Shown: piece after piece, positions 1 to 64,000 of the stretch
Numbering within the stretch: position 1 is the first letter of the stretch
Layout: each line of letters starts with the position of its first letter
NCBI RefSeq assembly: GCF_010686685.1
Contig: NZ_JAAGWD010000001.1
Coordinates: forward strand, 62,001-126,000
Length of the DNA stretch: 64,000 nucleotides
DNA from: Pontibacter burrus
Lineage (GTDB): Bacteria > Bacteroidota > Bacteroidia > Cytophagales > Hymenobacteraceae
Reading direction: 5' to 3'
The notes under the pieces: generated by a model
What the model saw: the letters and a program-made list of their open reading frames with translations, nothing else
What the model was told of the DNA's origin: nothing
Databases searched by the model: none
Translations under genes and position numbers: made by a program

Positions 1-46
1 TTTTCTTTTAACTTTAGGAACACACAACTACTTACTATTACCTTTT

Positions 47-3000
47 ATGAGAAGATGGAGCCTATGGCTCGTTGCCTTGTGCCTGGCATCGAGCATCACG
101 GCATTTGCCCAGCGCGCAGACCTACAAACAAACCAGCGGGAGCTTAACAGATTTGCATCAGCAGTAGCAAAAGACTATAAAGCCAGCAGAAGCAAAGCCC
201 TTAAGTTGGCACGGAAGCATGGCTGGGTAGTTGAAAAAACCTTCTCAGACGGCAGACGCATATCGCTGCAGGGGCTGGATGCTACAGGCATGCCAATCTA
301 CTATATCACGTACTCCAACTCCCGCGCGGCAGCTACCCTTAGCACTGATCAACTATGGGCAGGCGGCTCCTTAGGGCTTAACCTGAGCGGTGCCAGCAAT
401 GCTGTTGCCAATAAACTGGGCATCTGGGATGGCGGCCGCGTTCGCCATACGCACCAGGAACTTACAGGCCGGGTTACTCAAAAAGATCTGGCTACTTCCA
501 ACAACGACCATGCAACTCACGTGGCAGGCACCATGATGGCAGCAGGTGTAAATCCGCAGGCCAAAGGTATGGCGCACGGCCTTAAGAACCTGCTGGCCTA
601 CGACTTTAACAACGATGCTTCCGAGATGGCTGCTGCTGCTTCAGGTCTGCTTGTCTCCAACCACTCTTACGGCAACATCAGTGGCTGGCGCTATAACAGC
701 GACCGTAAAGGCACAGATGCCGATCCGTATTGGGAATGGTGGGGTAACCCGGATATCAGCACTACCGAAGACTTCAAGTTTGGGTATTATGATTCCGGCG
801 CAGCATATTGGGACAAGATTGCTTTTGACGCCCCCTACTACCTGATAGTAAAAGGGGCTGGCAATAACCGCAACGAAACGGGCCCGGCTGAAGGAAAACC
901 TTTTTATCGTCGCAACAAATCCGGCGCCTTTGAACTTGTTGCCGCACGCCCGGCAGGCATGAGCGACAACAGTGGTTATGATATTATCTCGACCACAGGA
1001 ACTGCCAAAAACATCTTAACTGTAGGTGCCGTTTCCCCTGTCCCGAGCGGTTATAAAAGACCTTCTGATGTATACATCTCTGATTTCAGCAGCTGGGGGC
1101 CTACCGATGATGGCCGTATCAAGCCAGACATAGTTGGTAACGGGGTTCAGTTATTATCTGCTACAGCTACTTCTGACGATTCTTACGCGACCTATAGCGG
1201 TACTTCTATGGCATCGCCAAACGTATCAGGCTCGCTGATACTTTTACAGGAGCATTACGCCAACACCATGAACGGGAGCGTTATGCGTGCTGCAACACTA
1301 AAAGGCCTTGTGATACACACAGCAGACGAAGCAGGTGCTGCGCCTGGTCCCGACTACATCTATGGTTGGGGATTGATGAATACAGCCAGTGCTGCCAATG
1401 TGATCACACATCATAAGCGTGCTGCAAATCCTGATTACAAACACCTGCTGGAAGAAATGCAGCTGGCACAGAACCAGACACATACTATAGATGTAGTTGC
1501 ATCAGGAGCCGGCCCGCTAAAAGTAACCATTTCCTGGACAGATCCTGAGGCCAATCCAATTTTGGCTACAACTGCGGCTGTACTAAACAACAGAAGCCAG
1601 CGTCTTATCAACGACCTGGATATACTGGTGGAACACAAAAATACCATTTACCAACCTTGGGTACTGGATCCAGCTAACCCTGCTAAAGCGGCAACAACAG
1701 GCAACAACCACCTCGATAACATGGAGCAGGTATTTATTGCCAATCCTATACCAGGCGAAACTTATACCATTAAAGTTTCACATAAAGGTGCACTACTAGC
1801 AAGAGGGCCGCAGGCTTTCTCGCTTATAGCCAGCGGTGTAGGTGGTTCAATTTACTGTACATCAGCGCCTTTATCTGACCAGGGTACTTATATCGAGCAC
1901 GTTCTGATTAACAATGCCCCGCTTTCGCCTGCACGTACAGCCGGTTGTGCGTCTTACACCAACTATACCGAAAACATGTTCGCTATAGAGCCTAGCCAGG
2001 CCAAAACTATAACTATAAAGCCAGCTACCTGCACCACACCAGCCAGCAAAATTGCCAAAGTATTTATAGACTGGAATGGCAACGGAAGTTTTGACGATGC
2101 CGGCGAACAGGTAGCAGTATCGGGGGTGGTGACAGACAACACTGCTATTACTGCTACCATTACGGCGCCCGAACTGATTGCAACAGGTTACAAAGTACGT
2201 ATGCGTGTGGTGCTGGCCGAAACAACCAATGCTGCTAGTGTATCAGCGTGCGGAACTTATGCAGCCGGCGAAACACAGGATTACCTGGTGCAGCTAGACA
2301 AACCTGCACGCGAAGTTTCTGCAGTTAGCGTTGCCCCTGTTGGCCATGCAGTCTGCGCCAGCCAGTCGCAGGCGGTGCTCGTGCGGATCAGAAACAACGG
2401 TACATCTGACCTTACAAACATTCCTGTAACTGTAACAGTTAAGAAAAAAGGAGCTGTCCATGCCCAGCTTACAGGTGTTTACAGCGACATACTACAAGCT
2501 GGCCGCGAAGATGGCATTATCCTTACAGCCTTTGCCACAGAGCCCGGCGAGACATATGAGTTAATAGCTGAAACAGGCCTGCAGGGCGATGTGATCACAT
2601 CTAATAACAAAATAACCAGCAACCTGACTATAGCTATACCTGACGCTGCGCCGCAGGCTTCTGTTTTCCGTTGCGGTCACGACCCGAACTATACATTTGC
2701 AGCAACAGGTAATGGTACCGTATTCTGGTACGACTCTCCGACCAGCACAACACCGGTAGCAGCCGGTAATAATTTCCAGTTGCCGGTGAGTTATGTAGGA
2801 AATACCATGTATGCATCCCTGAACGACCTCGATATGAGTGTTGGCTACAAGACCAAAGGCGAGCTTAGCTCAGGTGGCTACAATCAGTTTACCCCGGATA
2901 TATTTGTAAAAGCACATGCACCGGTTATACTCGAGAGCGCCAGGCTGTATGTGGGTTGGGGCGGCAAGGTTACCTTTTCCGTGTTTAACAAAACAAATGA

Positions 3001-3826
3001 GCTCGTATCGGAGAGAACATTACAGGTAACCGCAACACGCACTGTGCCTGCCCGTGGCGAAGCAATAAATGACCCTAACGACAAAGGCGAAGTGCATTAC
3101 CTGGGGCTGGAACTTCCGGCTGCCGGGGAATACAGAATCGTTACTACATACGGTGAAGAGGCAACACTTTTCAGAAACAACCAGGCACGCGTAGCTTACC
3201 CGGTGGGCAAGCCGAATGTGTTTACCATCACCGGAAACTCCGCCGACCCGAATCCTGAGACCTATTACTACTACTTCTACGACCTGAAAGTAAAAGCCCT
3301 GGGTTGTAAGAGCGAGCGCGTACAGGTACAAATTAAGGGAGCCACGCCACTTGAACTGCCGGTTGTTTCGCGTACAGGCCATACGCTCCGCTCCAGCGCA
3401 CCAGAGGGCAACCAATGGTACCTGAATGGCCAGGCTATAGCTGGCGCAACAAACCAGGAGCTTATTCCAACTGAAAGCGGCAAGTATTCTGTAATTGTAG
3501 AAAGAGAGGGCTGCTTCTCGGAAGAATCGGTTACTTATACTTACAACTATAAACAAGGCCAGGAGCCTTTAGGAACCGACTTTATTGCTTACCCGAACCC
3601 AAGCTCCGGCACATTTACCCTGGCAGGCGAGTTAGCTGTTACCGATGTAGTGAGCTATACCATTTACGATATGCTGGGCAACACACTGCGCAGCGGTAAC
3701 ATCGACAACTTTAACGGGCAGTATGAGGTGAGCCTGGATATGGGAAAAGCTGCTTCAGGTATGTACCTGCTGCGCATCCAGAAGAACGATGATGTAACCG
3801 TGAAAAGACTTGTTCTGCAACGCTAA
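47..3826 (+). CDS. Secreted S8 subtilisin-like serine protease with GEVED and T9SS sorting domains
   Basis: A 1259-residue exported peptidase. It opens with a signal peptide ending near FAQRA. The subtilisin triad is visible as Asp in GIWDGG (about 128), His in NDHATHVAGT (about 155) and Ser in GTSMASP (about 387). A GEVED-type domain follows (about 665-750, with VFIDWNGNGSFDD and GETQDYLV), then Ig-like or CARDB-like segments. The C-terminus, from YPNPSSGTF to VKRLVLQR, is a type A sorting domain of the Bacteroidota type IX secretion system, so the protein is probably secreted or anchored at the cell surface. The substrate cannot be told from sequence. It is followed by a tandem repeat and a strong terminator and appears monocistronic. 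Confidence 0.93.
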   Translation: MRRWSLWLVALCLASSITAFAQRADLQTNQRELNRFASAVAKDYKASRSKALKLARKHGWVVEKTFSDGRRISLQGLDATGMPIYYITYSNSRAAATLSTDQLWAGGSLGLNLSGASNAVANKLGIWDGGRVRHTHQELTGRVTQKDLATSNNDHATHVAGTMMAAGVNPQAKGMAHGLKNLLAYDFNNDASEMAAAASGLLVSNHSYGNISGWRYNSDRKGTDADPYWEWWGNPDISTTEDFKFGYYDSGAAYWDKIAFDAPYYLIVKGAGNNRNETGPAEGKPFYRRNKSGAFELVAARPAGMSDNSGYDIISTTGTAKNILTVGAVSPVPSGYKRPSDVYISDFSSWGPTDDGRIKPDIVGNGVQLLSATATSDDSYATYSGTSMASPNVSGSLILLQEHYANTMNGSVMRAATLKGLVIHTADEAGAAPGPDYIYGWGLMNTASAANVITHHKRAANPDYKHLLEEMQLAQNQTHTIDVVASGAGPLKVTISWTDPEANPILATTAAVLNNRSQRLINDLDILVEHKNTIYQPWVLDPANPAKAATTGNNHLDNMEQVFIANPIPGETYTIKVSHKGALLARGPQAFSLIASGVGGSIYCTSAPLSDQGTYIEHVLINNAPLSPARTAGCASYTNYTENMFAIEPSQAKTITIKPATCTTPASKIAKVFIDWNGNGSFDDAGEQVAVSGVVTDNTAITATITAPELIATGYKVRMRVVLAETTNAASVSACGTYAAGETQDYLVQLDKPAREVSAVSVAPVGHAVCASQSQAVLVRIRNNGTSDLTNIPVTVTVKKKGAVHAQLTGVYSDILQAGREDGIILTAFATEPGETYELIAETGLQGDVITSNNKITSNLTIAIPDAAPQASVFRCGHDPNYTFAATGNGTVFWYDSPTSTTPVAAGNNFQLPVSYVGNTMYASLNDLDMSVGYKTKGELSSGGYNQFTPDIFVKAHAPVILESARLYVGWGGKVTFSVFNKTNELVSERTLQVTATRTVPARGEAINDPNDKGEVHYLGLELPAAGEYRIVTTYGEEATLFRNNQARVAYPVGKPNVFTITGNSADPNPETYYYYFYDLKVKALGCKSERVQVQIKGATPLELPVVSRTGHTLRSSAPEGNQWYLNGQAIAGATNQELIPTESGKYSVIVEREGCFSEESVTYTYNYKQGQEPLGTDFIAYPNPSSGTFTLAGELAVTDVVSYTIYDMLGNTLRSGNIDNFNGQYEVSLDMGKAASGMYLLRIQKNDDVTVKRLVLQR

Positions 3827-3837
3827 GCAACGCTAAG

Positions 3838-3967
3838 CAACAAACTATAGCAACAAACTATAGCAACAAACTATAGCAACAAACTATAGCAACAAACTAT
3901 AGCAACAAACTATAGCAACAAACTATAGCAACAAACTATAGCAACAAACTATAGCAACAAACTATAG
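3838..3967. repeat. Ten exact 13-bp tandem repeats (caacaaactatag)
   Basis: Ten consecutive identical copies of the 13-bp unit caacaaactatag begin 11 bp after the stop codon of the S8 protease. They are preceded by two copies of a 10-bp unit (caacgctaag, 3818-3837) that overlap the end of that gene. The last unit runs into the stem of the terminator at 3963-4010. The unit contains ACTATAG, the word that is very frequent throughout the chromosomal part of the window. The exact identity suggests recent slippage or expansion. Confidence 0.95.
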
Positions 3968-4010
3968 CAACAAAAAGGCCCTGCATAAGCAGGGCCTTTT
4001 TGTTGCTATA
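3963..4010. terminator. Bidirectional intrinsic terminator with 22-bp perfect stem
   Basis: A perfect 22-bp inverted repeat with a four-base loop (ataa, 3985-3988). The GC-rich core ggccctgc/gcagggcc is flanked by A5 and T5 runs, so it can work in both directions. It lies between the convergent S8 protease and DUF5916 genes and probably ends both transcripts. Its outer arm is the 13-bp repeat unit itself. Confidence 0.9.
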
Positions 4011-4021
4011 CTATCTAAAGG

Positions 4022-6568
4022 TTATACTTTCCGCTTCCCGAATCTGTTCTTCAGTGTCAGGTAATCGATGTAATAAAGAACTTTAACCGACAGCATATTG
4101 GATTGGGGCGACTTGAAGGTATGATTCACGTTATCGAAGTACCTTGGCTTAATGATGGAGGACTCTTCCAGGAAGGCATCTTTCCAGACAATTGCCAACT
4201 CGCTGCCTGGGGCAAACCACCACGAGTATTCCATATCCAGGTTAAAGGAGTTGAAATTGCGATCAGGCTTTTTCTCATAGTGCTCGGGCACATAGTTCGA
4301 CTGTATCAGCCCGCCGTCCGGAAGCAGGTTATAGTAGTTGCTATGGTACACTTTAGACCAGTTATGGCGCACCACCAGAGACAGTGACATTTTGTTATTG
4401 AACACATACTGCATCTGCAGGCTGTTCGACACATCATCTACTTTGCGGAGACCGAATATGATGCTATCGCCTTCAATTTTAACAGGATCATAAAGTCCCT
4501 TTTTCCCATCAAGGTTATCGGCATAACCTATGTCATTATTCCTGTAGCCCTTATTGAATCTGTAAACCAACAACAGCTTATCGTTTGGCCGGTAACGTGG
4601 CGAAATGCCGTAGCCAAAATTATGGCGATTGTGCTCATCAAACCAACGATAGTCCATGCTTACATCCAGTGCAAACTTTTTGCTGTAGTTAGATGAGATA
4701 TACCCGCCTACAGAATAGTTTACCGGATACTCATAGTACCAGCCTTTGACGCGCGGCTCAAAGAAGTCGTAGGTTTTAACAGGTTCCAGGTTTGCATAAA
4801 GCCCGGCACCCAGAAAACCCTTGAAGGTACCATTGATATTGGAATAGATTACAAAGTTCTGGAAGGTGCCTGGCTCGTAGCGGCGAGCATAAATAGCACC
4901 AACGTTGGTATACAGATTCAGAAGCTTCCAGAATGGCTGGTAGATGTTATACTGAAACTCTACATTTTCTTCGATGCTGTTGTTAGAGAACAGAATGCCC
5001 AGGTCGTTCGGGTTGTAGGTATCAGACTCTACTGAGTGGCGGTAACTATAGGTAAAATTGCCGCTTGTTTTACCAACTCCCAGACTATACATATAGCCTA
5101 GCTCTGTATCGTCAGTATGATAGCGCTGGCTAAGAGCAGCCTTGCCATCAAAGGCAAATTTGTTGCCTTTGGTATTTAACCGAAGCAGCAAGCCGGTCAG
5201 GTTGGCGTCGTAGGTGCTGCCCTGCCGCATTACGTTTGTGTTTACAAAGGTTATGTAGGAGTTATTCTTCAGCGATTGGTCCAGCACGGTTACGTTATAG
5301 TTGGTGAGCGGCTGGGTTTCGCGCTCGTACTCCGCTCCGCTTATCGTGTCGCGCAGGGTGGCATAAGAGCGGCCTACCACCGCGTTAAAAACTCCTATAC
5401 CAAGCCCGGAGCGCGTCCGACCGGAGATCTTTGTTCCGTTTATCATACGGGTCTCTACCGGGTTTTCGGCAACTATAACGTGCTCCGGCAAGTCGTCACC
5501 GGCCTTGCCAAAGTTAACGGGCCTTCCCCCTATCCGGCGGGAGTAGAAAAAATTACCTTTGTTAAACAGCTCCGTACCCTCCAGAAAGAAAGGCCTGTTC
5601 TCGTTGTACTGTATCTCGAAAGGTGAAAGATTAAGAATCTGGTTATCTGACGGCACCTGGCTAAAGTCAGGCACCAGGGTCATATCCAATGTAAACGCAT
5701 CGCTGATACCATACTTCAGGTCCATGCCACCGCTAAAGTTCACGTCGTTTTTATACTGCTCCTTGCCACCTTCCTGTGTACCACTCGGAAAGCGCTCAGC
5801 ATTAGCAGAAACATAGGGCGCAAAAGACAGACGAACAGGAGGAGTTATGTTCTTAATGCCATAGAGCAGCCCCCACTGGTTCACAAATCCATCTTTGGCC
5901 GGATCTACGTGGTTCCAGAAATAGCCCTGCCGGGTAGCCTGCCGGTTACGCATAAAATTTAAGCCCCACAGCTGTTCGGGCCGCGCACTAAACCTGATAG
6001 CCGAGTAAGGAATCTTGAACTCAGCTACCCACTTATTGCCCTGAATACTGGTACTGCTTTCCCATACAGCATTCCAGCTAAAATCTTCGCCTGTTGCAGA
6101 ATATCGTGCATCTAATTGCACTCCGGCAGGTGTAATAAAAAAGCCGTAGCCATTTATCTCATCCTTATAAGTATCCAGAAACACGCCAAACCAGTCAGCA
6201 TTACCCAGGTCATCGCGCTGGCTCAGGCTTTTAAAAATACTGTCCGGCGCGGCATCCTGCATCACGGCGCCTACATAAATGGCTTCATCGTCATACATGA
6301 TCTTTACCTGTGTCGGAAACCTCTCCTTAGGGCCCGGATTAGGCCGATTCTGGATAAAGTCAGTAGCGATCTGTGCCTGTTGCCATTCCGGTTCATCTAA
6401 TACTCCATCTATTTTAGGAGCGGTGGTTACGCGTTGTGCGGTCAGTTCTTTACGTGGCGCTGCAGCCTGGGAATTTTTAGCGGCCTGCCCCACGGCCGGC
6501 AGACTGGTGGTAATCAGGCAGAACAAGCAGAGAAACTGCAAGATGGCTGCAGGTAAAATTCTTTTCAT
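4022..6568 (-). CDS. DUF5916 family protein with N-terminal CBM9-like domain, outer-membrane barrel
   Basis: About 848 residues. The start at 6568 (MKRILPAAILQF) is chosen because it gives a signal peptide; an upstream in-frame Met at 6643 would put 25 unlikely residues before it. The N-terminal part (PKIDGVLDEPEW onward) matches the carbohydrate-binding family 9-like domain that precedes DUF5916. The remainder has alternating aromatic strands typical of a membrane beta-barrel, for example YRFNKGYRNND and the C-terminal VKVLYYIDYLTLKNRF. Such proteins are common in Bacteroidota; their substrate is not established. It is monocistronic and shares a terminator with the convergent protease gene. 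Confidence 0.85.
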   Translation of the reverse strand: MKRILPAAILQFLCLFCLITTSLPAVGQAAKNSQAAAPRKELTAQRVTTAPKIDGVLDEPEWQQAQIATDFIQNRPNPGPKERFPTQVKIMYDDEAIYVGAVMQDAAPDSIFKSLSQRDDLGNADWFGVFLDTYKDEINGYGFFITPAGVQLDARYSATGEDFSWNAVWESSTSIQGNKWVAEFKIPYSAIRFSARPEQLWGLNFMRNRQATRQGYFWNHVDPAKDGFVNQWGLLYGIKNITPPVRLSFAPYVSANAERFPSGTQEGGKEQYKNDVNFSGGMDLKYGISDAFTLDMTLVPDFSQVPSDNQILNLSPFEIQYNENRPFFLEGTELFNKGNFFYSRRIGGRPVNFGKAGDDLPEHVIVAENPVETRMINGTKISGRTRSGLGIGVFNAVVGRSYATLRDTISGAEYERETQPLTNYNVTVLDQSLKNNSYITFVNTNVMRQGSTYDANLTGLLLRLNTKGNKFAFDGKAALSQRYHTDDTELGYMYSLGVGKTSGNFTYSYRHSVESDTYNPNDLGILFSNNSIEENVEFQYNIYQPFWKLLNLYTNVGAIYARRYEPGTFQNFVIYSNINGTFKGFLGAGLYANLEPVKTYDFFEPRVKGWYYEYPVNYSVGGYISSNYSKKFALDVSMDYRWFDEHNRHNFGYGISPRYRPNDKLLLVYRFNKGYRNNDIGYADNLDGKKGLYDPVKIEGDSIIFGLRKVDDVSNSLQMQYVFNNKMSLSLVVRHNWSKVYHSNYYNLLPDGGLIQSNYVPEHYEKKPDRNFNSFNLDMEYSWWFAPGSELAIVWKDAFLEESSIIKPRYFDNVNHTFKSPQSNMLSVKVLYYIDYLTLKNRFGKRKV

Positions 6569-6702
6569 AGTTACGTAGCGCACAAGTATAGTTCTAATAC
6601 AAAAGTAGCTTTTTATCAGTATGTGAGAGTTGTCCGGCTCCATAAAGATGGAGAAAAAGTAAAAATAGTTGCTTTAAAAGTCCTAGGTCAGAAAATAAAA
6701 AA

Positions 6703-6724
6703 AGCCACACCTGCGGGCGTGGCT
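6703..6724 (-). terminator. Terminator of the GroES-like gene
   Basis: The hairpin agccac/gtggct, extended by two further GC pairs across one mismatch, is followed on the minus strand by a T-rich run (6696-6703). It lies just after the GroES-like gene. Confidence 0.75.
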
Positions 6725-6756
6725 CCAATAACTACCGTTTTGCAGCTAAACTATAG

Positions 6757-7134
6757 CTACAGGTCTTCCTCGCGCACCAGCATCAGTACTGCCGATTGCG
6801 GAACTATAAAATACTTTTCACCCAGGTAATTGATCTCGATGGCATCGCGCTGCAGGTAGATGGCCAGGTCGCCTTCTTTGGCCTGAAGCGGAATGTAGCG
6901 CACGTTTTCGGCGTCTTCGCCCCAGATCTCTTCATCCAGGCCATAGTCGGTCGGCACAGGGTAGCCGGGACCGGCTTTCATCACATAACCTTCCTGCACC
7001 TTCTCTTTCTCCTGCACGCCTGGCGGCAGGTACAAACCGCTTTTGGTTTGCTCCCGCGATGTTGTGGGTTTTATTAGTACACGGTCTCCAACTATAATGA
7101 TCTTCTCCAGCTTGTTCTTTTCTGAAATTCTCAT
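6757..7134 (-). CDS. GroES/Cpn10-family co-chaperone
   Basis: About 125 residues. The Cpn10 fold is recognisable from VGDRVLIKP near the start, SGLYLPPG (the mobile-loop region), and the C-terminal strand YFIVPQSAVLMLV. The start at 7134 (MRISEKNKLEK) avoids overlap with the upstream lipoprotein gene; a longer start at 7167 exists. No groEL is adjacent, and the insert after the mobile loop (QEKEKVQEGYVMKAGPGYPVP region) differs from the canonical 95-residue GroES. It is therefore more likely the paralogous Bacteroidota GroES-family protein than the main GroEL partner. It lies 16 bp downstream of the lipoprotein gene, so the two may be co-transcribed. Confidence 0.85.
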   Translation of the reverse strand: MRISEKNKLEKIIIVGDRVLIKPTTSREQTKSGLYLPPGVQEKEKVQEGYVMKAGPGYPVPTDYGLDEEIWGEDAENVRYIPLQAKEGDLAIYLQRDAIEINYLGEKYFIVPQSAVLMLVREEDL

Positions 7135-7150
7135 GGGTAAGCTAAGCATA

Positions 7151-7690
7151 TTAAAAAGGGTCGGCAATTACTTTAAAACGGATAGTTGTAACCACATTTA
7201 GCACAGTATCCACCTTTTCGCGCAGTACCAGACGCGTATGTATGGTATAAGCTTCTTTTTTCAAGTACTCATCCAGGCGGGTGTTGGTCCGGTTCAGGTT
7301 CACGGAATAGTTAAGGGTAGAATCGTTTGCCGGATTATTCTCTATAAAAGCTACCCGCACCTCGTCCAGTCCATCCGCGGACATATACACATCTGCACTC
7401 TCCAGAAAATCGAAGTCTTGTTTGGTACTATCGGTAAGACTCAGGTTAAATTTATCCAGTGTTATCTCCTGCACAAACGCTGCACGCGTACGGTTTCGCT
7501 CAAATGTGGTATCAGCATGCGTGATGATAGTGATCGTATCCAGTTCCAGCATCTTACCGGTTGGCAACTTTGGTGTTAGGCGTAGCTCCTTATTTTTGTT
7601 GATGTAAAATACAAAGCGCTCGTCCAGCGTATCACAGGCTGCAACCACAACTATAACCAGCAGTAAGGCCGCCGCAAAGAACTTTTTCAT
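7151..7690 (-). CDS. Hypothetical lipoprotein
   Basis: 179 residues beginning with a lipoprotein signal (MKKFFAAALLLVIVVVAAC), with the acylated Cys at about 19. The rest is soluble with beta-rich character and contains TIITHADTTF and LNYSVNLNRTNTRLDEYLK. I do not recognise a named family. It probably sits in the outer or inner membrane facing the periplasm. It precedes the GroES-like gene by 16 bp. Confidence 0.7.
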   Translation of the reverse strand: MKKFFAAALLLVIVVVAACDTLDERFVFYINKNKELRLTPKLPTGKMLELDTITIITHADTTFERNRTRAAFVQEITLDKFNLSLTDSTKQDFDFLESADVYMSADGLDEVRVAFIENNPANDSTLNYSVNLNRTNTRLDEYLKKEAYTIHTRLVLREKVDTVLNVVTTIRFKVIADPF

Positions 7691-7763
7691 AGGCAGGAAG
7701 GTATCGTAAAAATGGCCGGACCTACTACTTGTGCGTAATGGCTCCGGCCTTCAAAACTATAGT

Positions 7764-8966
7764 TTAATCCATCATGTCGGCCGCACGCGGGCCGTTTGTG
7801 TCGTGGCTGTCGTTCCAGCTCATCGGGTAGTTCTTATCCATCAGGCCGGCAGCGTATTCGGTTAAGTGCAGTGGCTTAAAGGTATCGATCATCACAGCGT
7901 ATTCGTGTGTTTCTTTTTTGCCGATGCTTGCCTCTACCGTACCCGGGTGCGGCCCATGTGGTATACCGCCCGGATGTATGGTAAACGATGCCCTGTCTAC
8001 GCCTTTACGGCTCATGAAATCACCTTCCACATAATAGAGCACCTCATCGGAGTCTACGTTGGAGTGGTTGTACGGTGCCGGTATGGCCAGCGGATGGTAA
8101 TCGAACAGCCTTGGCACAAACGAGCAGATCACGAAGTTATGTGCCTCAAAGGTCTGGTGTACCGGTGGTGGCTGATGAATGCGGCCCGTTATCGGCTCAA
8201 AATCATAGATAGAGAAGGCATACGGAAAGAAGAAGCCATCCCAGCCTACGGCATCAAACGGACTGAACTCATAATAATACTGGTGCAGGTAGCCTTCTTT
8301 TTTGATCTGTACACGGTACTCGCCTTTTTCGGTTTCGGTTATCAGCTCTACTGGCGGGCGCATGTCGCGCTCACAAAACGGCGAATGCTCCAGCAACTGC
8401 CCGAAGTGGTTGCGATAGCGGCGCGGCGTTTCTATCGGGCTGTGGCTTTCTATAATCAGCAGTCTTACATCGCCTTCATCGAACCGGAACTTGTGAATAA
8501 CCGTGCGCGGAATTACCAGGTAATCGCCGGGCTTAAACGGGATGCGGCCCATCTGGGTGAGCAGGTCGCCGGAGCCATCGTGCACGAACACTACTTCATC
8601 GCTGGCAGCATTTTTATAGTAGTAGTTCATGTCGCGTTCGCTCGGGTTGCAGATGCTGATATCCACATCGTTGTTGAGCAGCACGGTTTTGCGGGCGTCC
8701 AGGTAATCGGTACCGGTAACTTTAACATCGAGGGTGCGCAGGTGGTGCGGAGCCAGCTTTATACCTTCGGCTATAGTGGGTTTAAAGGGCACAGGCTCCT
8801 CTATGCGGCTTATCTTGGTTGGCGGATTGATGTGGTACAACAGCGACGACACGCCACTAAAGCCCAGCGTGCCTACCAGTTGCTCGGCATATAGGCTGCC
8901 ATCAGGCTGCCGGAACTGTGTGTGTCGTTTGTGCGGGATCTCGCCCAGTTTATAATAGAATGCCAT
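7764..8966 (-). CDS. hmgA: Homogentisate 1,2-dioxygenase
   Basis: 400 residues in the cupin-type homogentisate dioxygenase family, which opens the aromatic ring of homogentisate to maleylacetoacetate during tyrosine and phenylalanine breakdown. Diagnostic segments are FYYKLGEIPHKRHTQFR at the N-terminus, PYNHSNVDSDEVLYYVEG with metal-ligand His and Glu candidates, and HPGGIPHGPHPG with the further His ligand. The length suits the shorter bacterial form. No fumarylacetoacetase or other pathway gene is adjacent, so the pathway is dispersed. Confidence 0.93.
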   Translation of the reverse strand: MAFYYKLGEIPHKRHTQFRQPDGSLYAEQLVGTLGFSGVSSLLYHINPPTKISRIEEPVPFKPTIAEGIKLAPHHLRTLDVKVTGTDYLDARKTVLLNNDVDISICNPSERDMNYYYKNAASDEVVFVHDGSGDLLTQMGRIPFKPGDYLVIPRTVIHKFRFDEGDVRLLIIESHSPIETPRRYRNHFGQLLEHSPFCERDMRPPVELITETEKGEYRVQIKKEGYLHQYYYEFSPFDAVGWDGFFFPYAFSIYDFEPITGRIHQPPPVHQTFEAHNFVICSFVPRLFDYHPLAIPAPYNHSNVDSDEVLYYVEGDFMSRKGVDRASFTIHPGGIPHGPHPGTVEASIGKKETHEYAVMIDTFKPLHLTEYAAGLMDKNYPMSWNDSHDTNGPRAADMMD

Positions 8967-9009
8967 GCGTTACTGCTATAAGGTTATAGTTTAACTATAG
9001 TAAGCTTTA

Positions 9010-9017
9010 CAAATGTA
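9010..9017 (-). promoter_or_regulatory. Possible -7 element upstream of hmgA
   Basis: On the minus strand this reads TAcaTTTG, an exact match to the Bacteroidota -7 consensus TAnnTTTG, about 45 bp upstream of the hmgA start. No clear -33 TTTG lies at the usual distance, so the call is weak. Confidence 0.35.
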
Positions 9018-9024
9018 CAAATAA

Positions 9025-10686
9025 TTACACACCGCCTTTTGCCAGTTTCTGTGCTCTGTTAAACTGTTTAAGCGCCGTTTGAAACTCCTCATCAGCCTCA
9101 TGCAGCACAGGGTAAAAACCAGTATTACCATACACGCTGCGCGCTATAAAAGCTTTCAGGTTATTTCGGATCAGTTCTTTAGAACGGTTAAACTCCGCTG
9201 CATTGTATTTCACTTCGCTTCGGGTTGCCAGCTTCACCACATCCTGCAGCATTTTATCTGTCACTTCAAACGATTTTCTGAACTGTGCAAACTGCATCTT
9301 CTCCAGTTCCTTTTGGTTCTGCTTATAGTAGGACAGGGCATATTCGCGGAGCACGTTGTTGCTGTATAACTGGCTCAGGTACTCTGAAAAAGCAGAAGTA
9401 TCCTGCGGCACAAAAACATCAGGCATAATACCACCGCCACCATACACCACACGACCGCGGGATGTTTTAAACTTAAGCGAATCCACAAACAGGCTGCTGT
9501 CCGGGTGGAAAAACTCGCCACGCTCGAGGCGGTTCAGCAGATCTTTTCCGTATTCTTTAGTCCCGTTTGCATATGTTTTCTGAATAGAGCGGCCGCTTGG
9601 CGTATAGTACCTCGATATAGTCAGGCGCAGCTCCGATCCATCGTTAAGCGGGATAGGCATTTGCACCAGCCCTTTGCCAAACGAACGGCGCCCAACTATA
9701 AGTCCGCGGTCGTTGTCCTGCACGGCGCCGGCCACAATCTCAGAAGCCGAAGCACTGCCCTCATCCAGCAGAATGATCAGCGGGCCATTTTCGAAATCGC
9801 CTTTGGTGCGGGCGAAGGTTTTAGAGTCGTAACGTGTGCCTTTGCCATCGGTGTAAACCAGCAGCTTGTTACCAGACAGGAACTCATCAGCCATGCGGGT
9901 GGCGTGGTCCATGTAGCCGCCGGGGTTGCCGCGCAGGTCCAGAATAAGCTGGTTCATGCCTTTTTTCTTCAGTCCGGCCAACGCTTCCTTAAACTCATCA
10001 AACGTATGGGCCGAAAAACGGCTTACTTTAATATAACCTGTCTTGTCGTTTACCATGTAGCTCACATCCACCGACACTGTTGGAATCTTATCGCGCTTAA
10101 TAGCAAACGGCAGCAGCTTCTGGTTATCGCGGCGCATGATGTCCAGCTTTACTTCAGAGCCTTTTTTACCGCGCAAACGCTTAAACACACCTTCGTTGGT
10201 AATGCCTGTGCCTGCCACGGTCTCCCCGTTCACTCTTATAATCTTGTCCCCGGCCATTAATCCGGCAGCTTCTGAAGGGCCACCGCTCAGTGGGGTGATC
10301 ACATAAATGGTATCCTTAAAAATGTTGAACTCTACACCGATGCCTTCAAAGTCGCCTTCGAGGTACGAGCGGGCCATGGCCATGTCTTTTGCCGGAATAT
10401 ACGATGTGTGTGGGTCCAGCTTCTCCAGCATCTGGGTTATAGCGTGGTCAGTCAGAGCTTCTATGTTCACGGTATCCACGTAGTCGCGGTCTATGTAGCT
10501 CAGGACGTCGCGAAACTTCAGGTAGCTTTTGGCGGTATCCTGCGGGTTGGTGGTAGACGGTGAAAACGTGTTGGCACCTATCAGCACCCCGGCTGCTAGG
10601 GCCAGTGCAAACAGCAATGGCATCTTTATCTGCATAGGCGAGTTTCGGACTGCTCTCTTTTCCTCGTCTTGTTCCATTTTGCTCAT
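9025..10686 (-). CDS. S41 family C-terminal processing peptidase (CtpA/Prc-like)
   Basis: 553 residues. An N-terminal membrane anchor (MPLLFALALAAGVLIGANTF, about 22-41) places the protease on the periplasmic side. A PDZ domain (GIGVEFNIFKDTIYVITPLSGGPSEAAGL) is followed by the tail-specific protease core. The Ser-Lys dyad is visible as Ser in DEGSASASEI (about 311) and Lys in SFGKGLVQ (about 336). Such enzymes cleave exposed C-termini of envelope proteins. It is a complete family member with a helical C-terminal extension after residue 430. It ends 58 bp before hmgA begins on the same strand. Confidence 0.93.
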   Translation of the reverse strand: MSKMEQDEEKRAVRNSPMQIKMPLLFALALAAGVLIGANTFSPSTTNPQDTAKSYLKFRDVLSYIDRDYVDTVNIEALTDHAITQMLEKLDPHTSYIPAKDMAMARSYLEGDFEGIGVEFNIFKDTIYVITPLSGGPSEAAGLMAGDKIIRVNGETVAGTGITNEGVFKRLRGKKGSEVKLDIMRRDNQKLLPFAIKRDKIPTVSVDVSYMVNDKTGYIKVSRFSAHTFDEFKEALAGLKKKGMNQLILDLRGNPGGYMDHATRMADEFLSGNKLLVYTDGKGTRYDSKTFARTKGDFENGPLIILLDEGSASASEIVAGAVQDNDRGLIVGRRSFGKGLVQMPIPLNDGSELRLTISRYYTPSGRSIQKTYANGTKEYGKDLLNRLERGEFFHPDSSLFVDSLKFKTSRGRVVYGGGGIMPDVFVPQDTSAFSEYLSQLYSNNVLREYALSYYKQNQKELEKMQFAQFRKSFEVTDKMLQDVVKLATRSEVKYNAAEFNRSKELIRNNLKAFIARSVYGNTGFYPVLHEADEEFQTALKQFNRAQKLAKGGV

Positions 10687-10982
10687 AGTTAACTCTTTAA
10701 GTGTGCATTATCCAGTCCAAAAACCGGGCCGGCCATGTCTGTTGCTATAAATATACAGAAGGGCTCCTTATCTATACAAATACAAATTTAACATGGTTGC
10801 GTTCTGCCCCACTACTACAGCTGATGTTATAGTTTAAGAGTTAAGGAGTTTGGGAGTTAGAGAGTCGCAGGAATTGTCTTTCTCCTCTCCAGCATCCTGC
10901 TCCCAGCTATAAACTATATTTTATCGTACAAGAGCGTATATCGTAAAACCAATATTCAACTACCCGCTAAAAACTATAAAAC

Positions 10983-11300
10983 ATGAAAATCACAAAAACA
11001 CTGTTGCCGGCTATAGTAGCTATGGCACCGTTTTTCTTTAGCTGCCAGCAGCAAACCGATGTTGTTGAGTCCGGCACTTACCAGGGCACGATACAGAAAG
11101 TAGAACCGGCCAAAACCGAGATCTACGTAAAAACTGATGATAATAAGGTGCTGGAACTATACTTTACAGAGAATACCACACTTACACACAATGGCGAAAC
11201 CGTACCGTTCGACCACCTGAAACAAGGCGGCAAAGTGGAAGTGGAAGTAGAAAAGACCGGCCAGCGCCTGGACCCTAAAGCTGTAAGAATACTGGAGTAG
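10983..11300 (+). CDS. Small hypothetical lipoprotein
   Basis: 105 residues with a lipobox (APFFFSC, Cys about 21). The mature part looks like a small beta-barrel of the OB or cold-shock-like type: GTYQGTIQKVEPAKTEIYVK and VPFDHLKQGGKVEVEVEKTGQRLDPKAVRILE. It reads like a metal- or ligand-binding periplasmic domain, but I cannot name a family. It lies one base before the DUF2231 gene, so the two form an operon. Confidence 0.75.
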   Translation: MKITKTLLPAIVAMAPFFFSCQQQTDVVESGTYQGTIQKVEPAKTEIYVKTDDNKVLELYFTENTTLTHNGETVPFDHLKQGGKVEVEVEKTGQRLDPKAVRILE

Positions 11301-11301
11301 C

Positions 11302-11796
11302 ATGAACGAGCCAACCTTTTGGCGGACCGAAATCTGGCATCCGCTGAGCGTACATTTCCCGATCGCTATTCTGTTGCTGGCTACGCTGGCTAAAGTTGTA
11401 GCGCTTATAGTTAGGAATGAACAGCGGGCATTCTGGCAGAGGGTTGGCTCTTACCTGCTCTACCTGGGTGTAGTTACGGCCTGGGTGGCAATCTACACCG
11501 GCGACATGGCTGATGGCATTGTATCGCGCAAGCTCTGTGACCCTACCGTTTTAAAAGATCATGAAATAGCAGCTTTTAATGTAGCTTATCTGTTCTCTGC
11601 GGCTACTGCGCTGAACCTGTTGCTTGTTTCAGGCATATTAGCAAAGTGGCCCCGCACTACACAAGCTATAGTTGTGGTGCTCATGTTGGTTGGCTCTAGT
11701 TACCTTACCTACGCCGGGCACCTGGGCGCACAGGTGGTTTATAACCAGGCCGGCGGCGTAAACGTCCCGTCATCCGATTGTGCCGGATTTGAGTAA
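11302..11796 (+). CDS. DUF2231 family membrane protein
   Basis: 164 residues with four predicted membrane helices (about 16-36, 47-65, 88-112 and 117-140). HPLSVHFPIA at the N-terminus and YAGHLGAQVVY at the C-terminus are characteristic of DUF2231; the conserved histidines suggest metal or heme contact, but the function is not established. It starts one base after the stop of the lipoprotein gene, which implies co-translation and a joint role at the envelope. Confidence 0.85.
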   Translation: MNEPTFWRTEIWHPLSVHFPIAILLLATLAKVVALIVRNEQRAFWQRVGSYLLYLGVVTAWVAIYTGDMADGIVSRKLCDPTVLKDHEIAAFNVAYLFSAATALNLLLVSGILAKWPRTTQAIVVVLMLVGSSYLTYAGHLGAQVVYNQAGGVNVPSSDCAGFE

Positions 11797-11883
11797 CGAT
11801 AGCATTGGGAATAAAGTCACCACAAACAGCACTGTCAATGTCTTCCTGACAATCAACTAGTATAAACCAAAAATTTAAATCCT

Positions 11884-11891
11884 TACCTTTG
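11884..11891 (+). promoter_or_regulatory. Possible -7 element of the ruvX-def operon
   Basis: TAccTTTG matches TAnnTTTG exactly and ends 17 bp before the ruvX start, which would give a very short leader. No exact TTTG is seen at the -33 distance. Confidence 0.4.
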
Positions 11892-11908
11892 CCGTACAAA
11901 AGCGAACT

Positions 11909-12328
11909 ATGGGCAGAATACTGGCAATTGATTACGGAACAAAACGCGTAGGACTGGCCGTTACAGATGTGCTACAGATAGTAGCAAACCCGCTGGACAC
12001 GGTACATGCTAAAGATGCGCTGGCCTTTATAAAAGCGTATGTGCAGCGCGAACCCGTAGAAGCTATAGTTATAGGCATGCCGCGCCGCCTATCCGGCGAA
12101 GATTCGGATGCCACGCAGCATGTCGTAGGCTTTATGCGTACCCTACAACGTGAGTTTCCAGCTATACCGGTGCATACTATAGATGAGCGCTTTACATCTA
12201 AAATGGCACAGGCTGCCATGCTGGCCGGCGGACTTAAAAAGAAAGACCGCCAGGATAAAGGCACCGTAGACCGCGTAAGCGCTGCCATTATTTTACAATC
12301 GTACTTAGAGAGCAAAAACATATCATGA
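11909..12328 (+). CDS. ruvX: Putative Holliday junction resolvase RuvX/YqgF
   Basis: 139 residues, the normal family length. The RNase H-like fold is shown by ILAIDYGTKRVGLAVTD (catalytic Asp about 6), VIGMPRRLSGEDS, TIDERFTSKMA (Glu) and KGTVDRVSAAIILQSYL (C-terminal Asp). The family acts in ribosomal RNA processing and perhaps in Holliday junction resolution. Its stop overlaps the def start by four bases (ATGA at 12325), so the two genes are translationally coupled. Confidence 0.93.
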   Translation: MGRILAIDYGTKRVGLAVTDVLQIVANPLDTVHAKDALAFIKAYVQREPVEAIVIGMPRRLSGEDSDATQHVVGFMRTLQREFPAIPVHTIDERFTSKMAQAAMLAGGLKKKDRQDKGTVDRVSAAIILQSYLESKNIS

Positions 12329-12894
12329 TTTACCCTATTGTAGCCTACGGCGACCCTGTCCTGAAAAAGGAAGCAGAAGATATTCCTCAGGATTTCCCGG
12401 ACCTGAAAGAGCTGATCGAAGACATGTACACCACCATGTACCATGCGCACGGCGTTGGCCTGGCAGCTCCGCAGATCGGTAAAAGCATCCGTTTATTTGT
12501 GATCGATTCGGAGCCGATGATGGATGATAAGGACGAAGGCAAAGGCGTGAAAAAAGCGTTTATCAACCCGGAAATTATTGAGGAAGATGGCGAAGAGTGG
12601 GGTTTTGAAGAAGGCTGCCTAAGCATACCGGGTGTGCGCGAAACCGTTTACCGCCCGGAGCGCATCGTGATCAACTATTTTGATGAGGAATGGAACGAGC
12701 ACACCGACACTTATGATGGCATGACCGCCCGCGTTATCCAGCACGAGTACGACCACATCGAAGGCATTCTGTTCACCGACCACCTGAACGGCCTGAAGAA
12801 ACGCCTGATCAAAAATAAGCTGATCAAAATATCAAAAGGCGAAGTAGACGCCGACTATAAAATGAAGTTCCCGGCTGCTGATAAGCGCCGCTAA
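12325..12894 (+). CDS. def: Peptide deformylase
   Basis: 189 residues. All three deformylase motifs are present: GVGLAAPQIG (about 44-53), EEGCLSIPG with the metal-ligand Cys, and QHEYDHIEG with two His ligands and the catalytic Glu. The enzyme removes the formyl group from new N-termini. It is coupled to ruvX through an ATGA overlap and is followed at 20 bp by a perfect terminator. The ruvX-def pairing is a housekeeping arrangement seen in related bacteria. Confidence 0.96.
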   Translation: MIYPIVAYGDPVLKKEAEDIPQDFPDLKELIEDMYTTMYHAHGVGLAAPQIGKSIRLFVIDSEPMMDDKDEGKGVKKAFINPEIIEEDGEEWGFEEGCLSIPGVRETVYRPERIVINYFDEEWNEHTDTYDGMTARVIQHEYDHIEGILFTDHLNGLKKRLIKNKLIKISKGEVDADYKMKFPAADKRR

Positions 12895-12913
12895 ACTATA
12901 ATTTAGAGATATA

Positions 12914-12949
12914 AAAACGGCCTGCTATAGCTTTATAGCAGGCCGTTTT
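12914..12949 (+). terminator. Terminator of ruvX-def
   Basis: A perfect 16-bp stem (aaaacggcctgctata and its complement) with loop gctt (12930-12933) and a T4 end on the plus strand. The loop-proximal arms contain the ctata word. Confidence 0.9.
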
Positions 12950-12994
12950 GGTTCTGGAGGGTAATGCCTTAAGCTGTGTGAAGGCATAAACACC

Positions 12995-13177
12995 TTACAC
13001 ACGACAACAAAAGTAGGTTTTAGGCATTCTTTTAGACACTAAAACAATGAAGTCGCTCTTAATATTCTCTAATACTTCTGCTTCTGCTTTACATCCCTTG
13101 CATGCGCCATAGATCGATCTGAAATGATGTTCTATGCCAACAATATAGTCGGTACCTGAAGCGTAATAATTCAAAAG
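12995..13177 (-). pseudogene. Possible small gene or remnant in the 12.9-13.2 kb gap
   Basis: The 319-bp stretch between def and the next gene holds no clear gene. On the minus strand one frame is open for 60 codons with coding-like composition (GIEHHFRSIYGACKGCKAE, then VLVSKRMPKTYFCC), but it has no ATG, only a possible TTG at 13174. It may be the tail of a decayed gene or a short Cys-containing peptide. No family is recognised. Confidence 0.25.
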
Positions 13178-13213
13178 CTAAGTTGTCAATAAAGAGTTAT
13201 TGTGTCCCGGCTT

Positions 13214-14620
13214 CTATGGCAGAGTATTTATCAGCCCAAAGCAAAGGTTATCTATTTGCTGCATATCAGGGTGAAACGCCGACACATTAGATAGAATTAC
13301 AACCCCTTTCTGTTGGCTGGCATCCAGTATCATAGAAGAAGTATAACCACCTGTGCCGCCATTGTGCCAGTGCAGGCTTTGTCCTGATTTCATTTTTATG
13401 ATATGCCAGCCTAATCCTACTTCCATTTTTTCGTCAACTACAAAGGTCGGTTTCCTGGTAAGAGCCAGTACTTTATCAGACGGCTTAAAGTGTGCGGTCA
13501 TAAAGGTCGCCATATCTTCGGTGGTAGACAGAATTGCGCCGGCGCCGGCAAAAACGCTCATATCCCAATTACTGGTAGGTTTTCCGTCTTTGTCAAGCCC
13601 TGTTACCAGTTTGCCTGCAGCAGCGGTTCTATCGGTAAAAGTGTTTCGCATGTTATACTTTTTAAACACGCGCTTTTGCAGCATATCGCGGTAATCGCTT
13701 TTCTGAGCTAAGCCCAAACTATAACCAAGCAGCCCGGAACCGAGGTTAGAGTATGCGTATGTTTTTTTACCTGTATTACTCAGCGTCAGCTCATCTTTAA
13801 GGTAAGCATGCAGGTTGTTGGCATCGTAGTTTTTATAAGGGTTAGCCTGGTTATCTACTGAAGCCTCGAAATTAGCTGGCATACGAGGCAGGCCCGAGGT
13901 ATGGTTTGCCAGGCTTTCGAAACTCAGGCGGGTGTTGTTGTTAAACGGAAAGCTGAAATAGCGATTAACCTCATCTTCTGGTTTTAGCTTTTTCTGTACG
14001 ATCAGGTCGGCTAACAGGGTAGCAGTAAATACCTTTGTTATGGAGCCAATCTCGAAAACCTTCTGACTGTTAGTAGTAAATTTAACAGTGTCATTCTCTT
14101 TTATAATTCCATAATAAGCAGGCTTGCCATTCTCTACAAAAGCAAAAGCTAACTGCGTGTTCCCCGGAAAGGTCTTTACATGCTCAAAAATAAGGTCGGC
14201 CTGCTGCTTGTTTATCCCGCTCAGTGCATTTACTACATGGTCATAATTTACCTGCTCTGCAACGTACGGTTTAAACTCTATTCCCCTTATGCGGGTGCTT
14301 TCGTTAACCGAAAGGTTTAGTTGCAGCACCCCCTTCTCAAAAGTGGCTTTGTAAGAAGCCATGTTGCCGTTCTTAAAATCGATGAGTTCCGTGCCAGCTA
14401 TGTTGCCGAATTGCGTTTTTAAGCCTGAGAGTACGGTAACAGTTCTGTCGGCAGGCAAAAAAGTTTGCATCTCCTCAGAGAAGGCGTCAAATATCTTACT
14501 GTATTGGCCCGCATTGTAATTTTCTACAAAAGCTGCTACTGCTTGCTTATAGGTATCGTTCTGTGCATGAGTAAGGTTGCTGGCCAGAAGCATCAGCAAG
14601 GCTAAAAACAGCTTTTTCAT
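13214..14620 (-). CDS. Serine hydrolase, class C beta-lactamase-like, with N-terminal DUF3887-like domain
   Basis: 468 residues with a signal peptide (MKKLFLALLMLLASNLTHA). Residues about 22-120 resemble DUF3887 (AFVENYNAGQYSKIFDAF). The beta-lactamase/transpeptidase-like domain follows, with SITK (Ser-x-x-Lys) in GSITKVFTATLLADL, the YSN motif in YAYSNLGSGLLGY, and HNGGTGGY as the third motif. The protein is probably periplasmic. Members act as esterases, D-aminopeptidases or peptidases more often than as real beta-lactamases, so the substrate is open. Monocistronic. Confidence 0.85.
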   Translation of the reverse strand: MKKLFLALLMLLASNLTHAQNDTYKQAVAAFVENYNAGQYSKIFDAFSEEMQTFLPADRTVTVLSGLKTQFGNIAGTELIDFKNGNMASYKATFEKGVLQLNLSVNESTRIRGIEFKPYVAEQVNYDHVVNALSGINKQQADLIFEHVKTFPGNTQLAFAFVENGKPAYYGIIKENDTVKFTTNSQKVFEIGSITKVFTATLLADLIVQKKLKPEDEVNRYFSFPFNNNTRLSFESLANHTSGLPRMPANFEASVDNQANPYKNYDANNLHAYLKDELTLSNTGKKTYAYSNLGSGLLGYSLGLAQKSDYRDMLQKRVFKKYNMRNTFTDRTAAAGKLVTGLDKDGKPTSNWDMSVFAGAGAILSTTEDMATFMTAHFKPSDKVLALTRKPTFVVDEKMEVGLGWHIIKMKSGQSLHWHNGGTGGYTSSMILDASQQKGVVILSNVSAFHPDMQQIDNLCFGLINTLP

Positions 14621-14768
14621 ATTAAGTTTGGGTTAGTTATGTGTCGCACTACTATAGTTTACCTAATACTATAGTAGTCATCAGATACACTCAGCTATAA
14701 ATATAGCATTTTTAGCATTATAATTTTACCTCTAATCACTCTGCCTTAAATTTCCGTAAACCGCAGGT

Positions 14769-15740
14769 ATGGCCCGAACTATAAAAGCTATACTTATACT
14801 GCTGATTTTGCTGATGCCCCTTCGCAGCTATAGTTGGGGTTTCTATGCGCACCAGCGCATAAACCGGCTGGCGGTATTTTCGCTTCCACCCGAAATGGTA
14901 GGCTTCTACAAAAAGCACATCCGCTACATTACCGAAAATGCAGTTAACCCCGACAAACGTCGCTACGCTGTGGAAGGCGAAGCTCCGCGCCACTACATCG
15001 ACCTAGACATGTACGGCGACAGCGCCCTGCATAAAATGCCTCGCCTCTGGCAACAAGCCGTTGAAAAGTATTCCGAAGACACATTGCTGGCCTATGGCAT
15101 TGTGCCCTGGCACATCAACTTTATGAAGTATCAGCTTACACAGGCATTTAAAGAACGGAACCTCGACAAAATTCTGCGACTTTCGGCTGATATCGGTCAT
15201 TACATTGCCGATGCCTGTGTACCACTGCACACTACCAGCAACTATAACGGGCAGCTAACTGGTCAGCGCGGTATCCATGCGTTCTGGGAGTCGCGGTTGC
15301 CGGAGCTGTTTTCGGATAACTATGACTTTTTTGTAGGCCAGGCCAACTATGTCACCAATCCACAACTTCGCGCTTGGGACCTGGTGGCCAGCGCCCACAC
15401 CGCTTTGGACTCTGTGCTACACTTCGAGCGGCAGCTAACCTCAGAGTTTGACGAAGAAAAGAAGTATAGCTTTGAGCTACGAAATAACCTAACCACCCGT
15501 GTCTATTCCCGTGCGTTTTCAGAAGCCTACAGCCGCAAGCTTAACGGACAGGTAGAGCGCCAAATGCGATTAGCTATTCATACTGTCGCCAGTTTTTGGT
15601 ACACTGCCTGGGTAGATGCCGGCCAGCCAAGTTTAGGCACACTCGCCAACACACTTACACCAGAAGAACTCCACCGTTTAGAAATGGAGAAGAAGGACTA
15701 CGAAATGGGGCCACATAAGCTTCGGGAAGAAGGGGATTGA
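14769..15740 (+). CDS. Zinc-dependent phospholipase C-like protein
   Basis: 323 residues with a signal peptide ending near RSYSWG, so the mature protein would start with Trp as in zinc phospholipase C. Metal-ligand candidates include His in WGFYAHQRINRLAV, HYIDLD, HYIADACVPLHTTSNY and GIHAFWESRLPELF. This pattern is typical of the zinc-dependent phospholipase C / S1-P1 nuclease superfamily proteins of Bacteroidota. It is exported and probably acts on phospholipids or phosphate esters; the true substrate is unproven. Confidence 0.82.
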   Translation: MARTIKAILILLILLMPLRSYSWGFYAHQRINRLAVFSLPPEMVGFYKKHIRYITENAVNPDKRRYAVEGEAPRHYIDLDMYGDSALHKMPRLWQQAVEKYSEDTLLAYGIVPWHINFMKYQLTQAFKERNLDKILRLSADIGHYIADACVPLHTTSNYNGQLTGQRGIHAFWESRLPELFSDNYDFFVGQANYVTNPQLRAWDLVASAHTALDSVLHFERQLTSEFDEEKKYSFELRNNLTTRVYSRAFSEAYSRKLNGQVERQMRLAIHTVASFWYTAWVDAGQPSLGTLANTLTPEELHRLEMEKKDYEMGPHKLREEGD

Positions 15741-16543
15741 TGATGTAATGTTATCTGAACCACAGATTAAGCAGGCTTTGGTGAATTTTCAGGATGAAGT
15801 TGTTTGCTATAGTTTTATAGTTAGTGTTGGTCATCCCCCTCCCCCCTTCAAAGGGGGACCTTCAAATGCTACAGCTTCAACTAAAGTTCTATAGTTACGA
15901 ATTAACTCACCCCTACCCCTCCTTATCTAAGGAGGGGAGCTTTTTGTCTATACTATAGTTAGGATTATAGTTCTATAGTTTACGATATTGAGCGGACAGG
16001 TCGCGACCTGTCCCTGCGGAACTTCAGCCACGAAAAGACGATGTAACTATAGCTATAGAATCAAACTATAGGTTAGCTATCGAGTGATTTCAGTCTTTGG
16101 GTTGAGCGCCTTTGACTTGTTGCGGTGGCGCAGCCAACACGAGCGCAGCGAGGGTAGCAAGAAGGCAGAAGCGCGATGCCCGAAGACGAGGCCTCGCGGC
16201 CGTGAGCGCACCAAAGCAAACTATAAAACGATAGGCATGTAGAGCTCCCAGGATTGGTAGTAACTATGAAAGGGTAGCTTGGTTCGAATAGCAACTATAG
16301 CCACTAAAGGACATATAAGATCCTTCACAGCTACGCTGGCTCTCTTCGACTCTCGTCTCGAGAATGCTTAGGATGACCATCGAGTAACTATAGGCTGAGA
16401 TAGATTTCTCGCTACACTCGAAATGACAGAGTTGAAACTACAAGGCAAGCTTACTCGAACCAACAACTATAGCAACATCACCTCACTTTCATGCAACTCT
16501 AAAAACCGCTATATTCGGGCACCTTAAAACAACCTAAACTTCA
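15741..16543. repeat. 800-bp intergenic mosaic of short repeats and palindromes
   Basis: No gene is supported here. The stretch holds two C-rich/G-rich inverted repeats (about 15836-15857, and 15916-15937 with arms cccctcctta, the latter followed by a T5 run and possibly a terminator), a perfect 20-bp palindrome at 15994-16013, a GC-rich tract full of gcg/cgc words (16087-16220), and about ten copies of the ctatagtt/aactatag word. It looks like accumulated dispersed repeat elements rather than a decayed gene. Confidence 0.7.
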
Positions 16544-18124
16544 ATGAACAAATCCAATACCTCACGTCTCAGCTATAGTTTGCTGTGCCTGATGCTGTGT
16601 TTGCTGCTGCAACCGGCAGTAGCCCAAAACAACAATACTGCTGCTACGCTTTCCAAACTCGATGCATATTACCAGAAGGCCCTGAAAGACTGGGATGTGC
16701 CGGGCATGGCTATCGCTATTGTAAAGAATGGTTCTGTGATCTTTGCCAAAGGCTACGGTGTGCTCAACAGTAAAACCGGCGGCCAGGTAGATGCCAACAC
16801 CGTTTTCGGGATTGCATCCAACTCAAAAGCTTATACGTCGGCGGCACTGGCTACGCTTGTGGATGCCGGCAAAATAAAGTGGGATGATAAGGTGAGAAAG
16901 TATGTACCCTACCTGCAGCTATCCAACCCTTATGTTACAGACAACCTGAACATTGAGGACCTGCTGAGCCACCGTTCGGGCTACAGAACATTTAGTGGAG
17001 ACCTGCTGTGGTACAACACCACGTATAGCCGCGAAGACATTATCCGCCGCATGCAGTACTTGGAGCCAACTTATGGGTTCCGGGATGGCTATGGCTACTC
17101 CAACCTTATGTTTGTGCTGGCTGGCCAGGTGATAGAGCAGGTAACCGGCAAAAGCTGGGAGACTTACATAAAAGAAACCTTCTTTCAGCCATTAGGCATG
17201 AACCGCTCCTACACATCTGTAAACGAACTGAAAGGGGTGCAGAACGTGGCATCGCCGCATGGCTTTGATGAGAATGATAAGCCCGTAGCTACTACCTTTA
17301 ATGCATGGGACAACTGGAACCCGGCTGCAGGTATTTTTACCAGCGTAAACCAGCAGGCCCAGTGGATGCGCCTGCACCTGAACCGTGGCACCTACAAAGG
17401 CAAACAGATTTTTAGCGAGAATACAAGCCGCCATATGTGGCAGGCGCATAACCCGATGCCGGTATCTAAAGGGGCCGAGGAGTTTATGCCAAGCACACAT
17501 TTTACAGCTGCCGGCCTGGGCTGGTTTGTGAGCGACTACGAAGGCCGCAAACTGATTTACCACGGTGGCGGACACGAAGGCATGAACAGCCGCACAGTGC
17601 TGGCTCCTGAAGAGAAACTGGGCATTGTGATCCTGACCAACAGCATGAGCAGCATTATGTCGCCGCTGGCAAACTACACCCTCGATCAGTTCTTTGGTGT
17701 GCAGAATGGCCGCGACTGGAGCCAGTTTATGCTTGATGCGGCAGCAAAAGCGAAAAAGGCACAAGCTGATGAGCAGGCAAAAGATCCTAAAGAGAAAGAA
17801 AAGAAAAAGCGCAAAACGCAGCCAACTATGGCGCTGGATGCTTACACCGGCACCTACCACAGCAAACTATATGGCAATGCCATTGTAACTATAAAAGGTG
17901 GCAAGCTGGATATACAACTGGAGCCGGCTCCGGCGCTGGGCGGTACGCTAAACCACTGGCAGCACGATATTTTTGACCTGGACTGGAAAAACGATTATGC
18001 CCTGCTCACTCCTACGCGCGTGCGCTTCCTGGTCGGCGAAGATGGCACGATAAGCCAGATGCGCCTGGATGCCAATAACCCAGACTTCCATTTTGATGAG
18101 CTGAAATTCGAAAAGGTGAAGTAA
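16544..18124 (+). CDS. Serine hydrolase, class C beta-lactamase-like, with C-terminal DUF3471-like domain
   Basis: 526 residues with a signal peptide ending at AVAQ. The catalytic domain shows SNSK (Ser-x-x-Lys) in FGIASNSKAYTSAAL, YSN in YGYSNLMFVLAGQVIEQ, and HGGG in YHGGGHEGMNS. After a Lys-rich linker (about 403-425) the C-terminal domain (LDAYTGTYHSKLYGNAIVTI) fits the DUF3471 module that follows many such hydrolases. Periplasmic esterase or peptidase is the likely role. It shares the fold but not the N-terminal domain with the hydrolase at 13.2-14.6 kb, so it is not a recent duplicate. Confidence 0.87.
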   Translation: MNKSNTSRLSYSLLCLMLCLLLQPAVAQNNNTAATLSKLDAYYQKALKDWDVPGMAIAIVKNGSVIFAKGYGVLNSKTGGQVDANTVFGIASNSKAYTSAALATLVDAGKIKWDDKVRKYVPYLQLSNPYVTDNLNIEDLLSHRSGYRTFSGDLLWYNTTYSREDIIRRMQYLEPTYGFRDGYGYSNLMFVLAGQVIEQVTGKSWETYIKETFFQPLGMNRSYTSVNELKGVQNVASPHGFDENDKPVATTFNAWDNWNPAAGIFTSVNQQAQWMRLHLNRGTYKGKQIFSENTSRHMWQAHNPMPVSKGAEEFMPSTHFTAAGLGWFVSDYEGRKLIYHGGGHEGMNSRTVLAPEEKLGIVILTNSMSSIMSPLANYTLDQFFGVQNGRDWSQFMLDAAAKAKKAQADEQAKDPKEKEKKKRKTQPTMALDAYTGTYHSKLYGNAIVTIKGGKLDIQLEPAPALGGTLNHWQHDIFDLDWKNDYALLTPTRVRFLVGEDGTISQMRLDANNPDFHFDELKFEKVK

Positions 18125-18141
18125 CTATAGTCGATCCTATA

Positions 18142-18177
18142 ATACAAAAGCCGCACTTATAGGTGCGGCTTTTGTAT
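18142..18177 (+). terminator. Terminator of the serine hydrolase gene
   Basis: A perfect 15-bp stem (atacaaaagccgcac with its complement) and a six-base loop, followed by T4, 18 bp after the stop codon. Confidence 0.9.
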
Positions 18178-18196
18178 TTTCTTACTATCGGTTATG

Positions 18197-18292
18197 CTAA
18201 GACACGATTAAGGCAACCGCACTAATCAGTGCAAAGTATCCTGCTATAATCCAGTAAGCTAATTCTTCTTGATTAGGGTAAACTTTTTTCAT
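18197..18292 (-). CDS. Possible 31-residue single-pass membrane peptide
   Basis: An ATG-started frame encodes MKKVYPNQEELAY followed by one hydrophobic helix (WIIAGYFALISAVALIV) and stops. A positively charged start and a single helix are typical of small membrane proteins. It is the only coding candidate in the 469-bp gap between the serine hydrolase and ettA. No homologue can be checked here. Confidence 0.4.
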   Translation of the reverse strand: MKKVYPNQEELAYWIIAGYFALISAVALIVS

Positions 18293-18497
18293 AACAAACT
18301 AAGGTTAATCGTTCAACAACTGATTTATCCCTTTGACTTTCTGTATATTACATTTTACGAGTCATCAGCCGGATATGTTAACACAGGACACAACATTTCT
18401 AAACATTCCGCAAAATTGAAATGCAATTTTTGTTAGTTCAGTACAATTTACATACAGCTATACTTCTATATATCAGTTGATTCGGATTATATTATAA

Positions 18498-18531
18498 AAA
18501 AAGGCCGCTGCAAAAGTGCAGCGGCCTTTTT
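18498..18531 (-). terminator. Terminator of ettA
   Basis: A perfect 15-bp stem (aaaaaggccgctgca and complement) with loop aaag. On the minus strand it ends in a run of T, 63 bp after the ettA stop. Confidence 0.88.
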
Positions 18532-18593
18532 CCGAAACTTTCAGCATAACCCAAAACTAGCTATGCCTTACTAAAGAATTACTTGTATTTAAA

Positions 18594-20264
18594 CTACACA
18601 AGCTTCTTATAACGGATACGCTTCGGCTCTACATCGCCCATGCGTTTCTTCTTGTTCTCTTCGTAATCGGTATAGTTACCTTCAAACCAATACACCTGCG
18701 ACTCGCCTTCAAACGCCAGAATGTGCGTACAGATACGGTCCAGGAACCAGCGGTCGTGGGAAATGATAACGGCACAACCTGCAAAGTTCTCAAGGGCATC
18801 TTCCAGCGCACGGATCGCGTTCACGTCCAGGTCGTTGGTGGGCTCATCGAGCAACAGTAGGTTACCACCTTCTTTCAGCGTCATGGCCAGGTGCACACGG
18901 TTACGCTCACCACCCGACAGATTAGCTACTTTTTTCTCCTGATCGCCACCCGAGAAGTTGAACTTGCTTACATACGCTCTGGAGTTTACCTGACGGCCAG
19001 CCATGATCATGTGCTCCGTACCACCAGAAATTACCTCGAAAACCGATTTGTTCGGATCCAGCTGTGCGTGCTCCTGGTCTACGTAAGATATCTGCACCGT
19101 CGAACCTACTTCAAATGTGCCGGCATCCGGCTTCTCCTGGCCAGTTATCAGCTTAAACAAAGTGGTTTTACCGGCACCGTTCGGGCCGATGATACCAACT
19201 ATACCACCCTGCGGCAGTGAGAAGTTCAGGTTCTCAAATAGCAGCTTATCGCCGTAGGCTTTGCTGATACCATTTGCATCTATCACCTGAGAACCTAAAC
19301 GTGGGCCATCCGGAATGAAAAGCTCCAGTTTATCTTCTTTCTGCTTGGCATCTTCGCCGGCCAGTTTATCATACTGGCTGATACGTGCTTTAGACTTGGC
19401 ATGACGGGCTTTTGGCGCCATACGTACCCACTCCAATTCGCGCTGTAAGGTCTTCTGGCGCTTGCTTTCGGTTTTCTCTTCCTGCGCCAGGCGGCTTGCT
19501 TTCTGCTCCAGCCAGCTGCTATAGTTGCCTTTCCACGGAATACCTTCGCCGCGGTCCAGTTCCAGAATCCAGCCAGCAACGTTGTCCAGGAAGTAACGGT
19601 CGTGGGTTACGGCAATTACAGTACCTTTATACTGCTGCAGGTGCTGCTCTAGCCAATCCACCGATTCGGCATCCAGGTGGTTGGTAGGCTCATCCAGCAA
19701 CAACACGTCCGGCTCCTGCAACAGCAAACGGCAAAGTGCCACGCGGCGCTTCTCACCTCCCGATAAGTTACCGATAATAGCATCTTCCGGCGGAGTTCTT
19801 AATGCGTCCATGGCGCGCTCCAGGCGGTTATCCAGTTCCCAGGCATTGTGGTGGTCCAGCTTTTCCTGTACTTCGCCCTGGCGTGCAATGAGCTTGTTCA
19901 TCTCGTCGTCCGTCATTTCTTCGGCGAACTTCATATTGATCTCATCAAACTCCTTGAGAAGCGCCACCACTTCGGCTACGCCTTCTTCCACTATCTCACG
20001 CACAGTTTTGGTTGGGTCCAGCTGCGGCTCCTGCTCCAGGTAACCTACACTATAGCCCGGGCTCCAAACTACTTCGCCTTGTATCTGCTTGTCAACTCCC
20101 GCAATAATCTTTAACAGGCTTGATTTACCGGAACCGTTAAGGCCCAGCACACCAATTTTAGCGCCATAGAAAAAGGAGAGGTAAATGTTTTTAAGTACTT
20201 GTTTCTGGGGAGGGTAAATCTTGCTTACCCCTGCCATTGAGAAAATGATCTTTTCGTTGCTCAT
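18594..20264 (-). CDS. ettA: Energy-dependent translational throttle protein EttA (ABC-F)
   Basis: 556 residues, the normal EttA length. Two ABC domains without membrane segments are visible: the first with Walker [10 protein letters not shown] and signature [15 protein letters not shown], the second with GPNGAGKTT and [15 protein letters not shown]. The interdomain tRNA-interaction linker follows [20 protein letters not shown]. EttA binds the ribosomal E site and gates elongation according to the ATP/ADP ratio. Monocistronic, with its own terminator. Confidence 0.93.
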
Positions 20265-20598
20265 GCTATCTTTTTGAGAGGTTATACTTCCGGATGCGGC
20301 AAAGGCAGCTATAGTTATACTGCCCGGCCCTGCTCGTTTTATCAGTTACATACAAATATCGTAAAATTTCATGCATTTACCTTCCCGATTATTGCGCTGA
20401 AATCGTTAAACTTGTAAAATACGAAAGGGCTGAGTATACTTATACTTGCTTTGCAACTGGTACGGCACACAGTGTTTAGTAGTAAAGTCATATTTACAAT
20501 TGCTATATAACGCTGAAGCTTATGCTGCGTATGCTAGAGTTAGTTTAGAAAAGTGCCTTACCCTACTTAATTATCTACGCATAACCCGATCCATTCAA
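20265..20598. other. Divergent intergenic region between ettA and the DUF349 gene
   Basis: 334 bp containing the promoters of two divergent genes. I see no exact TAnnTTTG element with a -33 partner. An in-frame upstream ATG (20446) for the DUF349 gene exists, but the 51 residues it would add look non-coding. Confidence 0.5.
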
Positions 20599-21918
20599 AT
20601 GGAAAACAACGATCTATTGGAAGAAGCCATGAAATATGGCTTTATTCAGGACCAGCAGGTGTGGTTGAAACCCTTCATGAACTACCCTGCCCGCCAAGTA
20701 GGCGACGTAAAAGAATCTGAGAACGACTCGCTGATATATTTCGCGAAGCGTTTTAGCATGTTCCGCGAAAAAGTAAATACCCTGCTCGAGCGCATTGCAA
20801 CATCAGAAAACAAAGGCTCTTTTCTGATGAAAGTGCTGCACATGAAGGAACAGGTTGGCAACTATGACGCCCTTGGCGACTTTGAGGCCATGTACCAGAT
20901 CCTTACCAAAGCAGAGGAAGAGATAAACGAAACTATAAAGCAGAACCGCGAGAAGAACCTGGCAATTAAAATCGGCCTGATAAAAGAAGCCGAGGAACTG
21001 CAGGACAGCATTGACTGGAAAGAAGCCTCCGAAAAGCTGAAAGAACTTCGATCTACCTGGATAAAAACGGGCCCGGTTGACAAAGAGCTGACAGAAGAGA
21101 TTGAGGAGCGCTTTAAAACTCCGATAGAAGCTTTCTTTGAACGCAAGAAGAACTTCTTCGAGGATAAGAAGCGCATGCAGAACCATGCCTACGAGAAGTA
21201 CAGAGACCTTATCAGGCAATCGATAGCGCTGCAGAACTCAGAAGACTGGGAAGGTACAACAGCCCGACTGAAGCAATTGCAGAACCAGTGGAAAGAAATT
21301 GACAGCAGCCTGCCGCGCAAAGTTACCAGCAAGCTCTGGACCGACTTCCGGAAAGCACACAACCATTTCTTCGAGCGCCTGAAGGTGAAGATCAATAATG
21401 AGAAAAACGCCTCGCGCGAGCAGTTCTACGAAACAAATTACGATAAGAAAAAGCAACTGGTAGATGAGGCTAACACGCTGCTGGAGCACCATAACCTGGG
21501 CGATGCCGTACGCCGTGCCAAGGAACTACAAGCCGAGTGGAAGAAAGTGGGCCCGGTACACCCTACCGTATCGGATCAGGTTTGGGAGCAGTTTATTAAA
21601 GCCTGCGATCGAATATTTGAAACCAGCAGCCTGGAGCACTACATCCGTAAGCGCCAGCAGAATAACAACGAGCGCCTAAACGAGCAGGAAAACCTTCATG
21701 CCCGCATTAATGCACTGAAGGATTTCATTAAATCTGATAAGGGCGAACTGGAAGTGCTGGAGCAGAACCTGGACAAGCTGAGCGATTCGCCAAGCAACGA
21801 CACCTTCCGGAACATGCTGCAAGGTAAGATCCGCAACTTTAAGCGCAAGATTAATACCAAGCAGGAAATGATAAATGGTTTGAAAGAGAAGCTGGAAGCA
21901 TATACCAATAACGCCTAA
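20599..21918 (+). CDS. DUF349 domain protein
   Basis: 439 residues from the start MENNDLLEEAMKYGF. It is almost wholly alpha-helical, with repeated DUF349 units seen as W-K-x-x-G-P patterns: STWIKTGPVDKELTEEIEERF, NQWKEIDSSLPRKVTSKLW and AEWKKVGPVHPTVSDQVWEQF. A coiled coil closes it (LKDFIKSDKGELEVLEQNLDKL). The family is widespread in Bacteroidota and of unknown function; no signal peptide, so cytoplasmic. It is followed by a terminator. Confidence 0.87.
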   Translation: MENNDLLEEAMKYGFIQDQQVWLKPFMNYPARQVGDVKESENDSLIYFAKRFSMFREKVNTLLERIATSENKGSFLMKVLHMKEQVGNYDALGDFEAMYQILTKAEEEINETIKQNREKNLAIKIGLIKEAEELQDSIDWKEASEKLKELRSTWIKTGPVDKELTEEIEERFKTPIEAFFERKKNFFEDKKRMQNHAYEKYRDLIRQSIALQNSEDWEGTTARLKQLQNQWKEIDSSLPRKVTSKLWTDFRKAHNHFFERLKVKINNEKNASREQFYETNYDKKKQLVDEANTLLEHHNLGDAVRRAKELQAEWKKVGPVHPTVSDQVWEQFIKACDRIFETSSLEHYIRKRQQNNNERLNEQENLHARINALKDFIKSDKGELEVLEQNLDKLSDSPSNDTFRNMLQGKIRNFKRKINTKQEMINGLKEKLEAYTNNA

Positions 21919-21935
21919 AAGCCAGCATTATACAC

Positions 21936-21966
21936 AAAAAAAGCCTGCTTTACAGCGGGCTTTTTT
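21936..21966 (+). terminator. Terminator of the DUF349 gene
   Basis: The arms aaaaaagcctgct and agcgggctttttt, paired with one T-G wobble, are followed by a T-rich end. Confidence 0.85.
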
Positions 21967-22119
21967 ATTTTAAAAAGTGCGTTTACAGCCTATAGTTTAC
22001 CTTTTGTTATACAATTATAGTTGCACCTGAAACTTTTAATCGCTATTTTGAACATTTAGCGAATATTTCCGTTGTGTTGTTAAAAACCGAGGAAAAAGCA
22101 ATTTTTTTAAGTATAAATT

Positions 22120-22147
22120 TTTGTTTTTATATTTATTTATACTTTTG
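22120..22147 (+). promoter_or_regulatory. Bacteroidota-type promoter of the DUF2795 gene
   Basis: TTTG at 22120-22123 and TActTTTG at 22140-22147, 16 bp apart, in an AT-rich tract 45 bp before the start codon. Both halves match the -33/-7 consensus exactly, although the spacing is slightly short. The leader ends in ttaaggagaa just before the ATG, an unusually Shine-Dalgarno-like sequence for this phylum. Confidence 0.65.
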
Positions 22148-22192
22148 CAAACCAATTTGGAAATAGCAACAATTAGTTAAGGAGAAAATACT

Positions 22193-22414
22193 ATGTACTG
22201 GACACTTGAATTAGCATCGTATCTGGAGGACGCACCCTGGCCAGCGACTAAAGATGAGTTAATTGATTACTCTATCCGCTCGGGAGCACCAATGGAGGTT
22301 GTAGAAAACCTGCAGGCTCTGGAAGATGACGGACAGCCTTACGAGAACATCGAAGAGATCTGGCCTGATTATCCTACGAAGGAAGACTTCATGTTCAACG
22401 AGGACGAGTACTAA
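22193..22414 (+). CDS. DUF2795 domain protein
   Basis: 73 acidic residues. Segments such as ELASYLEDAPWPATKDELIDYS and APMEVVENLQALEDDGQPYENIEEIWPDY fit the DUF2795 small-protein family, in which a short helical domain ends in an acidic tail. The function is unknown. The strong promoter and Shine-Dalgarno-like leader suggest high expression. Confidence 0.85.
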   Translation: MYWTLELASYLEDAPWPATKDELIDYSIRSGAPMEVVENLQALEDDGQPYENIEEIWPDYPTKEDFMFNEDEY

Positions 22415-22423
22415 GGCTAATTA

Positions 22424-22515
22424 GAAATTAGAAATTATGAATTAGAAATTAGAAATTGCTCTTTAACAGCACTCACATTTCTAATTTTGAATTTTTAATT
22501 TTTAATTTTTAATTG
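22424..22515. repeat. AT-rich low-complexity repeats (attagaaat / ttaattttt)
   Basis: Four copies of aattagaaat-type units are followed at about 40 bp by their approximate complement (atttctaatt, ttaatttttaattttt). The tract could form an AU-rich hairpin and lies directly upstream of the TTG-started ABC gene, where its promoter should be. Confidence 0.7.
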
Positions 22516-22523
22516 ATCTGATT

Positions 22524-23249
22524 TTGATCGTTGAAGTAAAAAATCTGGTTGCGGGTTATGAGGCACGTACTCTTATCCGCAACCTTTCTTTTTCTGTACC
22601 TGCCCCGACTTTTATTGCTATTATAGGGCATAACGGCGCGGGCAAGACCACCTTTTTCAAAACCTTTCAGCAGAAGGTACCTTACCAGGGCGAACTGCTG
22701 TTGCAGGGCCAAAACCTGAAAGCATTACACAATGCAACGAAGCAGGGGCTGCTTTCCTATTTGCCGCAACGCAACACTGTTTCTTTTTCCATTAAAGTGC
22801 TCGACCTGGTAGTGATGGGTATGTTCCGGAAGAAGCGCTTTTTTGAGCATTACACTGCCCAGGATTACGAAACGGCAGCCAATGTGTTGGCACAACTACA
22901 GCTCACCCATTTGCAGGACCATGATTTCACAACCTTATCGGGTGGGGAACAGCAACTGGTGTGGTTGGCGCAACTTATGCTGCAGGATGCAACTATAAAC
23001 CTGCTTGATGAGCCTACCCAACAGCTGGATGTGTACTATAAAAACAAGGTTTTTCAGCTGTTGCAAAGCTGGGTGAATGAGCGCCACAAAACCGTGTTCT
23101 GCATTACACACGACCTGCATAATCTGCTCCCGATGCAGGGCTACCTGCTTAACCTTTCAAAGCCAGCACCCAAGCTGGAGCCTATCTCCCAGGAAACTGT
23201 TTTAGCGAACCAGGCTTTTCTGGAAGCTGGAAGATTGGTTGTTGATTGA
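22524..23249 (+). CDS. ABC transporter ATPase, siderophore/hemin-import type
   Basis: 241 residues with Walker A GHNGAGKTTF (about 34-43), the signature LSGGEQQLVWLAQLML and Walker B INLLDEPTQQLD. The order and the SYLPQRN Q-loop segment fit the FecE/HmuV group that drives iron-siderophore or heme import. No permease or binding-protein gene is adjacent, so its partners lie elsewhere. The only start that keeps the first strand is TTG at 22524, since no in-frame ATG precedes Walker A. The signature continues as QLVWLAQ where QRV is usual. Confidence 0.82.
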   Translation: MIVEVKNLVAGYEARTLIRNLSFSVPAPTFIAIIGHNGAGKTTFFKTFQQKVPYQGELLLQGQNLKALHNATKQGLLSYLPQRNTVSFSIKVLDLVVMGMFRKKRFFEHYTAQDYETAANVLAQLQLTHLQDHDFTTLSGGEQQLVWLAQLMLQDATINLLDEPTQQLDVYYKNKVFQLLQSWVNERHKTVFCITHDLHNLLPMQGYLLNLSKPAPKLEPISQETVLANQAFLEAGRLVVD

Positions 23250-23358
23250 TAATTGTCGATTGCTTTGACACGAGACTTGTAGAGATGCAATAACATTGCG
23301 CCTCCACTATAGAACTATAATTCAGGGTATTCAAGTCCTGTAAAATCAGCCTGATTTT

Positions 23359-24039
23359 TTAAACACTTGTCGCAAAGGCTTCTGCAAGGATCAGGTCTTC
23401 GGGAGTGGTAATTTTGATGTTGCGGTAACTACCCTCTACAAGCATGATCTTCTCACCTATACTTTCCACCACAGAGGCATCATCTGTAAAATACTCCTGC
23501 TCAGGTTGTTCGTAGGCTTTGTGCAAGATAGCTGCGCTGAATATCTGTGGAGTCTGCACCAGTTTATAGTTGGCACGGAGTACCGCAATGCTTCCGTCTG
23601 CAGTTAGCTCTCTAATAGAGTCTTTTGGTGATACGGCAACGACGGCACTTCCGTAGGTGGCAGCAGTCTCAAAGGCGCGTTTTATAGTTTCTGTTTCTAC
23701 AAACGGCCGTACGCCATCATGCACCGCTACCAGGCCATCTCCCATCACGGCACCCAAACCATTTTTTACAGATCCAAAGCGCGTGGCACCACCCGGCACC
23801 GTCATATGGAAAACCTTAAACGCATGCTGTTTACAAAGCTCCCGCCAGGTATCCAGTTGCTCTTTGGGCAAAACCACAATCAGCCTTATAGTTGGGTTAT
23901 AGTTATAGAACTGCTCTATAGTATGCATCAGGATAGGTTTACCGGCTACCTGTATAAACTGCTTGGGCAGGTCGTGCTGCATCCGGCTACCGGAGCCGCC
24001 AGCAACTATAATCGCATATTCGGGGAGTTGTTTCGCCAT
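23359..24039 (-). CDS. ispD: 2-C-methyl-D-erythritol 4-phosphate cytidylyltransferase
   Basis: 226 residues. The CTP-binding start AIIVAGGSGSRMQHDLPKQF is diagnostic, as are VAVHDGVRPFVE, AVSPKDSIRE and QTPQIFSAAILHKAYE. The enzyme makes CDP-methylerythritol in the non-mevalonate isoprenoid pathway. Complete and monocistronic. Confidence 0.95.
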   Translation of the reverse strand: MAKQLPEYAIIVAGGSGSRMQHDLPKQFIQVAGKPILMHTIEQFYNYNPTIRLIVVLPKEQLDTWRELCKQHAFKVFHMTVPGGATRFGSVKNGLGAVMGDGLVAVHDGVRPFVETETIKRAFETAATYGSAVVAVSPKDSIRELTADGSIAVLRANYKLVQTPQIFSAAILHKAYEQPEQEYFTDDASVVESIGEKIMLVEGSYRNIKITTPEDLILAEAFATSV

Positions 24040-24060
24040 GAGGCAAAGTTAGAAAAGTTT

Positions 24061-24100
24061 AGGAGTTTAGGAGTTTAGGAGTTTAGGAGTTTAGGAGTTT
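24061..24100. repeat. Five tandem copies of aggagttt
   Basis: Five exact 8-bp units upstream of ispD, continuing as degenerate aagtttagaagttagaaag to about 24150. Related text recurs at 24878-24960, on the other side of the Vat-like gene, and at about 10840-10865. Confidence 0.85.
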
Positions 24101-24237
24101 AAGAAGGTATAAGTTAGGAAGTTTAGAAGTTAGAAAGTTATAGCTTAGTAAACTGACCATTCAGCAAGTTTGCGGATTTTTTGGCAAAAGTTAGGGAAAC
24201 TATAGCCGCAACTATAGAACTATAGCTTGATGAGTAA

Positions 24238-24867
24238 CTACTGGCACACAGCCAGAGCATCTATATCTGTACTGTGGATTAAGTGCAGGTTTCTGCTGAT
24301 CTTTTCTCCGCTCCAGTTCCACCAGGCTATAGTTAACAGCTGCTGTATCTGCTCTTCAGTAAAACGCATTTTAACTACTACAGCAGGATTTCCAGCTACT
24401 ATAGCATAGTCAGGTACATCTTTGGCAACTACAGATTTTGAAGCTATAACTGCGCCGTTGCCAACACGCACTCCTGGCATAATCACAGCTTCCGTACCTA
24501 TCCACACGTCATTTTCTACTACAGTATCGCCTTTAAAAGGGTAAGCCACTTTATCAGCAATACGCTCCCAACCATTCCCGAAGATCTCAAACGGAAAGCT
24601 CGAAATTGGTTTAGTTTCGTGATTACCGCCATTCATGATAAACTTAACTCCAGACGCTATGGAGCAGAACTTCCCGATAATCAGTTTATCGCCTATAAAA
24701 TCGAAGTGGTAAAGTACATTCTTCTCGAAGTTGTGAGGGTCTTCCAGGTCATCGTAGTATGTATAGTCGCCAACTATAATGTTGGGGTTCTGAATAATGC
24801 TTTTCAGGAAAACCAGTTTGTGGTGGTGTGGCAGCGGGTAAGTAGCATTTGGGTCAGGTCCGTTCAT
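24238..24867 (-). CDS. Vat-like xenobiotic (streptogramin A) O-acetyltransferase
   Basis: 209 residues of left-handed beta-helix hexapeptide type. The sequence follows the Vat family closely: MNGPDPNATYPL at the start, NPNIIVGDYTYYDD, NVLYHFDFIGDKLIIGKFCSIA, then FIMNGGNHE with the catalytic His, and the repeats VVENDVWIGTEAVIMPGV. Vat enzymes acetylate the hydroxyl of group A streptogramins; wider family members modify other xenobiotics. The activity is inferred from similarity. The gene is flanked on both sides by the same low-complexity repeat type. It has no mobility genes beside it and is probably a chromosomal homologue. Confidence 0.83.
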   Translation of the reverse strand: MNGPDPNATYPLPHHHKLVFLKSIIQNPNIIVGDYTYYDDLEDPHNFEKNVLYHFDFIGDKLIIGKFCSIASGVKFIMNGGNHETKPISSFPFEIFGNGWERIADKVAYPFKGDTVVENDVWIGTEAVIMPGVRVGNGAVIASKSVVAKDVPDYAIVAGNPAVVVKMRFTEEQIQQLLTIAWWNWSGEKISRNLHLIHSTDIDALAVCQ

Positions 24868-25025
24868 AGTTTTTATAGTTTAAGAGTTTAGGAGTTTGTG
24901 AATTTAGGATTTAGAAAGGTATAAGTTAGAAAGGTTAAAATTAGAGATTTAGGTGTTCATAGTTTAAGCTCTGTTAATCCTATAATCCTGATTCAGCAAT
25001 TTAACCTGTAACAATTTAGCAATAA

Positions 25026-25056
25026 AAAAGCCCCAACCAGATTGGCCGGGGCTTTT
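25026..25056 (-). terminator. Terminator of queA
   Basis: The arms aaaagcccc/ggggctttt with an inner CC-GG pairing give a T-rich end on the minus strand, 24 bp past the queA stop. Confidence 0.85.
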
Positions 25057-25079
25057 GTTTATCGTTGGTAAGGTTACCC

Positions 25080-26126
25080 TTACAGGATCAGCATTACGTC
25101 GCCATAGCTAAAGAAACGGTATTTCTCTTTAACGGCTTCTTCATAAGCTTTCATTACCAGCTCGTAACCACCAAAAGCAGCTGTCATCATCAGTAGCGTG
25201 CTTTCCGGCATATGGAAGTTGGTTACCAGCGCGTTGGCAATTTTAAAATCGTATGGAGGGAAGATGAAACGATCTGTCCAGCCTTCGTTTGGCTTCAGGC
25301 GGTTGCTCGCCGATACCGAAGACTCCAGAGCACGCATGGTAGTTGTACCGATGGCGCAAACACGCTTCTTGTTGTCAAGCGCTTTGTTTACCATTTCAGC
25401 TGTATCTGCAGGAACCATAAAGTTCTCAGAATCCATCTTGTGCTTGGTCAGGTCTTCTACGTCTACCGGACGGAACGTTCCTAAACCAACGTGCAGGGTA
25501 AGCGGCGTTACATCAACACCTTTAATTTCAAGGCGCTTCAGTACTTCTCTTGTAAAGTGCAGGCCGGCAGTTGGTGCAGCCACAGCGCCTACGTTTTTAG
25601 CATACACTGTCTGGTAACGCTCACGGTCTTCCGGCTCAGCTTCACGTTTAATGTAGCGTGGCAGCGGTGTTTCGCCCAAGTCGTTTATAGTTTTGTAAAA
25701 CTCCTCGTCAGTACCATCAAACAGGAACTTGATCGTACGCCCACGCGAAGTGGTATTGTCGATAACTTCAGCGACCAGGTCACTTTCGCCAAAGTATAGT
25801 TTATTACCTACACGAATCTTACGGGCCGGGTCAACCAGCACATCCCACAGGTGAATGTCCTTGTTCAGTTCGCGCAGCAGGAAAACTTCAATCTTAGCAC
25901 CGGTTTTCTCTTTGTTGCCATACAAACGGGCAGGGAAAACCTTGGTGTCGTTCACCACCATCACATCGCCATCATCAAAGTACTCCAGTATATCTTTAAA
26001 GATGCGGTGCTCAATTTTGCCAGTGTCGCGGTGCAGCACCATCATCCTGGATTCGTCGCGGTTTTCAGACGGGTGTAGTGCCAGCAGATCTTCCGGCAGG
26101 TCGAATTTAAATTCTGATAACTTCAT
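25080..26126 (-). CDS. queA: S-adenosylmethionine:tRNA ribosyltransferase-isomerase
   Basis: 348 residues of normal length. Diagnostic segments are [72 protein letters not shown] and [28 protein letters not shown]. The enzyme builds epoxyqueuosine at the tRNA wobble position. It is the last clearly chromosomal gene before the prophage. Confidence 0.96.
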
Positions 26127-26332
26127 AGATCAAATATTACGGTATTTGTTACTTTACCCTTGTTTTGTGCCTTTGCATGCTGCAGAGGCTGTTTTTTCAC
26201 TTTCCACTCCGCAGGCCAGGGAAACTATAGGGAAACATTGTCCCAAAAGTGCCGCCTGTCTATACGAAGGGAGGGCAAAGATAGTGCTTAATTCCGGGAA
26301 TTGAAACGCGCTCTTTTTCGTATCTAGCAGAC

Positions 26333-26587
26333 ATGCCCCGCTCCCAATATTCCCCTTTTGACCGCAATGGCGAAGACCTGGTGTTTCGGGACCCGGACTT
26401 TCACGAACTTGCCTACCAGATCGCGATGGGTGAGCACACCTTCGACCTCTTTCTTACTTCGCTGGGCTGGCACCTGGTCTATACGACAGCCGAATACGAA
26501 CTGGAAGTGCTGCTCGAGTACGGCCCGGAGCTGCAGGGTTATGGCACCATCACGAGAAAAGCCCGCCCCAAACAGGACAGGCTTTAA
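26333..26587 (+). CDS. Hypothetical small protein at the chromosome-prophage border
   Basis: 84 residues without signal or membrane segment. Features are SPFDRNGEDLVFRDPDFHELAYQ and LGWHLVYTTAEYELEVLLE. No family is recognised. It is convergent with the phage lysis genes, so it may be chromosomal or the last phage gene; the sequence does not decide. It lacks the AACTATA word common in the chromosomal part. Confidence 0.55.
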   Translation: MPRSQYSPFDRNGEDLVFRDPDFHELAYQIAMGEHTFDLFLTSLGWHLVYTTAEYELEVLLEYGPELQGYGTITRKARPKQDRL

Positions 26588-26611
26588 CACGAATCAACAA
26601 ATCTATACGCA

Positions 26612-27112
26612 CTAACCAAACTTCTTATGCCACCAGGCTATCCCCCCTGCCACTAATCCGGCTCCTAAGAGCAGCCACACCCACCAAGGCAGACTGCTGT
26701 TTTGCTCCACCTTATTACCATCCCCTACCACCGCCTGCCGCTTAGCTTCAATAGGTGCATTGTCGTTGCCGATGATGCCTTTTCCCCTGGCCTTGGTGTC
26801 GGTATTGCCGACATCCTTGGTTTTGGACTTGTCTTTTGCAACGGTCTTCGCGTTATGGGAGCCTTTTACTTTTATTTTCTGGTTGTTTACCGCTGGAGGG
26901 AACCAGACTACTGTTTTATCATCAACCCTTTGTGCCTGCCAGCCGTTTAAAAGGGTGAGGCGGGCGGGGTCAAAATCTATGGAATCCTTCAGCTCCATGA
27001 CAAAAGGCTTCTGTTCTACCTGCATGGTCTTGCAGCCAAATGTAAACACCACACAGAAAGCCAGGGCTATAATCAGGATCGCGTAGATCCAGCCGTTTCG
27101 GTTTGCTTCCAT
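26612..27112 (-). CDS. Candidate unimolecular spanin (lipoprotein with C-terminal membrane helix)
   Basis: 166 residues. An N-terminal hydrophobic helix ends in a possible lipobox (VFTFGC, Cys about 27). A long polar, Lys-rich middle follows (KSKTKDVGNTDTKARGKG region), then a C-terminal helix (WWVWLLLGAGLVAGGIAWW) with the cationic tail HKKFG. Outer-membrane lipid at one end and inner-membrane helix at the other is the known plan of one-piece spanins such as T1 gp11, which fuse the two membranes at lysis. It follows the muramidase with a one-base overlap (TAATG). The lipobox is not ideal, so the N-terminus might instead be a plain membrane helix. Confidence 0.55.
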   Translation of the reverse strand: MEANRNGWIYAILIIALAFCVVFTFGCKTMQVEQKPFVMELKDSIDFDPARLTLLNGWQAQRVDDKTVVWFPPAVNNQKIKVKGSHNAKTVAKDKSKTKDVGNTDTKARGKGIIGNDNAPIEAKRQAVVGDGNKVEQNSSLPWWVWLLLGAGLVAGGIAWWHKKFG

Positions 27113-27765
27113 TACACAATCATGCGCTGGTGTTTCTCATACTTGCTGTAGGCCTTCGCCAGTTTCAGCTGGTAGCCGTGCTCGGCATACTTGGGACCGT
27201 TATACAGGAAAGCTACCCGGTCCCAGTTGCGGGCCTGCATCGCTTCCATCAGGCCTTTCTTTTTCTGGCAGAAGGTGAGCATGCCTTTTACCTGCTCGTA
27301 CTCGCTTTGCTTAAACGCTTCTACCAGCGCAGCCGCGGTCTTAAAGCCTAGGTCTTTGTAATGGAAACCCATTACCTGCCCCAGGCCCCAGCTGGCGCTC
27401 TGCATGGCCGTGTCCGGATGGATGGCATAGGCGCAGTTGAAAGCTTGCCATTCGGCCTGCTGTACATCCACTTTGTTCAGCACAGCGATCTGCCAGTTGT
27501 GCAGCAGCAGCTTTTCGGTTTCGGTCAGCTTGCCTTGCTTTTTTTCCTGCTTCTCCCACAGGGCATAAATGCGCTGGAGTAAGTCGGCAGGCAACAGGCG
27601 CTTGAACCAGTGCGGCTCAAACTGTATCTTGATGCGTTGCTGGCCTTTCCAGTCGGTAAAGAAGCCGCTGCCGGCGCTTTCCACTTCCAGGAAGGCCTGC
27701 AGCATCGGCAGGGAAATCCCGAACTGCCTGGCTAATTCCTGTTTTTGCTGTTGGGTGATCTTCAT
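27112..27765 (-). CDS. Phage endolysin, N-acetylmuramidase family (DUF3380-like)
   Basis: 217 residues with no signal peptide. It reads as the N-acetylmuramidase domain: MLQAFLEVESAGSGFFTDWKG carries the probable catalytic Glu, followed by RIKIQFEPHWFKRLLP, ASWGLGQVMGFHYKDLGF and NWDRVAFLYNGPKYAEHGYQ. It would cleave the glycan strands of peptidoglycan at the end of the lytic cycle. With no export signal it needs a holin; the two small membrane proteins just upstream are candidates. Confidence 0.87.
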   Translation of the reverse strand: MKITQQQKQELARQFGISLPMLQAFLEVESAGSGFFTDWKGQQRIKIQFEPHWFKRLLPADLLQRIYALWEKQEKKQGKLTETEKLLLHNWQIAVLNKVDVQQAEWQAFNCAYAIHPDTAMQSASWGLGQVMGFHYKDLGFKTAAALVEAFKQSEYEQVKGMLTFCQKKKGLMEAMQARNWDRVAFLYNGPKYAEHGYQLKLAKAYSKYEKHQRMIV

Positions 27766-27766
27766 C

Positions 27767-27958
27767 TTATGCTAAGAATATAAGGGCTTTAAAAAAGCTG
27801 ATCAGGTTATCATTCAGCGCCGTAAACTCTTCGGCTGTAATGATGCCAGTGATCAGCAAGGTATAGTTTACAATCAGGGCCAGCGGTGCCAGTGAGGCGG
27901 CAATGGTGACCAGTGCCAGTTTCGGGTTGCGCCTGGCCCAGGCGATCAGCTTTTTCAT
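27767..27958 (-). CDS. Small membrane protein, holin candidate
   Basis: 63 residues. A basic start (MKKLIAWARRNPK) precedes one long or two short hydrophobic segments (ALVTIAASLAPLALIVNYTLLITGII), and a second hydrophobic stretch is at the C-terminus. It overlaps the preceding gene by four bases (27955-27958) and lies one base before the muramidase gene. Size, topology and position fit a holin or antiholin, but no holin family is recognised. Confidence 0.6.
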   Translation of the reverse strand: MKKLIAWARRNPKLALVTIAASLAPLALIVNYTLLITGIITAEEFTALNDNLISFFKALIFLA

Positions 27959-28152
27959 TTGCTTGTCTTTTTTTGTACCAGCTTCCGTATCTGCTCAAAG
28001 AGCCATTTGCCCCCGGCTCCGATAAAGCCGGACACGAGCGCCAGCACGGCGGCCTGTGCCGCTGTCTCCGGAGTAGGGAGGAAATGCAGGATTTCGGCCA
28101 GCTTTACCGACGTCATCGCCAGCACGCCGCATTGGATGTATTCTTTCAGCAT
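27955..28152 (-). CDS. Small membrane-associated protein, holin candidate
   Basis: 65 residues with a hydrophobic stretch (AAQAAVLALVSGFIGAGGKWLFEQI) and a strongly basic end (RKLVQKKTSK), as in many small phage holins. It is the first gene of the lysis cassette, overlapping the next gene by four bases. Which of the two small proteins is holin and which is helper cannot be decided from sequence. Confidence 0.6.
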   Translation of the reverse strand: MLKEYIQCGVLAMTSVKLAEILHFLPTPETAAQAAVLALVSGFIGAGGKWLFEQIRKLVQKKTSK

Positions 28153-28628
28153 TAGTTCTTCCCTCCCACGACCCGTAAGCCGATGCGGCGTTTCTTGACC
28201 GGCCTGCCGGTGCCGTTTAATTTTTTTAAGGCCTTGCCCAGCTCCCCTTCCCAGTAATTCAAACTAGAGCGGTAGGAGGCAATGAGCGCTTGTCGTTCCT
28301 GCGGGGAAGCATGCTCTGCCGCTCCCTGCGAATCGCGGGTCTTGGTCAGCCCTGCCGCATCAATGGCAATGCCGTGGATGGGCAGAAAGCGGATAAAGGC
28401 ATTGTGCACCCACACCGCATCAATACACTTGCGGGCCTGCACTTCCTCTGCGGTAAAAGGGGTGTCTTCCGGTGCATCTGCCAGCAACAGGCGCCCGGCC
28501 AGTTCGCCCAGCATCGGCGTAACATCCATCAGCAGGGCGCGCTCGATATAGGGCTTCAGGTCTTTTAAGGGCAGGTTCTTGGACACCGGCACATAAGCCA
28601 GGAAGTCGTCTAAGGTTAAGGTCTTCAT
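28152..28628 (-). CDS. Phage head protein, DUF6712-like, probable connector
   Basis: 158 residues, mostly helical, beginning MKTLTLDDFLAYVPVSKNL and ending in a basic tail (RPVKKRRIGLRVVGGK). It lies one base after the portal gene and overlaps the first lysis gene by one base. It resembles the DUF6712 proteins that accompany portal genes in Bacteroidota prophages, for which a head-completion role is likely. The assignment rests mainly on position. Confidence 0.55.
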   Translation of the reverse strand: MKTLTLDDFLAYVPVSKNLPLKDLKPYIERALLMDVTPMLGELAGRLLLADAPEDTPFTAEEVQARKCIDAVWVHNAFIRFLPIHGIAIDAAGLTKTRDSQGAAEHASPQERQALIASYRSSLNYWEGELGKALKKLNGTGRPVKKRRIGLRVVGGKN

Positions 28629-28629
28629 A

Positions 28630-30054
28630 CTATACTTTTAGCTTGGCTGCCCACTTTTTGAGCTTGGCAAGGGCCGTGGCCTGCTCGGTTTCTTCTTTCT
28701 TGGCTGTTGTTTGATCGCCGCCTTCCACTTCCGGCAGGCCCACCAATGCCAGGATCTGGTTGGTGGTCATGCTTTCCAGTACCTTGTTGGCTACCAGCGG
28801 GGAAAGCGAGTTTAAGGCGTTCAGGGTCTTCTGCCCTTCCGAGGTTTGCTCGGTATCGAGCTTAGGACGCCCTAAGAAATCCCGGCGCTCTTCCTCAGTC
28901 AAAGCCTGCCAGGCCTGCTCCGGCATAGCCTTGATCAGGTTCAGGCTCGTGAGTGTCCAGTCAAAAGCCGGCCAAAGGCGCTTGAAGGTGCGCTGAATGG
29001 CTCCCTGTGCGTCGAGCACGTCCTGCTGCATGAGCTGGATCAGGTTTAGCAGTTGCTGCGTGTTGCCTAGTTGCCCGGCGGTATCTAAGCCGATCAGGGC
29101 AGGATGCACGCCAAAGGCAATGCAGATGCGCTTGCGGATAGATTCAGACTTCTGGTCCATCGAGAGCGTCGGCTTCATGGCATCCATGGAGATGATCTGC
29201 GGCACGTTGCCATCCAGCCCGTCAAACACCACCATATCCCCTTCTCCGTCTTCGTCGGTCAGGTGGCGTACCTGTTCTTCCACGTGATCCCAGTCGGTTT
29301 TGCCGTCTTCGTCTGCGGTGGTGTCGTCAATTTCGTAGGGGAAGGCCATGGCCGCATTCGGCTTTACCCGTTTGCGGATGGCGTTGTAATCGGCACGCTG
29401 AATCTCTTTGTCCGACAGGATGTCTTCCTTGGCAGCCCAGGCGTCCGGCTCCGGATAATACGGATGGGCGCCGTTCTCTTCGTACACATACAGAATCTGC
29501 CCCGGCTGCGGGTCGCCTTCCTTGTCTTCCTGCGCCAGGGAACGCGCGATGCCTTCCGGGCTGTCGTCGAATGCGTCGAGGATCTCATCGTCTTCGGCTT
29601 TGTAGGCGATGGTGCCCAGGTTCGGGTTGACCAGAAAGCGGCCATCATCGAGCTTGCGCACTGTCTGAAAGGGCACGTAATAGGCTTCGCGGTTGGAGCC
29701 ATCCAGGGTATACTTGATGCGCAGGGCAAAGCCAAAGCCGGGCGCGGTGTCCCAGCTGAGCAGCGGCAACAGATCATCAGCCGTCTGCTCCGGGTTTACG
29801 CGCATGGCCGCAGCGGTGCGGTCAGCAAAGCCGTCAGCCTGAATGAACTTCTTGAGCCTGCGCCAGCAACGGCGGGCCGTGGGAGAAGCCAGGAACGCCT
29901 GCATGATCTCCTGCGGCAGCTTGTTGTCTTTGCCGTAGTCGATCACCTTGGCGGTGCCTTTCTCCTGCGGTTTGCCGCTAGCAGCAGGTTGTGCGGAAGC
30001 CTGAGCCCCCGCACGCGCCTTCACTACTTTCGCCTTGATTCTCTTACCTTTCAC
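28630..30054 (-). CDS. Phage portal protein
   Basis: 474 residues. Portal-like features are the central AYYVPFQTVRKLDDGRF, the segment SMDAMKPTLSMDQKSESIRKRI followed by AFGVHPALIGLDTAGQLGNTQ, and the C-terminal helix-rich part with NQILALVGLPEVEGGDQT. The FGVHPALIG / QLGN pattern is typical of dodecameric portals through which DNA enters the capsid. Unusually, it lies some 16 kb downstream of the terminase genes and after the capsid genes. Confidence 0.83.
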   Translation of the reverse strand: MKGKRIKAKVVKARAGAQASAQPAASGKPQEKGTAKVIDYGKDNKLPQEIMQAFLASPTARRCWRRLKKFIQADGFADRTAAAMRVNPEQTADDLLPLLSWDTAPGFGFALRIKYTLDGSNREAYYVPFQTVRKLDDGRFLVNPNLGTIAYKAEDDEILDAFDDSPEGIARSLAQEDKEGDPQPGQILYVYEENGAHPYYPEPDAWAAKEDILSDKEIQRADYNAIRKRVKPNAAMAFPYEIDDTTADEDGKTDWDHVEEQVRHLTDEDGEGDMVVFDGLDGNVPQIISMDAMKPTLSMDQKSESIRKRICIAFGVHPALIGLDTAGQLGNTQQLLNLIQLMQQDVLDAQGAIQRTFKRLWPAFDWTLTSLNLIKAMPEQAWQALTEEERRDFLGRPKLDTEQTSEGQKTLNALNSLSPLVANKVLESMTTNQILALVGLPEVEGGDQTTAKKEETEQATALAKLKKWAAKLKV

Positions 30055-30078
30055 CTGTTGCCTCTGATTGTGTGATTG

Positions 30079-30546
30079 TTATTCTGTTTTTGCTTCTGCT
30101 TTCTTTGCCTTCGGCGCAGCCTTTGTCGTTTCCTTTTTTTCTTTCGGAGCTGGTATGCGCTCGATATTATGGGCAAAGGCTTTGTGCTTGAGCACCAGCT
30201 CTGCGCGTTCATCGGTCAGCGTTTCCGGTGTAACCTTGATGGTCTGGCCGTTGGCATCTACCAGGATAATCAGGTTGCTGGTAGCCTTTTTGGAAAAGCG
30301 GTAGTTGGTGGTGGTGTTTTGTTCCATGATCAGTTGTGCCTGTTGGATGCGCCCGGCATAGCGTTCTGGGTTGTTTCGGTAAGCCATCAGTTCCTGCACC
30401 TTCGCCAGGTAATAGCAGCTGGTGCAATCCGACTGCCTGCCGGTGATGGTGTTGTAGAGTAGGGTCAGCTCGGATAAAGAGCGGTCTTCTTTTGGGGTAG
30501 CGAGAAACGTGGTTACCCGCTTGAGTAGTTCGTCCTGTTGCATCAC
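30079..30546 (-). CDS. Hypothetical phage protein between capsid and portal genes
   Basis: 155 residues. An N-terminal helical part carries DCTSCYYLAKVQELMAY, a middle strand-rich part reads SNLIILVDANGQTIKVTPETL, and the tail is low-complexity Lys/Ala/Glu (EKKETTKAAPKAKKAEAKTE). A CxxC pair could bind metal. No family is recognised; its place in the head module suggests a minor head or head-tail joining role. Confidence 0.6.
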   Translation of the reverse strand: MMQQDELLKRVTTFLATPKEDRSLSELTLLYNTITGRQSDCTSCYYLAKVQELMAYRNNPERYAGRIQQAQLIMEQNTTTNYRFSKKATSNLIILVDANGQTIKVTPETLTDERAELVLKHKAFAHNIERIPAPKEKKETTKAAPKAKKAEAKTE

Positions 30547-30617
30547 TTGAAAAGGAAAGGGCCGCCTGCCACTCCCGGCAGCGGCCCCGTCTCACCTTTA
30601 AACTAAACTATGAATAC

Positions 30618-31199
30618 TTATGCAGCCGGGGTTAGCAGCGCTTCCAGGTAGGCAAAGTTTGCTGCACGGTCTTCACCGAACTTGCAGTAGATTGGCATCT
30701 TGCCGCTGCTTCCTGCAAAATCTAGCATCAGCGCTGTGGTGTCGTCGTACTGGACAGACTCTATTTCCGGAGCTGACAGGCTTAGACCATCCGCCAGACC
30801 GAACGTGTCCAGCAGGCCGTGTGCCTCAAAATGCCCGCTGTTAAGCGGTGCAATGAGTACCAGGTCCTGCGCCTTGGCAACAGTTTCGATGGTTTCCTTC
30901 TCCAGCTGCGTGCTGTAGTAAGCAGCAAACTTGCCGCCGTGCGGATAGGTCGGGCCGTTTTCGCCCTGCGCTATGCCTGCCTTTACCGAGTTCTTCAGCT
31001 TGCGCCCGGAGAACTTGATGGCTTTCTCACCTGGCTTTAAGGTGATGCCAGACAGTTCTTTGGTGGTCGGATCAATCGTGTAGCCTGCTATCTGTGAAAT
31101 TGCCAGCAGATAGAAGGTTTTATCCGCTCCGCCTCGTTTATAGAGGCCGGAGCAGTCTGGGGTTAGATTAGTAGCCCCTGTCAGTGGTGCACATTCCAT
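30618..31199 (-). CDS. Hypothetical phage structural protein downstream of the capsid gene
   Basis: 193 residues, beta-rich, starting MECAPLTGATNLTPDCSG. Segments such as GITLKPGEKAIKFSGRKLKNSV and VQYDDTTALMLDFAGSSGKMP suggest a virion protein (tail tube or decoration). It starts 19 bp after the capsid candidate and was not matched to a family. Confidence 0.6.
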   Translation of the reverse strand: MECAPLTGATNLTPDCSGLYKRGGADKTFYLLAISQIAGYTIDPTTKELSGITLKPGEKAIKFSGRKLKNSVKAGIAQGENGPTYPHGGKFAAYYSTQLEKETIETVAKAQDLVLIAPLNSGHFEAHGLLDTFGLADGLSLSAPEIESVQYDDTTALMLDFAGSSGKMPIYCKFGEDRAANFAYLEALLTPAA

Positions 31200-31218
31200 G
31201 ATTCAGGTCTCCTTTCTG

Positions 31219-32232
31219 TTAGTATGCTACAGAGAACAGGTTACCGAAACCAAGGGATACGCCTAACTTGTAGTTCGCGCGCATCAGGTTCATCTGCTCT
31301 TTCTTCTCATACCAGAAATCCACCTCTGAGAAGTCAGACTCCAGATCCGTACCTACCGTGATGTTGTTCAGGGTAGTATAGTAGATGCGGTGCGGGTTAA
31401 CTCCCTCTAGGTCAGCGTTTACGTAGATGTCCACAATGTCCTCGCACACTACCGGAATACCCCAGTGACTTACAGTCTTTAAGCCGTTCTGTAATACCAC
31501 CATTGAGCTTTCCAGCTCCGCGTTGGAAGCAAAGCTTTTCAGGTAGTTGTCATACACCGAGCGGGTAACCACCTTGATCTTCTGTGACTCTTCGAATGTT
31601 TTCAATTCGATCGGTGCATCAAAGTGCACAGCATCCAGTGCTGTTCTCGCTGCACCAGCGGCCAAGGCACCAGAGGCGGTCAATGTGGCTGTTTTTTTAA
31701 TTGAACCTTCAGCAACACCTGCCATGATCTTTATCCACTTGCCATCCAACTGGTTGTAATCTGGATCTGAAGATGCAGTATTACCCAGTGAAATGATACG
31801 GTGCATGTCGCGCGAAATGATCGGCTGGGCGATCTCACGCAGGATTTCCTCCATTTGTGTACCAGTCAGGTCGTAACGGTCAAATCCTTTTTTTCTAACC
31901 AGTTGCAGAATCTTACCATCAAAATCGTTGGCGCACTGCTCCATTTCGATTGCCAGCTCTGTTACCGCGATTTCGCGGTCGATGATGTTGCCAAACGAAC
32001 CGGATGGATTCCAGCCACAGGTTGTTTTTTTCTTGGTTACCTTGTCTGCCGGGATTAATTCATACATCGTTTCCTTTGTCTGAATATCATCGCGCAGGTC
32101 ATAACCCAAAGCTGTAAAGCTTGGTGCAGCCAGGATAGCGGCCAGGATCAGGCTTGCCTTTAGGTCGCCACCGCCTGGTGCTTCGGTTGGGGTTTTGCCC
32201 CCATACGTTACATTGGTAGTTAAAATTGCCAT
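31219..32232 (-). CDS. Major capsid protein candidate
   Basis: 337 residues. The case is contextual: it follows the ClpP-like head protease/scaffold gene directly and precedes head-joining and portal genes. It has the size and the mixed Ala-rich helical and beta composition of an HK97-type capsid protein (TALGYDLRDDIQTKETMYEL, DFDGKILQLVRKKGFDRYDL, SDFSEVDFWYEKKEQMNLMRANY). Its start context (aattccccataaataag before ATG) resembles that of an internal start in the preceding gene. Confidence 0.7.
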   Translation of the reverse strand: MAILTTNVTYGGKTPTEAPGGGDLKASLILAAILAAPSFTALGYDLRDDIQTKETMYELIPADKVTKKKTTCGWNPSGSFGNIIDREIAVTELAIEMEQCANDFDGKILQLVRKKGFDRYDLTGTQMEEILREIAQPIISRDMHRIISLGNTASSDPDYNQLDGKWIKIMAGVAEGSIKKTATLTASGALAAGAARTALDAVHFDAPIELKTFEESQKIKVVTRSVYDNYLKSFASNAELESSMVVLQNGLKTVSHWGIPVVCEDIVDIYVNADLEGVNPHRIYYTTLNNITVGTDLESDFSEVDFWYEKKEQMNLMRANYKLGVSLGFGNLFSVAY

Positions 32233-32247
32233 CTTATTTATGGGGAA

Positions 32248-32832
32248 TTAGTTACGTTTCTTACTTGCGTTGCTTGCCGCGATGCTCAGCGGGTTGTTGG
32301 CGTTTACTTTTTTCTCAGGCGTCTCAACGAAGCTCTGTGCACCTTTCTTGCCGCCTTTGCCAGAACCAGGAACAGTCTGCTTCAATTCAGCCAGTTCGTT
32401 TTCCAGCGCCAGAATGCGGGCTGCCTGTGAAGCTTTTGCTTTCGCCTTCGGGGTCGGCTTCTTGGTTGCCACAGCTTCCGGAGCCTCTTCTTCTTCCCCT
32501 TCTTCGGCCTCGGTGATGTTAGCCACGGCACCGTCCACGACTTCAATCGTGCGTTCGTCTGCCAACTCGTACTCGCCATCTTCCAGGGCTTCTGATAATT
32601 CGGCATCGGCAAATACTTCCGTGCCCTGCTCCAGCTCGCCTTCATGGTAGATGATCGCGCCATCAGCAGTTTCGGTCTGGTTCACTTCCGGTGCATCCTC
32701 TTCTTCTTCCGCTTCAGCCTTTGGCTTTGGGGTCGGCTTCTTTGCCTGTGGTTTAGGGGCTTGTTTCCCCTCGTCTTTCAGCCAAGCCTTGAACTTGGAG
32801 AACAGACTTTTCTCTTCTTTTGTAATAGCCAT
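32248..32832 (-). CDS. Possible internally started scaffold protein (same frame as the protease)
   Basis: An in-frame ATG at 32832 (MAITKEEKSLFSKF) lies exactly where the protease domain gives way to the scaffold-like part and would give 194 residues. Its upstream context (aattcccaacaataaa) resembles that of the major capsid start (aattccccataaataag), and both continue ATGGCxATT. Lambda C/Nu3 sets the precedent for such a nested scaffold. Sequence alone does not prove initiation. Confidence 0.4.
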   Translation of the reverse strand: MAITKEEKSLFSKFKAWLKDEGKQAPKPQAKKPTPKPKAEAEEEEDAPEVNQTETADGAIIYHEGELEQGTEVFADAELSEALEDGEYELADERTIEVVDGAVANITEAEEGEEEEAPEAVATKKPTPKAKAKASQAARILALENELAELKQTVPGSGKGGKKGAQSFVETPEKKVNANNPLSIAASNASKKRN

Positions 32833-33495
32833 TTTATTGTTGGGAATTGGGTTGCGTTTGGGGTTATAGAAGGCCACGGCTTTCACCTTGCCTTCTATCT
32901 CGGTCTGGATCGCTTCCGGCAGCGGGCCTGTGATGATCTCGTCCACAAAGCCGTAAGCCTTGGCCTCTTCGGCGCTCATGTAAGAATCTGTCTTTAACAG
33001 CTCCTTTATCTCGTCGACCGTTTTGCCGGTTTTGCGGGCGTAGAGGTTGAAAAAGGTACTATTTAAGCTCTCCAGTGAATCAGCTAACTCGCGCAGTTCA
33101 TCGGAATTAGCCATGCGCACCTCCGGTATCATCGGCTTATGGGTCATCCACTCCGACGCCTCGCGCATTTTCAGCTTGCCCGGTGAAGCCGCCAATGCTA
33201 TGATAGTGGCAACACTGGCACACAGCCCCTCCACATGCACTTCTACCGTGATGCCCTGCTCTCGGAAGCGCAGCAGTTTGTTGTAGATGGCGTAGCCTTC
33301 GTACACGTCACCACCCGGAGAGTCGATGTGCAGCGTGATGTGCTCGATCTCCGTGTTATAAGTCCAGTGGCCGTTCACATCATAGCCCGTAAACCAGTCC
33401 AGTTGCTGCGCAGTGAAGCCCGGCATGATCCAGCCGAACTCATCTTCGTACTCTCCTATCTGCCCGATTACAGGGATGTGAACGTGTTTTGCCAT
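32248..33495 (-). CDS. ClpP-like head maturation protease with scaffold-like C-terminus
   Basis: 415 residues. Residues 1 to about 205 are a ClpP/S14-type protease with the nucleophile Ser in EGLCASVATIIALAAS and the His in SEWMTHKPM. Residues from about 222 on are Lys/Pro/Glu-rich and acidic (KAEAEEEEDAPEV, EEGEEEEAPEA), with a short coiled coil (ARILALENELAELKQTV) and a basic end, as expected of a capsid scaffold. The protein is therefore probably a protease-scaffold fusion that shapes and then cleaves the prohead. An in-frame Met at residue 222 may give the scaffold alone. Confidence 0.85.
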   Translation of the reverse strand: MAKHVHIPVIGQIGEYEDEFGWIMPGFTAQQLDWFTGYDVNGHWTYNTEIEHITLHIDSPGGDVYEGYAIYNKLLRFREQGITVEVHVEGLCASVATIIALAASPGKLKMREASEWMTHKPMIPEVRMANSDELRELADSLESLNSTFFNLYARKTGKTVDEIKELLKTDSYMSAEEAKAYGFVDEIITGPLPEAIQTEIEGKVKAVAFYNPKRNPIPNNKMAITKEEKSLFSKFKAWLKDEGKQAPKPQAKKPTPKPKAEAEEEEDAPEVNQTETADGAIIYHEGELEQGTEVFADAELSEALEDGEYELADERTIEVVDGAVANITEAEEGEEEEAPEAVATKKPTPKAKAKASQAARILALENELAELKQTVPGSGKGGKKGAQSFVETPEKKVNANNPLSIAASNASKKRN

Positions 33496-33496
33496 C

Positions 33497-33587
33497 GCTA
33501 AAAGTTTTAGTAAATTTACTATATTGTTATTTTACGATTTAGTATATTTACTATTATCGGAGCGGTTACCACTCCAAAACTTTTAGC
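33497..33587. repeat. 12-bp perfect inverted repeat framing a divergent promoter region
   Basis: gctaaaagtttt at 33497-33508 and its exact complement at 33576-33587 frame the AT-rich region between the leftward protease gene (start 33495) and the rightward RHH gene (start 33597). Each arm lies next to one of the two start codons, so the whole control region is nearly symmetrical. Confidence 0.8.
33508..33553. promoter_or_regulatory. Paired operator-like sites TAGTA-N4-TACTA
   Basis: Site one (33508-33521) is a perfect 14-bp palindrome, tagtaaatttacta; site two (33540-33553) is tagtatatttacta with one mismatch. The starts are 32 bp apart, three helical turns. The same motif in the same pairing and spacing occurs upstream of the terminase operon (48213-48258). 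The sites lie between the divergent head-protease and RHH/tape-measure genes. Confidence 0.6.
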
Positions 33588-33596
33588 CCTTGTTAT

Positions 33597-33827
33597 ATGA
33601 TGTCTGACAACAATGCCTGCAAGCCCAAAGAGCCGCGCGTGCAGATTCGCCTGCTCCCCCAGCTGGAGCGCGAACTCTCGGAACGTGCCCGTGAGCAGGG
33701 TCAAACCCTGAACGCCTTCCTGCGTCCGTTTCTGTATGCTATTGCCCGTAAGGAGATGCGCATGGAAGCGGTGGTAAGTGTAGAGAAGCTGTTACCCCGT
33801 AGTAAAACCCCGGTGCGTCATGGCTAA
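33597..33827 (+). CDS. Ribbon-helix-helix (Arc/CopG-like) DNA-binding protein
   Basis: 76 residues. The pattern strand-turn-helix-helix is visible in RVQIRLLPQLERELSERAREQGQ followed by TLNAFLRPFLYAIARKEM, closely like Arc, where a short strand (FNLRWP) binds the major groove and N-S or N-A sits at the second helix cap. Such dimers bind short inverted half-sites. The gene starts 44 bp from a pair of TAGTA-N4-TACTA sites, so it is a candidate regulator of its own region and of the terminase operon. It overlaps the next gene by eight bases. Confidence 0.7.
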   Translation: MMSDNNACKPKEPRVQIRLLPQLERELSERAREQGQTLNAFLRPFLYAIARKEMRMEAVVSVEKLLPRSKTPVRHG

Positions 33828-34011
33828 CCTCACCGCTCCCGCCTCGAAAGACCTCAAGCAGCTGTGCATGGAAGCTTATGCGCTGGCAAGCTACCTGGTC
33901 AAGAACAACCCCACCGACGAGAAGGCAGCGGGCCTGCTGGGCAGTACCGTTGTGGAGATCAAGCAAATGCAGGAACTGGTAAAGCAGAAGACAGATGAAG
34001 TTACTACATAA
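33820..34011 (+). CDS. Small helical phage protein
   Basis: 63 residues, predicted helical (DLKQLCMEAYALASYLVKN, VVEIKQMQELVKQKTDE), without signal or membrane segment. It overlaps the RHH gene before it and the small membrane protein after it, so it belongs to the plus-strand island ending in the tape measure gene. It could be a tail-assembly helper; no family is recognised. Confidence 0.6.
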   Translation: MANLTAPASKDLKQLCMEAYALASYLVKNNPTDEKAAGLLGSTVVEIKQMQELVKQKTDEVTT

Positions 34012-34177
34012 GATTATCGCTGTTATCGGGTTTTTCTGTATGCTTATAATGGCAGCAACCATCATTCTTTCCCTATGGGGAGACACAACCTTTTGGCTGA
34101 AAATCTTCGGTACTGCTATGGTGGTGTTTATGGTATGTCTGCTGTTGTATGACGACGAAATAGCAGAAGGCCCTTAA
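33995..34177 (+). CDS. Small two-helix membrane protein
   Basis: 60 residues with two hydrophobic helices (IIAVIGFFCMLIMAATIILSL and FGTAMVVFMVCLLLY) and a short acidic end. It overlaps the preceding gene by 17 bases. A membrane protein next to a tape measure gene might assist DNA entry or exclusion, but no function can be assigned. Confidence 0.6.
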   Translation: MKLLHKIIAVIGFFCMLIMAATIILSLWGDTTFWLKIFGTAMVVFMVCLLLYDDEIAEGP

Positions 34178-34233
34178 CTCTCCCACCCCCTCTCACTCAC
34201 CTTTAAACTGCCCTTATCCTTAACACAACTTAC

Positions 34234-37020
34234 ATGAGTGAGAAAAACGAAGTGCTGCTGCGCATCCGCATTGATGAAGCAGAAGCCCAAAAGAAAATCG
34301 TCTCCTACCAAAAGGAGATCAACGCCGCCCGCGATGCCCAGGCCGCCCTTGCCAAAGCCATCAAAGAGGCTGGCAGCGCCACCGATGAACAGGTAGCCCA
34401 GCAGGTCGCCTTAAAAGCCCGGCTCAAAGAGCTGACCACCCAGCAGAATCTGCAGATCAAGGCTATTGACACCCAACGCAAGGCAGATCAGGCAGCAGTA
34501 GGTTCCATCAACCAGCTGCGCGCCCAGCTGGCAAGCCTGACTACCCAGTGGAATGAGCTATCGGAGGAAGAGCGTAACAACGCCGAGATCGGCGGCAAGC
34601 TGCAAAAGGCTACCAAGGACGTAAGCGATAAGCTGAAGGAGCTGGAAGCCTCGGTGGGCGATACGCGCCGCAACGTGGGCAACTACTCGCAGTCCATGCT
34701 CGAAGCCGTGGATGGTTCCGGCAAGTTGCAGCAGGCCATTGACCTGAGCAAAAAAGGCTACGACGAACTGAAAGGCCTGATCACCGATGGTATTGCGGCA
34801 CTGAAAGAAGAAGTGAAAGCCAAGCTCGCTGCCGAAGCTGCCACCAATGCCAAAACAGCTGCCGAAGCCGGCACCACCGCAGCCACTACGGCCAGCACAG
34901 CGGCCACCAACATTTCAAAAGCAGCTATTATCGGCAAGGTAAGCGCCCTGAAGCTACTCAAGCTGGCACTGGCTGCTACGGGTATCGGTGCGGTGCTGCT
35001 CCTGTTGGGCGGGCTCATTTCTTTCCTGACCAGAACGCAGAAGGGAATTGATACGGTAAGCCGCTATACCGCCGCTTTTAGTAAAGTGATGGGGTTCCTG
35101 CTGGATAAACTCTCCGCTGTAGGCGAAGCAACCATTGCCTGGTTCAAGGATGTCAACAACCTGGGCGACTTTTTAAAGAAGCTGGGCAACGAGATCCTGC
35201 AGAACGTGATCAACCGCTTAAAAGGTTTCCTGGTGATCTGGGAGGCTGTAAAGTCAGGCGACTTTACCAAGCTGCAGGATGGCATTACGCAGGTCGCCAC
35301 GGGCATTACCGACGCCTCTGCCAAAGCCAAGGCCTTTGCCAAGGAACTGGCCGATGTGGCACGGGCTGCAGCTGATGTGGAGCGGGAAACTCAGCGCATA
35401 GAAAGGGCTGAAAGAGCGCTGAACGTGGAGCGTGAGCAGGCCAATGCCTTTATTGAGCGCAACAAGATGCTGGCCGAAGATGCCACCAAGAGCGAAGCCG
35501 AGCGCATGGAAGCGGCCCGCAAAGCCTTTGCCAAGGAAGAGGAACTGCGCGGCAAACAACTGCAGCTGCAGCGCGACAAGATCGCCAACCTGATTGCCGA
35601 GCAGAAGCTGACCAACAACCTCAACGCGGATCACGACAAACTGGCCGAAGCGCAGGCCGAGCTTGCCAAGATCGAGGCCGAGAGTTTAGGCAAGTCGACC
35701 GAGCTGCAGAACAAGTTAAACGACCTGCGCAAACAGGCCCAGCAAAAGCAGCTGGAGGCTACGCGCAAACAACTCGAAGCCGAAGCCGCCCTGCTGGAGG
35801 TGCGCACCCAAAGCAGCCTCAACTCGGAAGAGGACCTGCTGGAACTGCGTCTGCAACTCTTAGCTAAGAAACAACAGCAGGAGCTACTTGCCGAAGACCT
35901 GACACAGGCCCAGATCAAGGTGATTAAGGAAAAGTACCTGGCAGAAGAAGCGCAGCTGCGGGACGAGTTCCGGGAAAACCAGCGCAAAAAGGAGCTGGAA
36001 GAAGAAACCCGCACAGCGCAGGCCAGGCTCACCAAGGCGCAACAGGTGCTTGCTATCGGATTCGGCAAGCAACAACTGGCACTGAAACAGCAACGGGCAC
36101 AAGGCTTGCTTTCTGCTGCAGAATATGAGCGCCAGCAGGAGCAACTGACCCTAACGCGCATGCAAAGCGAGATCCTGCTAATGGAGAAACACGCCGGGGC
36201 AGTGGAAGGAATGGATAAGGTGCTGGTTGAGAAGCGCGCTGCACTGGCCGAATACCTGGCTGACAAACAGATCAAGGCAGTAGAGAAAGCTGAAGAAGCC
36301 GATGCTAACGCCCACGCCAAACGTATTGAACGCCAGTTGCAGGAGCTGGAAATGGCAGACAGCTTCCTGAACGCCATGGGTGATATGTTTGCCAACTCCC
36401 TGACCGAACAAGGTTTTGCGATTGAGCAGTTTTCGCAAGGGGTACTGAATCTTCTTATTGACACGGTATCACAAGCGCTGCAAATGCAGGTGGCGGCAAG
36501 TGTTGGTCAAGCTACAGTTGGTGCAATTGCCAGTCCTGAAAGTATTGCAACCGCAGGTGTTGCCGGCGTAGCAAAGGCATTGGCGCTCGTAGCGCTCATA
36601 AAAACAGCTGCATCGGTAGCCAAAGCTGCTATCAGTAATTCTATTTCCAAAGATGGCGGGGGTAAATACTTTGCAGAAGGCGGCTATACAGGTGATGGGT
36701 ACGGTGCCCCTGATAGCTCAGGGCACAAGCCAGCCGGCATCGTGCACGCAGGCGAATATGTGCTCCCCAAGTGGATGGTTAACAGCAATCCTTCGCTGGT
36801 AGCCTCGCTGGAACAACAGCGTCTGCGCGGCTATGCCACCGGGGGCTACGTGCAACCACCCTCTACCCGGCAATGGCTGGGCGGGCAGCACACAGCGCTC
36901 AACTTAGACTACAACCAGTTAGCCCAGGCGATGAGCCGGTTCAAGGTGCAGGCTGCGATTCAGGATATCCGCTCTGCAGATAGCAAGCATACGGCCAAGA
37001 TGAACATTGTCAACCCCTAA
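34234..37020 (+). CDS. Phage tail tape measure protein
   Basis: 928 residues, the longest phage protein here. The N-terminal 600 residues are coiled coil rich in Ala, Glu, Lys and Gln (ARDAQAALAKAIKEAGSATDEQ, RIERAERALNVEREQANAFIER). A hydrophobic patch at about 245-268 (LLKLALAATGIGAVLLLLGGLI) and Gly-rich C-terminal segments (YFAEGGYTGDGYG, GIVHAGEYVLPKWMV) are hallmarks of tape measure proteins, which set tail length and help inject DNA. It is on the plus strand whereas nearly all other structural genes are on the minus strand. Confidence 0.92.
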   Translation: MSEKNEVLLRIRIDEAEAQKKIVSYQKEINAARDAQAALAKAIKEAGSATDEQVAQQVALKARLKELTTQQNLQIKAIDTQRKADQAAVGSINQLRAQLASLTTQWNELSEEERNNAEIGGKLQKATKDVSDKLKELEASVGDTRRNVGNYSQSMLEAVDGSGKLQQAIDLSKKGYDELKGLITDGIAALKEEVKAKLAAEAATNAKTAAEAGTTAATTASTAATNISKAAIIGKVSALKLLKLALAATGIGAVLLLLGGLISFLTRTQKGIDTVSRYTAAFSKVMGFLLDKLSAVGEATIAWFKDVNNLGDFLKKLGNEILQNVINRLKGFLVIWEAVKSGDFTKLQDGITQVATGITDASAKAKAFAKELADVARAAADVERETQRIERAERALNVEREQANAFIERNKMLAEDATKSEAERMEAARKAFAKEEELRGKQLQLQRDKIANLIAEQKLTNNLNADHDKLAEAQAELAKIEAESLGKSTELQNKLNDLRKQAQQKQLEATRKQLEAEAALLEVRTQSSLNSEEDLLELRLQLLAKKQQQELLAEDLTQAQIKVIKEKYLAEEAQLRDEFRENQRKKELEEETRTAQARLTKAQQVLAIGFGKQQLALKQQRAQGLLSAAEYERQQEQLTLTRMQSEILLMEKHAGAVEGMDKVLVEKRAALAEYLADKQIKAVEKAEEADANAHAKRIERQLQELEMADSFLNAMGDMFANSLTEQGFAIEQFSQGVLNLLIDTVSQALQMQVAASVGQATVGAIASPESIATAGVAGVAKALALVALIKTAASVAKAAISNSISKDGGGKYFAEGGYTGDGYGAPDSSGHKPAGIVHAGEYVLPKWMVNSNPSLVASLEQQRLRGYATGGYVQPPSTRQWLGGQHTALNLDYNQLAQAMSRFKVQAAIQDIRSADSKHTAKMNIVNP

Positions 37021-37057
37021 ATACAAAAGGCTCTCATAATCGAGAGCCTTTTGTATT
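37020..37057. terminator. Bidirectional terminator between tape measure and DUF4468 genes
   Basis: A perfect 16-bp stem (aatacaaaaggctctc and complement) with a six-base loop. Its arms overlap the stop codons of both convergent genes. It closes the plus-strand island. Confidence 0.9.
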
Positions 37058-37601
37058 ACCAGTCGGCACTTGTTGGTGTGCCCATTATCATTTTAATGCG
37101 TTGTATTTCATCTGTAACAGCCTTCTCTATTGCTTCTTTATGGGCCGTGCTTAGGTTCTGGTGTGCCAGTCCCAACGGTTTTAAATTACCGTTCGGGAAG
37201 TAATGTTTTTCTGGCACGGGTTGCATAAAGGTAGATTCTTCCAGGGGAACCAAGCCTTTAATTCTTTTCTCCTCAATAAGGAAATCGGTTATCGAATACA
37301 TATAGCGCCCATCTTTCTGTTGGAGAATCACACTATACTTAAGTTGTAGCGCAAGCCGGGTAGTATTGGTTGCAACCATCAGTTGCTTGCTGTCCTGCCA
37401 GGCAACTGCATTGCTTTCCTGTTTTATCACTTCCTTAGCCGAAGGTGTTATTGCTTTGACAGCTCTGGCATATAGTTCCGCTTGTGCCCCTTCCACCGGC
37501 ACCACTTCACTGTAGACGATCTTGTTATCAATGCGCGGCAGCTCCTGGGCAAGGGCCAGGACCGGCAAAAAGGCAAGCAGCAGGGAGAGTAATGTTTTCA
37601 T
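37056..37601 (-). CDS. DUF4468-like exported protein, probable moron gene
   Basis: 181 residues with a clear signal peptide (MKTLLSLLLAFLPVLALAQ). The mature part follows the DUF4468 pattern (KIVYSEVVPVEGAQAELYARAVKAI, LQLKYSVILQQKDGRYMYSITDFLIE), a periplasmic domain common in Bacteroidota. It stands alone between a terminator and a 150-bp gap inside the tail module, so it is probably an acquired gene that is not part of the virion, perhaps serving the lysogen. Confidence 0.75.
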   Translation of the reverse strand: MKTLLSLLLAFLPVLALAQELPRIDNKIVYSEVVPVEGAQAELYARAVKAITPSAKEVIKQESNAVAWQDSKQLMVATNTTRLALQLKYSVILQQKDGRYMYSITDFLIEEKRIKGLVPLEESTFMQPVPEKHYFPNGNLKPLGLAHQNLSTAHKEAIEKAVTDEIQRIKMIMGTPTSADW

Positions 37602-37751
37602 GTGGAAAGGGTTTTTGCCGTAAGTATACGTAAATTTCTATATAGGGTGCAAAAAGAAAAACCACCCCGTAACAGAGTGGCTTCTTTCTTCCCGCCTCCC
37701 CAGGCCCTTTATCCCTTGGGTTTATGATGGAACATAACAGGCGGGTATGCT

Positions 37752-39716
37752 TTACAAGCGCCACAGCTGGCACTCGGTCGGGCCCTGGCCGGTGAACTCT
37801 GATATTTGGTTCAGGTAAAAATAGCTTTGGTGCTCTTCCAGCCAGATTGGAATGCTTGGGTCATAGCCGGCCACATCGGTTACATCGAGCAGCAGCCGCG
37901 GCGTGATGCCCTTAGCCTTGTCCAGCACGCCCTGCAGCGCCTTATAGCGGGTGGGTAGCAGGGTTTGAAACGAAATAGGGTTAAACTGTAGTTTACAGGT
38001 GGTGCGGATAATCGCATAGCTTTTAGTCTTCCAAATGCTTACCTCTGCCTGCTCCCCTAGCACGGCCATGCGTGGCTCTACTTTCTTCGTATCGTAGTAA
38101 TAAAATTCTTGCTCCAGCAGCACCCATCCATCAGGCTGCGGCGCTCTGTCTTTTACGTACTCATATAGTCCCCATCCTCTCGGCACGTCTGCATCCCCCG
38201 ATGCATTCTTAACCCATACTTTATCTTTATCATTCAGGCTTAAGCTGTTACGGGTGGTAATAGTATCAGTGGCAACATCGTAGTTGCTTGGTGTAAGTTC
38301 CTTCCTGCTGTAAAAAGGAATACGGATACCCCCGTTTGTTTCTTCTGACGCTGCAAAAGGCAGCTCTACAATGTTCTTTTCCTGTTCAAGTTGCGTATTG
38401 TCTACAGTTAAAAAGTGATCACCGTCCCCTCCTAGCTCATCTTTTTTGTAGCGAAACCAGCTCTTTTGTGCAAACTCACCGAACTTGTATTGAACTGGTA
38501 CAACCCCGTTATACACTAATTTATCCGTCCAATCATAGGCGAGCACCTTATTTTCTTCCAGCTTGTTAAAAGGGGTAAAGGTCAGCGTGTTGCTATAGGA
38601 GTCAAAGTGCACTATTAAATCAAACAGAGCGCGGATGGCTTTAATGAGATCCTTTTGTTTGATATCCGGCAGATTCAAGGCCGTATTCCATTCAGTGTTA
38701 AAATAAGCCTCCTGCTCATATTTAGATGTAATGGTGTAATAGTTGTAAGTTGAATTACCCACCGTGTCGCCTCCTGCTGGTATGAGGTTGGTACGAATCG
38801 TCCACACTTCCAGTCCAGCCAGATCCATTGTTGGGTGTATCTTAAACCTGGCATTTAACTTTGTAAGCCCCAGTGTAGTAACCGGCACTTCCTGCACATC
38901 CAACCATACTCCATTCCTTCTGAGGTATACCCCGATAGAAGAAGCCTGCGCTTCTGAGATAAAAGCCGCATCTACTTCTACTGTTACGTTCAACACTCCC
39001 GGATCATGCACCGGGATAGCTGCGGTGTTGTTTAGCCTCGTGTCCATTTCAACAATGCGGGCATTTATCCAGTCTTCTGTATGCAGTGGCTTTTCGTTAG
39101 AAAAAGGCAACACCAGTTTATCCCACAGCTCATCCGGGATACCGTTATAGTTTACCCCGGCCTCCTGCAGTATCTGCTCGAACACAGTGCGGGTAAACAC
39201 ACTCGGGAACAGATCCTCTGCCCATGCCGAAGCAGCATCAAACGGCTTACCCGTATCGTAAGGCGCGTAGATATAACCGTGCTCAGGTGTTCTCCAGCTA
39301 GAAGCTCCAGCCACTACCTGTTCAAAATCCCACGCATGGTCAAACCTACTCAAATCCAGGTCGCGGATGCTCTTATCGCCCAGGCGTTCAAACAAATCCA
39401 CCGCACCCGAAAACAGGTCCACCTCGTAGCCCTCGGCTCCCGCACCCAGCAGGTAGGCTTTGGGCAAAGGCAACACTTCCACCCCATCGTGCAGGGCCTG
39501 CGCCTCCAGCACCCGGTAAGGCACGGGCGAGAGGCTGCTCACCTGCCGGGCATTGCCGGTCAGGCGGTGGTTGCGCTCGGTATAAGGCAGCGTGAGCGTG
39601 TTGGAATACGAGCTCTGCACCGTATCGGGCCGCGTGATGTCGTTGGATTGCACCGTCACCGCAAACACCGTGTCGGGTGCCAGGTCGGCTTTCTCGCCGT
39701 TCAAGTAGAGTTCCAT
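37752..39716 (-). CDS. Large phage tail or baseplate protein
   Basis: 654 residues, beta-rich, with no signal peptide. The N-terminus MELYLNGEKADLAPDTVFAV and the segment TVQSSYSNTLTLPYTERNHR recur in Bacteroidota prophage tail genes. The middle has DIKQKDLIKAIRALFDLIVHFD and TLTFTPFNKLEENKVLAYDW, which resemble tail-hub proteins. It shares one base with the preceding gene (TGATG). A hub or tail-tip role is likely but not proven. Confidence 0.65.
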   Translation of the reverse strand: MELYLNGEKADLAPDTVFAVTVQSNDITRPDTVQSSYSNTLTLPYTERNHRLTGNARQVSSLSPVPYRVLEAQALHDGVEVLPLPKAYLLGAGAEGYEVDLFSGAVDLFERLGDKSIRDLDLSRFDHAWDFEQVVAGASSWRTPEHGYIYAPYDTGKPFDAASAWAEDLFPSVFTRTVFEQILQEAGVNYNGIPDELWDKLVLPFSNEKPLHTEDWINARIVEMDTRLNNTAAIPVHDPGVLNVTVEVDAAFISEAQASSIGVYLRRNGVWLDVQEVPVTTLGLTKLNARFKIHPTMDLAGLEVWTIRTNLIPAGGDTVGNSTYNYYTITSKYEQEAYFNTEWNTALNLPDIKQKDLIKAIRALFDLIVHFDSYSNTLTFTPFNKLEENKVLAYDWTDKLVYNGVVPVQYKFGEFAQKSWFRYKKDELGGDGDHFLTVDNTQLEQEKNIVELPFAASEETNGGIRIPFYSRKELTPSNYDVATDTITTRNSLSLNDKDKVWVKNASGDADVPRGWGLYEYVKDRAPQPDGWVLLEQEFYYYDTKKVEPRMAVLGEQAEVSIWKTKSYAIIRTTCKLQFNPISFQTLLPTRYKALQGVLDKAKGITPRLLLDVTDVAGYDPSIPIWLEEHQSYFYLNQISEFTGQGPTECQLWRL

Positions 39717-40618
39717 CAGTTTCTCAGCGTGTTTAGCGGTGCTTTCACTACTTCCACCACCAGGTCATAGCTCGTTCTACCCAACGGCATCGGGGCCAGG
39801 TTCGCCGGCTGCACGTACACTTCCTCTGTGCTCCCATCCGGATGGTGTATCCAGACTTTAGGCGACGTATAGAGCTGCCACAGGGCCGTGTAACGGTTAT
39901 AGTTCAGGCCACTGGTACGCAGCACCATGCCCGGGTTGCCTGCTTTGGAGGCGGCGGCTTTCAGGCCATTGGCAAGGGTATACTCGCCACTGGCTTCCGA
40001 AGTGAAGGGTTTGTCCACCTTGCCCGTAAAGTGCCAGGTGTCGATGCCGCCCAAACTGTTGTACCAGCGCAGGCACACGCCATCTGCGCAGGGCAGCACG
40101 TCAATCACCTTTACTTCGGTAAAGGCTTTGGGCGCATAGGTGCAACTACCGTCATCCTGCACCGCGTCCGGGTTGTAGTTCTGGGCTTCCGGATCCATGC
40201 AGCCGCGCACGACGTAGCCGCAAAGCGTGCTGTTCACTTCGATCACCGCCCCCCAGCGTTCGCCGCCACTGCCGTTTGCCACAACCTGTTGCCGCGTAGT
40301 GCCGTTGCAGTCATCGCGCAGGTAGGTGCCGTCCGGCAACACGTAGCCGCAGTCTGCCGAGTTGGCTTTCTGTTGCGTGGTAAAGCCGCCAGTGCCATCG
40401 TGGTAGTAGCCGGTTTCAGTCGTTCCCGAACAGGTGAAGTGAAAGCGATCTGAGGCGGGGCGGCTGTAGTCTTCCGGCGCAAAGCCTTCGGCAAAGGCCA
40501 GGCCCGACACGTCGCTGTAGTCCACCTCGCCTGAGCTCGTGTTGTAATCCCAGCGCTGGCGGCGGTACAGGTTGCCGCCCTGGGGGGTGAAGGTTTCTTT
40601 TAGCTTTATCATGACCAT
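39716..40618 (-). CDS. Cys-rich tail or fibre protein with TSP3-like motif
   Basis: 300 residues. The centre carries GCMDPEAQNYNPDAVQDDGS followed by Cys, the short Asp- and Cys-rich calcium-type motif known from Bacteroidota surface proteins. Before it are two related strand-Cys units (CGYVLPDGTYLRDDCNGTT and TLCGYVVRGC), reminiscent of DUF5977-like adhesive repeats. The remainder is beta-rich and ends NYNRYTALWQLYTSP. It probably forms part of the tail tip or fibre that meets the host surface. Confidence 0.65.
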   Translation of the reverse strand: MVMIKLKETFTPQGGNLYRRQRWDYNTSSGEVDYSDVSGLAFAEGFAPEDYSRPASDRFHFTCSGTTETGYYHDGTGGFTTQQKANSADCGYVLPDGTYLRDDCNGTTRQQVVANGSGGERWGAVIEVNSTLCGYVVRGCMDPEAQNYNPDAVQDDGSCTYAPKAFTEVKVIDVLPCADGVCLRWYNSLGGIDTWHFTGKVDKPFTSEASGEYTLANGLKAAASKAGNPGMVLRTSGLNYNRYTALWQLYTSPKVWIHHPDGSTEEVYVQPANLAPMPLGRTSYDLVVEVVKAPLNTLRN

Positions 40619-40722
40619 AGGGTTTTAACTATAGCATTATACATATGGCTTTCCCAGACCCACACCTGGGGCAGGGCAGGGGCCGTGAGCAGGCGGCGCA
40701 GGGTGTAGAGGAAAGGGTTCAT
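40609..40722 (-). CDS. Possible 37-residue phage protein
   Basis: The start at 40722 (MNPFLYTLRRLLTAP) lies four bases after the preceding stop, and the frame ends inside the next start region with a 10-base overlap. It carries ALPQVWVWESHMYNAIVKTL. The tight packing supports translation; otherwise nothing is recognised. Confidence 0.4.
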   Translation of the reverse strand: MNPFLYTLRRLLTAPALPQVWVWESHMYNAIVKTLWS

Positions 40723-40726
40723 CCGA

Positions 40727-41212
40727 TCAGGTTGTAAAGGTTTCCACGTAGCGTAATTCCGGTAATTTTTCCAGGTCCGCAGGGGCCAGTAAATGGGCAT
40801 CTTTGCGCCCTAAGCACAGCCCCACGTACTCGGAGCAGAACAAGCCCGGCCATAATCTAACACCGTCTTTGCCGTTCCAGTCATGGCCGATCAAGAGCCA
40901 CTTTCTTCGGACAATGTGCAGCCCGAACTGTAGCAGGTCTAAAAAGCCATAGCCCCCGTGCACCGGCACGTCTACTAAGGGCACAAGCGGTTCATAGACT
41001 TTTACCTGCCTTCTTTTCATGGCTTTCCACTGCTCAAAGTCTGTCTCTTTATAGCCCGAGCCTACCAGCTCCTGCACCTTGCCATCTACTAAAATAGCGG
41101 CGTGGTTGGGGCCGTAGGTCAGCATGCGGATCAGCAGGCTCAGCACTGATAAGAAATTCCACTCCCAGTAGTTAGAGATCAGCAGGATTCTCGGTTGTTC
41201 CATGATAGTCAT
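40727..41212 (-). CDS. Permuted papain-fold (YiiX/NlpC-P60-like) hydrolase in the tail module
   Basis: 161 residues. An early His in YGPNHAAILVDGKVQELVGSG and a late Cys in GLFCSEYVGLCLG give the circularly permuted order of YiiX-type NlpC/P60 enzymes, where CSE[LY]V is the nucleophile motif. Members cleave peptidoglycan cross-links, amide bonds or lipid esters. In a tail gene cluster it could locally open the host wall during DNA entry. It overlaps the preceding gene by up to 41 bases, so a start at the second Met (41203) is possible. Confidence 0.65.
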   Translation of the reverse strand: MTIMEQPRILLISNYWEWNFLSVLSLLIRMLTYGPNHAAILVDGKVQELVGSGYKETDFEQWKAMKRRQVKVYEPLVPLVDVPVHGGYGFLDLLQFGLHIVRRKWLLIGHDWNGKDGVRLWPGLFCSEYVGLCLGRKDAHLLAPADLEKLPELRYVETFTT

Positions 41213-41678
41213 AAGTTGGCAGGGCGTTCACATCCTCTAAAGCATTGCGGTTGCCTTGTGCATCAAAAAAGCGGTTGTGCGGGTGGCCTAAAAAGCCGCT
41301 CCCTTCGTAAGCCCCGCCCGCTGCCAGGATGTTTAAGATGTTCTTTTCCAGTTGCGACCTTAACTGGTCAAAGAAGAACTGCGCTTCATCGCCCCTTGTG
41401 TTCTCACTTATCACTCTACTAAAGGAAGGCGACAATAACCCGGTCGGGGTAAACTGGTCGTCGTAGAATTCAGTTCTAATAGTGATATTACCCTCCCGGT
41501 CGCTTTCCACGTGCAGCGATTTAAAGGTGAGCTTGCGCTGCTGCCCTGAAAAGCTATCCGCTTCCTGTGGAATTAATTGAATGGGCAGCCAGTTGCCCTG
41601 TTCGTCTTTGCCGAACTGGGCGGTGTAGTGCTTTGCCTCACCTTGGGCATTGGTTCTGGTAAATTGCTCTTGTGCCAT
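41172..41678 (-). CDS. Hypothetical phage tail-region protein
   Basis: 168 residues with strand-rich sequence such as GNWLPIQLIPQEADSFSGQQ and NITIRTEFYDDQFTPTGLLS, then a helical part (DEAQFFFDQLRSQLEKNILN). It lies two bases after the propeller-like gene and overlaps the hydrolase gene. Unrecognised; probably a minor tail protein. Confidence 0.55.
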   Translation of the reverse strand: MAQEQFTRTNAQGEAKHYTAQFGKDEQGNWLPIQLIPQEADSFSGQQRKLTFKSLHVESDREGNITIRTEFYDDQFTPTGLLSPSFSRVISENTRGDEAQFFFDQLRSQLEKNILNILAAGGAYEGSGFLGHPHNRFFDAQGNRNALEDVNALPTYDYHGTTENPADL

Positions 41679-41680
41679 AA

Positions 41681-42481
41681 TTATGCGTAGCGTATGGTAA
41701 CTTTGTAAAGATTCCCTGCTTGGGAAAGGGCGTAAAATTCTTTTCCTCTAAATATCACGCCGAACATCGGCTCGCTCACCTTTTCATCGAGCAGCACCCG
41801 GTTGGCTGAAAATAGTTTCAACCCCGGGTTGACGCCGCGCATGGCAAAGAGGATCAGTCCATTTACCCCCCAGGCATGCCGCCCTTGCACACCATAGATG
41901 CCGCCTCCTTTGTTAAAAAAAGTCAGGGAATTTCCAAACTGTCCTGTTGGAATATGATAGGGCAAAAACAAGGGACCTATGCTGAAGTAGATGGTATCTC
42001 CCACTATGGAGAGGCAAGTTGTCTGAGAGGTGTTTGACTGATTTAGATCGGCTGTAAGCACTCCAGCTGCGTCGTATACCCGTGCACCATAGGGGTTGAA
42101 ATTGGAGGCTATATAGTATCGTCCTGTCCTATACACGGCATCCTGAGAAAAATTAACGCTCCCAAACTGCCGCGTCACCGCAAACGTAGCAGGATGCAAC
42201 ACGCTTACCTTCGCAGCAGAAGCATAATTGCCAATACAAAGCTCATCTCCCAACATTTTTACCCAGTGCGGGGCGCCGCCAACCGAAATCACGTCCAGTG
42301 CTTGCCGCGTGTTTACATCATAGCGGTGCAGCTTGCCTGTAGTATCTACCGCAACCAACACCTCACCGATATATTCTAATCCGCGATAATCTCCCCCTGA
42401 AGGGAAAGTGTGTATGATTTGCGCGCCAAACCCAACGGGTGTCTGTTTCTTCAGCACCGATTGATAATACCCTCCTATCAT
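41681..42481 (-). CDS. Beta-propeller-like phage tail protein
   Basis: 266 residues with repeated blade-like strands: GLEYIGEVLVAVDTTGKLHRYD, HWVKMLGDELCIGNYASAAKV, VYRTGRYYIASNFNPYGARVYD and TCLSIVGDTIYFSIGPLFL. The spacing of about 40 residues suggests five or six blades. No signal peptide. Its position between fibre genes suggests a receptor- or carbohydrate-binding part of the tail. It overlaps the upstream gene by four bases. Confidence 0.6.
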   Translation of the reverse strand: MIGGYYQSVLKKQTPVGFGAQIIHTFPSGGDYRGLEYIGEVLVAVDTTGKLHRYDVNTRQALDVISVGGAPHWVKMLGDELCIGNYASAAKVSVLHPATFAVTRQFGSVNFSQDAVYRTGRYYIASNFNPYGARVYDAAGVLTADLNQSNTSQTTCLSIVGDTIYFSIGPLFLPYHIPTGQFGNSLTFFNKGGGIYGVQGRHAWGVNGLILFAMRGVNPGLKLFSANRVLLDEKVSEPMFGVIFRGKEFYALSQAGNLYKVTIRYA

Positions 42482-43197
42482 ACCGGTTGTGTTATGGTGT
42501 AGAACTTATTATTCGCGTCAATGTAGTGCAGGCGGATCACGTTCTTCTTGCCACTCGTTGCATCAAAAGCGCCGCCGTTCTCATTCAGCCAGCCACTCCC
42601 TACACTCACGGTGTTGGTGCCGTTGCCCGTTACCAGCACCGTTAAGGTGGTATCGAGCAGATTACCGCTTGCCGCATGGTTGAGCACATGGTTGGCCGAA
42701 AAGGCATCGCCGGTGCCGCCCAGCTTCATCACTTTGTTCGCGTCAAAGGTGTTGGTGGCCGCAAACGGAGTCAGCGCGGTGGGCTTGAGTTTATCCAGTG
42801 CTTCCTTCACCACTTTATTCTGAACAGGATTGGTACTGGTAGCGCTTAGTTCAGCATCAACTGTAATGGAGCTGCCACCAGCCGTATCCTCAAACACCAA
42901 CTTCCAATTGGCATCATCTGCCACCGGCTCTGCAGCGGACTCATGATCTGTCAGGCATTGCCAAAACTTATTACCATCCAAAGAGATCGCTATCCAACCG
43001 GCTTTGAACGCTCCAGCTCTCCAGGTGCCAAAGTAGAAATCAGAACCGCCCCCTTTGCTTTGTAGCCACAACTGCAGCTCCTGAAAGGTCTTATAACTCA
43101 GCTTGCCTGACGTGCCATCACGAAATGGCAGCTGATCGGCATCAGCAGCTTCGGGTTTGTGCACAAACTGGTGTACCTGTTTTTTCTCTATAGCCAT
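42478..43197 (-). CDS. Tail fibre protein
   Basis: 239 residues. The segment ELSATSTNPVQNKVVKEALD is a well-known fibre motif of Bacteroidota phages, the transition between the trimerising stalk and the distal domain. Before it are HKPEAADADQLPFRDGTSGKL and a Trp-rich module (FGTWRAGAFKAGWIAISL). The distal part is Asn/Gly/Thr-rich and ends in strands (KNVIRLHYIDANNKFYTI). It shares one base with the upstream gene. Confidence 0.75.
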   Translation of the reverse strand: MAIEKKQVHQFVHKPEAADADQLPFRDGTSGKLSYKTFQELQLWLQSKGGGSDFYFGTWRAGAFKAGWIAISLDGNKFWQCLTDHESAAEPVADDANWKLVFEDTAGGSSITVDAELSATSTNPVQNKVVKEALDKLKPTALTPFAATNTFDANKVMKLGGTGDAFSANHVLNHAASGNLLDTTLTVLVTGNGTNTVSVGSGWLNENGGAFDATSGKKNVIRLHYIDANNKFYTITQPV

Positions 43198-43847
43198 TAT
43201 TCGATTATCAATGCGTTATCAAAATCACTTACAAAACTGCCGTCACTATCTATCCAGTAGATGCCGTCTGCCAGCTCATCTAAGGTGTCGCGGTACTGGT
43301 TGGTCAGGCACAGGTTAATATAGCGCGTCCCTGCCATCGGCTCCGGCACGTGCACGTTAAAGCCTGTGAGCTGCTGGCGGTCTGCTACCACATCCGAGCG
43401 GATGCCCAGCACATTACCCAGCGAGTCGCGGTATTCGCGCTCCAGGTAGATGGTCTGCAATGTGGCCCCGATGTTGAGGCTTAGCTGCACCGGATAGCCA
43501 TCCACTAACACCGGACGCTCCATGTCCGTAGCAAAGCGTACTGCTTCGGCAGCCGGTGTTATAACAACCGGCACAGGGTCTGCTTCGGTGGCCCGGTGCT
43601 CGTTGCGCACACAGGCTTGTATCGTCGCGGTGCCAACCGGCAACGGCCCTGTTTCGGTTAAGAGCAGCAAGCCACGGCCAACGATCAGCGTCGCGCGTAT
43701 AGCCAAAAGCGAACCGGCTGCATCCAGGTACACCCGCTCAAAGTACAGCGGCTGGCTTACCTGCTGCGAGATGGCAATAGCCAAACTTAGCGGGTAGCCT
43801 TCACGCAGCACCGGGCGCTGCAGATCGGTGGCAAACAGGGCGCTCAA
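43197..43847 (-). CDS. Phage structural protein with an internal duplication
   Basis: 216 residues made of two related halves. Half one (about 4-92) starts FATDLQRPVLREGYPLSL and half two (about 104-196) FATDMERPVLVDGYPVQL. Each continues with a strand pair ending [FL]ER[VE]Y.D..G..L.IR and closes near C-[VL]-[RT]-N-[EQ]-[HY]-R. Each half is probably an Ig-like or tail-type beta domain. The family is unrecognised; its position among fibre genes suggests a baseplate or fibre-anchoring role. Confidence 0.6.
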   Translation of the reverse strand: MSALFATDLQRPVLREGYPLSLAIAISQQVSQPLYFERVYLDAAGSLLAIRATLIVGRGLLLLTETGPLPVGTATIQACVRNEHRATEADPVPVVITPAAEAVRFATDMERPVLVDGYPVQLSLNIGATLQTIYLEREYRDSLGNVLGIRSDVVADRQQLTGFNVHVPEPMAGTRYINLCLTNQYRDTLDELADGIYWIDSDGSFVSDFDNALIIE

Positions 43848-44227
43848 ATCGTGTAGCCTGAATAGTCTGAGGTGCCCACCGGCAGCGCTGCCGCCACCGC
43901 AAACCGCACGTTCACACTGTCATCCAGCACTGTGCCTTCCGCATCTTCAAAGGTGCAGTAGTAGGCCACAGACGAGCCTTCCGCAGGCTCTACCAGTTCG
44001 GTACCTGCTGGTATCGTGAGCTGCATCTGTGCCCGCAGAAAGCTGCTCACATCGAGCGTGGCAATACCTTCGCGGGTGCTGGCTTTCAGTTCCGAGAGCT
44101 GCGTGCCATCTTCGCGGTAGAGTGTAGCCTTCACGTAGGAAGAAGCCGTTGCGATGCGGTACACCACCGGATTAGGGAAACGCCCGCCCACGGCTGCGTA
44201 AGTGGCTGGTCTTTCTTCGATGGTCAT
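43844..44227 (-). CDS. Hypothetical phage structural protein
   Basis: 127 residues, strand-rich (VVYRIATASSYVKATLYRED, EGIATLDVSSFLRAQMQLTI, SVAYYCTFEDAEGTVLDDSV), like a single Ig-like domain. It overlaps its neighbours on both sides by four bases, so it is tightly coupled in the tail operon. No family is recognised. Confidence 0.58.
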   Translation of the reverse strand: MTIEERPATYAAVGGRFPNPVVYRIATASSYVKATLYREDGTQLSELKASTREGIATLDVSSFLRAQMQLTIPAGTELVEPAEGSSVAYYCTFEDAEGTVLDDSVNVRFAVAAALPVGTSDYSGYTI

Positions 44228-44394
44228 TGCTGCTTAATTGGCAAAAAACAGATCCCGTAAATAAAGCTGCTGCTATTGCCTTTTATCCGGATGCGGGTTT
44301 CGTCAAGTATTTCCGATACTTCTACTAGTCCTTGCGCGCCCTGTACCATATCCCCTACTTTAAGGCTTTTGGTGCTTATTGCTTTGGCTTTCAT
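44224..44394 (-). CDS. Overlooked 56-residue phage protein
   Basis: An ATG frame (MKAKAISTKSLKVGDMVQGA, then GLVEVSEILDETRIRIKG, ending FLPIKQQ) exactly fills the 170-bp gap between two tail genes and ends in an ATGA overlap with the next start (44227). The strand pattern VGDMVQG-VEVSEI-TRIRIKG resembles a small SH3-like barrel. Position and coupling make it a credible gene. Confidence 0.65.
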   Translation of the reverse strand: MKAKAISTKSLKVGDMVQGAQGLVEVSEILDETRIRIKGNSSSFIYGICFLPIKQQ

Positions 44395-44398
44395 ACTT

Positions 44399-44626
44399 CT
44401 ATCTCTTTCTGATAAACACCGGTTCTACCTTATAAGCGACTAGCTTTTTGCTGCACATAGGCGCTCGTTCTAAATCCACATAAAACAACTCACCTGATTT
44501 AAACGCGTGATCCAAAGTAGCATCCAGGTAATGTCGCGCGTACTCATTTATAGCCTGTTCCAGTTCCGGAGTAAGGGCTACTTCAGGGCCTAGCTTTGAT
44601 TTAAAGAACTCTGATGTGTCTATCAT
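44399..44626 (-). CDS. Hypothetical small phage protein
   Basis: 75 residues (MIDTSEFFKSKLGPEVALTP, EQAINEYARHYLDATLDHAF), helical with a basic end. It overlaps the preceding gene by four bases (ATGA). No family recognised; probable minor tail protein. Confidence 0.58.
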   Translation of the reverse strand: MIDTSEFFKSKLGPEVALTPELEQAINEYARHYLDATLDHAFKSGELFYVDLERAPMCSKKLVAYKVEPVFIRKR

Positions 44627-45132
44627 GCTTCTATCGTTTCGAGTAAAAACCCGGCTACTTCAGCGGCATAGGCTTCGGTCAGCATGGCTTCCACGTTGGT
44701 TAATAACTTCTCGTTTATGATCTCCGAGATCACGCCGGTCGGCTGTCCGGTGCGCCACGGCTTGGAGCCTTCCTGGTGTATCTTGCGGGAGATAAAATAA
44801 GCCAGTGTGCTCTCATCAATGGGCAGGCCGCGCTTATCCTGCCCACGCGGCTCAATGCCTTCCTCCCGGATGTATTCCAGCACATAGCGCCTAACGGCCC
44901 CATCCCCCGGATTCACCGTAGGCCCTCTGCCGGTTTCGTACGTCCAGATATACTCACCCCCTACCAGCCGGAACTCTTCCTCGTCCAGTTCATAGCGCAC
45001 AGAGGCCGCCATCTTCTCGCGCTGCGAGGCGGGTAGGTACTGGCCCGTGTCCATCGTTGAGATGTTGTAGGCGACCTGCTCTACCAGCTGCTTGCCCAAG
45101 CGGTCGAGCTTTAACTTCGAGGCTAGGAGCAT
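44623..45132 (-). CDS. Hypothetical phage tail-completion or neck protein
   Basis: 169 residues. A helical N-terminus (LKLDRLGKQLVEQVAYNIST) is followed by a strand-loop region (LVGGEYIWTYETGRGPTVNP) and SKPWRTGQPTGVISEIINEKL. The pattern of an N-terminal helix plus a GRxP loop resembles HK97 gp10-type neck or tail proteins, but the match is loose. Confidence 0.55.
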   Translation of the reverse strand: MLLASKLKLDRLGKQLVEQVAYNISTMDTGQYLPASQREKMAASVRYELDEEEFRLVGGEYIWTYETGRGPTVNPGDGAVRRYVLEYIREEGIEPRGQDKRGLPIDESTLAYFISRKIHQEGSKPWRTGQPTGVISEIINEKLLTNVEAMLTEAYAAEVAGFLLETIEA

Positions 45133-45539
45133 AGGCTGTTCGGCAGTTTAAGCGTGAACTCGCATGCCCAGCCCATCAGCTTGTGGCCGGTAAAGTTTTC
45201 GACCGGGTAATCGTTGCACATCACTTCACCTACTTCCTCTTCCTCCAGCGCCAGCAGGAACCGGGCAGACAGCTTTTCCATGCGGTGCAATAGTGCGCCT
45301 TTCTCTGCCTCGCTCAAATCGTGCCCCTGGTCAAAGAAGCCGATGGTAATTGAGGCGTTCTTTATAGCAGTTGCCACGTTGCGGTTGCCTTTGATCGGAT
45401 CTAAATGGATAACCGGAAAGCCGTGTTCTTCCACCGCTTCTTTCAGGCTCACATCCGAGCCGCAGTGAAAGTGGCCGCTGCCGTTCAGTACCTGCTCGGC
45501 TACAGTGCCCAGGAGTGATTCTAGTTCGGTGTAGGTCAT
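45123..45539 (-). CDS. Hypothetical phage protein, possible tail terminator
   Basis: About 138 residues from the start at 45539 (MTYTELESLLGTVAEQVLNG), chosen because its ATGA overlaps the preceding stop; an upstream Met at 45602 would lie wholly inside the preceding gene. The pattern of a leading helix, then FPVIHLDPIKGN, SITIGFFDQGHD and a C-terminal strand (MGWACEFTLKLPN) is compatible with a tail-terminator fold. Unproven. Confidence 0.6.
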   Translation of the reverse strand: MTYTELESLLGTVAEQVLNGSGHFHCGSDVSLKEAVEEHGFPVIHLDPIKGNRNVATAIKNASITIGFFDQGHDLSEAEKGALLHRMEKLSARFLLALEEEEVGEVMCNDYPVENFTGHKLMGWACEFTLKLPNSLCS

Positions 45540-46267
45540 TGCTTTTCGCTTAAAATCTTGTGGTACTTCTCTTCGTATTCGCCTCGCTCGGTGTCGATGC
45601 ACAGCGCCTGGTAAAAGGCGTAGGCGGGTGTATCTAAGACTGCCTCCTGATCTGCCGGCACATGCCCTGCCTTGTTGAGCAGCGTAGGCAGAAAGCCGTA
45701 CTTTTCAAACTTCCCAATCCCGGCCATCAGCTGCTCTTCGGTCGGCTCTTTGGCAAGAATGGGCTTATAGCGCTCGATCAGCCGCTCGTTCTCGCTCAGG
45801 ATGTGCGCCAGTGCGCCGACTGTTTCCGTAACCGGCAGGGCTTTGGCCTTTTCCACCAGCGGAGCCGGAAAGCCAGCCCCACTGATTGCCAGCAGGCGGT
45901 TGTACTGCTCCGGCCAGGCATACACGGCGTACAGGTACGGGTAGGCTTGCTCGGACTGGACGGCATGCTCCCGCAGGTAATGGCGGCAGAGTTCGAGTTT
46001 GCCCACGTTATCCTGCCCCAGATCAAGCATCAGCCACGCGGGCTTGTGTCCGGATGGTTCAGAGGCTAAAAGCATTTGAGCGGCTTCTAACAGCGTCGTT
46101 ACCTGCTCCCCTGCCTGCTGCAATTCGCCGGTACTCAAACCGGTCAGCACGCTTACCGCTTCGGTATCGGATTCAGCTAAGAGCACCTGCAGGTATTCGC
46201 CCAGCGTGACTTCGTGCCACTGGGTTTTACAGGTGCGCTTTTCTCCGTTCAGCGTGTAGCGTATCAT
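45536..46267 (-). CDS. Hypothetical phage protein downstream of terminase
   Basis: 243 residues, mostly helical (EVTLGEYLQVLLAESDTEAV, LLEAAQMLLASEPSGHKPAW, EYEEKYHKILSEKQ). The beginning (MIRYTLNGEKRTCKTQWHEV) and helical body recall tail-assembly chaperone-like proteins of Bacteroidota prophages. It overlaps terL and the next gene by four bases each. No frameshift signal was seen. Confidence 0.58.
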   Translation of the reverse strand: MIRYTLNGEKRTCKTQWHEVTLGEYLQVLLAESDTEAVSVLTGLSTGELQQAGEQVTTLLEAAQMLLASEPSGHKPAWLMLDLGQDNVGKLELCRHYLREHAVQSEQAYPYLYAVYAWPEQYNRLLAISGAGFPAPLVEKAKALPVTETVGALAHILSENERLIERYKPILAKEPTEEQLMAGIGKFEKYGFLPTLLNKAGHVPADQEAVLDTPAYAFYQALCIDTERGEYEEKYHKILSEKQ

Positions 46268-47727
46268 CGGCGTACCGTTTTGGCTTTTATGCGTTTTACT
46301 GGTTGGTGTATTCTGTTCACAGCCTGCACCAAATCATCCACCATATCATCATGGGCTGCAAGCGGGAATGCCGCGCACTGGCCTAAAAAGTTATCGTTCC
46401 AGCTGCCATCAATCAGCACCACACGCCCAGCTTCCACAAAAGGCGCAATGCCGTTCACGCGGGTTACCTTGTCTACTTCCGGCGTAGGCGCTTCTACGAT
46501 GTTGAGCGAGGTTTCCCGCTTCAGCGTTTGTATCGTGCTCTTACCCGAGGCTTTCGGCTCGATGTGCAGCTTGCTCAGGTTACTATAGCCGTTGCGCTTC
46601 ACAAAGGCCGGGAGCTCTTTAATCAGCTCCGGGAACTCCAGCCAGGCTTCCTGCACATCCCGGATGTAGAGTGTTGGTTCGATGTAACACGAGGCCATCA
46701 TGGCTGTCGGGTCGTTCTTCTGGTCTTTGGTGTAAGCGGTATCGGCATCGAAATGCCAGATCACCTGCCTGCCCAGTGTGCGCTTTTGAAACTCTTCCCA
46801 GCCAATCCTGCCGAACCAGGCTTTCTTCAATTTCCCGCCCCCGTCTGGTGTGGGTGTCTGCCCAATCTGCCCCGCATAGCCATAGCTGCCCAGGTCTTCC
46901 TTGAGCTTATCGAGTGCGGACCTGTCGAGCCTGTTGGCATCCAGCAGACCATTGACATAGTATTGGCGCACACGCTCCGGCTTTACCTGCTCTGAAAGCT
47001 CTCCCGGCAGGCAGATATGGTTGATGCTCTTTTTCTTCTTGAGCCAGTCTCCTGTCGGGTCCAGCTCATGCAGGCGCTGCATCACCATGATCGTTACCGT
47101 GCGCTTCTTGTTGGTCTTTCGGGTAGAAAGCGTTGTGCCTGAAAAGCGGTTGGCCGTCTCCCGGGCTTTCGCACTCTCGGCTTCTTCCGGATTGATCGGG
47201 TCATCGTTTATAATGAAGTCCCCGTGCATCCCAGTTACCCTACCCCCTGTTGAGGTAGTAAAGCGTTCTCCCTTGCGGGTATTTTTAAAGGCGGACTTGC
47301 CGTCGCTGTCCTTTTTAAATTCAATCAGCCCCGGGTAAAAGGCTTGAAACTTGTCTGACTTCAAACAGTCCCGTGTCTTCACCGCATGGGCAATGCTCAG
47401 GTCTGCCGCATAACTCGACGAGATCAGGCGGATGCTAGGGTCTTTCACCCAGAGCCAGGCCGGAAAGAGCTGCGTGACAATCGTGGACTTGGACGACCCA
47501 GGCGGCACGTTGATAATCACATCATCCTGCGGCAGGCCTTTTGCCCACGTCTCGTATACTTTCTGCAGCTCGTCGCAGATAAAGCGGATGTGCCAGTTAG
47601 GCACCAGCTCCACGGCTTCTATCGTGTCCCAGAACTCGAGAAAGAACTCATAGAACGAAGCCTTGCACAACGCCGCGTTTATGGCCGTATCAAAGCTGCT
47701 GCGGCTTTCTTCCATACTTGAGCTCAT
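46264..47727 (-). CDS. Phage terminase large subunit
   Basis: 487 residues. The ATPase half has Walker A VPPGSSKST (about 74-82) and the following LFPAWLWVKDPSIRLISSSY typical of TerL; the region DFIINDDPINPEEAES gives the Walker B/coupling segment. The nuclease half begins near WHFDADTAYTKDQKNDPTAM with candidate acidic residues and ends AAHDDMVDDLVQAV. It pumps DNA into the prohead and cuts concatemers. It overlaps terS by 38 bases. Confidence 0.93.
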   Translation of the reverse strand: MSSSMEESRSSFDTAINAALCKASFYEFFLEFWDTIEAVELVPNWHIRFICDELQKVYETWAKGLPQDDVIINVPPGSSKSTIVTQLFPAWLWVKDPSIRLISSSYAADLSIAHAVKTRDCLKSDKFQAFYPGLIEFKKDSDGKSAFKNTRKGERFTTSTGGRVTGMHGDFIINDDPINPEEAESAKARETANRFSGTTLSTRKTNKKRTVTIMVMQRLHELDPTGDWLKKKKSINHICLPGELSEQVKPERVRQYYVNGLLDANRLDRSALDKLKEDLGSYGYAGQIGQTPTPDGGGKLKKAWFGRIGWEEFQKRTLGRQVIWHFDADTAYTKDQKNDPTAMMASCYIEPTLYIRDVQEAWLEFPELIKELPAFVKRNGYSNLSKLHIEPKASGKSTIQTLKRETSLNIVEAPTPEVDKVTRVNGIAPFVEAGRVVLIDGSWNDNFLGQCAAFPLAAHDDMVDDLVQAVNRIHQPVKRIKAKTVRR

Positions 47728-48211
47728 ATAACTCTTCGTAGCTCAGGTGGCTCAGGTCCTGCTGCTTGGTTTCTATATCTCCTTTGATCTCCTGCTTGTC
47801 AGCAAGCCCCAGATCACGGGCAATGATACTGGCGTTAAAGAATCCTGCTGCTGCCCCTGAAAACTTCTGATTGTAAATAACTTCACGTATGCGCGTAATG
47901 ACCTCCATAAAATCTTCGGCATCCTTGTTATTATCTTCGAAGTTGGTGAAGAACTGCGTACTACAATCTAGGTAGATACAGAGCCCGTGTATGGTATAAG
48001 GGCGCGGCTTTGCCAGCGGCTCGCGCATTAACTTCTCCCCTATGCCGTTAATTTTTATCTTCTCGATATTATCCTCTTGATAAGGATTCTCATCACACCA
48101 CTCAAAATATTCACAGGCAGCTTTCCACAGCAGCTCAGGCGAGGCAAAGAGCTTGTCTCTACCATGCTTGCTTCTAAGCTTCCAGAACTGGTTTCCTTTG
48201 GGTGCTGCCAT
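47690..48211 (-). CDS. Phage terminase small subunit
   Basis: 173 residues beginning MAAPKGNQFWKLRSKHGRDK, the typical start of this DNA-packaging family, followed by helical DNA-binding segments (PELLWKAACEYFEWCDENPY, TIHGLCIYLDCSTQFFTNFE) and ADKQEIKGDIETKQQDLSHL. It recognises the packaging site and recruits TerL. Its promoter region carries the paired TAGTA-N4-TACTA sites. Confidence 0.83.
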   Translation of the reverse strand: MAAPKGNQFWKLRSKHGRDKLFASPELLWKAACEYFEWCDENPYQEDNIEKIKINGIGEKLMREPLAKPRPYTIHGLCIYLDCSTQFFTNFEDNNKDAEDFMEVITRIREVIYNQKFSGAAAGFFNASIIARDLGLADKQEIKGDIETKQQDLSHLSYEELYELKYGRKPQQL

Positions 48212-48212
48212 T

Positions 48213-48258
48213 TAGTAAAACTACTATATTCTCTTTAACAAATATAGTAAAATTACGA
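48213..48258 (-). promoter_or_regulatory. Terminase operon control region with paired TAGTA-N4-TACTA sites
   Basis: Two sites, tagta-aaac-tacta (48213-48226) and tagta-aaat-tacga (48245-48258), start 32 bp apart, the same motif and spacing as at 33508-33553. On the minus strand TAtaTTTG (48246-48239) is an exact -7 element, with TTG 22 bp upstream (48271-48269); the second site overlaps the -7 element. This is the probable late promoter of terS-terL and the tail operon. Confidence 0.6.
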
Positions 48259-48320
48259 ATGATATATGCAAGAAAAAAGCCTCTCATTTCTGAAAAGCTT
48301 CTGCTAATCATCTTAGCATG

Positions 48321-48812
48321 TTATACCATCTGGTCGGTCGTGTCGGGTAGTTTCGCCAGCTTGGTCTTATCCAGGGCTTTGCCTTGTTCTATCCAGTTAA
48401 ATAAATCAAAGCCACGGGATAAGAGGTAGCGGGTTACTTCAAAGACCTGCCGAGCATGTAGTTCCTCGCCAAAAGCAAAGGCATCTATACCCTGCTTTTT
48501 GATGTCTGCCAACGCCCGCTGCATTAGCTCATCAGGAATAGGCTTGTCATAATCTGTAATTCTATTCAGCCATTTTAGTTCTTCTTCTGTGATGTCTGCC
48601 AGTGGCCGGAGCAGAAGTTTAAAATTCTTGATATCAAAAGTCCTATCTTCAAAGTCTGCCAGTAGAGCTGCCGAGAGTATAGGATTGCCGCTTTTGTCTT
48701 TTGAATTTGGGTTTGCTATGAAATAGCTTCCATTTACAAGTGTTATTCTTTGCCCTAAGTAGAGCGCTGCTTCTTGTGGGGTTAATCGGGTAGTATCAGT
48801 TCTTGATTCCAT
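48321..48812 (-). CDS. Hypothetical phage protein
   Basis: 163 residues, helical, with an ordered N-terminus (LTPQEAALYLGQRITLVNGS) and TEEELKWLNRITDYDKPIPD. No signal or membrane segment and no family recognised. It is the last gene of the leftward early operon, separated from terS by the late control region. Confidence 0.58.
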   Translation of the reverse strand: MESRTDTTRLTPQEAALYLGQRITLVNGSYFIANPNSKDKSGNPILSAALLADFEDRTFDIKNFKLLLRPLADITEEELKWLNRITDYDKPIPDELMQRALADIKKQGIDAFAFGEELHARQVFEVTRYLLSRGFDLFNWIEQGKALDKTKLAKLPDTTDQMV

Positions 48813-48830
48813 GTGTCAGTTCTTGATAGG

Positions 48831-49133
48831 TTAAAATGGTAAGTCGTCATCTTTTGCAGCCTCTTCATAAGATTGCTTAATTCGCTCAGCTTCTTGTTGC
48901 TGCATTTCCTGATATTCTCTATGGTATTGCATCAGATACTTTGCCGCTTCGGGATGCTGTTTCTCTAATAGCTTCCAACAGGTGTGCAAAGCCCATGGGT
49001 AGTATTCTTTGGCATCCAACATGCTTTGCAGGTATTCGTATTCTCCTGCCTCATATTCAGCTTGCATCTGTGCTTCACCATCTGCTTCTGCTTGGCAGTA
49101 AGCATTGTAATCGGCTTCTGATTCAAAGTACAT
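48831..49133 (-). CDS. Hypothetical acidic, Gln/Glu-rich phage protein
   Basis: 100 residues with strong Glu, Gln, Ala and Tyr content (MYFESEADYNAYCQAEADGE, EYQEMQQQEAERIKQSYEE), predicted helical and partly coiled coil, ending DDDLPF. The DDDLPF end resembles the acidic C-terminal tip of single-strand-binding proteins, which recruits partners, though no OB fold is present. Function unknown. Confidence 0.55.
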   Translation of the reverse strand: MYFESEADYNAYCQAEADGEAQMQAEYEAGEYEYLQSMLDAKEYYPWALHTCWKLLEKQHPEAAKYLMQYHREYQEMQQQEAERIKQSYEEAAKDDDLPF

Positions 49134-49152
49134 AGTTCTCTATAGTTTAAGG

Positions 49153-49422
49153 TTACGGTTTCACTTCTTCTACTTTCACGCACCAGGTGCGACCGCCCAT
49201 ATCAAACTCGATGTAGCCTTCGCTCTCGCAGTAGTGCACCAGCTGGGCGCGGCGGTTGATGGTGATGGCCGAGAGGGCTTGTTGCTCGGGTGTCTGCCCC
49301 AGGTCCATTTCCTGACTGGCCGAGGTTACCTTCTTTTCGGGCTTGGCCTTGATCGGGCCGGGTTTCTTGGCCGGGTTCATAGCCTTCCATTGGTCGGCGG
49401 TGTATACTTCTGTCTTTGCCAT
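49153..49422 (-). CDS. Hypothetical phage protein
   Basis: 89 residues from the start MAKTEVYTADQWKAMNPAKK. A longer frame to 49518 exists, but its extra 32 residues look non-coding. A Lys-rich linker is followed by a compact domain (ALSAITINRRAQLVHYCESE, then RTWCVKVEEVKP). Unrecognised; early operon member downstream of the adenine methyltransferase. Confidence 0.5.
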   Translation of the reverse strand: MAKTEVYTADQWKAMNPAKKPGPIKAKPEKKVTSASQEMDLGQTPEQQALSAITINRRAQLVHYCESEGYIEFDMGGRTWCVKVEEVKP

Positions 49423-49501
49423 TGTCGTCTCAGGTTGGCTGCTGCCCAGGGAACCCCAGAACAGCAGCGCGTAGATCCATTTATCCTTTTGGTTATTGTG
49501 A

Positions 49502-50359
49502 TCAGTTAAAAAGGTCAAGTGTAGTATTCAGATTTCTAGCGGCCGCTCGATTCAACCAAAGCACTTCTACTCTTTCACGTGCCCCATCAGCATGAGCAGC
49601 TCTGGTCACTCGTTTCCAATCTGCATACAATTCTAAGTCGTATAACTCGCAAGCATAACCGCTAAGCACTACCATGCCGTTAAGACTGTGAAGTATCTCC
49701 GCTAACTGCACATGCTCATCATCATTCATTTCAAAGTTGTAGCAGTTGGTTTTGTCTCCATTGTACCGGGTGTTCAGTACATAAGGCGGATCAACGTAAT
49801 GCAGGGTATCAATGGAATCATGAGCAGTTAAAACATCAATTGCCTTTCTGTTCTCTATAACCACTCCCTGCAATCGTTCAACTATAGCATTCAGGTTCCC
49901 AGGGTAATTCATCCAGTCATGCGCCGGCGTTGTTCCGGATCTGTCGGAATTGCTTCTAAACCCCGTCTTATGGCTGGTATTATGAGAAGCTGAACCAAAC
50001 CCCATAAAAGAGCGCACAACGGTACGTCTTGCCTGTTCTACCTCATTATTTGCCAGTTCGTAGGATAAATCAAACTCTGCTCTGGAATAAGGTGTTAGTT
50101 GAAGCATCTCCTTTAGTTGCTCAGCTTTATCTTTATCCCTTACCACTCGGAACAGGTTCACAACTTCTCCACATAAGTCATTGTAAACTTCTGAATAACT
50201 GCGCCTCTTCTGGAGTAGAACTGAAGCAGCTCCACCAAACGCTTCGGTGTATCTTCTGTGAGAAGGAAAGTGTTCAATGATCCATTTTGCAAGCAGCCAC
50301 TTACCGCCATGATAGCGTAAGATTGGTCTGCTTATAGTTGGTGTATTTTTAGTTAGCAT
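49502..50359 (-). CDS. DNA adenine N6-methyltransferase (Dam/D12 class)
   Basis: 285 residues. The SAM-binding motif appears as PILRYHGGKWLLAKWI and TEAFGGAASVLLQKRRS, and the catalytic DPPY as LHYVDPPYVLNTRYNG. The order (FxGxG before DPPY) is the alpha class, which includes Dam. A phage copy usually protects its DNA from host restriction or acts on replication and packaging. The target site cannot be read from the sequence. Confidence 0.92.
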   Translation of the reverse strand: MLTKNTPTISRPILRYHGGKWLLAKWIIEHFPSHRRYTEAFGGAASVLLQKRRSYSEVYNDLCGEVVNLFRVVRDKDKAEQLKEMLQLTPYSRAEFDLSYELANNEVEQARRTVVRSFMGFGSASHNTSHKTGFRSNSDRSGTTPAHDWMNYPGNLNAIVERLQGVVIENRKAIDVLTAHDSIDTLHYVDPPYVLNTRYNGDKTNCYNFEMNDDEHVQLAEILHSLNGMVVLSGYACELYDLELYADWKRVTRAAHADGARERVEVLWLNRAAARNLNTTLDLFN

Positions 50360-50365
50360 AAAGCA

Positions 50366-50569
50366 TTAGTTTATCTCGACTTCTAATACTTCAACATCTC
50401 CGACCAGTACGCCCCCATCTCCGATTACTGGTAAGCCTGTGCCAAAACGATAAAGTGCCATGTCCTTTACCAAATGTTCGTCTGATTCATACTCCTTGAC
50501 AATGTGGTTTTCATCGTCAACCTCAAGCGTATAGCTATAGGTTACTGTTACTTCTAATGTTCTTCTCAT
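50366..50569 (-). CDS. Hypothetical small phage protein
   Basis: 67 residues with strands (RTLEVTVTYSYTLEVDDENH) and an acidic middle, ending GDVEVLEVEIN. Unrecognised. It sits between the adenine methyltransferase and the ASCH-like gene in the early operon. Confidence 0.55.
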   Translation of the reverse strand: MRRTLEVTVTYSYTLEVDDENHIVKEYESDEHLVKDMALYRFGTGLPVIGDGGVLVGDVEVLEVEIN

Positions 50570-50584
50570 GGGGTTAGTTATATA

Positions 50585-51211
50585 TTAGGTTGATTGATAT
50601 ACTTTCTTAAATTCGACTACCCATACCCACGGATTTTCGGACCAGCTTTCTTTGCCGTTTATACTCTCCCAAAGTGATCTAAAGGAGTTAGTCGGGAACC
50701 CGTAGCCGTACTTAACTTCAGGAGCTTTATAGTTGTAGTTTCTGAAAACCGGCGAATCATCCAATTTGCCATCTAGCAACTCTATACCCTCGGCTATTGC
50801 ATCATTTTCAGATATATCTTGAAGTCGCTCTATTTTTACACTGGTAATTTCAAGAATCAATCTACAGGCTTCTCTAGGCATGTGAATTGAAGGTTTCCAC
50901 TTCATTCTCTCAAAAAACTCAGGCTTCAGTTCATCTAATTCTTTTTGCCGGTATAAATATGGTTCTTCAAGGTTATCACTGTATTGCCATGCCTCGCGAA
51001 CCCAAAGCCGGTCGCCTGGATAGCCGTAGGGGCACAACTTGTTTTCAGGACTGGCTACATACTCAGGTGTGAACATATCAGGTTGTAGCCATTCAAGCGC
51101 CTGGCCCTTTACAACCCGTCTGGTTTTAGTCTTTCTATCCTCTACTATTCCCTGTACCATTGGAGTGCTGAACAGGATAGGTCTGTCTTTAATTGCTGTC
51201 GTTGTTACCAT
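50585..51211 (-). CDS. ASCH/PUA-like phage protein
   Basis: 208 residues. The start KDRPILFSTPMVQGIVEDRKTKTRRVVKG and the segment CPYGYPGDRLWVREAW are the usual marks of phage proteins with an ASCH domain, a PUA-related RNA-binding or modified-base-binding fold. Function in phages is unproven. Lying between two DNA methyltransferase genes it may handle nucleic-acid modification. Confidence 0.72.
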   Translation of the reverse strand: MVTTTAIKDRPILFSTPMVQGIVEDRKTKTRRVVKGQALEWLQPDMFTPEYVASPENKLCPYGYPGDRLWVREAWQYSDNLEEPYLYRQKELDELKPEFFERMKWKPSIHMPREACRLILEITSVKIERLQDISENDAIAEGIELLDGKLDDSPVFRNYNYKAPEVKYGYGFPTNSFRSLWESINGKESWSENPWVWVVEFKKVYQST

Positions 51212-51303
51212 GGTTAGTTATTAGGTTGTTGTGCTACATTCATTTTCTTGTTTCCACTCCTTATAATGCAGGTGGGTGGATTAACCTTTATTCTGCTACA
51301 GTT

Positions 51304-53067
51304 TTAGGCTGCTATTAACTGCTCTTTCAGTAGTTCCATCAGGGCAACTGCATTTGATTCTACCATAGCCCTTGGCAGGTCCGGTGGCACGGAGTTGCCG
51401 ATGAACTTCTTCTGATCGCTTTGCGTGCCTGCCAGGTAGTAGTTTTTCGGGAAGCCTTGTATCACCTTCAGCTCATCCACCTTCAGCATGCGCATCTTAA
51501 TGTCTACTATACCCAGCTCTGCCATCAGCTCCTTGATCTGCTTCATCCACGGCGTGTCGTTCTCATAGATAGCTATAGCCAGTTCACCATTTTCAGTTAT
51601 TGCCAAGTGGCTTGCATCAGCATCTACTACATGCGACACTGTAACCAGGCTTAATGGCCGTTTGCCCATGCCTGCTATCAGCGTAGGTGCCGGCTTATCA
51701 ACCGAATTGCCTTTGTTGCAGAATTGCGGGTTCACCAGGTAATGGTGTTTTCTACTGGCAAGGATGGTTGGGCATGGCTCGTCAACCGATCTGCCCACGT
51801 TGGTATAGCTGGTTGGCATGATCCAGCTTTCTGCCTGCATCAGGCAATGCTTATCGTTTGGGAGTATGGATCCTGCCGGCTGATCTACTGATTGATGGTT
51901 AGCCGTTCCGCTGAACTGCTTATCCAGCCAGCAGGCCTGCATCAAGCCGAACTTGTTTACAGTAGTAAGTGCTCCTGCCGGCTCATTGATGGATTGATGA
52001 TTATGGGCACCTGATGAGAAGTTCTTATCCAGCCATGCAGCAGTAACCAAGCCCATACGATCTTTGGTAGTGATCGTACTAACAGCACTATCAGTAGGGA
52101 TAGTAACACCTGTGCCGTAATACTTGGTCAGGAAATTGGCTTTAACTATAGCCTGACCGTCCACACAGGTTATCGTACCTGCAGGCCCTTCCACACTGAT
52201 GTTCTTATGCTCCGGCTTACCTGAGTAATACTTGGTTATGAATGCATCCGCACCTGGTGCGACATGCTTTTTCAACCCGTGGTAGATCCGGGCAAGCGAT
52301 GCTTCCACCAGCGGCTTCTTTCTGCCGAAGATGCTTTTGCCTTCATCTGATAGCTGCAGTACATCGCGCACTGCCTTCCATGGCTTCAGGCTCCCGAACA
52401 TTCCGGAAGACGGGGTTTTGCTGTGGGTAGGTTTCGGCCAGGACACCGGCACACCAGGTCTGGCGAACTGGGCAAAGAACCGTTTGCGGGAAGTATAAGC
52501 GCCGAAGTCAGCAGAATTGAGCAGCCTGTAGTCAAAGCTATAGCCGTAGTCTTCGATGCGCTCCACCCACTTGCGGAAGTCCCTGCCGTTCTTCCTGGAA
52601 ACCGGCTTGCCGTTCGCATCCAGTGGCCCCCAAGCCATGAACTCTTCCACGTTCTCGATCTGGATCATATCCGGCTTCAGGGCTTCAATGTAGCGGTCCA
52701 GGTGATCTGCCAATGTTCTGCTGTCTGCATCACGTGGCTGGCCTCCTTTGGCCTTGCTGAAGTTGGTACACTCCAGGGAAGCCCATAATACCAGCTTGGC
52801 ATGCGGGTATTTCGCCTGGTAGAACTGCACCAGTCTTACCAGTGATGTGAGGTCCAGCGTGCGGATATCTTCCGTGAAGTGCAGCACGTGCTTATGGTTC
52901 TGCGCATGGCTCCTGATGGCGATTGGGTCGTGGTTCACACAGGCAATCACTTTGGCTACTTTCCTGCCGTTTACCCGGGCTTTCTCAATGCCCGTGGTCA
53001 CACCGCCGGCACCGCAGAACAGGTCCACATACAGGTATTGCAGCGGGGTTTGTAGAGGGTTTTTCAT
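51304..53067 (-). CDS. DNA cytosine-5 methyltransferase with repeated target-recognition segment
   Basis: 587 residues. Motif I is VDLFCGAGGVTTGIEKA; motif IV reads LVLWASLECTNFSKAKGG, keeping the catalytic Cys but with Glu-Cys in place of Pro-Cys; motif VI is IQIENVEEF; and motif VIII is FGAYTSRKRFFAQF. Motif IX/X are KVIQGFPKNYYLAG and FIGNSVPPDL. Between VIII and IX the protein carries about six related units of 30-36 residues (about 255-455), each with a [SN]-[VI]-[DN]-x-P-[AC] core, which expand the target-recognition region. Probably protects phage DNA. It overlaps the preceding small gene by ATGA. Confidence 0.88.
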   Translation of the reverse strand: MKNPLQTPLQYLYVDLFCGAGGVTTGIEKARVNGRKVAKVIACVNHDPIAIRSHAQNHKHVLHFTEDIRTLDLTSLVRLVQFYQAKYPHAKLVLWASLECTNFSKAKGGQPRDADSRTLADHLDRYIEALKPDMIQIENVEEFMAWGPLDANGKPVSRKNGRDFRKWVERIEDYGYSFDYRLLNSADFGAYTSRKRFFAQFARPGVPVSWPKPTHSKTPSSGMFGSLKPWKAVRDVLQLSDEGKSIFGRKKPLVEASLARIYHGLKKHVAPGADAFITKYYSGKPEHKNISVEGPAGTITCVDGQAIVKANFLTKYYGTGVTIPTDSAVSTITTKDRMGLVTAAWLDKNFSSGAHNHQSINEPAGALTTVNKFGLMQACWLDKQFSGTANHQSVDQPAGSILPNDKHCLMQAESWIMPTSYTNVGRSVDEPCPTILASRKHHYLVNPQFCNKGNSVDKPAPTLIAGMGKRPLSLVTVSHVVDADASHLAITENGELAIAIYENDTPWMKQIKELMAELGIVDIKMRMLKVDELKVIQGFPKNYYLAGTQSDQKKFIGNSVPPDLPRAMVESNAVALMELLKEQLIAA

Positions 53068-53210
53068 ATTGTTAGGCTAAAAGGTGATTGGTTGGTTTTA
53101 ACTTGTTTGGCTTTTCTACTCAGTACATACAGCTGCACCAGCTGCCGGAACTTGCCCTGCCTGCCCAGCTCCGAGCAGACTTTCTCCAGGCTAAAAACCG
53201 GGCTGCTCAT
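53064..53210 (-). CDS. Overlooked 48-residue phage protein between dnaB and the cytosine methyltransferase
   Basis: The frame starts inside the end of dnaB (20-base overlap) with MSSPVFSLEKVCSELGRQGK and stops in an ATGA overlap with the methyltransferase start at 53067. It is helical and basic (FRQLVQLYVLSRKAKQVKTN). Coupling on both sides supports translation; no family is recognised. Confidence 0.55.
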   Translation of the reverse strand: MSSPVFSLEKVCSELGRQGKFRQLVQLYVLSRKAKQVKTNQSPFSLTI

Positions 53211-54633
53211 ACTCGAAATTGCTGGCGGGTAAAGCGTTTGGTTTGTGGTCCGGCTCCCAGATGGTATGAAAGTCCTGGATGCGGTTGTGGGCCAGGTCGC
53301 AGCGGGTAATGATCGTGTCGAGCGGCCCGTTGCGGTGCTTGGCAAAGATGTGCTGCAGGGTGCCGGCTGTGGAGTTACCCAGTTCGTCTTCCGTGATGCC
53401 GTAGTACTCCGGACGATACAGAAACACCACCGTGTCGGCATCCTGCTCAATGGAGCCGGACTCCCGCAGATCCGAGAGCTGCGGCTTCTTATCCCCGCCC
53501 CGGGACTCCACGCTGCGGCTCAGCTGCGAGAGCGCAATCACGGGCACCTTAATTTCTTTGGCGATCAATTTTAAGCCGCGGGAAATGGAAGAGATCTCCT
53601 GCTCCCGGTTGCCGCCCTTCTCCCCCTGCATCAGCTGCAGGTAGTCCACAATGAGGAGCTGGATATCGTGATCGGCTTTCATTTTGAGGGCTTTGGTGCG
53701 GAGTTCCATGATCGAGAGGCCGGGCGTATCGTCAAGCAGCATGTGCTCGTTCTGCAGCTTGGCGCTCATGATCGCTACTTCTTCGAGTTCGTCTACCGTC
53801 AGCTCCGACTTGCTTAACTGGTTATTGGTAAACTCTGATTCCGAAGCAATCAGGCGGTACATGAGCTGCATGTAGCTCATCTCCAGGGAAAAGATCGCCG
53901 CGGTCTTACCAAACGCCAGCACGGCATTTTTCAGGTACTGGATCGCCACAGCGGTCTTGCCCATGGCCGGGCGGGCGGCAATGATGATCAGATCGCCCGG
54001 TCGCCAGCCACCGGTCAGCTTGTCAATGGAGTGGATGCCGGTCGGGATGCCCACGAGCCCCGATTTGCCGATGCCGCGCTGGATCTGCTGAATCGTTTCC
54101 TGGTAGGCCTGCACCGCCGTCACGGACTTTTTAACGATCAGGTTGCCCAGCGTATCGCTTACCCCTTTGCTCAGCTCACTGAGCAGCTCAAAAGGGTCTG
54201 CGGTCTGGTCCAGGGCTTTGCCGTGGATGGTTTGGGCCAGCGTCAGGATGCGGCGCTTGGTAAACAACTCCAGTAGATAATGGATGTGTGTTTCCAGGTT
54301 GGCTGCCGAATTCACGCGCATCGTCAGTTCGGCTACAAAGAAGGCCCCGCCCACCGAGTCCAGCAGGCCAGCTTGACGCAGTTCGGCTGTCACGGTCAGG
54401 ATATCGACCGAGGTGCCGCTTTGAAACAGGCGCTTGATGGCACGGAAGACCAGGCGGTGCGGCTCCTTGTAAAAGAACTCTTCCTGTTTGATCAGGGTCA
54501 GGGCCACACGCACGGCAGACGATTCGAGCAGCACAGCGCCTAACACAGCCTGTTCCAGGGCCGCATCGTGGGGCAGTACATAGCCCCCGGCCATGTCGCT
54601 GTGGGCTGGTTTGGGTTGGTAGCGTTGTTTCAT
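53191..54633 (-). CDS. Replicative DNA helicase, DnaB type
   Basis: 480 residues with the N-terminal DnaB domain (LPHDAALEQAVLGAVLLESS) and RecA-like motor: GDLIIIAARPAMGKTAVAIQ (Walker A), IQLLIVDYLQLMQG (Walker B), VIALSQLSRSVESR and LSDLRESGSIEQDAD. It unwinds phage DNA at the fork. It follows the replication initiator gene with a four-base overlap, as expected of an initiator-helicase module. Confidence 0.94.
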   Translation of the reverse strand: MKQRYQPKPAHSDMAGGYVLPHDAALEQAVLGAVLLESSAVRVALTLIKQEEFFYKEPHRLVFRAIKRLFQSGTSVDILTVTAELRQAGLLDSVGGAFFVAELTMRVNSAANLETHIHYLLELFTKRRILTLAQTIHGKALDQTADPFELLSELSKGVSDTLGNLIVKKSVTAVQAYQETIQQIQRGIGKSGLVGIPTGIHSIDKLTGGWRPGDLIIIAARPAMGKTAVAIQYLKNAVLAFGKTAAIFSLEMSYMQLMYRLIASESEFTNNQLSKSELTVDELEEVAIMSAKLQNEHMLLDDTPGLSIMELRTKALKMKADHDIQLLIVDYLQLMQGEKGGNREQEISSISRGLKLIAKEIKVPVIALSQLSRSVESRGGDKKPQLSDLRESGSIEQDADTVVFLYRPEYYGITEDELGNSTAGTLQHIFAKHRNGPLDTIITRCDLAHNRIQDFHTIWEPDHKPNALPASNFEYEQPGF

Positions 54634-55445
54634 TTGTATACCTTATTTTGCTGCTCTTCAATCATTTTCTGGATGTTCAGTCCGTTGGAAGCGGCTGTAA
54701 CCTTTTTGTGCTGCTCCCGTAATTGTAGGCGGATATTCGCCATGTTGCTGTCTATTTGCGTTGGTTTGACCTGACGCTGCAGGAAGTCTTCCAGTTTACC
54801 CCAACTGGATAAGATGTACAGCCAACTGGATAGGGCTTTTGCTTCATCTCCTTTCTTGGCCTCCGTTAAGTATTTGCGGATGTTTTTAATGGCTTTGTAA
54901 TCGGCTTCCAATAGCCGGGGCGGTTCGCCTACTTTGCCTTCGTACCACTGCCAGTAAGCATCTACAAAATCCTGGTGCACGATCTCTTTTCCGGTGTTGG
55001 CATGTTTGGAAATTAAGGCAGGGGGTGCGTCAGCACGACTCTTATTTTCTTTATTACTTATAGTATTATTATTGTGTGAAGAATCTTCACAGGCAGTGTG
55101 CAGTTTCTTTACACCCTTGTGTGCAGTTTCTTCACACCCTGTGAAGCACTCCACTTCGTCATACCATTTACTTGATGAGCGTAAGAAACTGGTTTCTTCC
55201 TGCCGCTCAATAAGCCCTTTCCCCAGCAACGTGTTTAAGATGGTGCACACCGTTCTTCTGCTTATTCCTATGAAGTTGGCAAGCTGCTCTTTGCTGGCAG
55301 AACACCAGCCTTTCACGGGCGCCTTCGGGTTATTAGATAAATGGTAGATTGAAGCGGCCACGCTGTATTCATTGAGTGTTAATCCCAGTTTCTTGCGGGG
55401 CTCGTGCAGGATGGTGGTATAGGCTATTTTAACAGTTGCTTTCAT
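54630..55445 (-). CDS. Phage replication initiator with winged helix domain
   Basis: 271 residues. The N-terminal 95 residues form a winged helix (LNEYSVAASIYHLSNNPKAP, SKEQLANFIGISRRTVCTIL, GLIERQEET). A low-complexity linker follows (about 118-150, EDSSHNNNTISNKENKSRAD), then a C-terminal domain with HQDFVDAYWQWYEGKVGEPP and KAIKNIRKYLTEAKKGDEAK. The plan matches lambda O-type or DnaD-like initiators. The linker-coding DNA holds direct repeats beside an AT-rich tract, a plausible origin. Upstream of dnaB with ATGA overlap. Confidence 0.82.
   Translation of the reverse strand: MKATVKIAYTTILHEPRKKLGLTLNEYSVAASIYHLSNNPKAPVKGWCSASKEQLANFIGISRRTVCTILNTLLGKGLIERQEETSFLRSSSKWYDEVECFTGCEETAHKGVKKLHTACEDSSHNNNTISNKENKSRADAPPALISKHANTGKEIVHQDFVDAYWQWYEGKVGEPPRLLEADYKAIKNIRKYLTEAKKGDEAKALSSWLYILSSWGKLEDFLQRQVKPTQIDSNMANIRLQLREQHKKVTAASNGLNIQKMIEEQQNKVYK
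55039..55146. promoter_or_regulatory. Candidate phage replication origin inside the initiator gene
   Basis: Two 22-bp direct repeats, 55096-55117 and 55119-55140, differ at one base (core gtgtgcagtttctt, ending acaccct). Next to them are an 8-1-8 perfect inverted repeat tgtgaaga-a-tcttcaca (55075-55091) and a 35-bp AT-rich tract (55039-55073). Iterons beside an AT-rich unwinding region within the linker of the initiator gene is the arrangement of lambda ori in gene O. Confidence 0.55.
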
Positions 55446-55454
55446 CTCGGTTCT

Positions 55455-55697
55455 TTATCGTTTTGCTGTTTCGTACAACCTGCCCAGGCGCTGGGCTTCC
55501 CTCCGGCTCACGTGGAAGGTGGCCTGCAGCTTTTCCAGCCGTACCTCGCGCACCGTATCGCACTCCCAGTAGTAGGCCTCCATGCGGGCGGAAATGTCTT
55601 CGTATCGGAGCAGCAGCTGGGCAAAGGCAACGCTGAGTCCCTGCTGTTCTACCGTGCGCTGTACACGCCGCTTAAATTGAATCTCACTGTGTCTCAT
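55455..55697 (-). CDS. Hypothetical small phage protein
   Basis: 80 residues from MRHSEIQFKRRVQRTVEQQG (start 55697; an upstream Met at 55739 lies inside the preceding gene). Basic and helical, with VSRREAQRLGRLYETAKR at the end. Unrecognised; it sits directly before the replication initiator. Confidence 0.55.
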   Translation of the reverse strand: MRHSEIQFKRRVQRTVEQQGLSVAFAQLLLRYEDISARMEAYYWECDTVREVRLEKLQATFHVSRREAQRLGRLYETAKR

Positions 55698-55866
55698 AGC
55701 TCTTTTCTTTTTGAAGCAGGGCTTCCTGTTCCTGGTCAATCTGCTGTCGGCGTTTGCGGATCTCCTGCCTTCGGAGCTTGCTGGTGCCTTCGCGGTGAAA
55801 CTCTTCCCGCAGCTGGCACCAGCGCACTGATAGTTCTACAAAGTGCTTATGCTCTTCCGTGGTCAT
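55684..55866 (-). CDS. Hypothetical small phage protein, charged coiled coil
   Basis: 60 residues rich in Glu, Arg and Gln (CQLREEFHREGTSKLRRQEI, RKRRQQIDQEQEALLQKEK), predicted as a single coiled coil. It overlaps both neighbours. No family recognised. Confidence 0.55.
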   Translation of the reverse strand: MTTEEHKHFVELSVRWCQLREEFHREGTSKLRRQEIRKRRQQIDQEQEALLQKEKSYETQ

Positions 55867-56017
55867 GGAATAAGTCCAGCTGGTTCGGGTCTACTTCTTC
55901 AGGCTCTGGCAGCAGCTCCACGGTCTGCACCAGCTTCTGCTGCTCTTTGTCGGCTTCCACGACGCGCAACACCTGGATGCGCTCGTGGAAGTGGGTTGTG
56001 TCCTGCTGGGTTCTCAT
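55847..56017 (-). CDS. Overlooked 56-residue phage protein
   Basis: An ATG frame (MRTQQDTTHFHERIQVLRVV, then EADKEQQKLVQTVELLPEPE, ending LFHDHGRA) fills the gap between the repeat-protein gene (stop 56020) and the next small gene, which it overlaps by 20 bases. The acidic EEVDPNQLDLF near the end is reminiscent of a clamp-binding motif (QLDLF), an inference only. Confidence 0.55.
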   Translation of the reverse strand: MRTQQDTTHFHERIQVLRVVEADKEQQKLVQTVELLPEPEEVDPNQLDLFHDHGRA

Positions 56018-56019
56018 GG

Positions 56020-56955
56020 CTAAAACGCAATCAGTTGTTTAAACCTGTCCAGTCCGTATGCGTGGGTTTTCTCCAGCAGGGGCAGTAACTCTTTAGCAGG
56101 CATCGCGTCTACCGTGATATTATTTTGCGCCATCCATTGCTGACAGCCATATTCACACGCCCCAGTCACCAGTCTGTAGTGCTGCATACTCACAACTGTA
56201 TCAGGATAGATCGGTTCTTTGGCAAGCTTCTCTGCCACGATCTTGAAGTTCAGGTCGGCGATTGCCTTTTTAAGCGAAGTGGCGTGGGCTGAATAACCCT
56301 CCTTCTCTACCAGGTAGCCCTTCTCACCTGCAACCACCCCATCGGATATTGTAAGCTGGGTATAGCCGGCGTATACTTTAATGCCTTTGGATGTTCTGGT
56401 GCTTTCAGCGTAGAAGCACAACCCATCGTTATGCAGGATCTTATGTTTCTTTCTCCCGAAGGTGGCGGTGTTGGACTTACATTTAAGCGCAGGAGCAGTC
56501 AGCGTAGCATTCTCGCTTACGTCGATGGAGCCTGATTTCGTAAGCGCAGGAGCAGTCAGCGTAGCATTCTGTCTTACGTCGATGGAGCCTGATTTCGTAA
56601 GCGCAGGAGCAGTCAGCGTAGCATTCTGTCTTACGTCGATGGAGCCTGATACTTCGGTAAGCGCAGGAGCAGTCAGCGTAGCATTCTCGCTTACGTAGAT
56701 GGAGCCTGATACTTCGGTAAGCGCAGGAGCAGTCAGCGTAGCATTCTCGCTTACGTAGATGGAGCCTGATTTCGTAAGCGCAGGAGCAGTCAGCGTAGCA
56801 TTCTGTCTTACGTCGATGGAGCCTGATACTTCGGTAAGCGCAGGAGCAGTCAGCGTAGCATTCTGTCTTACGTCGATGGAGCCTGATACTTCGGTAAGCT
56901 TGGAGTAATCTGTTTTATCTCCTGGGTAAATGATTAAGTTACCTGTAATTTTCAT
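56020..56955 (-). CDS. Tandem-repeat protein with seven 19/20-residue beta-solenoid-like units
   Basis: 311 residues. After a short cap (MKITGNLIIYPGDKTDYSKL) come seven units of the form LT[EV or K]SGSI[D/Y]V[RQ/SE]NATLTAPA (about residues 20-157). The hydrophobic spacing suggests a right-handed beta-solenoid, one coil per unit. A C-terminal domain of about 150 residues (TATFGRKKHKILHNDGLCF, EKGYLVEKEGYSAHATSLKK, GACEYGCQQWMAQNNITVDA) is not recognised. It has no signal peptide and lies in the early operon, so an intracellular role is likely. Confidence 0.7.
   Translation of the reverse strand: MKITGNLIIYPGDKTDYSKLTEVSGSIDVRQNATLTAPALTEVSGSIDVRQNATLTAPALTKSGSIYVSENATLTAPALTEVSGSIYVSENATLTAPALTEVSGSIDVRQNATLTAPALTKSGSIDVRQNATLTAPALTKSGSIDVSENATLTAPALKCKSNTATFGRKKHKILHNDGLCFYAESTRTSKGIKVYAGYTQLTISDGVVAGEKGYLVEKEGYSAHATSLKKAIADLNFKIVAEKLAKEPIYPDTVVSMQHYRLVTGACEYGCQQWMAQNNITVDAMPAKELLPLLEKTHAYGLDRFKQLIAF
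56485..56895 (-). repeat. Seven in-frame 57/60-bp tandem repeats
   Basis: Units begin at 56485, 56542, 56599, 56659, 56719, 56776 and 56836, three or four of them 57 bp and the rest 60 bp. Sequence identity between units is nearly complete; differences are concentrated in two short blocks that switch Asp-Val-Arg-Gln with Tyr-Val-Ser-Glu and Lys with Glu-Val. Confidence 0.95.
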
Positions 56956-56972
56956 GTCTGTATTTTTTAAGG

Positions 56973-57071
56973 TTAGCGGTATAGTTTTCTGATATCTTTG
57001 GTAAGCTTGCCGGTGGTGGTGATTACAACTAAGGGCACGGGCACCAGGTGTTTGGGTAAGGTTGGTTTCAT
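56973..57071 (-). CDS. Overlooked 32-residue phage peptide
   Basis: The ATG at 57071 shares a base with the stop of the preceding gene (TGATG). The frame encodes MKPTLPKHLVPVPLVVITTT and ends KDIRKLYR. The coupling supports translation, though at this length chance cannot be excluded. Confidence 0.4.
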   Translation of the reverse strand: MKPTLPKHLVPVPLVVITTTGKLTKDIRKLYR

Positions 57072-57340
57072 CAGGCAGCTTTGCGTTTAGGGTAGATCAT
57101 CTCCCGGCCGTTGTCCGGATTTGCCAGCCACTTGTTCAGCCGCTCGGCCTGTTGCAGCACCTCCACTACTTCTTCCGGCTTGCAGGACTTGGTGAAGTGG
57201 CGTAGATTAAGTTTGTGCCTTTCAAAGCCTGCCAGCTCTAAGCGTTTTAGATGTGACTTCTTGATGTCCTGGTTGGCTGGGAAGAACATGGTCACCCCGA
57301 AGCCGCTGGGGCTGATCTCTGCTTGGATTCCTTGTCTCAT
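57071..57340 (-). CDS. Hypothetical phage protein
   Basis: 89 residues (MRQGIQAEISPSGFGVTMFF, RLELAGFERHKLNLRHFTKS, ERLNKWLANPDNGREMIYPK). A mixed alpha/beta domain with no recognised family. It overlaps its upstream neighbour by four bases. Confidence 0.58.
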   Translation of the reverse strand: MRQGIQAEISPSGFGVTMFFPANQDIKKSHLKRLELAGFERHKLNLRHFTKSCKPEEVVEVLQQAERLNKWLANPDNGREMIYPKRKAA

Positions 57341-57591
57341 GGCTGGGTAGCTTTATTAAGTTCAGCAATCAGCGCATCAGCACACAGTACAGCTTCTTTA
57401 GCGAAGGTTTGTGCAAGGTTTTGACTTACTTCTTTATCTGGCCCTGTCGTAGCACATAGCCCTTGCATCGCTGCCATGGCAAACTGCTGGCGGATGGTCA
57501 GGCCAGATAAGTTGTCTATCCCTTCGTGGAACCTGTCTGAAAGTTCTTCAGAAGCTAAAGGGTAGGCTGGTTCGTTTCCTGTTATCTTCAT
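57337..57591 (-). CDS. Small phage protein of a common prophage type
   Basis: 84 residues from MKITGNEPAYPLASEELSDR (start 57591; a longer frame to 57663 runs over a probable small gene). The segment GLTIRQQFAMAAMQGLCATT followed by helical AQTFAKEAVLCADALIAEL matches the widespread short phage proteins with an xLTxRxxFAxxAMQG core, of unknown function. ATGA overlap with the next gene. Confidence 0.65.
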   Translation of the reverse strand: MKITGNEPAYPLASEELSDRFHEGIDNLSGLTIRQQFAMAAMQGLCATTGPDKEVSQNLAQTFAKEAVLCADALIAELNKATQP

Positions 57592-57596
57592 TTTTC

Positions 57597-57692
57597 TTAA
57601 CTCGTTAAATTGTAAGCGATCTGTATTCCGAATCCCCCGCACAGGGCCACGATCAGCAGCCACAGGGCGATGTCTTTCAAGAGCCGTTTCAT
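57597..57692 (-). CDS. Overlooked 31-residue membrane peptide
   Basis: The ATG overlaps the stop of the preceding membrane-protein gene (ATGA, 57689-57692). The frame encodes a basic start and a single hydrophobic helix (MKRLLKDIALWLLIVALCGG, then FGIQIAYNLTS). Its position directly after a two-helix membrane protein suggests a membrane pair. Confidence 0.55.
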   Translation of the reverse strand: MKRLLKDIALWLLIVALCGGFGIQIAYNLTS

Positions 57693-57916
57693 CCTTTCAG
57701 GGCGTTGCGGTTGCGTCTGCTTTGCTTGTAGGCCTCGTGCCACTGGCACCAGGCAGCAACCCCTATCCCCAGGAAGATCCCCGTACCCACCAGGGTAAAG
57801 AGAAAAAACAAGGGATAGCGTAGTTCATAGCCCAGTAGCAGGCAGATAAGGGCAAGGCTTGCGCCTATCCCGCCCGCTCCAAGGAACAGGCAGGCGGTCT
57901 TTAATTGGTGATCCAT
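57689..57916 (-). CDS. Two-helix phage membrane protein
   Basis: 75 residues with helices ACLFLGAGGIGASLALICLL and PLFFLFTLVGTGIFLGIGVA and a basic cytoplasmic end (KQSRRNRNALKG). It is coupled to the 31-residue membrane peptide downstream. Early operon membrane proteins may affect superinfection or host physiology; no function is assigned. Confidence 0.6.
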   Translation of the reverse strand: MDHQLKTACLFLGAGGIGASLALICLLLGYELRYPLFFLFTLVGTGIFLGIGVAAWCQWHEAYKQSRRNRNALKG

Positions 57917-57959
57917 AAGGGTTAAGAATTAAGGGTGATAGATAGGGTTACAGGCTGTG

Positions 57960-58274
57960 TTATATCAGGTCGGTTGCCCGCACGTTTTTGCATTGGATGA
58001 TGCCATAGGCGCATTGTACAACGACATCAAACATCTCGCTCTTGAGTTTGCTGGGATGTCGCTCCGAAATGGCCTGCTTTACTTCGAAAGTCTCTTTCTC
58101 TAAGCGCCCCAGCATCACGTAAGGATCGTTGGACGCATTCGGATTGGCTTCAAAGCACACCATCATAGCAGCTTTAACTTCTGCCAGAAAACTGTTTAGT
58201 TCCTGTTCAAAGGCGGTGCGCTGGCTTTGTTTTTCGGAGATGCTGAGGGTAGAGGTTGACATGGCGTTAAGCAT
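57960..58274 (-). CDS. MazG-like nucleotide pyrophosphohydrolase candidate
   Basis: 104 residues, helical. The helix pair LGRLEKETFEVKQAISERHP and KLKSEMFDVVVQCAYGI carries E-x-x-x-E and E-x-x-D acidic motifs in the order and spacing of MazG/dUTPase-type all-alpha pyrophosphatases, which bind Mg and hydrolyse (d)NTPs or (p)ppGpp-related compounds. A start at 58262 (MSTSTLSISEKQ) is also possible and would avoid the overlap with recT. Confidence 0.62.
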   Translation of the reverse strand: MLNAMSTSTLSISEKQSQRTAFEQELNSFLAEVKAAMMVCFEANPNASNDPYVMLGRLEKETFEVKQAISERHPSKLKSEMFDVVVQCAYGIIQCKNVRATDLI

Positions 58275-59082
58275 TAGTTTCGGTTACTTCCACTTCTGCA
58301 TCCTGCGCTTGTTCAGTGCCGGTCGCAATGGCTTTCTGATCCGTCACATCTTCTGCTTCATCAAAAAGCATCGAAGCGCTGGCTTTTGCTTTGGCTGCGC
58401 GTTCTTCATCGAAGTCGATGCCGTTGTTTTGGTTCTCCAGTTGCAGCGCTTTCACAACCGCCTCACTGATCTCAGACTTTGGCAGGTACTTATAAAGGCG
58501 CTTTACGACCGTCTTTTTCCACATCTCATCCTCGTCTGTCTTCCAGCTGCCGTCGTTCTTTTTGCCCATCTCAGAACGTTGCTTGATCGCATTCACCTGA
58601 TCGGCACGCATGAACTCAAACTGGTAGCCACCATTGAGCAGGAAAGCCACGGCATACACCCCAATCTTTTTGCCCCGGTTGCCAAGCACTTCCGGCTTAT
58701 GATCTATTTTCGGATTGGTGCCCTGTTCGATGAAGAAGTGATCGCTTTCATACACCACTTCCGCATAGATGTTCTTCACGCTGCCGGCATCGGTCAGCAC
58801 CTTGATCAGGCCCATGTAAGAAGGGTCCAGCACGCACTCGCCTTTTCGCGGCACCAAGTAGGCCAGCTTGAGCACGGGATTCAGTGTCAGGCCAGTCAGG
58901 GCACAATTCACAATGGCATTTTTAATGCTCTCCGGGTTAGTCTTTGCCAGGAACGTGTTCTTTTGCAATATCTGCAGGGCAAAACCAGCCTCTTTGCCGA
59001 AGTCCAGGTTGCTTTTTACTGCTTCGAATTTTGGACGCGCAGCAACTACAATGTCTCTTGGGGATAGGGTAATGTTGCTCAT
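58267..59082 (-). CDS. recT: RecT family single-strand annealing protein
   Basis: 271 residues with the classic RecT pattern: FALQILQKNTFLAKTNPESI, AIVNCALTGLTLNPVLKLAY, LVPRKGECVLDPSYMGLIKV, then VYAVAFLLNGGYQFEFM and DEMWKKTVVKRLYKYLPKS. It anneals complementary strands during phage recombination together with the adjacent exonuclease, with which it shares one base. Confidence 0.94.
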   Translation of the reverse strand: MSNITLSPRDIVVAARPKFEAVKSNLDFGKEAGFALQILQKNTFLAKTNPESIKNAIVNCALTGLTLNPVLKLAYLVPRKGECVLDPSYMGLIKVLTDAGSVKNIYAEVVYESDHFFIEQGTNPKIDHKPEVLGNRGKKIGVYAVAFLLNGGYQFEFMRADQVNAIKQRSEMGKKNDGSWKTDEDEMWKKTVVKRLYKYLPKSEISEAVVKALQLENQNNGIDFDEERAAKAKASASMLFDEAEDVTDQKAIATGTEQAQDAEVEVTETNA

Positions 59083-59954
59083 TATTGTTTCTCCTTATAT
59101 GCGTAAGCTGGAAGATCTAATTCTATTACTCCGTGGGTGTCGGCTGCCGCGCAGGACTCATAGCCTTTATGCTGGCCGGTCTGCAGGGCTTCTGTGTATT
59201 TGTCCAATGCCAGCTGATACTCATACCGGCCCTGTGCCATGAAGCCCTCTGTCGGCTTGTAGATAGCCGCAGCGTAAGGGTATTCTTTCTCCTGTGCCAC
59301 GAACACAAACAGCCGCTCTTCCTGTGATGCATACTCCACTACGTCAGCATAAAAGGCTGCCTGCAAATGATAGCCATAGTTGGCGGCGGCACGGCTGAAT
59401 CCTTCAGGCGAAGCGTCTTCACAGGTCTTTAGGTCCACAATTGCTTTGGGCTTCAGGTAGTCCGGGCGCACCTTTACCTGTACCCCGCCGAAGTCCACAT
59501 AATGCGAAACTTCCGCTATGCCTTTGGCAAATAGCTGCTTGATGCTGGGATTTGAAAAAAGGGCATCGCGCATCTCCTGTAGTTTCTGGTAATCCTCGGT
59601 AGACAGGCAGGTTTTGCCCATGTTGGCCGCTTCAACTTCGGCGCGCCATTCCTTGTATACTTTGGTCGCACGTGGGTTAGCGCCCCCTATTTCGGCTACC
59701 TTTTCAGCATCATTCAGGCAGAAGTATTCTTCATCAAACTGCTCCGGCTCCAATACCAGCGTATGGTAGGCGCTGCCGAATACGAGCGTAGGCGATTGTT
59801 TCTGCTCCGGCTGGTTAAAGAAGTGATACACGGATTTCTTGTTGATCAGCTTCAGGCCAGATGAACCGATGAAGTGCGTTTGGGCATGGTAAAAAGCGTT
59901 GCTGTCGCTCTGCACCAGGTAGCTTTCGCCCTGTAGTTGGATTTGCTGTTCCAT
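59082..59954 (-). CDS. PD-(D/E)XK exonuclease, RecE-like, RecT partner
   Basis: 290 residues. Nuclease motifs are ALVFGSAYHTLVLEPEQFDE-like at the N-terminus (written LVFGSAYHTLVLEPEQF), DYLKPKAIVDLKTCEDASPE (Asp and DxK) and NYGYHLQAAFYADVV (the QxxxY-type motif of exonuclease VIII). It resects DNA ends to give single strands for RecT. Adjacent and overlapping recT by one base, as in Rac-type modules. Confidence 0.87.
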   Translation of the reverse strand: MEQQIQLQGESYLVQSDSNAFYHAQTHFIGSSGLKLINKKSVYHFFNQPEQKQSPTLVFGSAYHTLVLEPEQFDEEYFCLNDAEKVAEIGGANPRATKVYKEWRAEVEAANMGKTCLSTEDYQKLQEMRDALFSNPSIKQLFAKGIAEVSHYVDFGGVQVKVRPDYLKPKAIVDLKTCEDASPEGFSRAAANYGYHLQAAFYADVVEYASQEERLFVFVAQEKEYPYAAAIYKPTEGFMAQGRYEYQLALDKYTEALQTGQHKGYESCAAADTHGVIELDLPAYAYKEKQ

Positions 59955-59955
59955 G

Positions 59956-60147
59956 TTAGCGGGCCGGGTTATAGGTAAGACGATCTATTTCCACTCCGCT
60001 TTCAAAGAGCACACCGTGTGTAGCCCCTTTGCGCACGGCTTTTGAGCCGTTGCTCAGTTCATAGCGCGCATTGCTCTGGCAATCCCACACCAGGTTGCCC
60101 TTGGCGTCATAAAACAGGGCATAAGTTGTTTTTCTGGTTCCGTTCAT
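59956..60147 (-). CDS. Hypothetical small phage protein
   Basis: 63 residues, strand-rich (TTYALFYDAKGNLVWDCQSN, THGVLFESGVEIDRLTYNP). It lies one base before the RecE-like gene. Unrecognised; a small inhibitor or accessory protein of the recombination module is conceivable. Confidence 0.55.
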   Translation of the reverse strand: MNGTRKTTYALFYDAKGNLVWDCQSNARYELSNGSKAVRKGATHGVLFESGVEIDRLTYNPAR

Positions 60148-60223
60148 GTTACTTTGTCCTTGTTAAAAGATTAATGTTTCATTGATAGGCACTCAATAAG
60201 CGGGGGTGCCTATTTCTTTTTGT

Positions 60224-60538
60224 TTAACTAGCCACCCGAAGGCGCTTGCTTTGCTTGTAGGCGATCAGGCTTTTGCGTGAGTAGCTTACCGCCCGGCCTA
60301 CCTTCTTGAACTGAATCAGCGTGCCGGGCCTGTCGCGTTCATTCTGCAGGGTGCGGACGCTTACGCCTGCAAACTTGGCAGCGGCAGCCGTGCCTTTTAT
60401 ATCCTCGTCCAGGTTGCGCTCCAAATCATCCACACGGCGCGTTAACCCTTCCAGTACCATGCGCCACTCCTGTTCCGGAACCAGCACAAAAGACTGTTGC
60501 TGCTGGGCCTGTATATAAGGAAATGCTGTATGAGACAT
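60224..60538 (-). CDS. Helix-turn-helix DNA-binding protein (HTH_17/excisionase-like)
   Basis: 104 residues. An N-terminal helix (MVLEGLTRRVDDLERNLDED) is followed by a winged MerR-type HTH: TAAAAKFAGVSVRTLQNERD, then LIQFKKVGRAVSYSRKSLIA. This fold occurs in phage excisionases and small regulators. Position in the early operon downstream of the antirepressor fits an excisionase or early regulator. Confidence 0.78.
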   Translation of the reverse strand: MSHTAFPYIQAQQQQSFVLVPEQEWRMVLEGLTRRVDDLERNLDEDIKGTAAAAKFAGVSVRTLQNERDRPGTLIQFKKVGRAVSYSRKSLIAYKQSKRLRVAS

Positions 60539-60588
60539 AAGTATTTAAATATTTAGTTTGAACTATATAGTGAGACTTGCGTATAGGA

Positions 60589-61365
60589 CTAGGCGGCGGC
60601 TTTTTGGCTGATGTAGCGGTGTAAGAACTCGCGCCCTTTCTGTGTCCACACCATCTGTATGGAAGTCATCTGTTTGCCTTCCGAGTTGGTGTATGTGTGT
60701 GTCTTGGTTTTAGCGTAGTCTTTGCCCTGGAACGGCGCATTGAGCACCCATACCCCGTTTACCTTGCGGATAATGCGCAGGTCGCGGAGTTTCTTGTTCA
60801 TGGCGACTGCGCTCAGACCAAAATCCTGTGCAATGACCGTGATCGGGTAAGCGTCGCTGGTATTAAGCACTTTAGTGGCATACTCCACGATAGGAGCCTG
60901 TTGTTGGATCACTTGCTCGTTTAGCTGGTTCTTCTCCTCTAAAAGCAAGGTGCGCTGCTGAGCGGCTTTCAGTTTTTCGTGCACTAGCAATAGCGAGCGG
61001 CTGATCATTTCATCGTCTGACAGGGGCTTTAACTCTGTCTTACCAGTGGTCAGTAGCTCTTCGATGCGGTCATAGACCCATAGCTCAAACTCAGGAGACA
61101 GCCAGCCGGCAAATTTTAAGGCCAGCTTTTGGTGCATCCAGGTGCCTTGCGTTGTGCCGCCTTGTAAGATTTGAACTATAGCGTTACGGGAAATCCCGTA
61201 ACGGTCAGACAGTGCTTCGATAAAACCTTCTGTTTGTTCAGCTCTCAAAAAGTCATTAGGTCTTTTACCGAATGGCTTTGCCATCTGAGTGGCGTTTACC
61301 ATCACTTCGCCGTTAGCGTTAAATGTGATAGGATGGTTCTGGTATTGAAATACTTGCAGGTTCAT
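60589..61365 (-). CDS. KilA-N domain antirepressor with KilAC-like C-terminus
   Basis: 258 residues. KilA-N at about 1-95 (VFQYQNHPITFNANGEVMVN, WMHQKLALKFAGWLSPEFEL), a coiled-coil linker (KLKAAQQRTLLLEEKNQLNE), then a KilAC-like wing domain (YPITVIAQDFGLSAVAMNKK, RIIRKVNGVWVLNAPFQGKD). Such proteins oppose the CI repressor or act as lytic switches. It is the second gene of the leftward early operon. Confidence 0.9.
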   Translation of the reverse strand: MNLQVFQYQNHPITFNANGEVMVNATQMAKPFGKRPNDFLRAEQTEGFIEALSDRYGISRNAIVQILQGGTTQGTWMHQKLALKFAGWLSPEFELWVYDRIEELLTTGKTELKPLSDDEMISRSLLLVHEKLKAAQQRTLLLEEKNQLNEQVIQQQAPIVEYATKVLNTSDAYPITVIAQDFGLSAVAMNKKLRDLRIIRKVNGVWVLNAPFQGKDYAKTKTHTYTNSEGKQMTSIQMVWTQKGREFLHRYISQKAAA

Positions 61366-61367
61366 AA

Positions 61368-61592
61368 CTAAGCTGCGTTAGATTTGATTGCAAGTGTTTT
61401 TATCCGGTTTTGCTTTAGCTGTTTTTGGTGTTCGTCTGCCAGCTTTAACACTTCCGTCCAGATACCCTTTTCGGTACGCTCATTATTAACCACATCATAA
61501 ATGTGATTTAGACTTTTGCCTGTACGCTCTCTTAGAATCGGTCCGTACTTCTCTGGCATCAAGTCGCGCATTTTTGGTTGATTCCTTGTCAT
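61368..61592 (-). CDS. Cro-like small protein at the head of the early operon
   Basis: 74 residues. RDLMPEKYGPILRERTGKSL then NHIYDVVNNERTEKGIWTEV reads as a compact helical DNA-binding domain, although no canonical HTH score can be computed here. It is the first gene divergent from the CI-type repressor, the place of Cro, and ends two bases before the antirepressor gene. Confidence 0.6.
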   Translation of the reverse strand: MTRNQPKMRDLMPEKYGPILRERTGKSLNHIYDVVNNERTEKGIWTEVLKLADEHQKQLKQNRIKTLAIKSNAA

Positions 61593-61638
61593 TGTGTTGT
61601 TATTTAATTTATATTCGCTTGTTGCGTTGTTGGTATTT

Positions 61639-61671
61639 CAAATGTACGCAATTGTTTCAACAATATTCAAA
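61639..61671 (-). promoter_or_regulatory. Early leftward promoter with operator-like repeats
   Basis: On the minus strand TTTG (61671-61668) and TAcaTTTG (61646-61639) are exact -33 and -7 elements, 21 bp apart, 47 bp before the Cro-like gene. Around it in the 123-bp repressor/Cro gap lie two copies of tatttcaaat (61634-61643 and 61697-61706) and a palindrome attgtt-tc-aacaat (61651-61664), likely CI/Cro operators. Confidence 0.62.
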
Positions 61672-61715
61672 CTTTTGAGTAAATATTTTAAACAATTATT
61701 TCAAATAAATTATAA

Positions 61716-62408
61716 ATGTCTGTAAATCAGCGTCTTGAAGACTTAGTAAAAACCTTCTCAGATGGAGTTGTGTCGAAATTCGCCAAGCAAATAGGTGTTT
61801 CACACACTTCTATAGCTTCTATGATGCCAGGTAGCAGAGAAAGCAAGCCGGGATTTGAAATAATTGCGAAGATCACTGAAACTTTTCCTTCAGTAAATAT
61901 TGAATGGCTTATTAAAGGGAAAGACCCTATGCTAAAAACACCCGGAAACAAACTACAAGACTACACCAAGCCTACCGACAGAAGGGTAGACGAACAGGCC
62001 ATACCATTATATGACTTTGAAGCAGCGGCGGGTTTAACAAAGCTTTTTAGTAATGCTGAAAATATCCTGGATTTCATAAGAGTACCTAACCTGCCCAAGT
62101 GCGATGGGGCGGTACATATTAGTGGCGATTCCATGTACCCGCTTTTAAAGAGTGGTGACATTGTGATGTACAAGCAAGTGCAGGACATACGCAACAGCAT
62201 CCTATGGGGCGAAATGTATCTACTATCAGCTGAGATAGGCGGGGACCTGCTAACGCTGGTTAAGTACATCCAACGCTCAGATGAAGGCAATGACTATGTG
62301 AAACTGGTAAGCCAGAACCAATACCACTCCCCTATTGATATTCCCTTAAAGAACATCCGGGCCCTGGCTTATATCAAGGCTAGTATTCGCATTAACAGTA
62401 TGGCTTAA
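61716..62408 (+). CDS. CI-type repressor with S24 self-cleaving domain
   Basis: 230 residues. An N-terminal HTH (SKFAKQIGVSHTSIASMMPG) is followed by a linker and an S24/LexA-like domain. The scissile Ala-Gly is at 105-106 (FEAAAGL), the nucleophile Ser at 139 (ISGDSMYPLLKSGD) and the general-base Lys at 183 (LTLVKYIQ). RecA-stimulated self-cleavage, and so induction by DNA damage, is expected from the family. It faces the Cro-like gene across the operator region. Confidence 0.92.
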   Translation: MSVNQRLEDLVKTFSDGVVSKFAKQIGVSHTSIASMMPGSRESKPGFEIIAKITETFPSVNIEWLIKGKDPMLKTPGNKLQDYTKPTDRRVDEQAIPLYDFEAAAGLTKLFSNAENILDFIRVPNLPKCDGAVHISGDSMYPLLKSGDIVMYKQVQDIRNSILWGEMYLLSAEIGGDLLTLVKYIQRSDEGNDYVKLVSQNQYHSPIDIPLKNIRALAYIKASIRINSMA

Positions 62409-62426
62409 CGATACCACAATATAAAT

Positions 62427-62621
62427 ATGAAAACCATCTATACCTTTTTTATCGCACTATGTACTATAGCGTTGTTCGCCTGTGATGACTCCAGCTCCGA
62501 TAAATGCACAGACTATTCAGGGCCTGCTCTAAAGAAGGGGGTAAATGGCGGCTGTTACTACGAAGACAATGGAGCAACGGTAACACTAACCGATCCTGAA
62601 GCCTGCAAGTGTGCCAAATAA
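62427..62621 (+). CDS. Small Cys-rich lipoprotein expressed with the repressor
   Basis: 64 residues with a lipobox (IALFAC, Cys about 19) and four more Cys in the short mature part (DKCTDYSG, NGGCYYEDNG, EACKCAK), probably disulphide-bonded outside the cytoplasm. It lies 18 bp after the repressor gene, so it should be made in the lysogen. Lipoproteins at this position in other temperate phages block superinfection; that role is an inference here. Confidence 0.68.
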   Translation: MKTIYTFFIALCTIALFACDDSSSDKCTDYSGPALKKGVNGGCYYEDNGATVTLTDPEACKCAK

Positions 62622-62655
62622 AGCAGACGGCAGTACCTTAGAATAACAATAAAAA

Positions 62656-62676
62656 GCCCCTGTTGCGAGCAGGGGC
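62656..62676 (-). terminator. Terminator of the four-TM protein gene
   Basis: gcccctg/caggggc with a seven-base loop, and T5 following on the minus strand (62655-62651). It lies 80 bp past the stop of the leftward membrane-protein gene. Confidence 0.72.
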
Positions 62677-62690
62677 CTAAATCAAATGAT

Positions 62691-62816
62691 ATGAGCAAAG
62701 ATAAAGAAGGAAGCAGCAAACCAAGGCCGGCAAGTCCACCGACCAAAGAGTGGAGCTCTAAAAGTTCACAAGGCCCGAGAGAAAGACCAACAGGAAAGCC
62801 AACAAAGGAGCGATAG
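62691..62816 (+). CDS. Possible 41-residue basic, disordered protein
   Basis: An ATG frame encodes MSKDKEGSSKPRPASPPTKE and ends GPRERPTGKPTKER, a Pro/Ser/Lys-rich peptide without hydrophobic core. It overlaps the 3' end of the opposite gene by 59 bases and follows the lipoprotein gene. Similar short Pro/Lys-rich peptides are common in Bacteroidota, but the evidence is weak. Confidence 0.3.
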   Translation: MSKDKEGSSKPRPASPPTKEWSSKSSQGPRERPTGKPTKER

Positions 62817-63426
62817 GAATAAACATCATACAAAAGAGTGCCAGCCTTATGTTTTCCACTCTCGTTGAGTTGATCTCTTCATTTGTAAGTATGCGATCCT
62901 GGTAGCTCCCCAGCTGGTTAAGCACCAGATTATAATACTTCTCATCTGTTGTTAGGTCATTATCAAAGTTCCTTGCCGTTGCAATGTTTTGAGGTGATTC
63001 TCCTGGAACGGTAATTCTATAGGGACGAAAATTGCGTTGGATAAAATAAAGGGAAGCACACACAGGTATGATACAAAATAGAGCAGCTAAGCCTAGCGCA
63101 TCCTTGTCGAAGGCGGTTGCATCTCGGCTCAATATAAAACCAATCAACACCGTTAGAAAGGGAATTAATATGGAAATAATAATCTCTGCTTTCTTAGACA
63201 TGCTATCCGAAGCTGTTACAGTTTCTGTCAGCCGCTGCTCTGCCAGATGCAGCATGAGCGCAGCAGAATCCTTACCGATGATGTCCCATTTCTCGATAGT
63301 ACACTGCCAGGCATCAGGTTCGACTAGCAGTGTAGGCTTGGGAGTATATACTGTTTTAAGCAGCCCCTTCCCCTTAACAAAGAACTTTTGCAACAGTGTG
63401 CCGGATGGTTTTACTTCTTGCTTCAT
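62758..63426 (-). CDS. Four-helix membrane protein in the lysogeny module, candidate exclusion or defence protein
   Basis: 222 residues from MKQEVKPSGTLLQKFFVKGK (start 63426; the longer frame to 63690 reads through a divergent gene). A soluble helical N-terminus ends in LAEQRLTETVTASDSMSKKA, followed by a helix pair (IIISILIPFLTVLIGFIL and LGLAALFCIIPVCASLYFI), a charged helical loop (EKYYNLVLNQLGSYQDRILT) and a second pair (LALFCMMFIPIAPLLAFLLV). The helix-pair plan resembles membrane effectors of the SLATT/Pycsar-TM kind, without a clear family match. It lies between repressor and integrase, a usual place for exclusion genes. Confidence 0.65.
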   Translation of the reverse strand: MKQEVKPSGTLLQKFFVKGKGLLKTVYTPKPTLLVEPDAWQCTIEKWDIIGKDSAALMLHLAEQRLTETVTASDSMSKKAEIIISILIPFLTVLIGFILSRDATAFDKDALGLAALFCIIPVCASLYFIQRNFRPYRITVPGESPQNIATARNFDNDLTTDEKYYNLVLNQLGSYQDRILTNEEINSTRVENIRLALFCMMFIPIAPLLAFLLVFLSGLVNF

Positions 63427-63492
63427 ACACAGGCTTATATGAAGTAAAGATAAGAAAATTAGCACAATAATATATTCGCTAACATAATTAGT

Positions 63493-63831
63493 ATGTACGA
63501 CAACCACGCCATCCGCGGGCGCTTTCTCGATGAAGTAGAGCGCCTGGTCTCCTCGGGCATCTGCCGCTCCTATGCGCAGGTGGCCGAGGGCTGCGGCCTG
63601 AAAAGCTACCACCTGTCCGATATCCGCAACGTCCGCTCCGAGCTGAGCCTGCCGGTGCTGGTGGACTTTGTTTCGGCTTACCGGGAGCATGGTGTCAGCT
63701 ATGCTTATATCCTGGATGGCGTGCGGACAGAGCCGCTGGTGGTATCACAAGCGTATCAAAAATTACAGCAGGCCCAGGAAGCCTTAAAAGAGATCAGAGA
63801 GCTGTTGAACCATGGCACACCCAACCTTTAA
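63493..63831 (+). CDS. Small helix-turn-helix protein upstream of the integrase
   Basis: 112 residues. SYAQVAEGCGLKSYHLSDIR is an HTH-type segment, followed by LPVLVDFVSAYREHGVSYAY and a C-terminal helix (QAQEALKEIRELLNHG) that may dimerise. It overlaps the integrase start by 20 bases, so it probably regulates or is co-expressed with it. It is divergent from the four-TM gene. Confidence 0.7.
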   Translation: MYDNHAIRGRFLDEVERLVSSGICRSYAQVAEGCGLKSYHLSDIRNVRSELSLPVLVDFVSAYREHGVSYAYILDGVRTEPLVVSQAYQKLQQAQEALKEIRELLNHGTPNL

Positions 63832-64000
63832 AGCAGACTTAAAAGAAACCAAGCGCAGTGACGGCACCCGCTCGGTGCGCATCCGCATTACCAAAGACCG
63901 GGTGCACGCCTACTACAAGCTGGGTATTTACCTGAAAGGGGAACCCAAAAAGAAGGATGCCCGCAAAGGGGACTGGAACCCCGATGGCGATTTTTTAAAA
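63812..64000 (+). CDS. Phage integrase (tyrosine recombinase), N-terminal part, cut by the window end
   Basis: 63 codons are visible, open to the edge: MAHPTFKADLKETKRSDGTR, then SVRIRITKDRVHAYYKLGIY. This is the arm-type DNA-binding domain found at the N-terminus of Bacteroidota phage integrases; the SAM-like and catalytic domains lie outside the window. It runs rightward, so the attachment site is expected further right. Confidence 0.75.
   Translation, partial: MAHPTFKADLKETKRSDGTRSVRIRITKDRVHAYYKLGIYLKGEPKKKDARKGDWNPDGDFLK

Follow-up and report, generated by a model that had tools for sequence, protein, structure and literature searches.

Two pairs of 14-bp palindromes, one in the divergent region between the head and tape-measure genes and the other ahead of the gene for the terminase small subunit (terS), are very likely operators shared by the late promoters of a Pontibacter burrus prophage. 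In our best reading, to which we give slightly more credence than doubt, they are late-operon operators of an autoregulating ribbon-helix-helix (RHH) repressor encoded beside the first pair.

The window analysed here is a stretch of 64,000 nucleotides (RefSeq assembly GCF_010686685.1, contig NZ_JAAGWD010000001.1, positions 62,001 to 126,000). By our reading of the boundaries, a queuosine-synthesis gene precedes the prophage, which would start at about 26.2 kb and run past the window end; an ORF at C11:126226-127119 reads like a tyrosine recombinase, the name integrase coming from our reading of the sequence. The RHH and tape-measure genes lie on the plus strand, flanked by two minus-strand late blocks (Table 1). 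PHROG matches confirmed the names that a previous sequence-only reading had given to the linked genes, namely head protease, tape measure and terminase. The capsid candidate shows 77% identity to a protein at the equivalent place in a Rufibacter latericius phage contig, and searches of viral and genome contigs with it returned only that contig and the present prophage. A search with the protease matched 383 of 390 genomes, most of these matches being, as we read them, cellular ClpP.

Table 1. Features of the late region, in window coordinates
Feature	Position	Strand	Basis and remarks
Major capsid protein candidate	31219..32232	-	Weak PHROG match, virion structural protein
ClpP-like head maturation protease	32248..33495	-	phrog_94, E 1.1e-45; PF00574; first gene of head block
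Palindromic site 1, pair A	33508..33521		TAGTAAATTTACTA; exact TAGTA-N4-TACTA; direct reading and search
Palindromic site 2, pair A	33540..33553		TAGTATATTTACTA; exact; starts 32 bp after site 1
17-bp near-palindrome	33559..33575		GGAGCGGTTACCACTCC; 21 bases before RHH start codon; rival candidate RHH operator
RHH protein, 76 aa, putative repressor	33597..33827	+	HicB match, model and fold search, synteny
63-aa ORF between RHH and tape measure	33820..34011	+	No Pfam match
60-aa ORF between RHH and tape measure	33995..34177	+	No Pfam match
Tail tape-measure protein	34234..37020	+	phrog_24, E 7.8e-20; same direction as RHH
Terminase large subunit	46264..47727	-	phrog_38, E 4.5e-86
Terminase small subunit (terS)	47690..48211	-	phrog_606, E 9.2e-50; PF16677; first gene of packaging/tail block
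Palindromic site 1, pair B	48213..48226		TAGTAAAACTACTA; exact; one base before terS start codon
-7 element	48239..48246	-	TATATTTG; exact consensus match; overlaps 48245 site by two bases; putative terS promoter core
Palindromic site 2, pair B	48245..48258		TAGTAAAATTACGA; one mismatch (last half TACGA); 32 bp from site 1

Direct reading and a motif search bore out the four sites, with starts 32 bp apart in both places; the extended copies in the divergent region are TTTAGTAAATTTACTAT and TTTAGTATATTTACTAT. Pair A spans the presumed divergent promoter region of the head protease on one side and of the RHH and tape-measure genes on the other, and pair B spans the presumed terS promoter region. 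The RHH gene does lie near the first pair, as had been claimed, its ORF starting 43 bases past the last site. The exact -7 element reported at terS is also there: TATATTTG, a full match to what we take to be the Bacteroidota -7 consensus, shares two bases with the 48245 site and is preceded on the minus strand by TTG at 22 bases. A weaker second -7 candidate, TAGTTTTA, lies inside the start-proximal terS site, and with either candidate the pair would cover the core promoter. The -7 candidates of the divergent region are only 5-of-6 matches.

With one terS site at the putative -7 box and the second close ahead of the start codon, this geometry would favour repression. We consider it distinctly unlikely that the pairs instead bind an activator of late genes, or belong to a phage late promoter, with one factor turning on both late blocks. 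The RHH family is not confined to repression, AmrZ being a case of an activator as well (PMC3325190), and the tandem sites of three relatives described below (G112, G063 and G012) precede terS and a tail-block gene, probably upstream of core promoters. The window pairs sit across and downstream of the putative -7 box, whereas activator sites would be expected upstream of the core promoter, and a site abutting that box together with another one base before the terS start suits a repressor better, the position of the promoter itself being predicted.

One site also falls within each putative leader, and sequences near terS are often packaging sites. That the palindromes work as hairpins in the leader RNA, or that the terS pair forms part of a packaging recognition site, is nonetheless highly improbable: the predicted hairpins reach -2.1 kcal/mol, with z values of -0.19 and -1.01, which is little or no better than shuffles, and a packaging site leaves the second pair, 15 kb away, unexplained.

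At up to one mismatch, the single motif has five matches in the window (1.29 expected) and the same five between 26.2 and 64 kb (0.48 expected); the fifth, at 52068, is unpaired and lies within a methyltransferase gene. As pairs, the sites depart from chance. No site pair with any spacing from 14 to 59 appeared in 500 first-order Markov resamplings of the prophage sequence, and the 32-bp pair, allowing up to two mismatches, occurs among 204 genomes of the host family, Hymenobacteraceae, only at the two window places, compared with one match (in G162) for a backwards control pattern. We also scanned 47 stretches, with no motif set beforehand, for pairs that recur with equal spacing at least 1.5 kb away; these stretches comprised 46 loci of relatives and the part of the window beyond 25 kb, two short loci having been skipped. 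This unbiased scan returned the TAGTA pair as the sole case in 25-64 kb of the window and nothing in three resamplings of each stretch. Its plausible regulatory cases were the window pair, one in L079 (G112) and one in L108 (G063); the other matches were judged non-regulatory, being coding duplications in L109, low complexity in L112 and a second match in L079.

Exact single copies in the 4.3-Mb genome occur at 8 places, compared with 11 for a control pattern, i.e., at chance level. That the host singles are no commoner than chance would have them, and that an ordinary pair turned up in an unrelated AT-rich viral contig, are the points in favour of a chance origin in AT-rich intergenic DNA; set against the absence of pairs from the 500 resamplings and the confinement of two equally spaced pairs to this prophage among 204 genomes, this explanation is already very unlikely, to the point of being nearly negligible. 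The contig in question, L009, came from a search of 2.9 million viral contigs, in which the exact pair was present in four: the same prophage, L006, L007 and L009. The pairs of L006 and L007 were rejected as low-complexity TAGTAC-type stretches. L009, with 32% GC as against 51% for this prophage, carries TAGTAATAATACTA twice upstream of a scaffold-like ORF and a major head gene, and gave no RHH profile match at E 1; its pair may be due to chance.

The motif fared less well in related prophages, where its conservation had been put forward as a check. The TAGTA pair is absent, at up to two mismatches, from all 203 other family genomes and from the relatives' loci L070-L102; consequently, conservation cannot serve as a test of the pair.

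Judged by its sequence signature, the 76-aa ORF is a ribbon-helix-helix DNA-binding protein. It scored 24.3 bits against Pfam PF05534 HicB (cut-off 21) and 13.8 against RHH_1, below the cut-off of 20.5, and two weak PHROG matches are named Arc-like repressor. A single-sequence monomer model (mean pLDDT 69) has helices at 21-33 and 38-50, as in RHH proteins, and no strand; in a Foldseek search with this model the top-ranked solved folds were mostly RHH (Arc, CopG, VapB), with weak E values of 0.36 or worse. A HicAB arrangement was not apparent: no adjacent HicA toxin gene was recognised, and the two ORFs that follow (33820 and 33995) match no Pfam family. Searches with the single sequence gave nothing in phage records, only the same prophage in viral contigs and one weak match in genomes, and a profile built from five rows gave 22 matches in 16 of the 204 genomes.

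Fifteen of these 22 matches, the five profile rows included, are directly divergent from a head-protease gene. Among the other seven, the one in G101 shares a short contig with matches to terminase and tape measure, the five in G116 form two clusters near tape-measure matches with no protease match, and the one in G162 has no phage match in the 3.1 kb examined. The gaps between the RHH and protease genes measure 73-126 bp and in relatives bear arrays. Of the lags from 7 to 15, the best was 11 for ten of the 13 relatives and 10 for G040, with G119 outside the test; shuffles did as well at lag 11 in at most 6 of 300 cases for nine relatives and in 16 of 300 for G099. The arrays of G130 and G034a are identical and hence not independent. 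No 11-bp period was found in the window region (188 of 300 shuffles equal), G048 or G034b.

The letters of the arrays go with the start of the protein. Arrays of four CCGG units with an 11-bp period occur in six phages whose RHH protein begins ME[LV]xP. Three CCGG units at 11 bp were found 12 times in 1,321,272 bases of relatives' loci, some of which overlap, always within these six arrays, and in none of nine other RHH upstream regions; control periods of 8, 9, 10, 12, 13 and 14 gave counts of 0, 1, 0, 2, 0 and 0. One RHH protein of G116 begins MHVSP, is 67% identical to that of G115 over the matched stretch and stands beside a TGC-based array, a difference that is expected if the beta-strand reads the array. 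We regard this as good comparative evidence that the relatives' RHH proteins would recognise the arrays next to the genes that encode them. From first to last unit, the four-copy arrays measure 33 bp, as against 32 bp between the window palindromes, and the window pair may represent the two ends of such an array.

The RHH protein is probably the binder of the TAGTA pairs. As regards the RHH link that had been proposed, the family assignment, the recurrent neighbourhood with the head protease and the relatives' own arrays speak for it; the binding of TAGTA itself is what we infer, and a second palindrome competes for this role. In the rival explanation, the pairs are operators for a different regulator, of phage or host origin, and the RHH protein acts on no promoter but its own, through GGAGCGGTTACCACTCC. 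This we consider unlikely, if a serious contender. A 17-bp palindrome starts 32-36 bases before the RHH start codon in G045, G200 and G048 and 38 before it in the window, a similar place, but equally good palindromes arose in 23 of 200 shuffles for the window, 18 for G200, 11 for G048 and 1 for G045. In addition, family scans of the late region, which covered part of the small ORFs, recognised no other regulator. Also in favour of this rival, the search for copies of the RHH arrays at terS gave none in the relatives, and in three relatives without an RHH profile match a different paired motif connects the promoters of terS and the tail genes.

The terminase could be located in 8 of the 14 other protease-divergent RHH loci (G034b, G040, G045, G099, G115, G116, G130 and G200), and in none of these eight was there a second operator copy at terS. 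Elsewhere in 13 relatives, a search for a second copy gave nothing above the resampled background except the array and its own overlaps, the best other matches equalling the resampled maximum in G099, G115, G034a and G048. The closest terS/terL relative, G002 (58% and 73%), falls outside the RHH-matched genomes and has no TAGTA pair. Because of these absences in the eight RHH relatives and in G002, the terS operator copy is, on sequence comparison, peculiar to this prophage within the sample. Thus, of the phage late-gene switch put forward by the sequence-only reading, the sites held up as real, non-random as pairs and placed at late promoters; its generality did not, given the lack of the pair in the other family genomes and of a terS copy in these relatives.

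In G112, a motif pair with 20-bp spacing is common to the terS and tape-measure promoters, and in G063 the promoter of terS and that of the block with the 39716-gene homologue have a 21-bp pair in common. A comparable 20-bp pair stands ahead of the tape measure in G012, whose terS is preceded by a degenerate version; these were seen by eye and by word matches and missed by the unbiased scan. All are tandem CGTGRCGCTTTTG-like direct repeats, 20-21 bp apart. These systems share with the window a fixed-spacing motif pair at terS and tail-block promoters, and differ from it in the motif, in the use of direct repeats and in giving no RHH profile match. Paired sites thus connect these promoters in other phages too, spelled in different letters. 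A helix-turn-helix regulator just upstream of terS was considered for them and rejected, the matches in G063 and G112 being weak and below cut-offs and none being found in G012.

If the autoregulating RHH repressor is the correct reading, the two pairs would tie the divergent promoter of the head and RHH-tape-measure genes to the terS promoter of the packaging/tail block, the neighbouring RHH protein being the most likely binder. One or two RHH dimers would occupy each 14-bp palindrome; with both sites filled, or with a short cooperative filament between them, RNA polymerase would be excluded from three late transcripts at once, and a low level of the protein could keep the late genes quiet in the lysogen. 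Because the RHH gene lies ahead of the tape measure and is read in the same direction, we propose that it acts as a feedback brake on late expression. A broader version, which we hold to be unlikely, is that Hymenobacteraceae phages share a late switch: the RHH protein encoded ahead of the tape measure would shut off its own gene together with the divergent head block by way of an array for four dimers, and the letters of this array would change along with the beta-strand. In the present prophage terS would have been recruited too, with strong sites only at the array ends; as the genome replicates, its copies would titrate the repressor, and the late genes would all be released together.

Arc of phage P22 is likewise a phage-coded RHH repressor and was the best-ranked fold match of our model, although the E values of this match and of the Arc-like PHROG matches are not significant; Arc controls antirepressor synthesis in the immunity region, not late structural genes. 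A closer precedent is SvtR, a small RHH protein of an archaeal virus, which represses its own gene and has its strongest binding at the promoter of a virion structural gene, where it presumably delays expression (PMC5569661). SvtR acts on archaeal promoters, whereas the targets proposed here are head, tape-measure and packaging genes; that the window protein represses is suggested by geometry and by this analogy. Dimers of the RHH antitoxin RelB, in turn, recognise TTGTAATTACAA in the operator relO, a palindrome of 12 bp that resembles TAGTAAATTTACTA in kind, but the relO halves must adjoin (PMC2812701), and in the window no toxin partner was recognised. The RelB comparison tells against the preferred reading in one respect: the 32-bp spacing is, by this analogy, not a classical cooperative one, because repression by RelB was lost when two bases were inserted between the halves of its operator, and an in-phase insertion of ten bases gave no rescue (PMC2812701).

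Late-gene control in Bacteroidota phages appears little studied, and our searches of open-access papers gave none on an RHH late-gene switch in a Bacteroidota phage. An RHH switch of this kind is a candidate for how such prophages keep their particle genes silent. The recurrent neighbourhood of RHH, head protease and tape measure offers a small, testable regulator family with recoded operators, in which the association of ME[LV]xP with CCGG arrays, and of MHVSP with another array, should be useful for learning how RHH proteins choose their DNA.

It also counts for the preferred reading that the early region between the divergent genes for an S24 repressor and a KilA-N/ANT antirepressor contains no site at up to two mismatches. 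One 14-base word overlapping a site does have a two-mismatch match in the early region, at 61679.

Paired sites ahead of terS (the terminase small subunit gene) were also present in other phages. In three of them (L079, L108 and L110), tandem pairs resembling CGTGRCGCTTTTG / GGCGTTTTG, with a spacing of 20-21 bp, lie upstream of both terS and tail-block genes. Inverted arms (AAATAGTTA / TAACTATTT), separated by a few dozen bases, were observed upstream of terS in another genome, G002 (locus L070, about 2440-2495). On L009, an unrelated AT-rich phage contig, two copies of TAGTAATAATACTA spaced 32 bp apart occur close to the contig start (43-88), preceding a scaffold-like ORF and a major head gene; a search of this contig with the RHH (ribbon-helix-helix) profile gave no match.

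Within the prophage itself, no match to TAGTA-N4-TACTA, allowing up to two mismatches, was found in the gap between the S24-type repressor and the KilA-N/ANT antirepressor. The region between the head protease and RHH genes contains other symmetric elements. One is a perfect 12-bp inverted repeat, whose arms GCTAAAAGTTTT and AAAACTTTTAGC (window 33497-33508 and 33576-33587) fall within the protease and RHH leaders and enclose the entire divergent region; another, a near-palindrome, is listed below with further prophage genes.

Coordinates of paired sites and other features in the prophage and in other phages
Feature	Locus	Position	Remark
Tandem CGTGRCGCTTTTG / GGCGTTTTG-like pairs	L079	about 1390-1425 and 17916-17950	
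Tandem CGTGRCGCTTTTG / GGCGTTTTG-like pairs	L108	about 8676-8710 and 16693-16727	
Tandem CGTGRCGCTTTTG / GGCGTTTTG-like pairs	L110	about 2138-2172 and 18516-18548	
17-bp near-palindrome GGAGCGGTTACCACTCC	window	33559-33575	21 bases upstream of RHH start codon
DNA methyltransferase gene	window	49502-50359	prophage
DNA methyltransferase gene	window	51304-53067	prophage
S24-type repressor and KilA-N/ANT antirepressor	window	60589-62408	divergent

Upstream of the RHH gene in six relatives (L109, L147, L148, L150, L151 and L152) we found arrays of four CCGG copies with an 11-bp period, which, among the relatives' loci searched, were confined to RHH genes with the N-terminus ME[LV]xP. In the protease leaders of G040, G099, G055, G200 and other genomes, TTTGTTGCAC and, after it, a roughly 17-bp palindrome lie ahead of the protease start codon; partial copies occur elsewhere in the G055, G099, G200 and G025 loci. 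Palindromes resembling TGTCTATAGACA are repeated at 22-23 bp in L107 at about 17545, the same place as L170 at about 1547.

Other ORFs were also noted. L108 (genome G063) has an 82-aa ORF (2850-3095) between tape measure and protease, the position held by the RHH gene in others; its helix-turn-helix matches were weak and under the cut-offs. The phage of L109, which carries an RHH gene as well, has neighbouring ORFs at 15706-16336 that we take, from reading the sequence, to be putative HicA and HicB.
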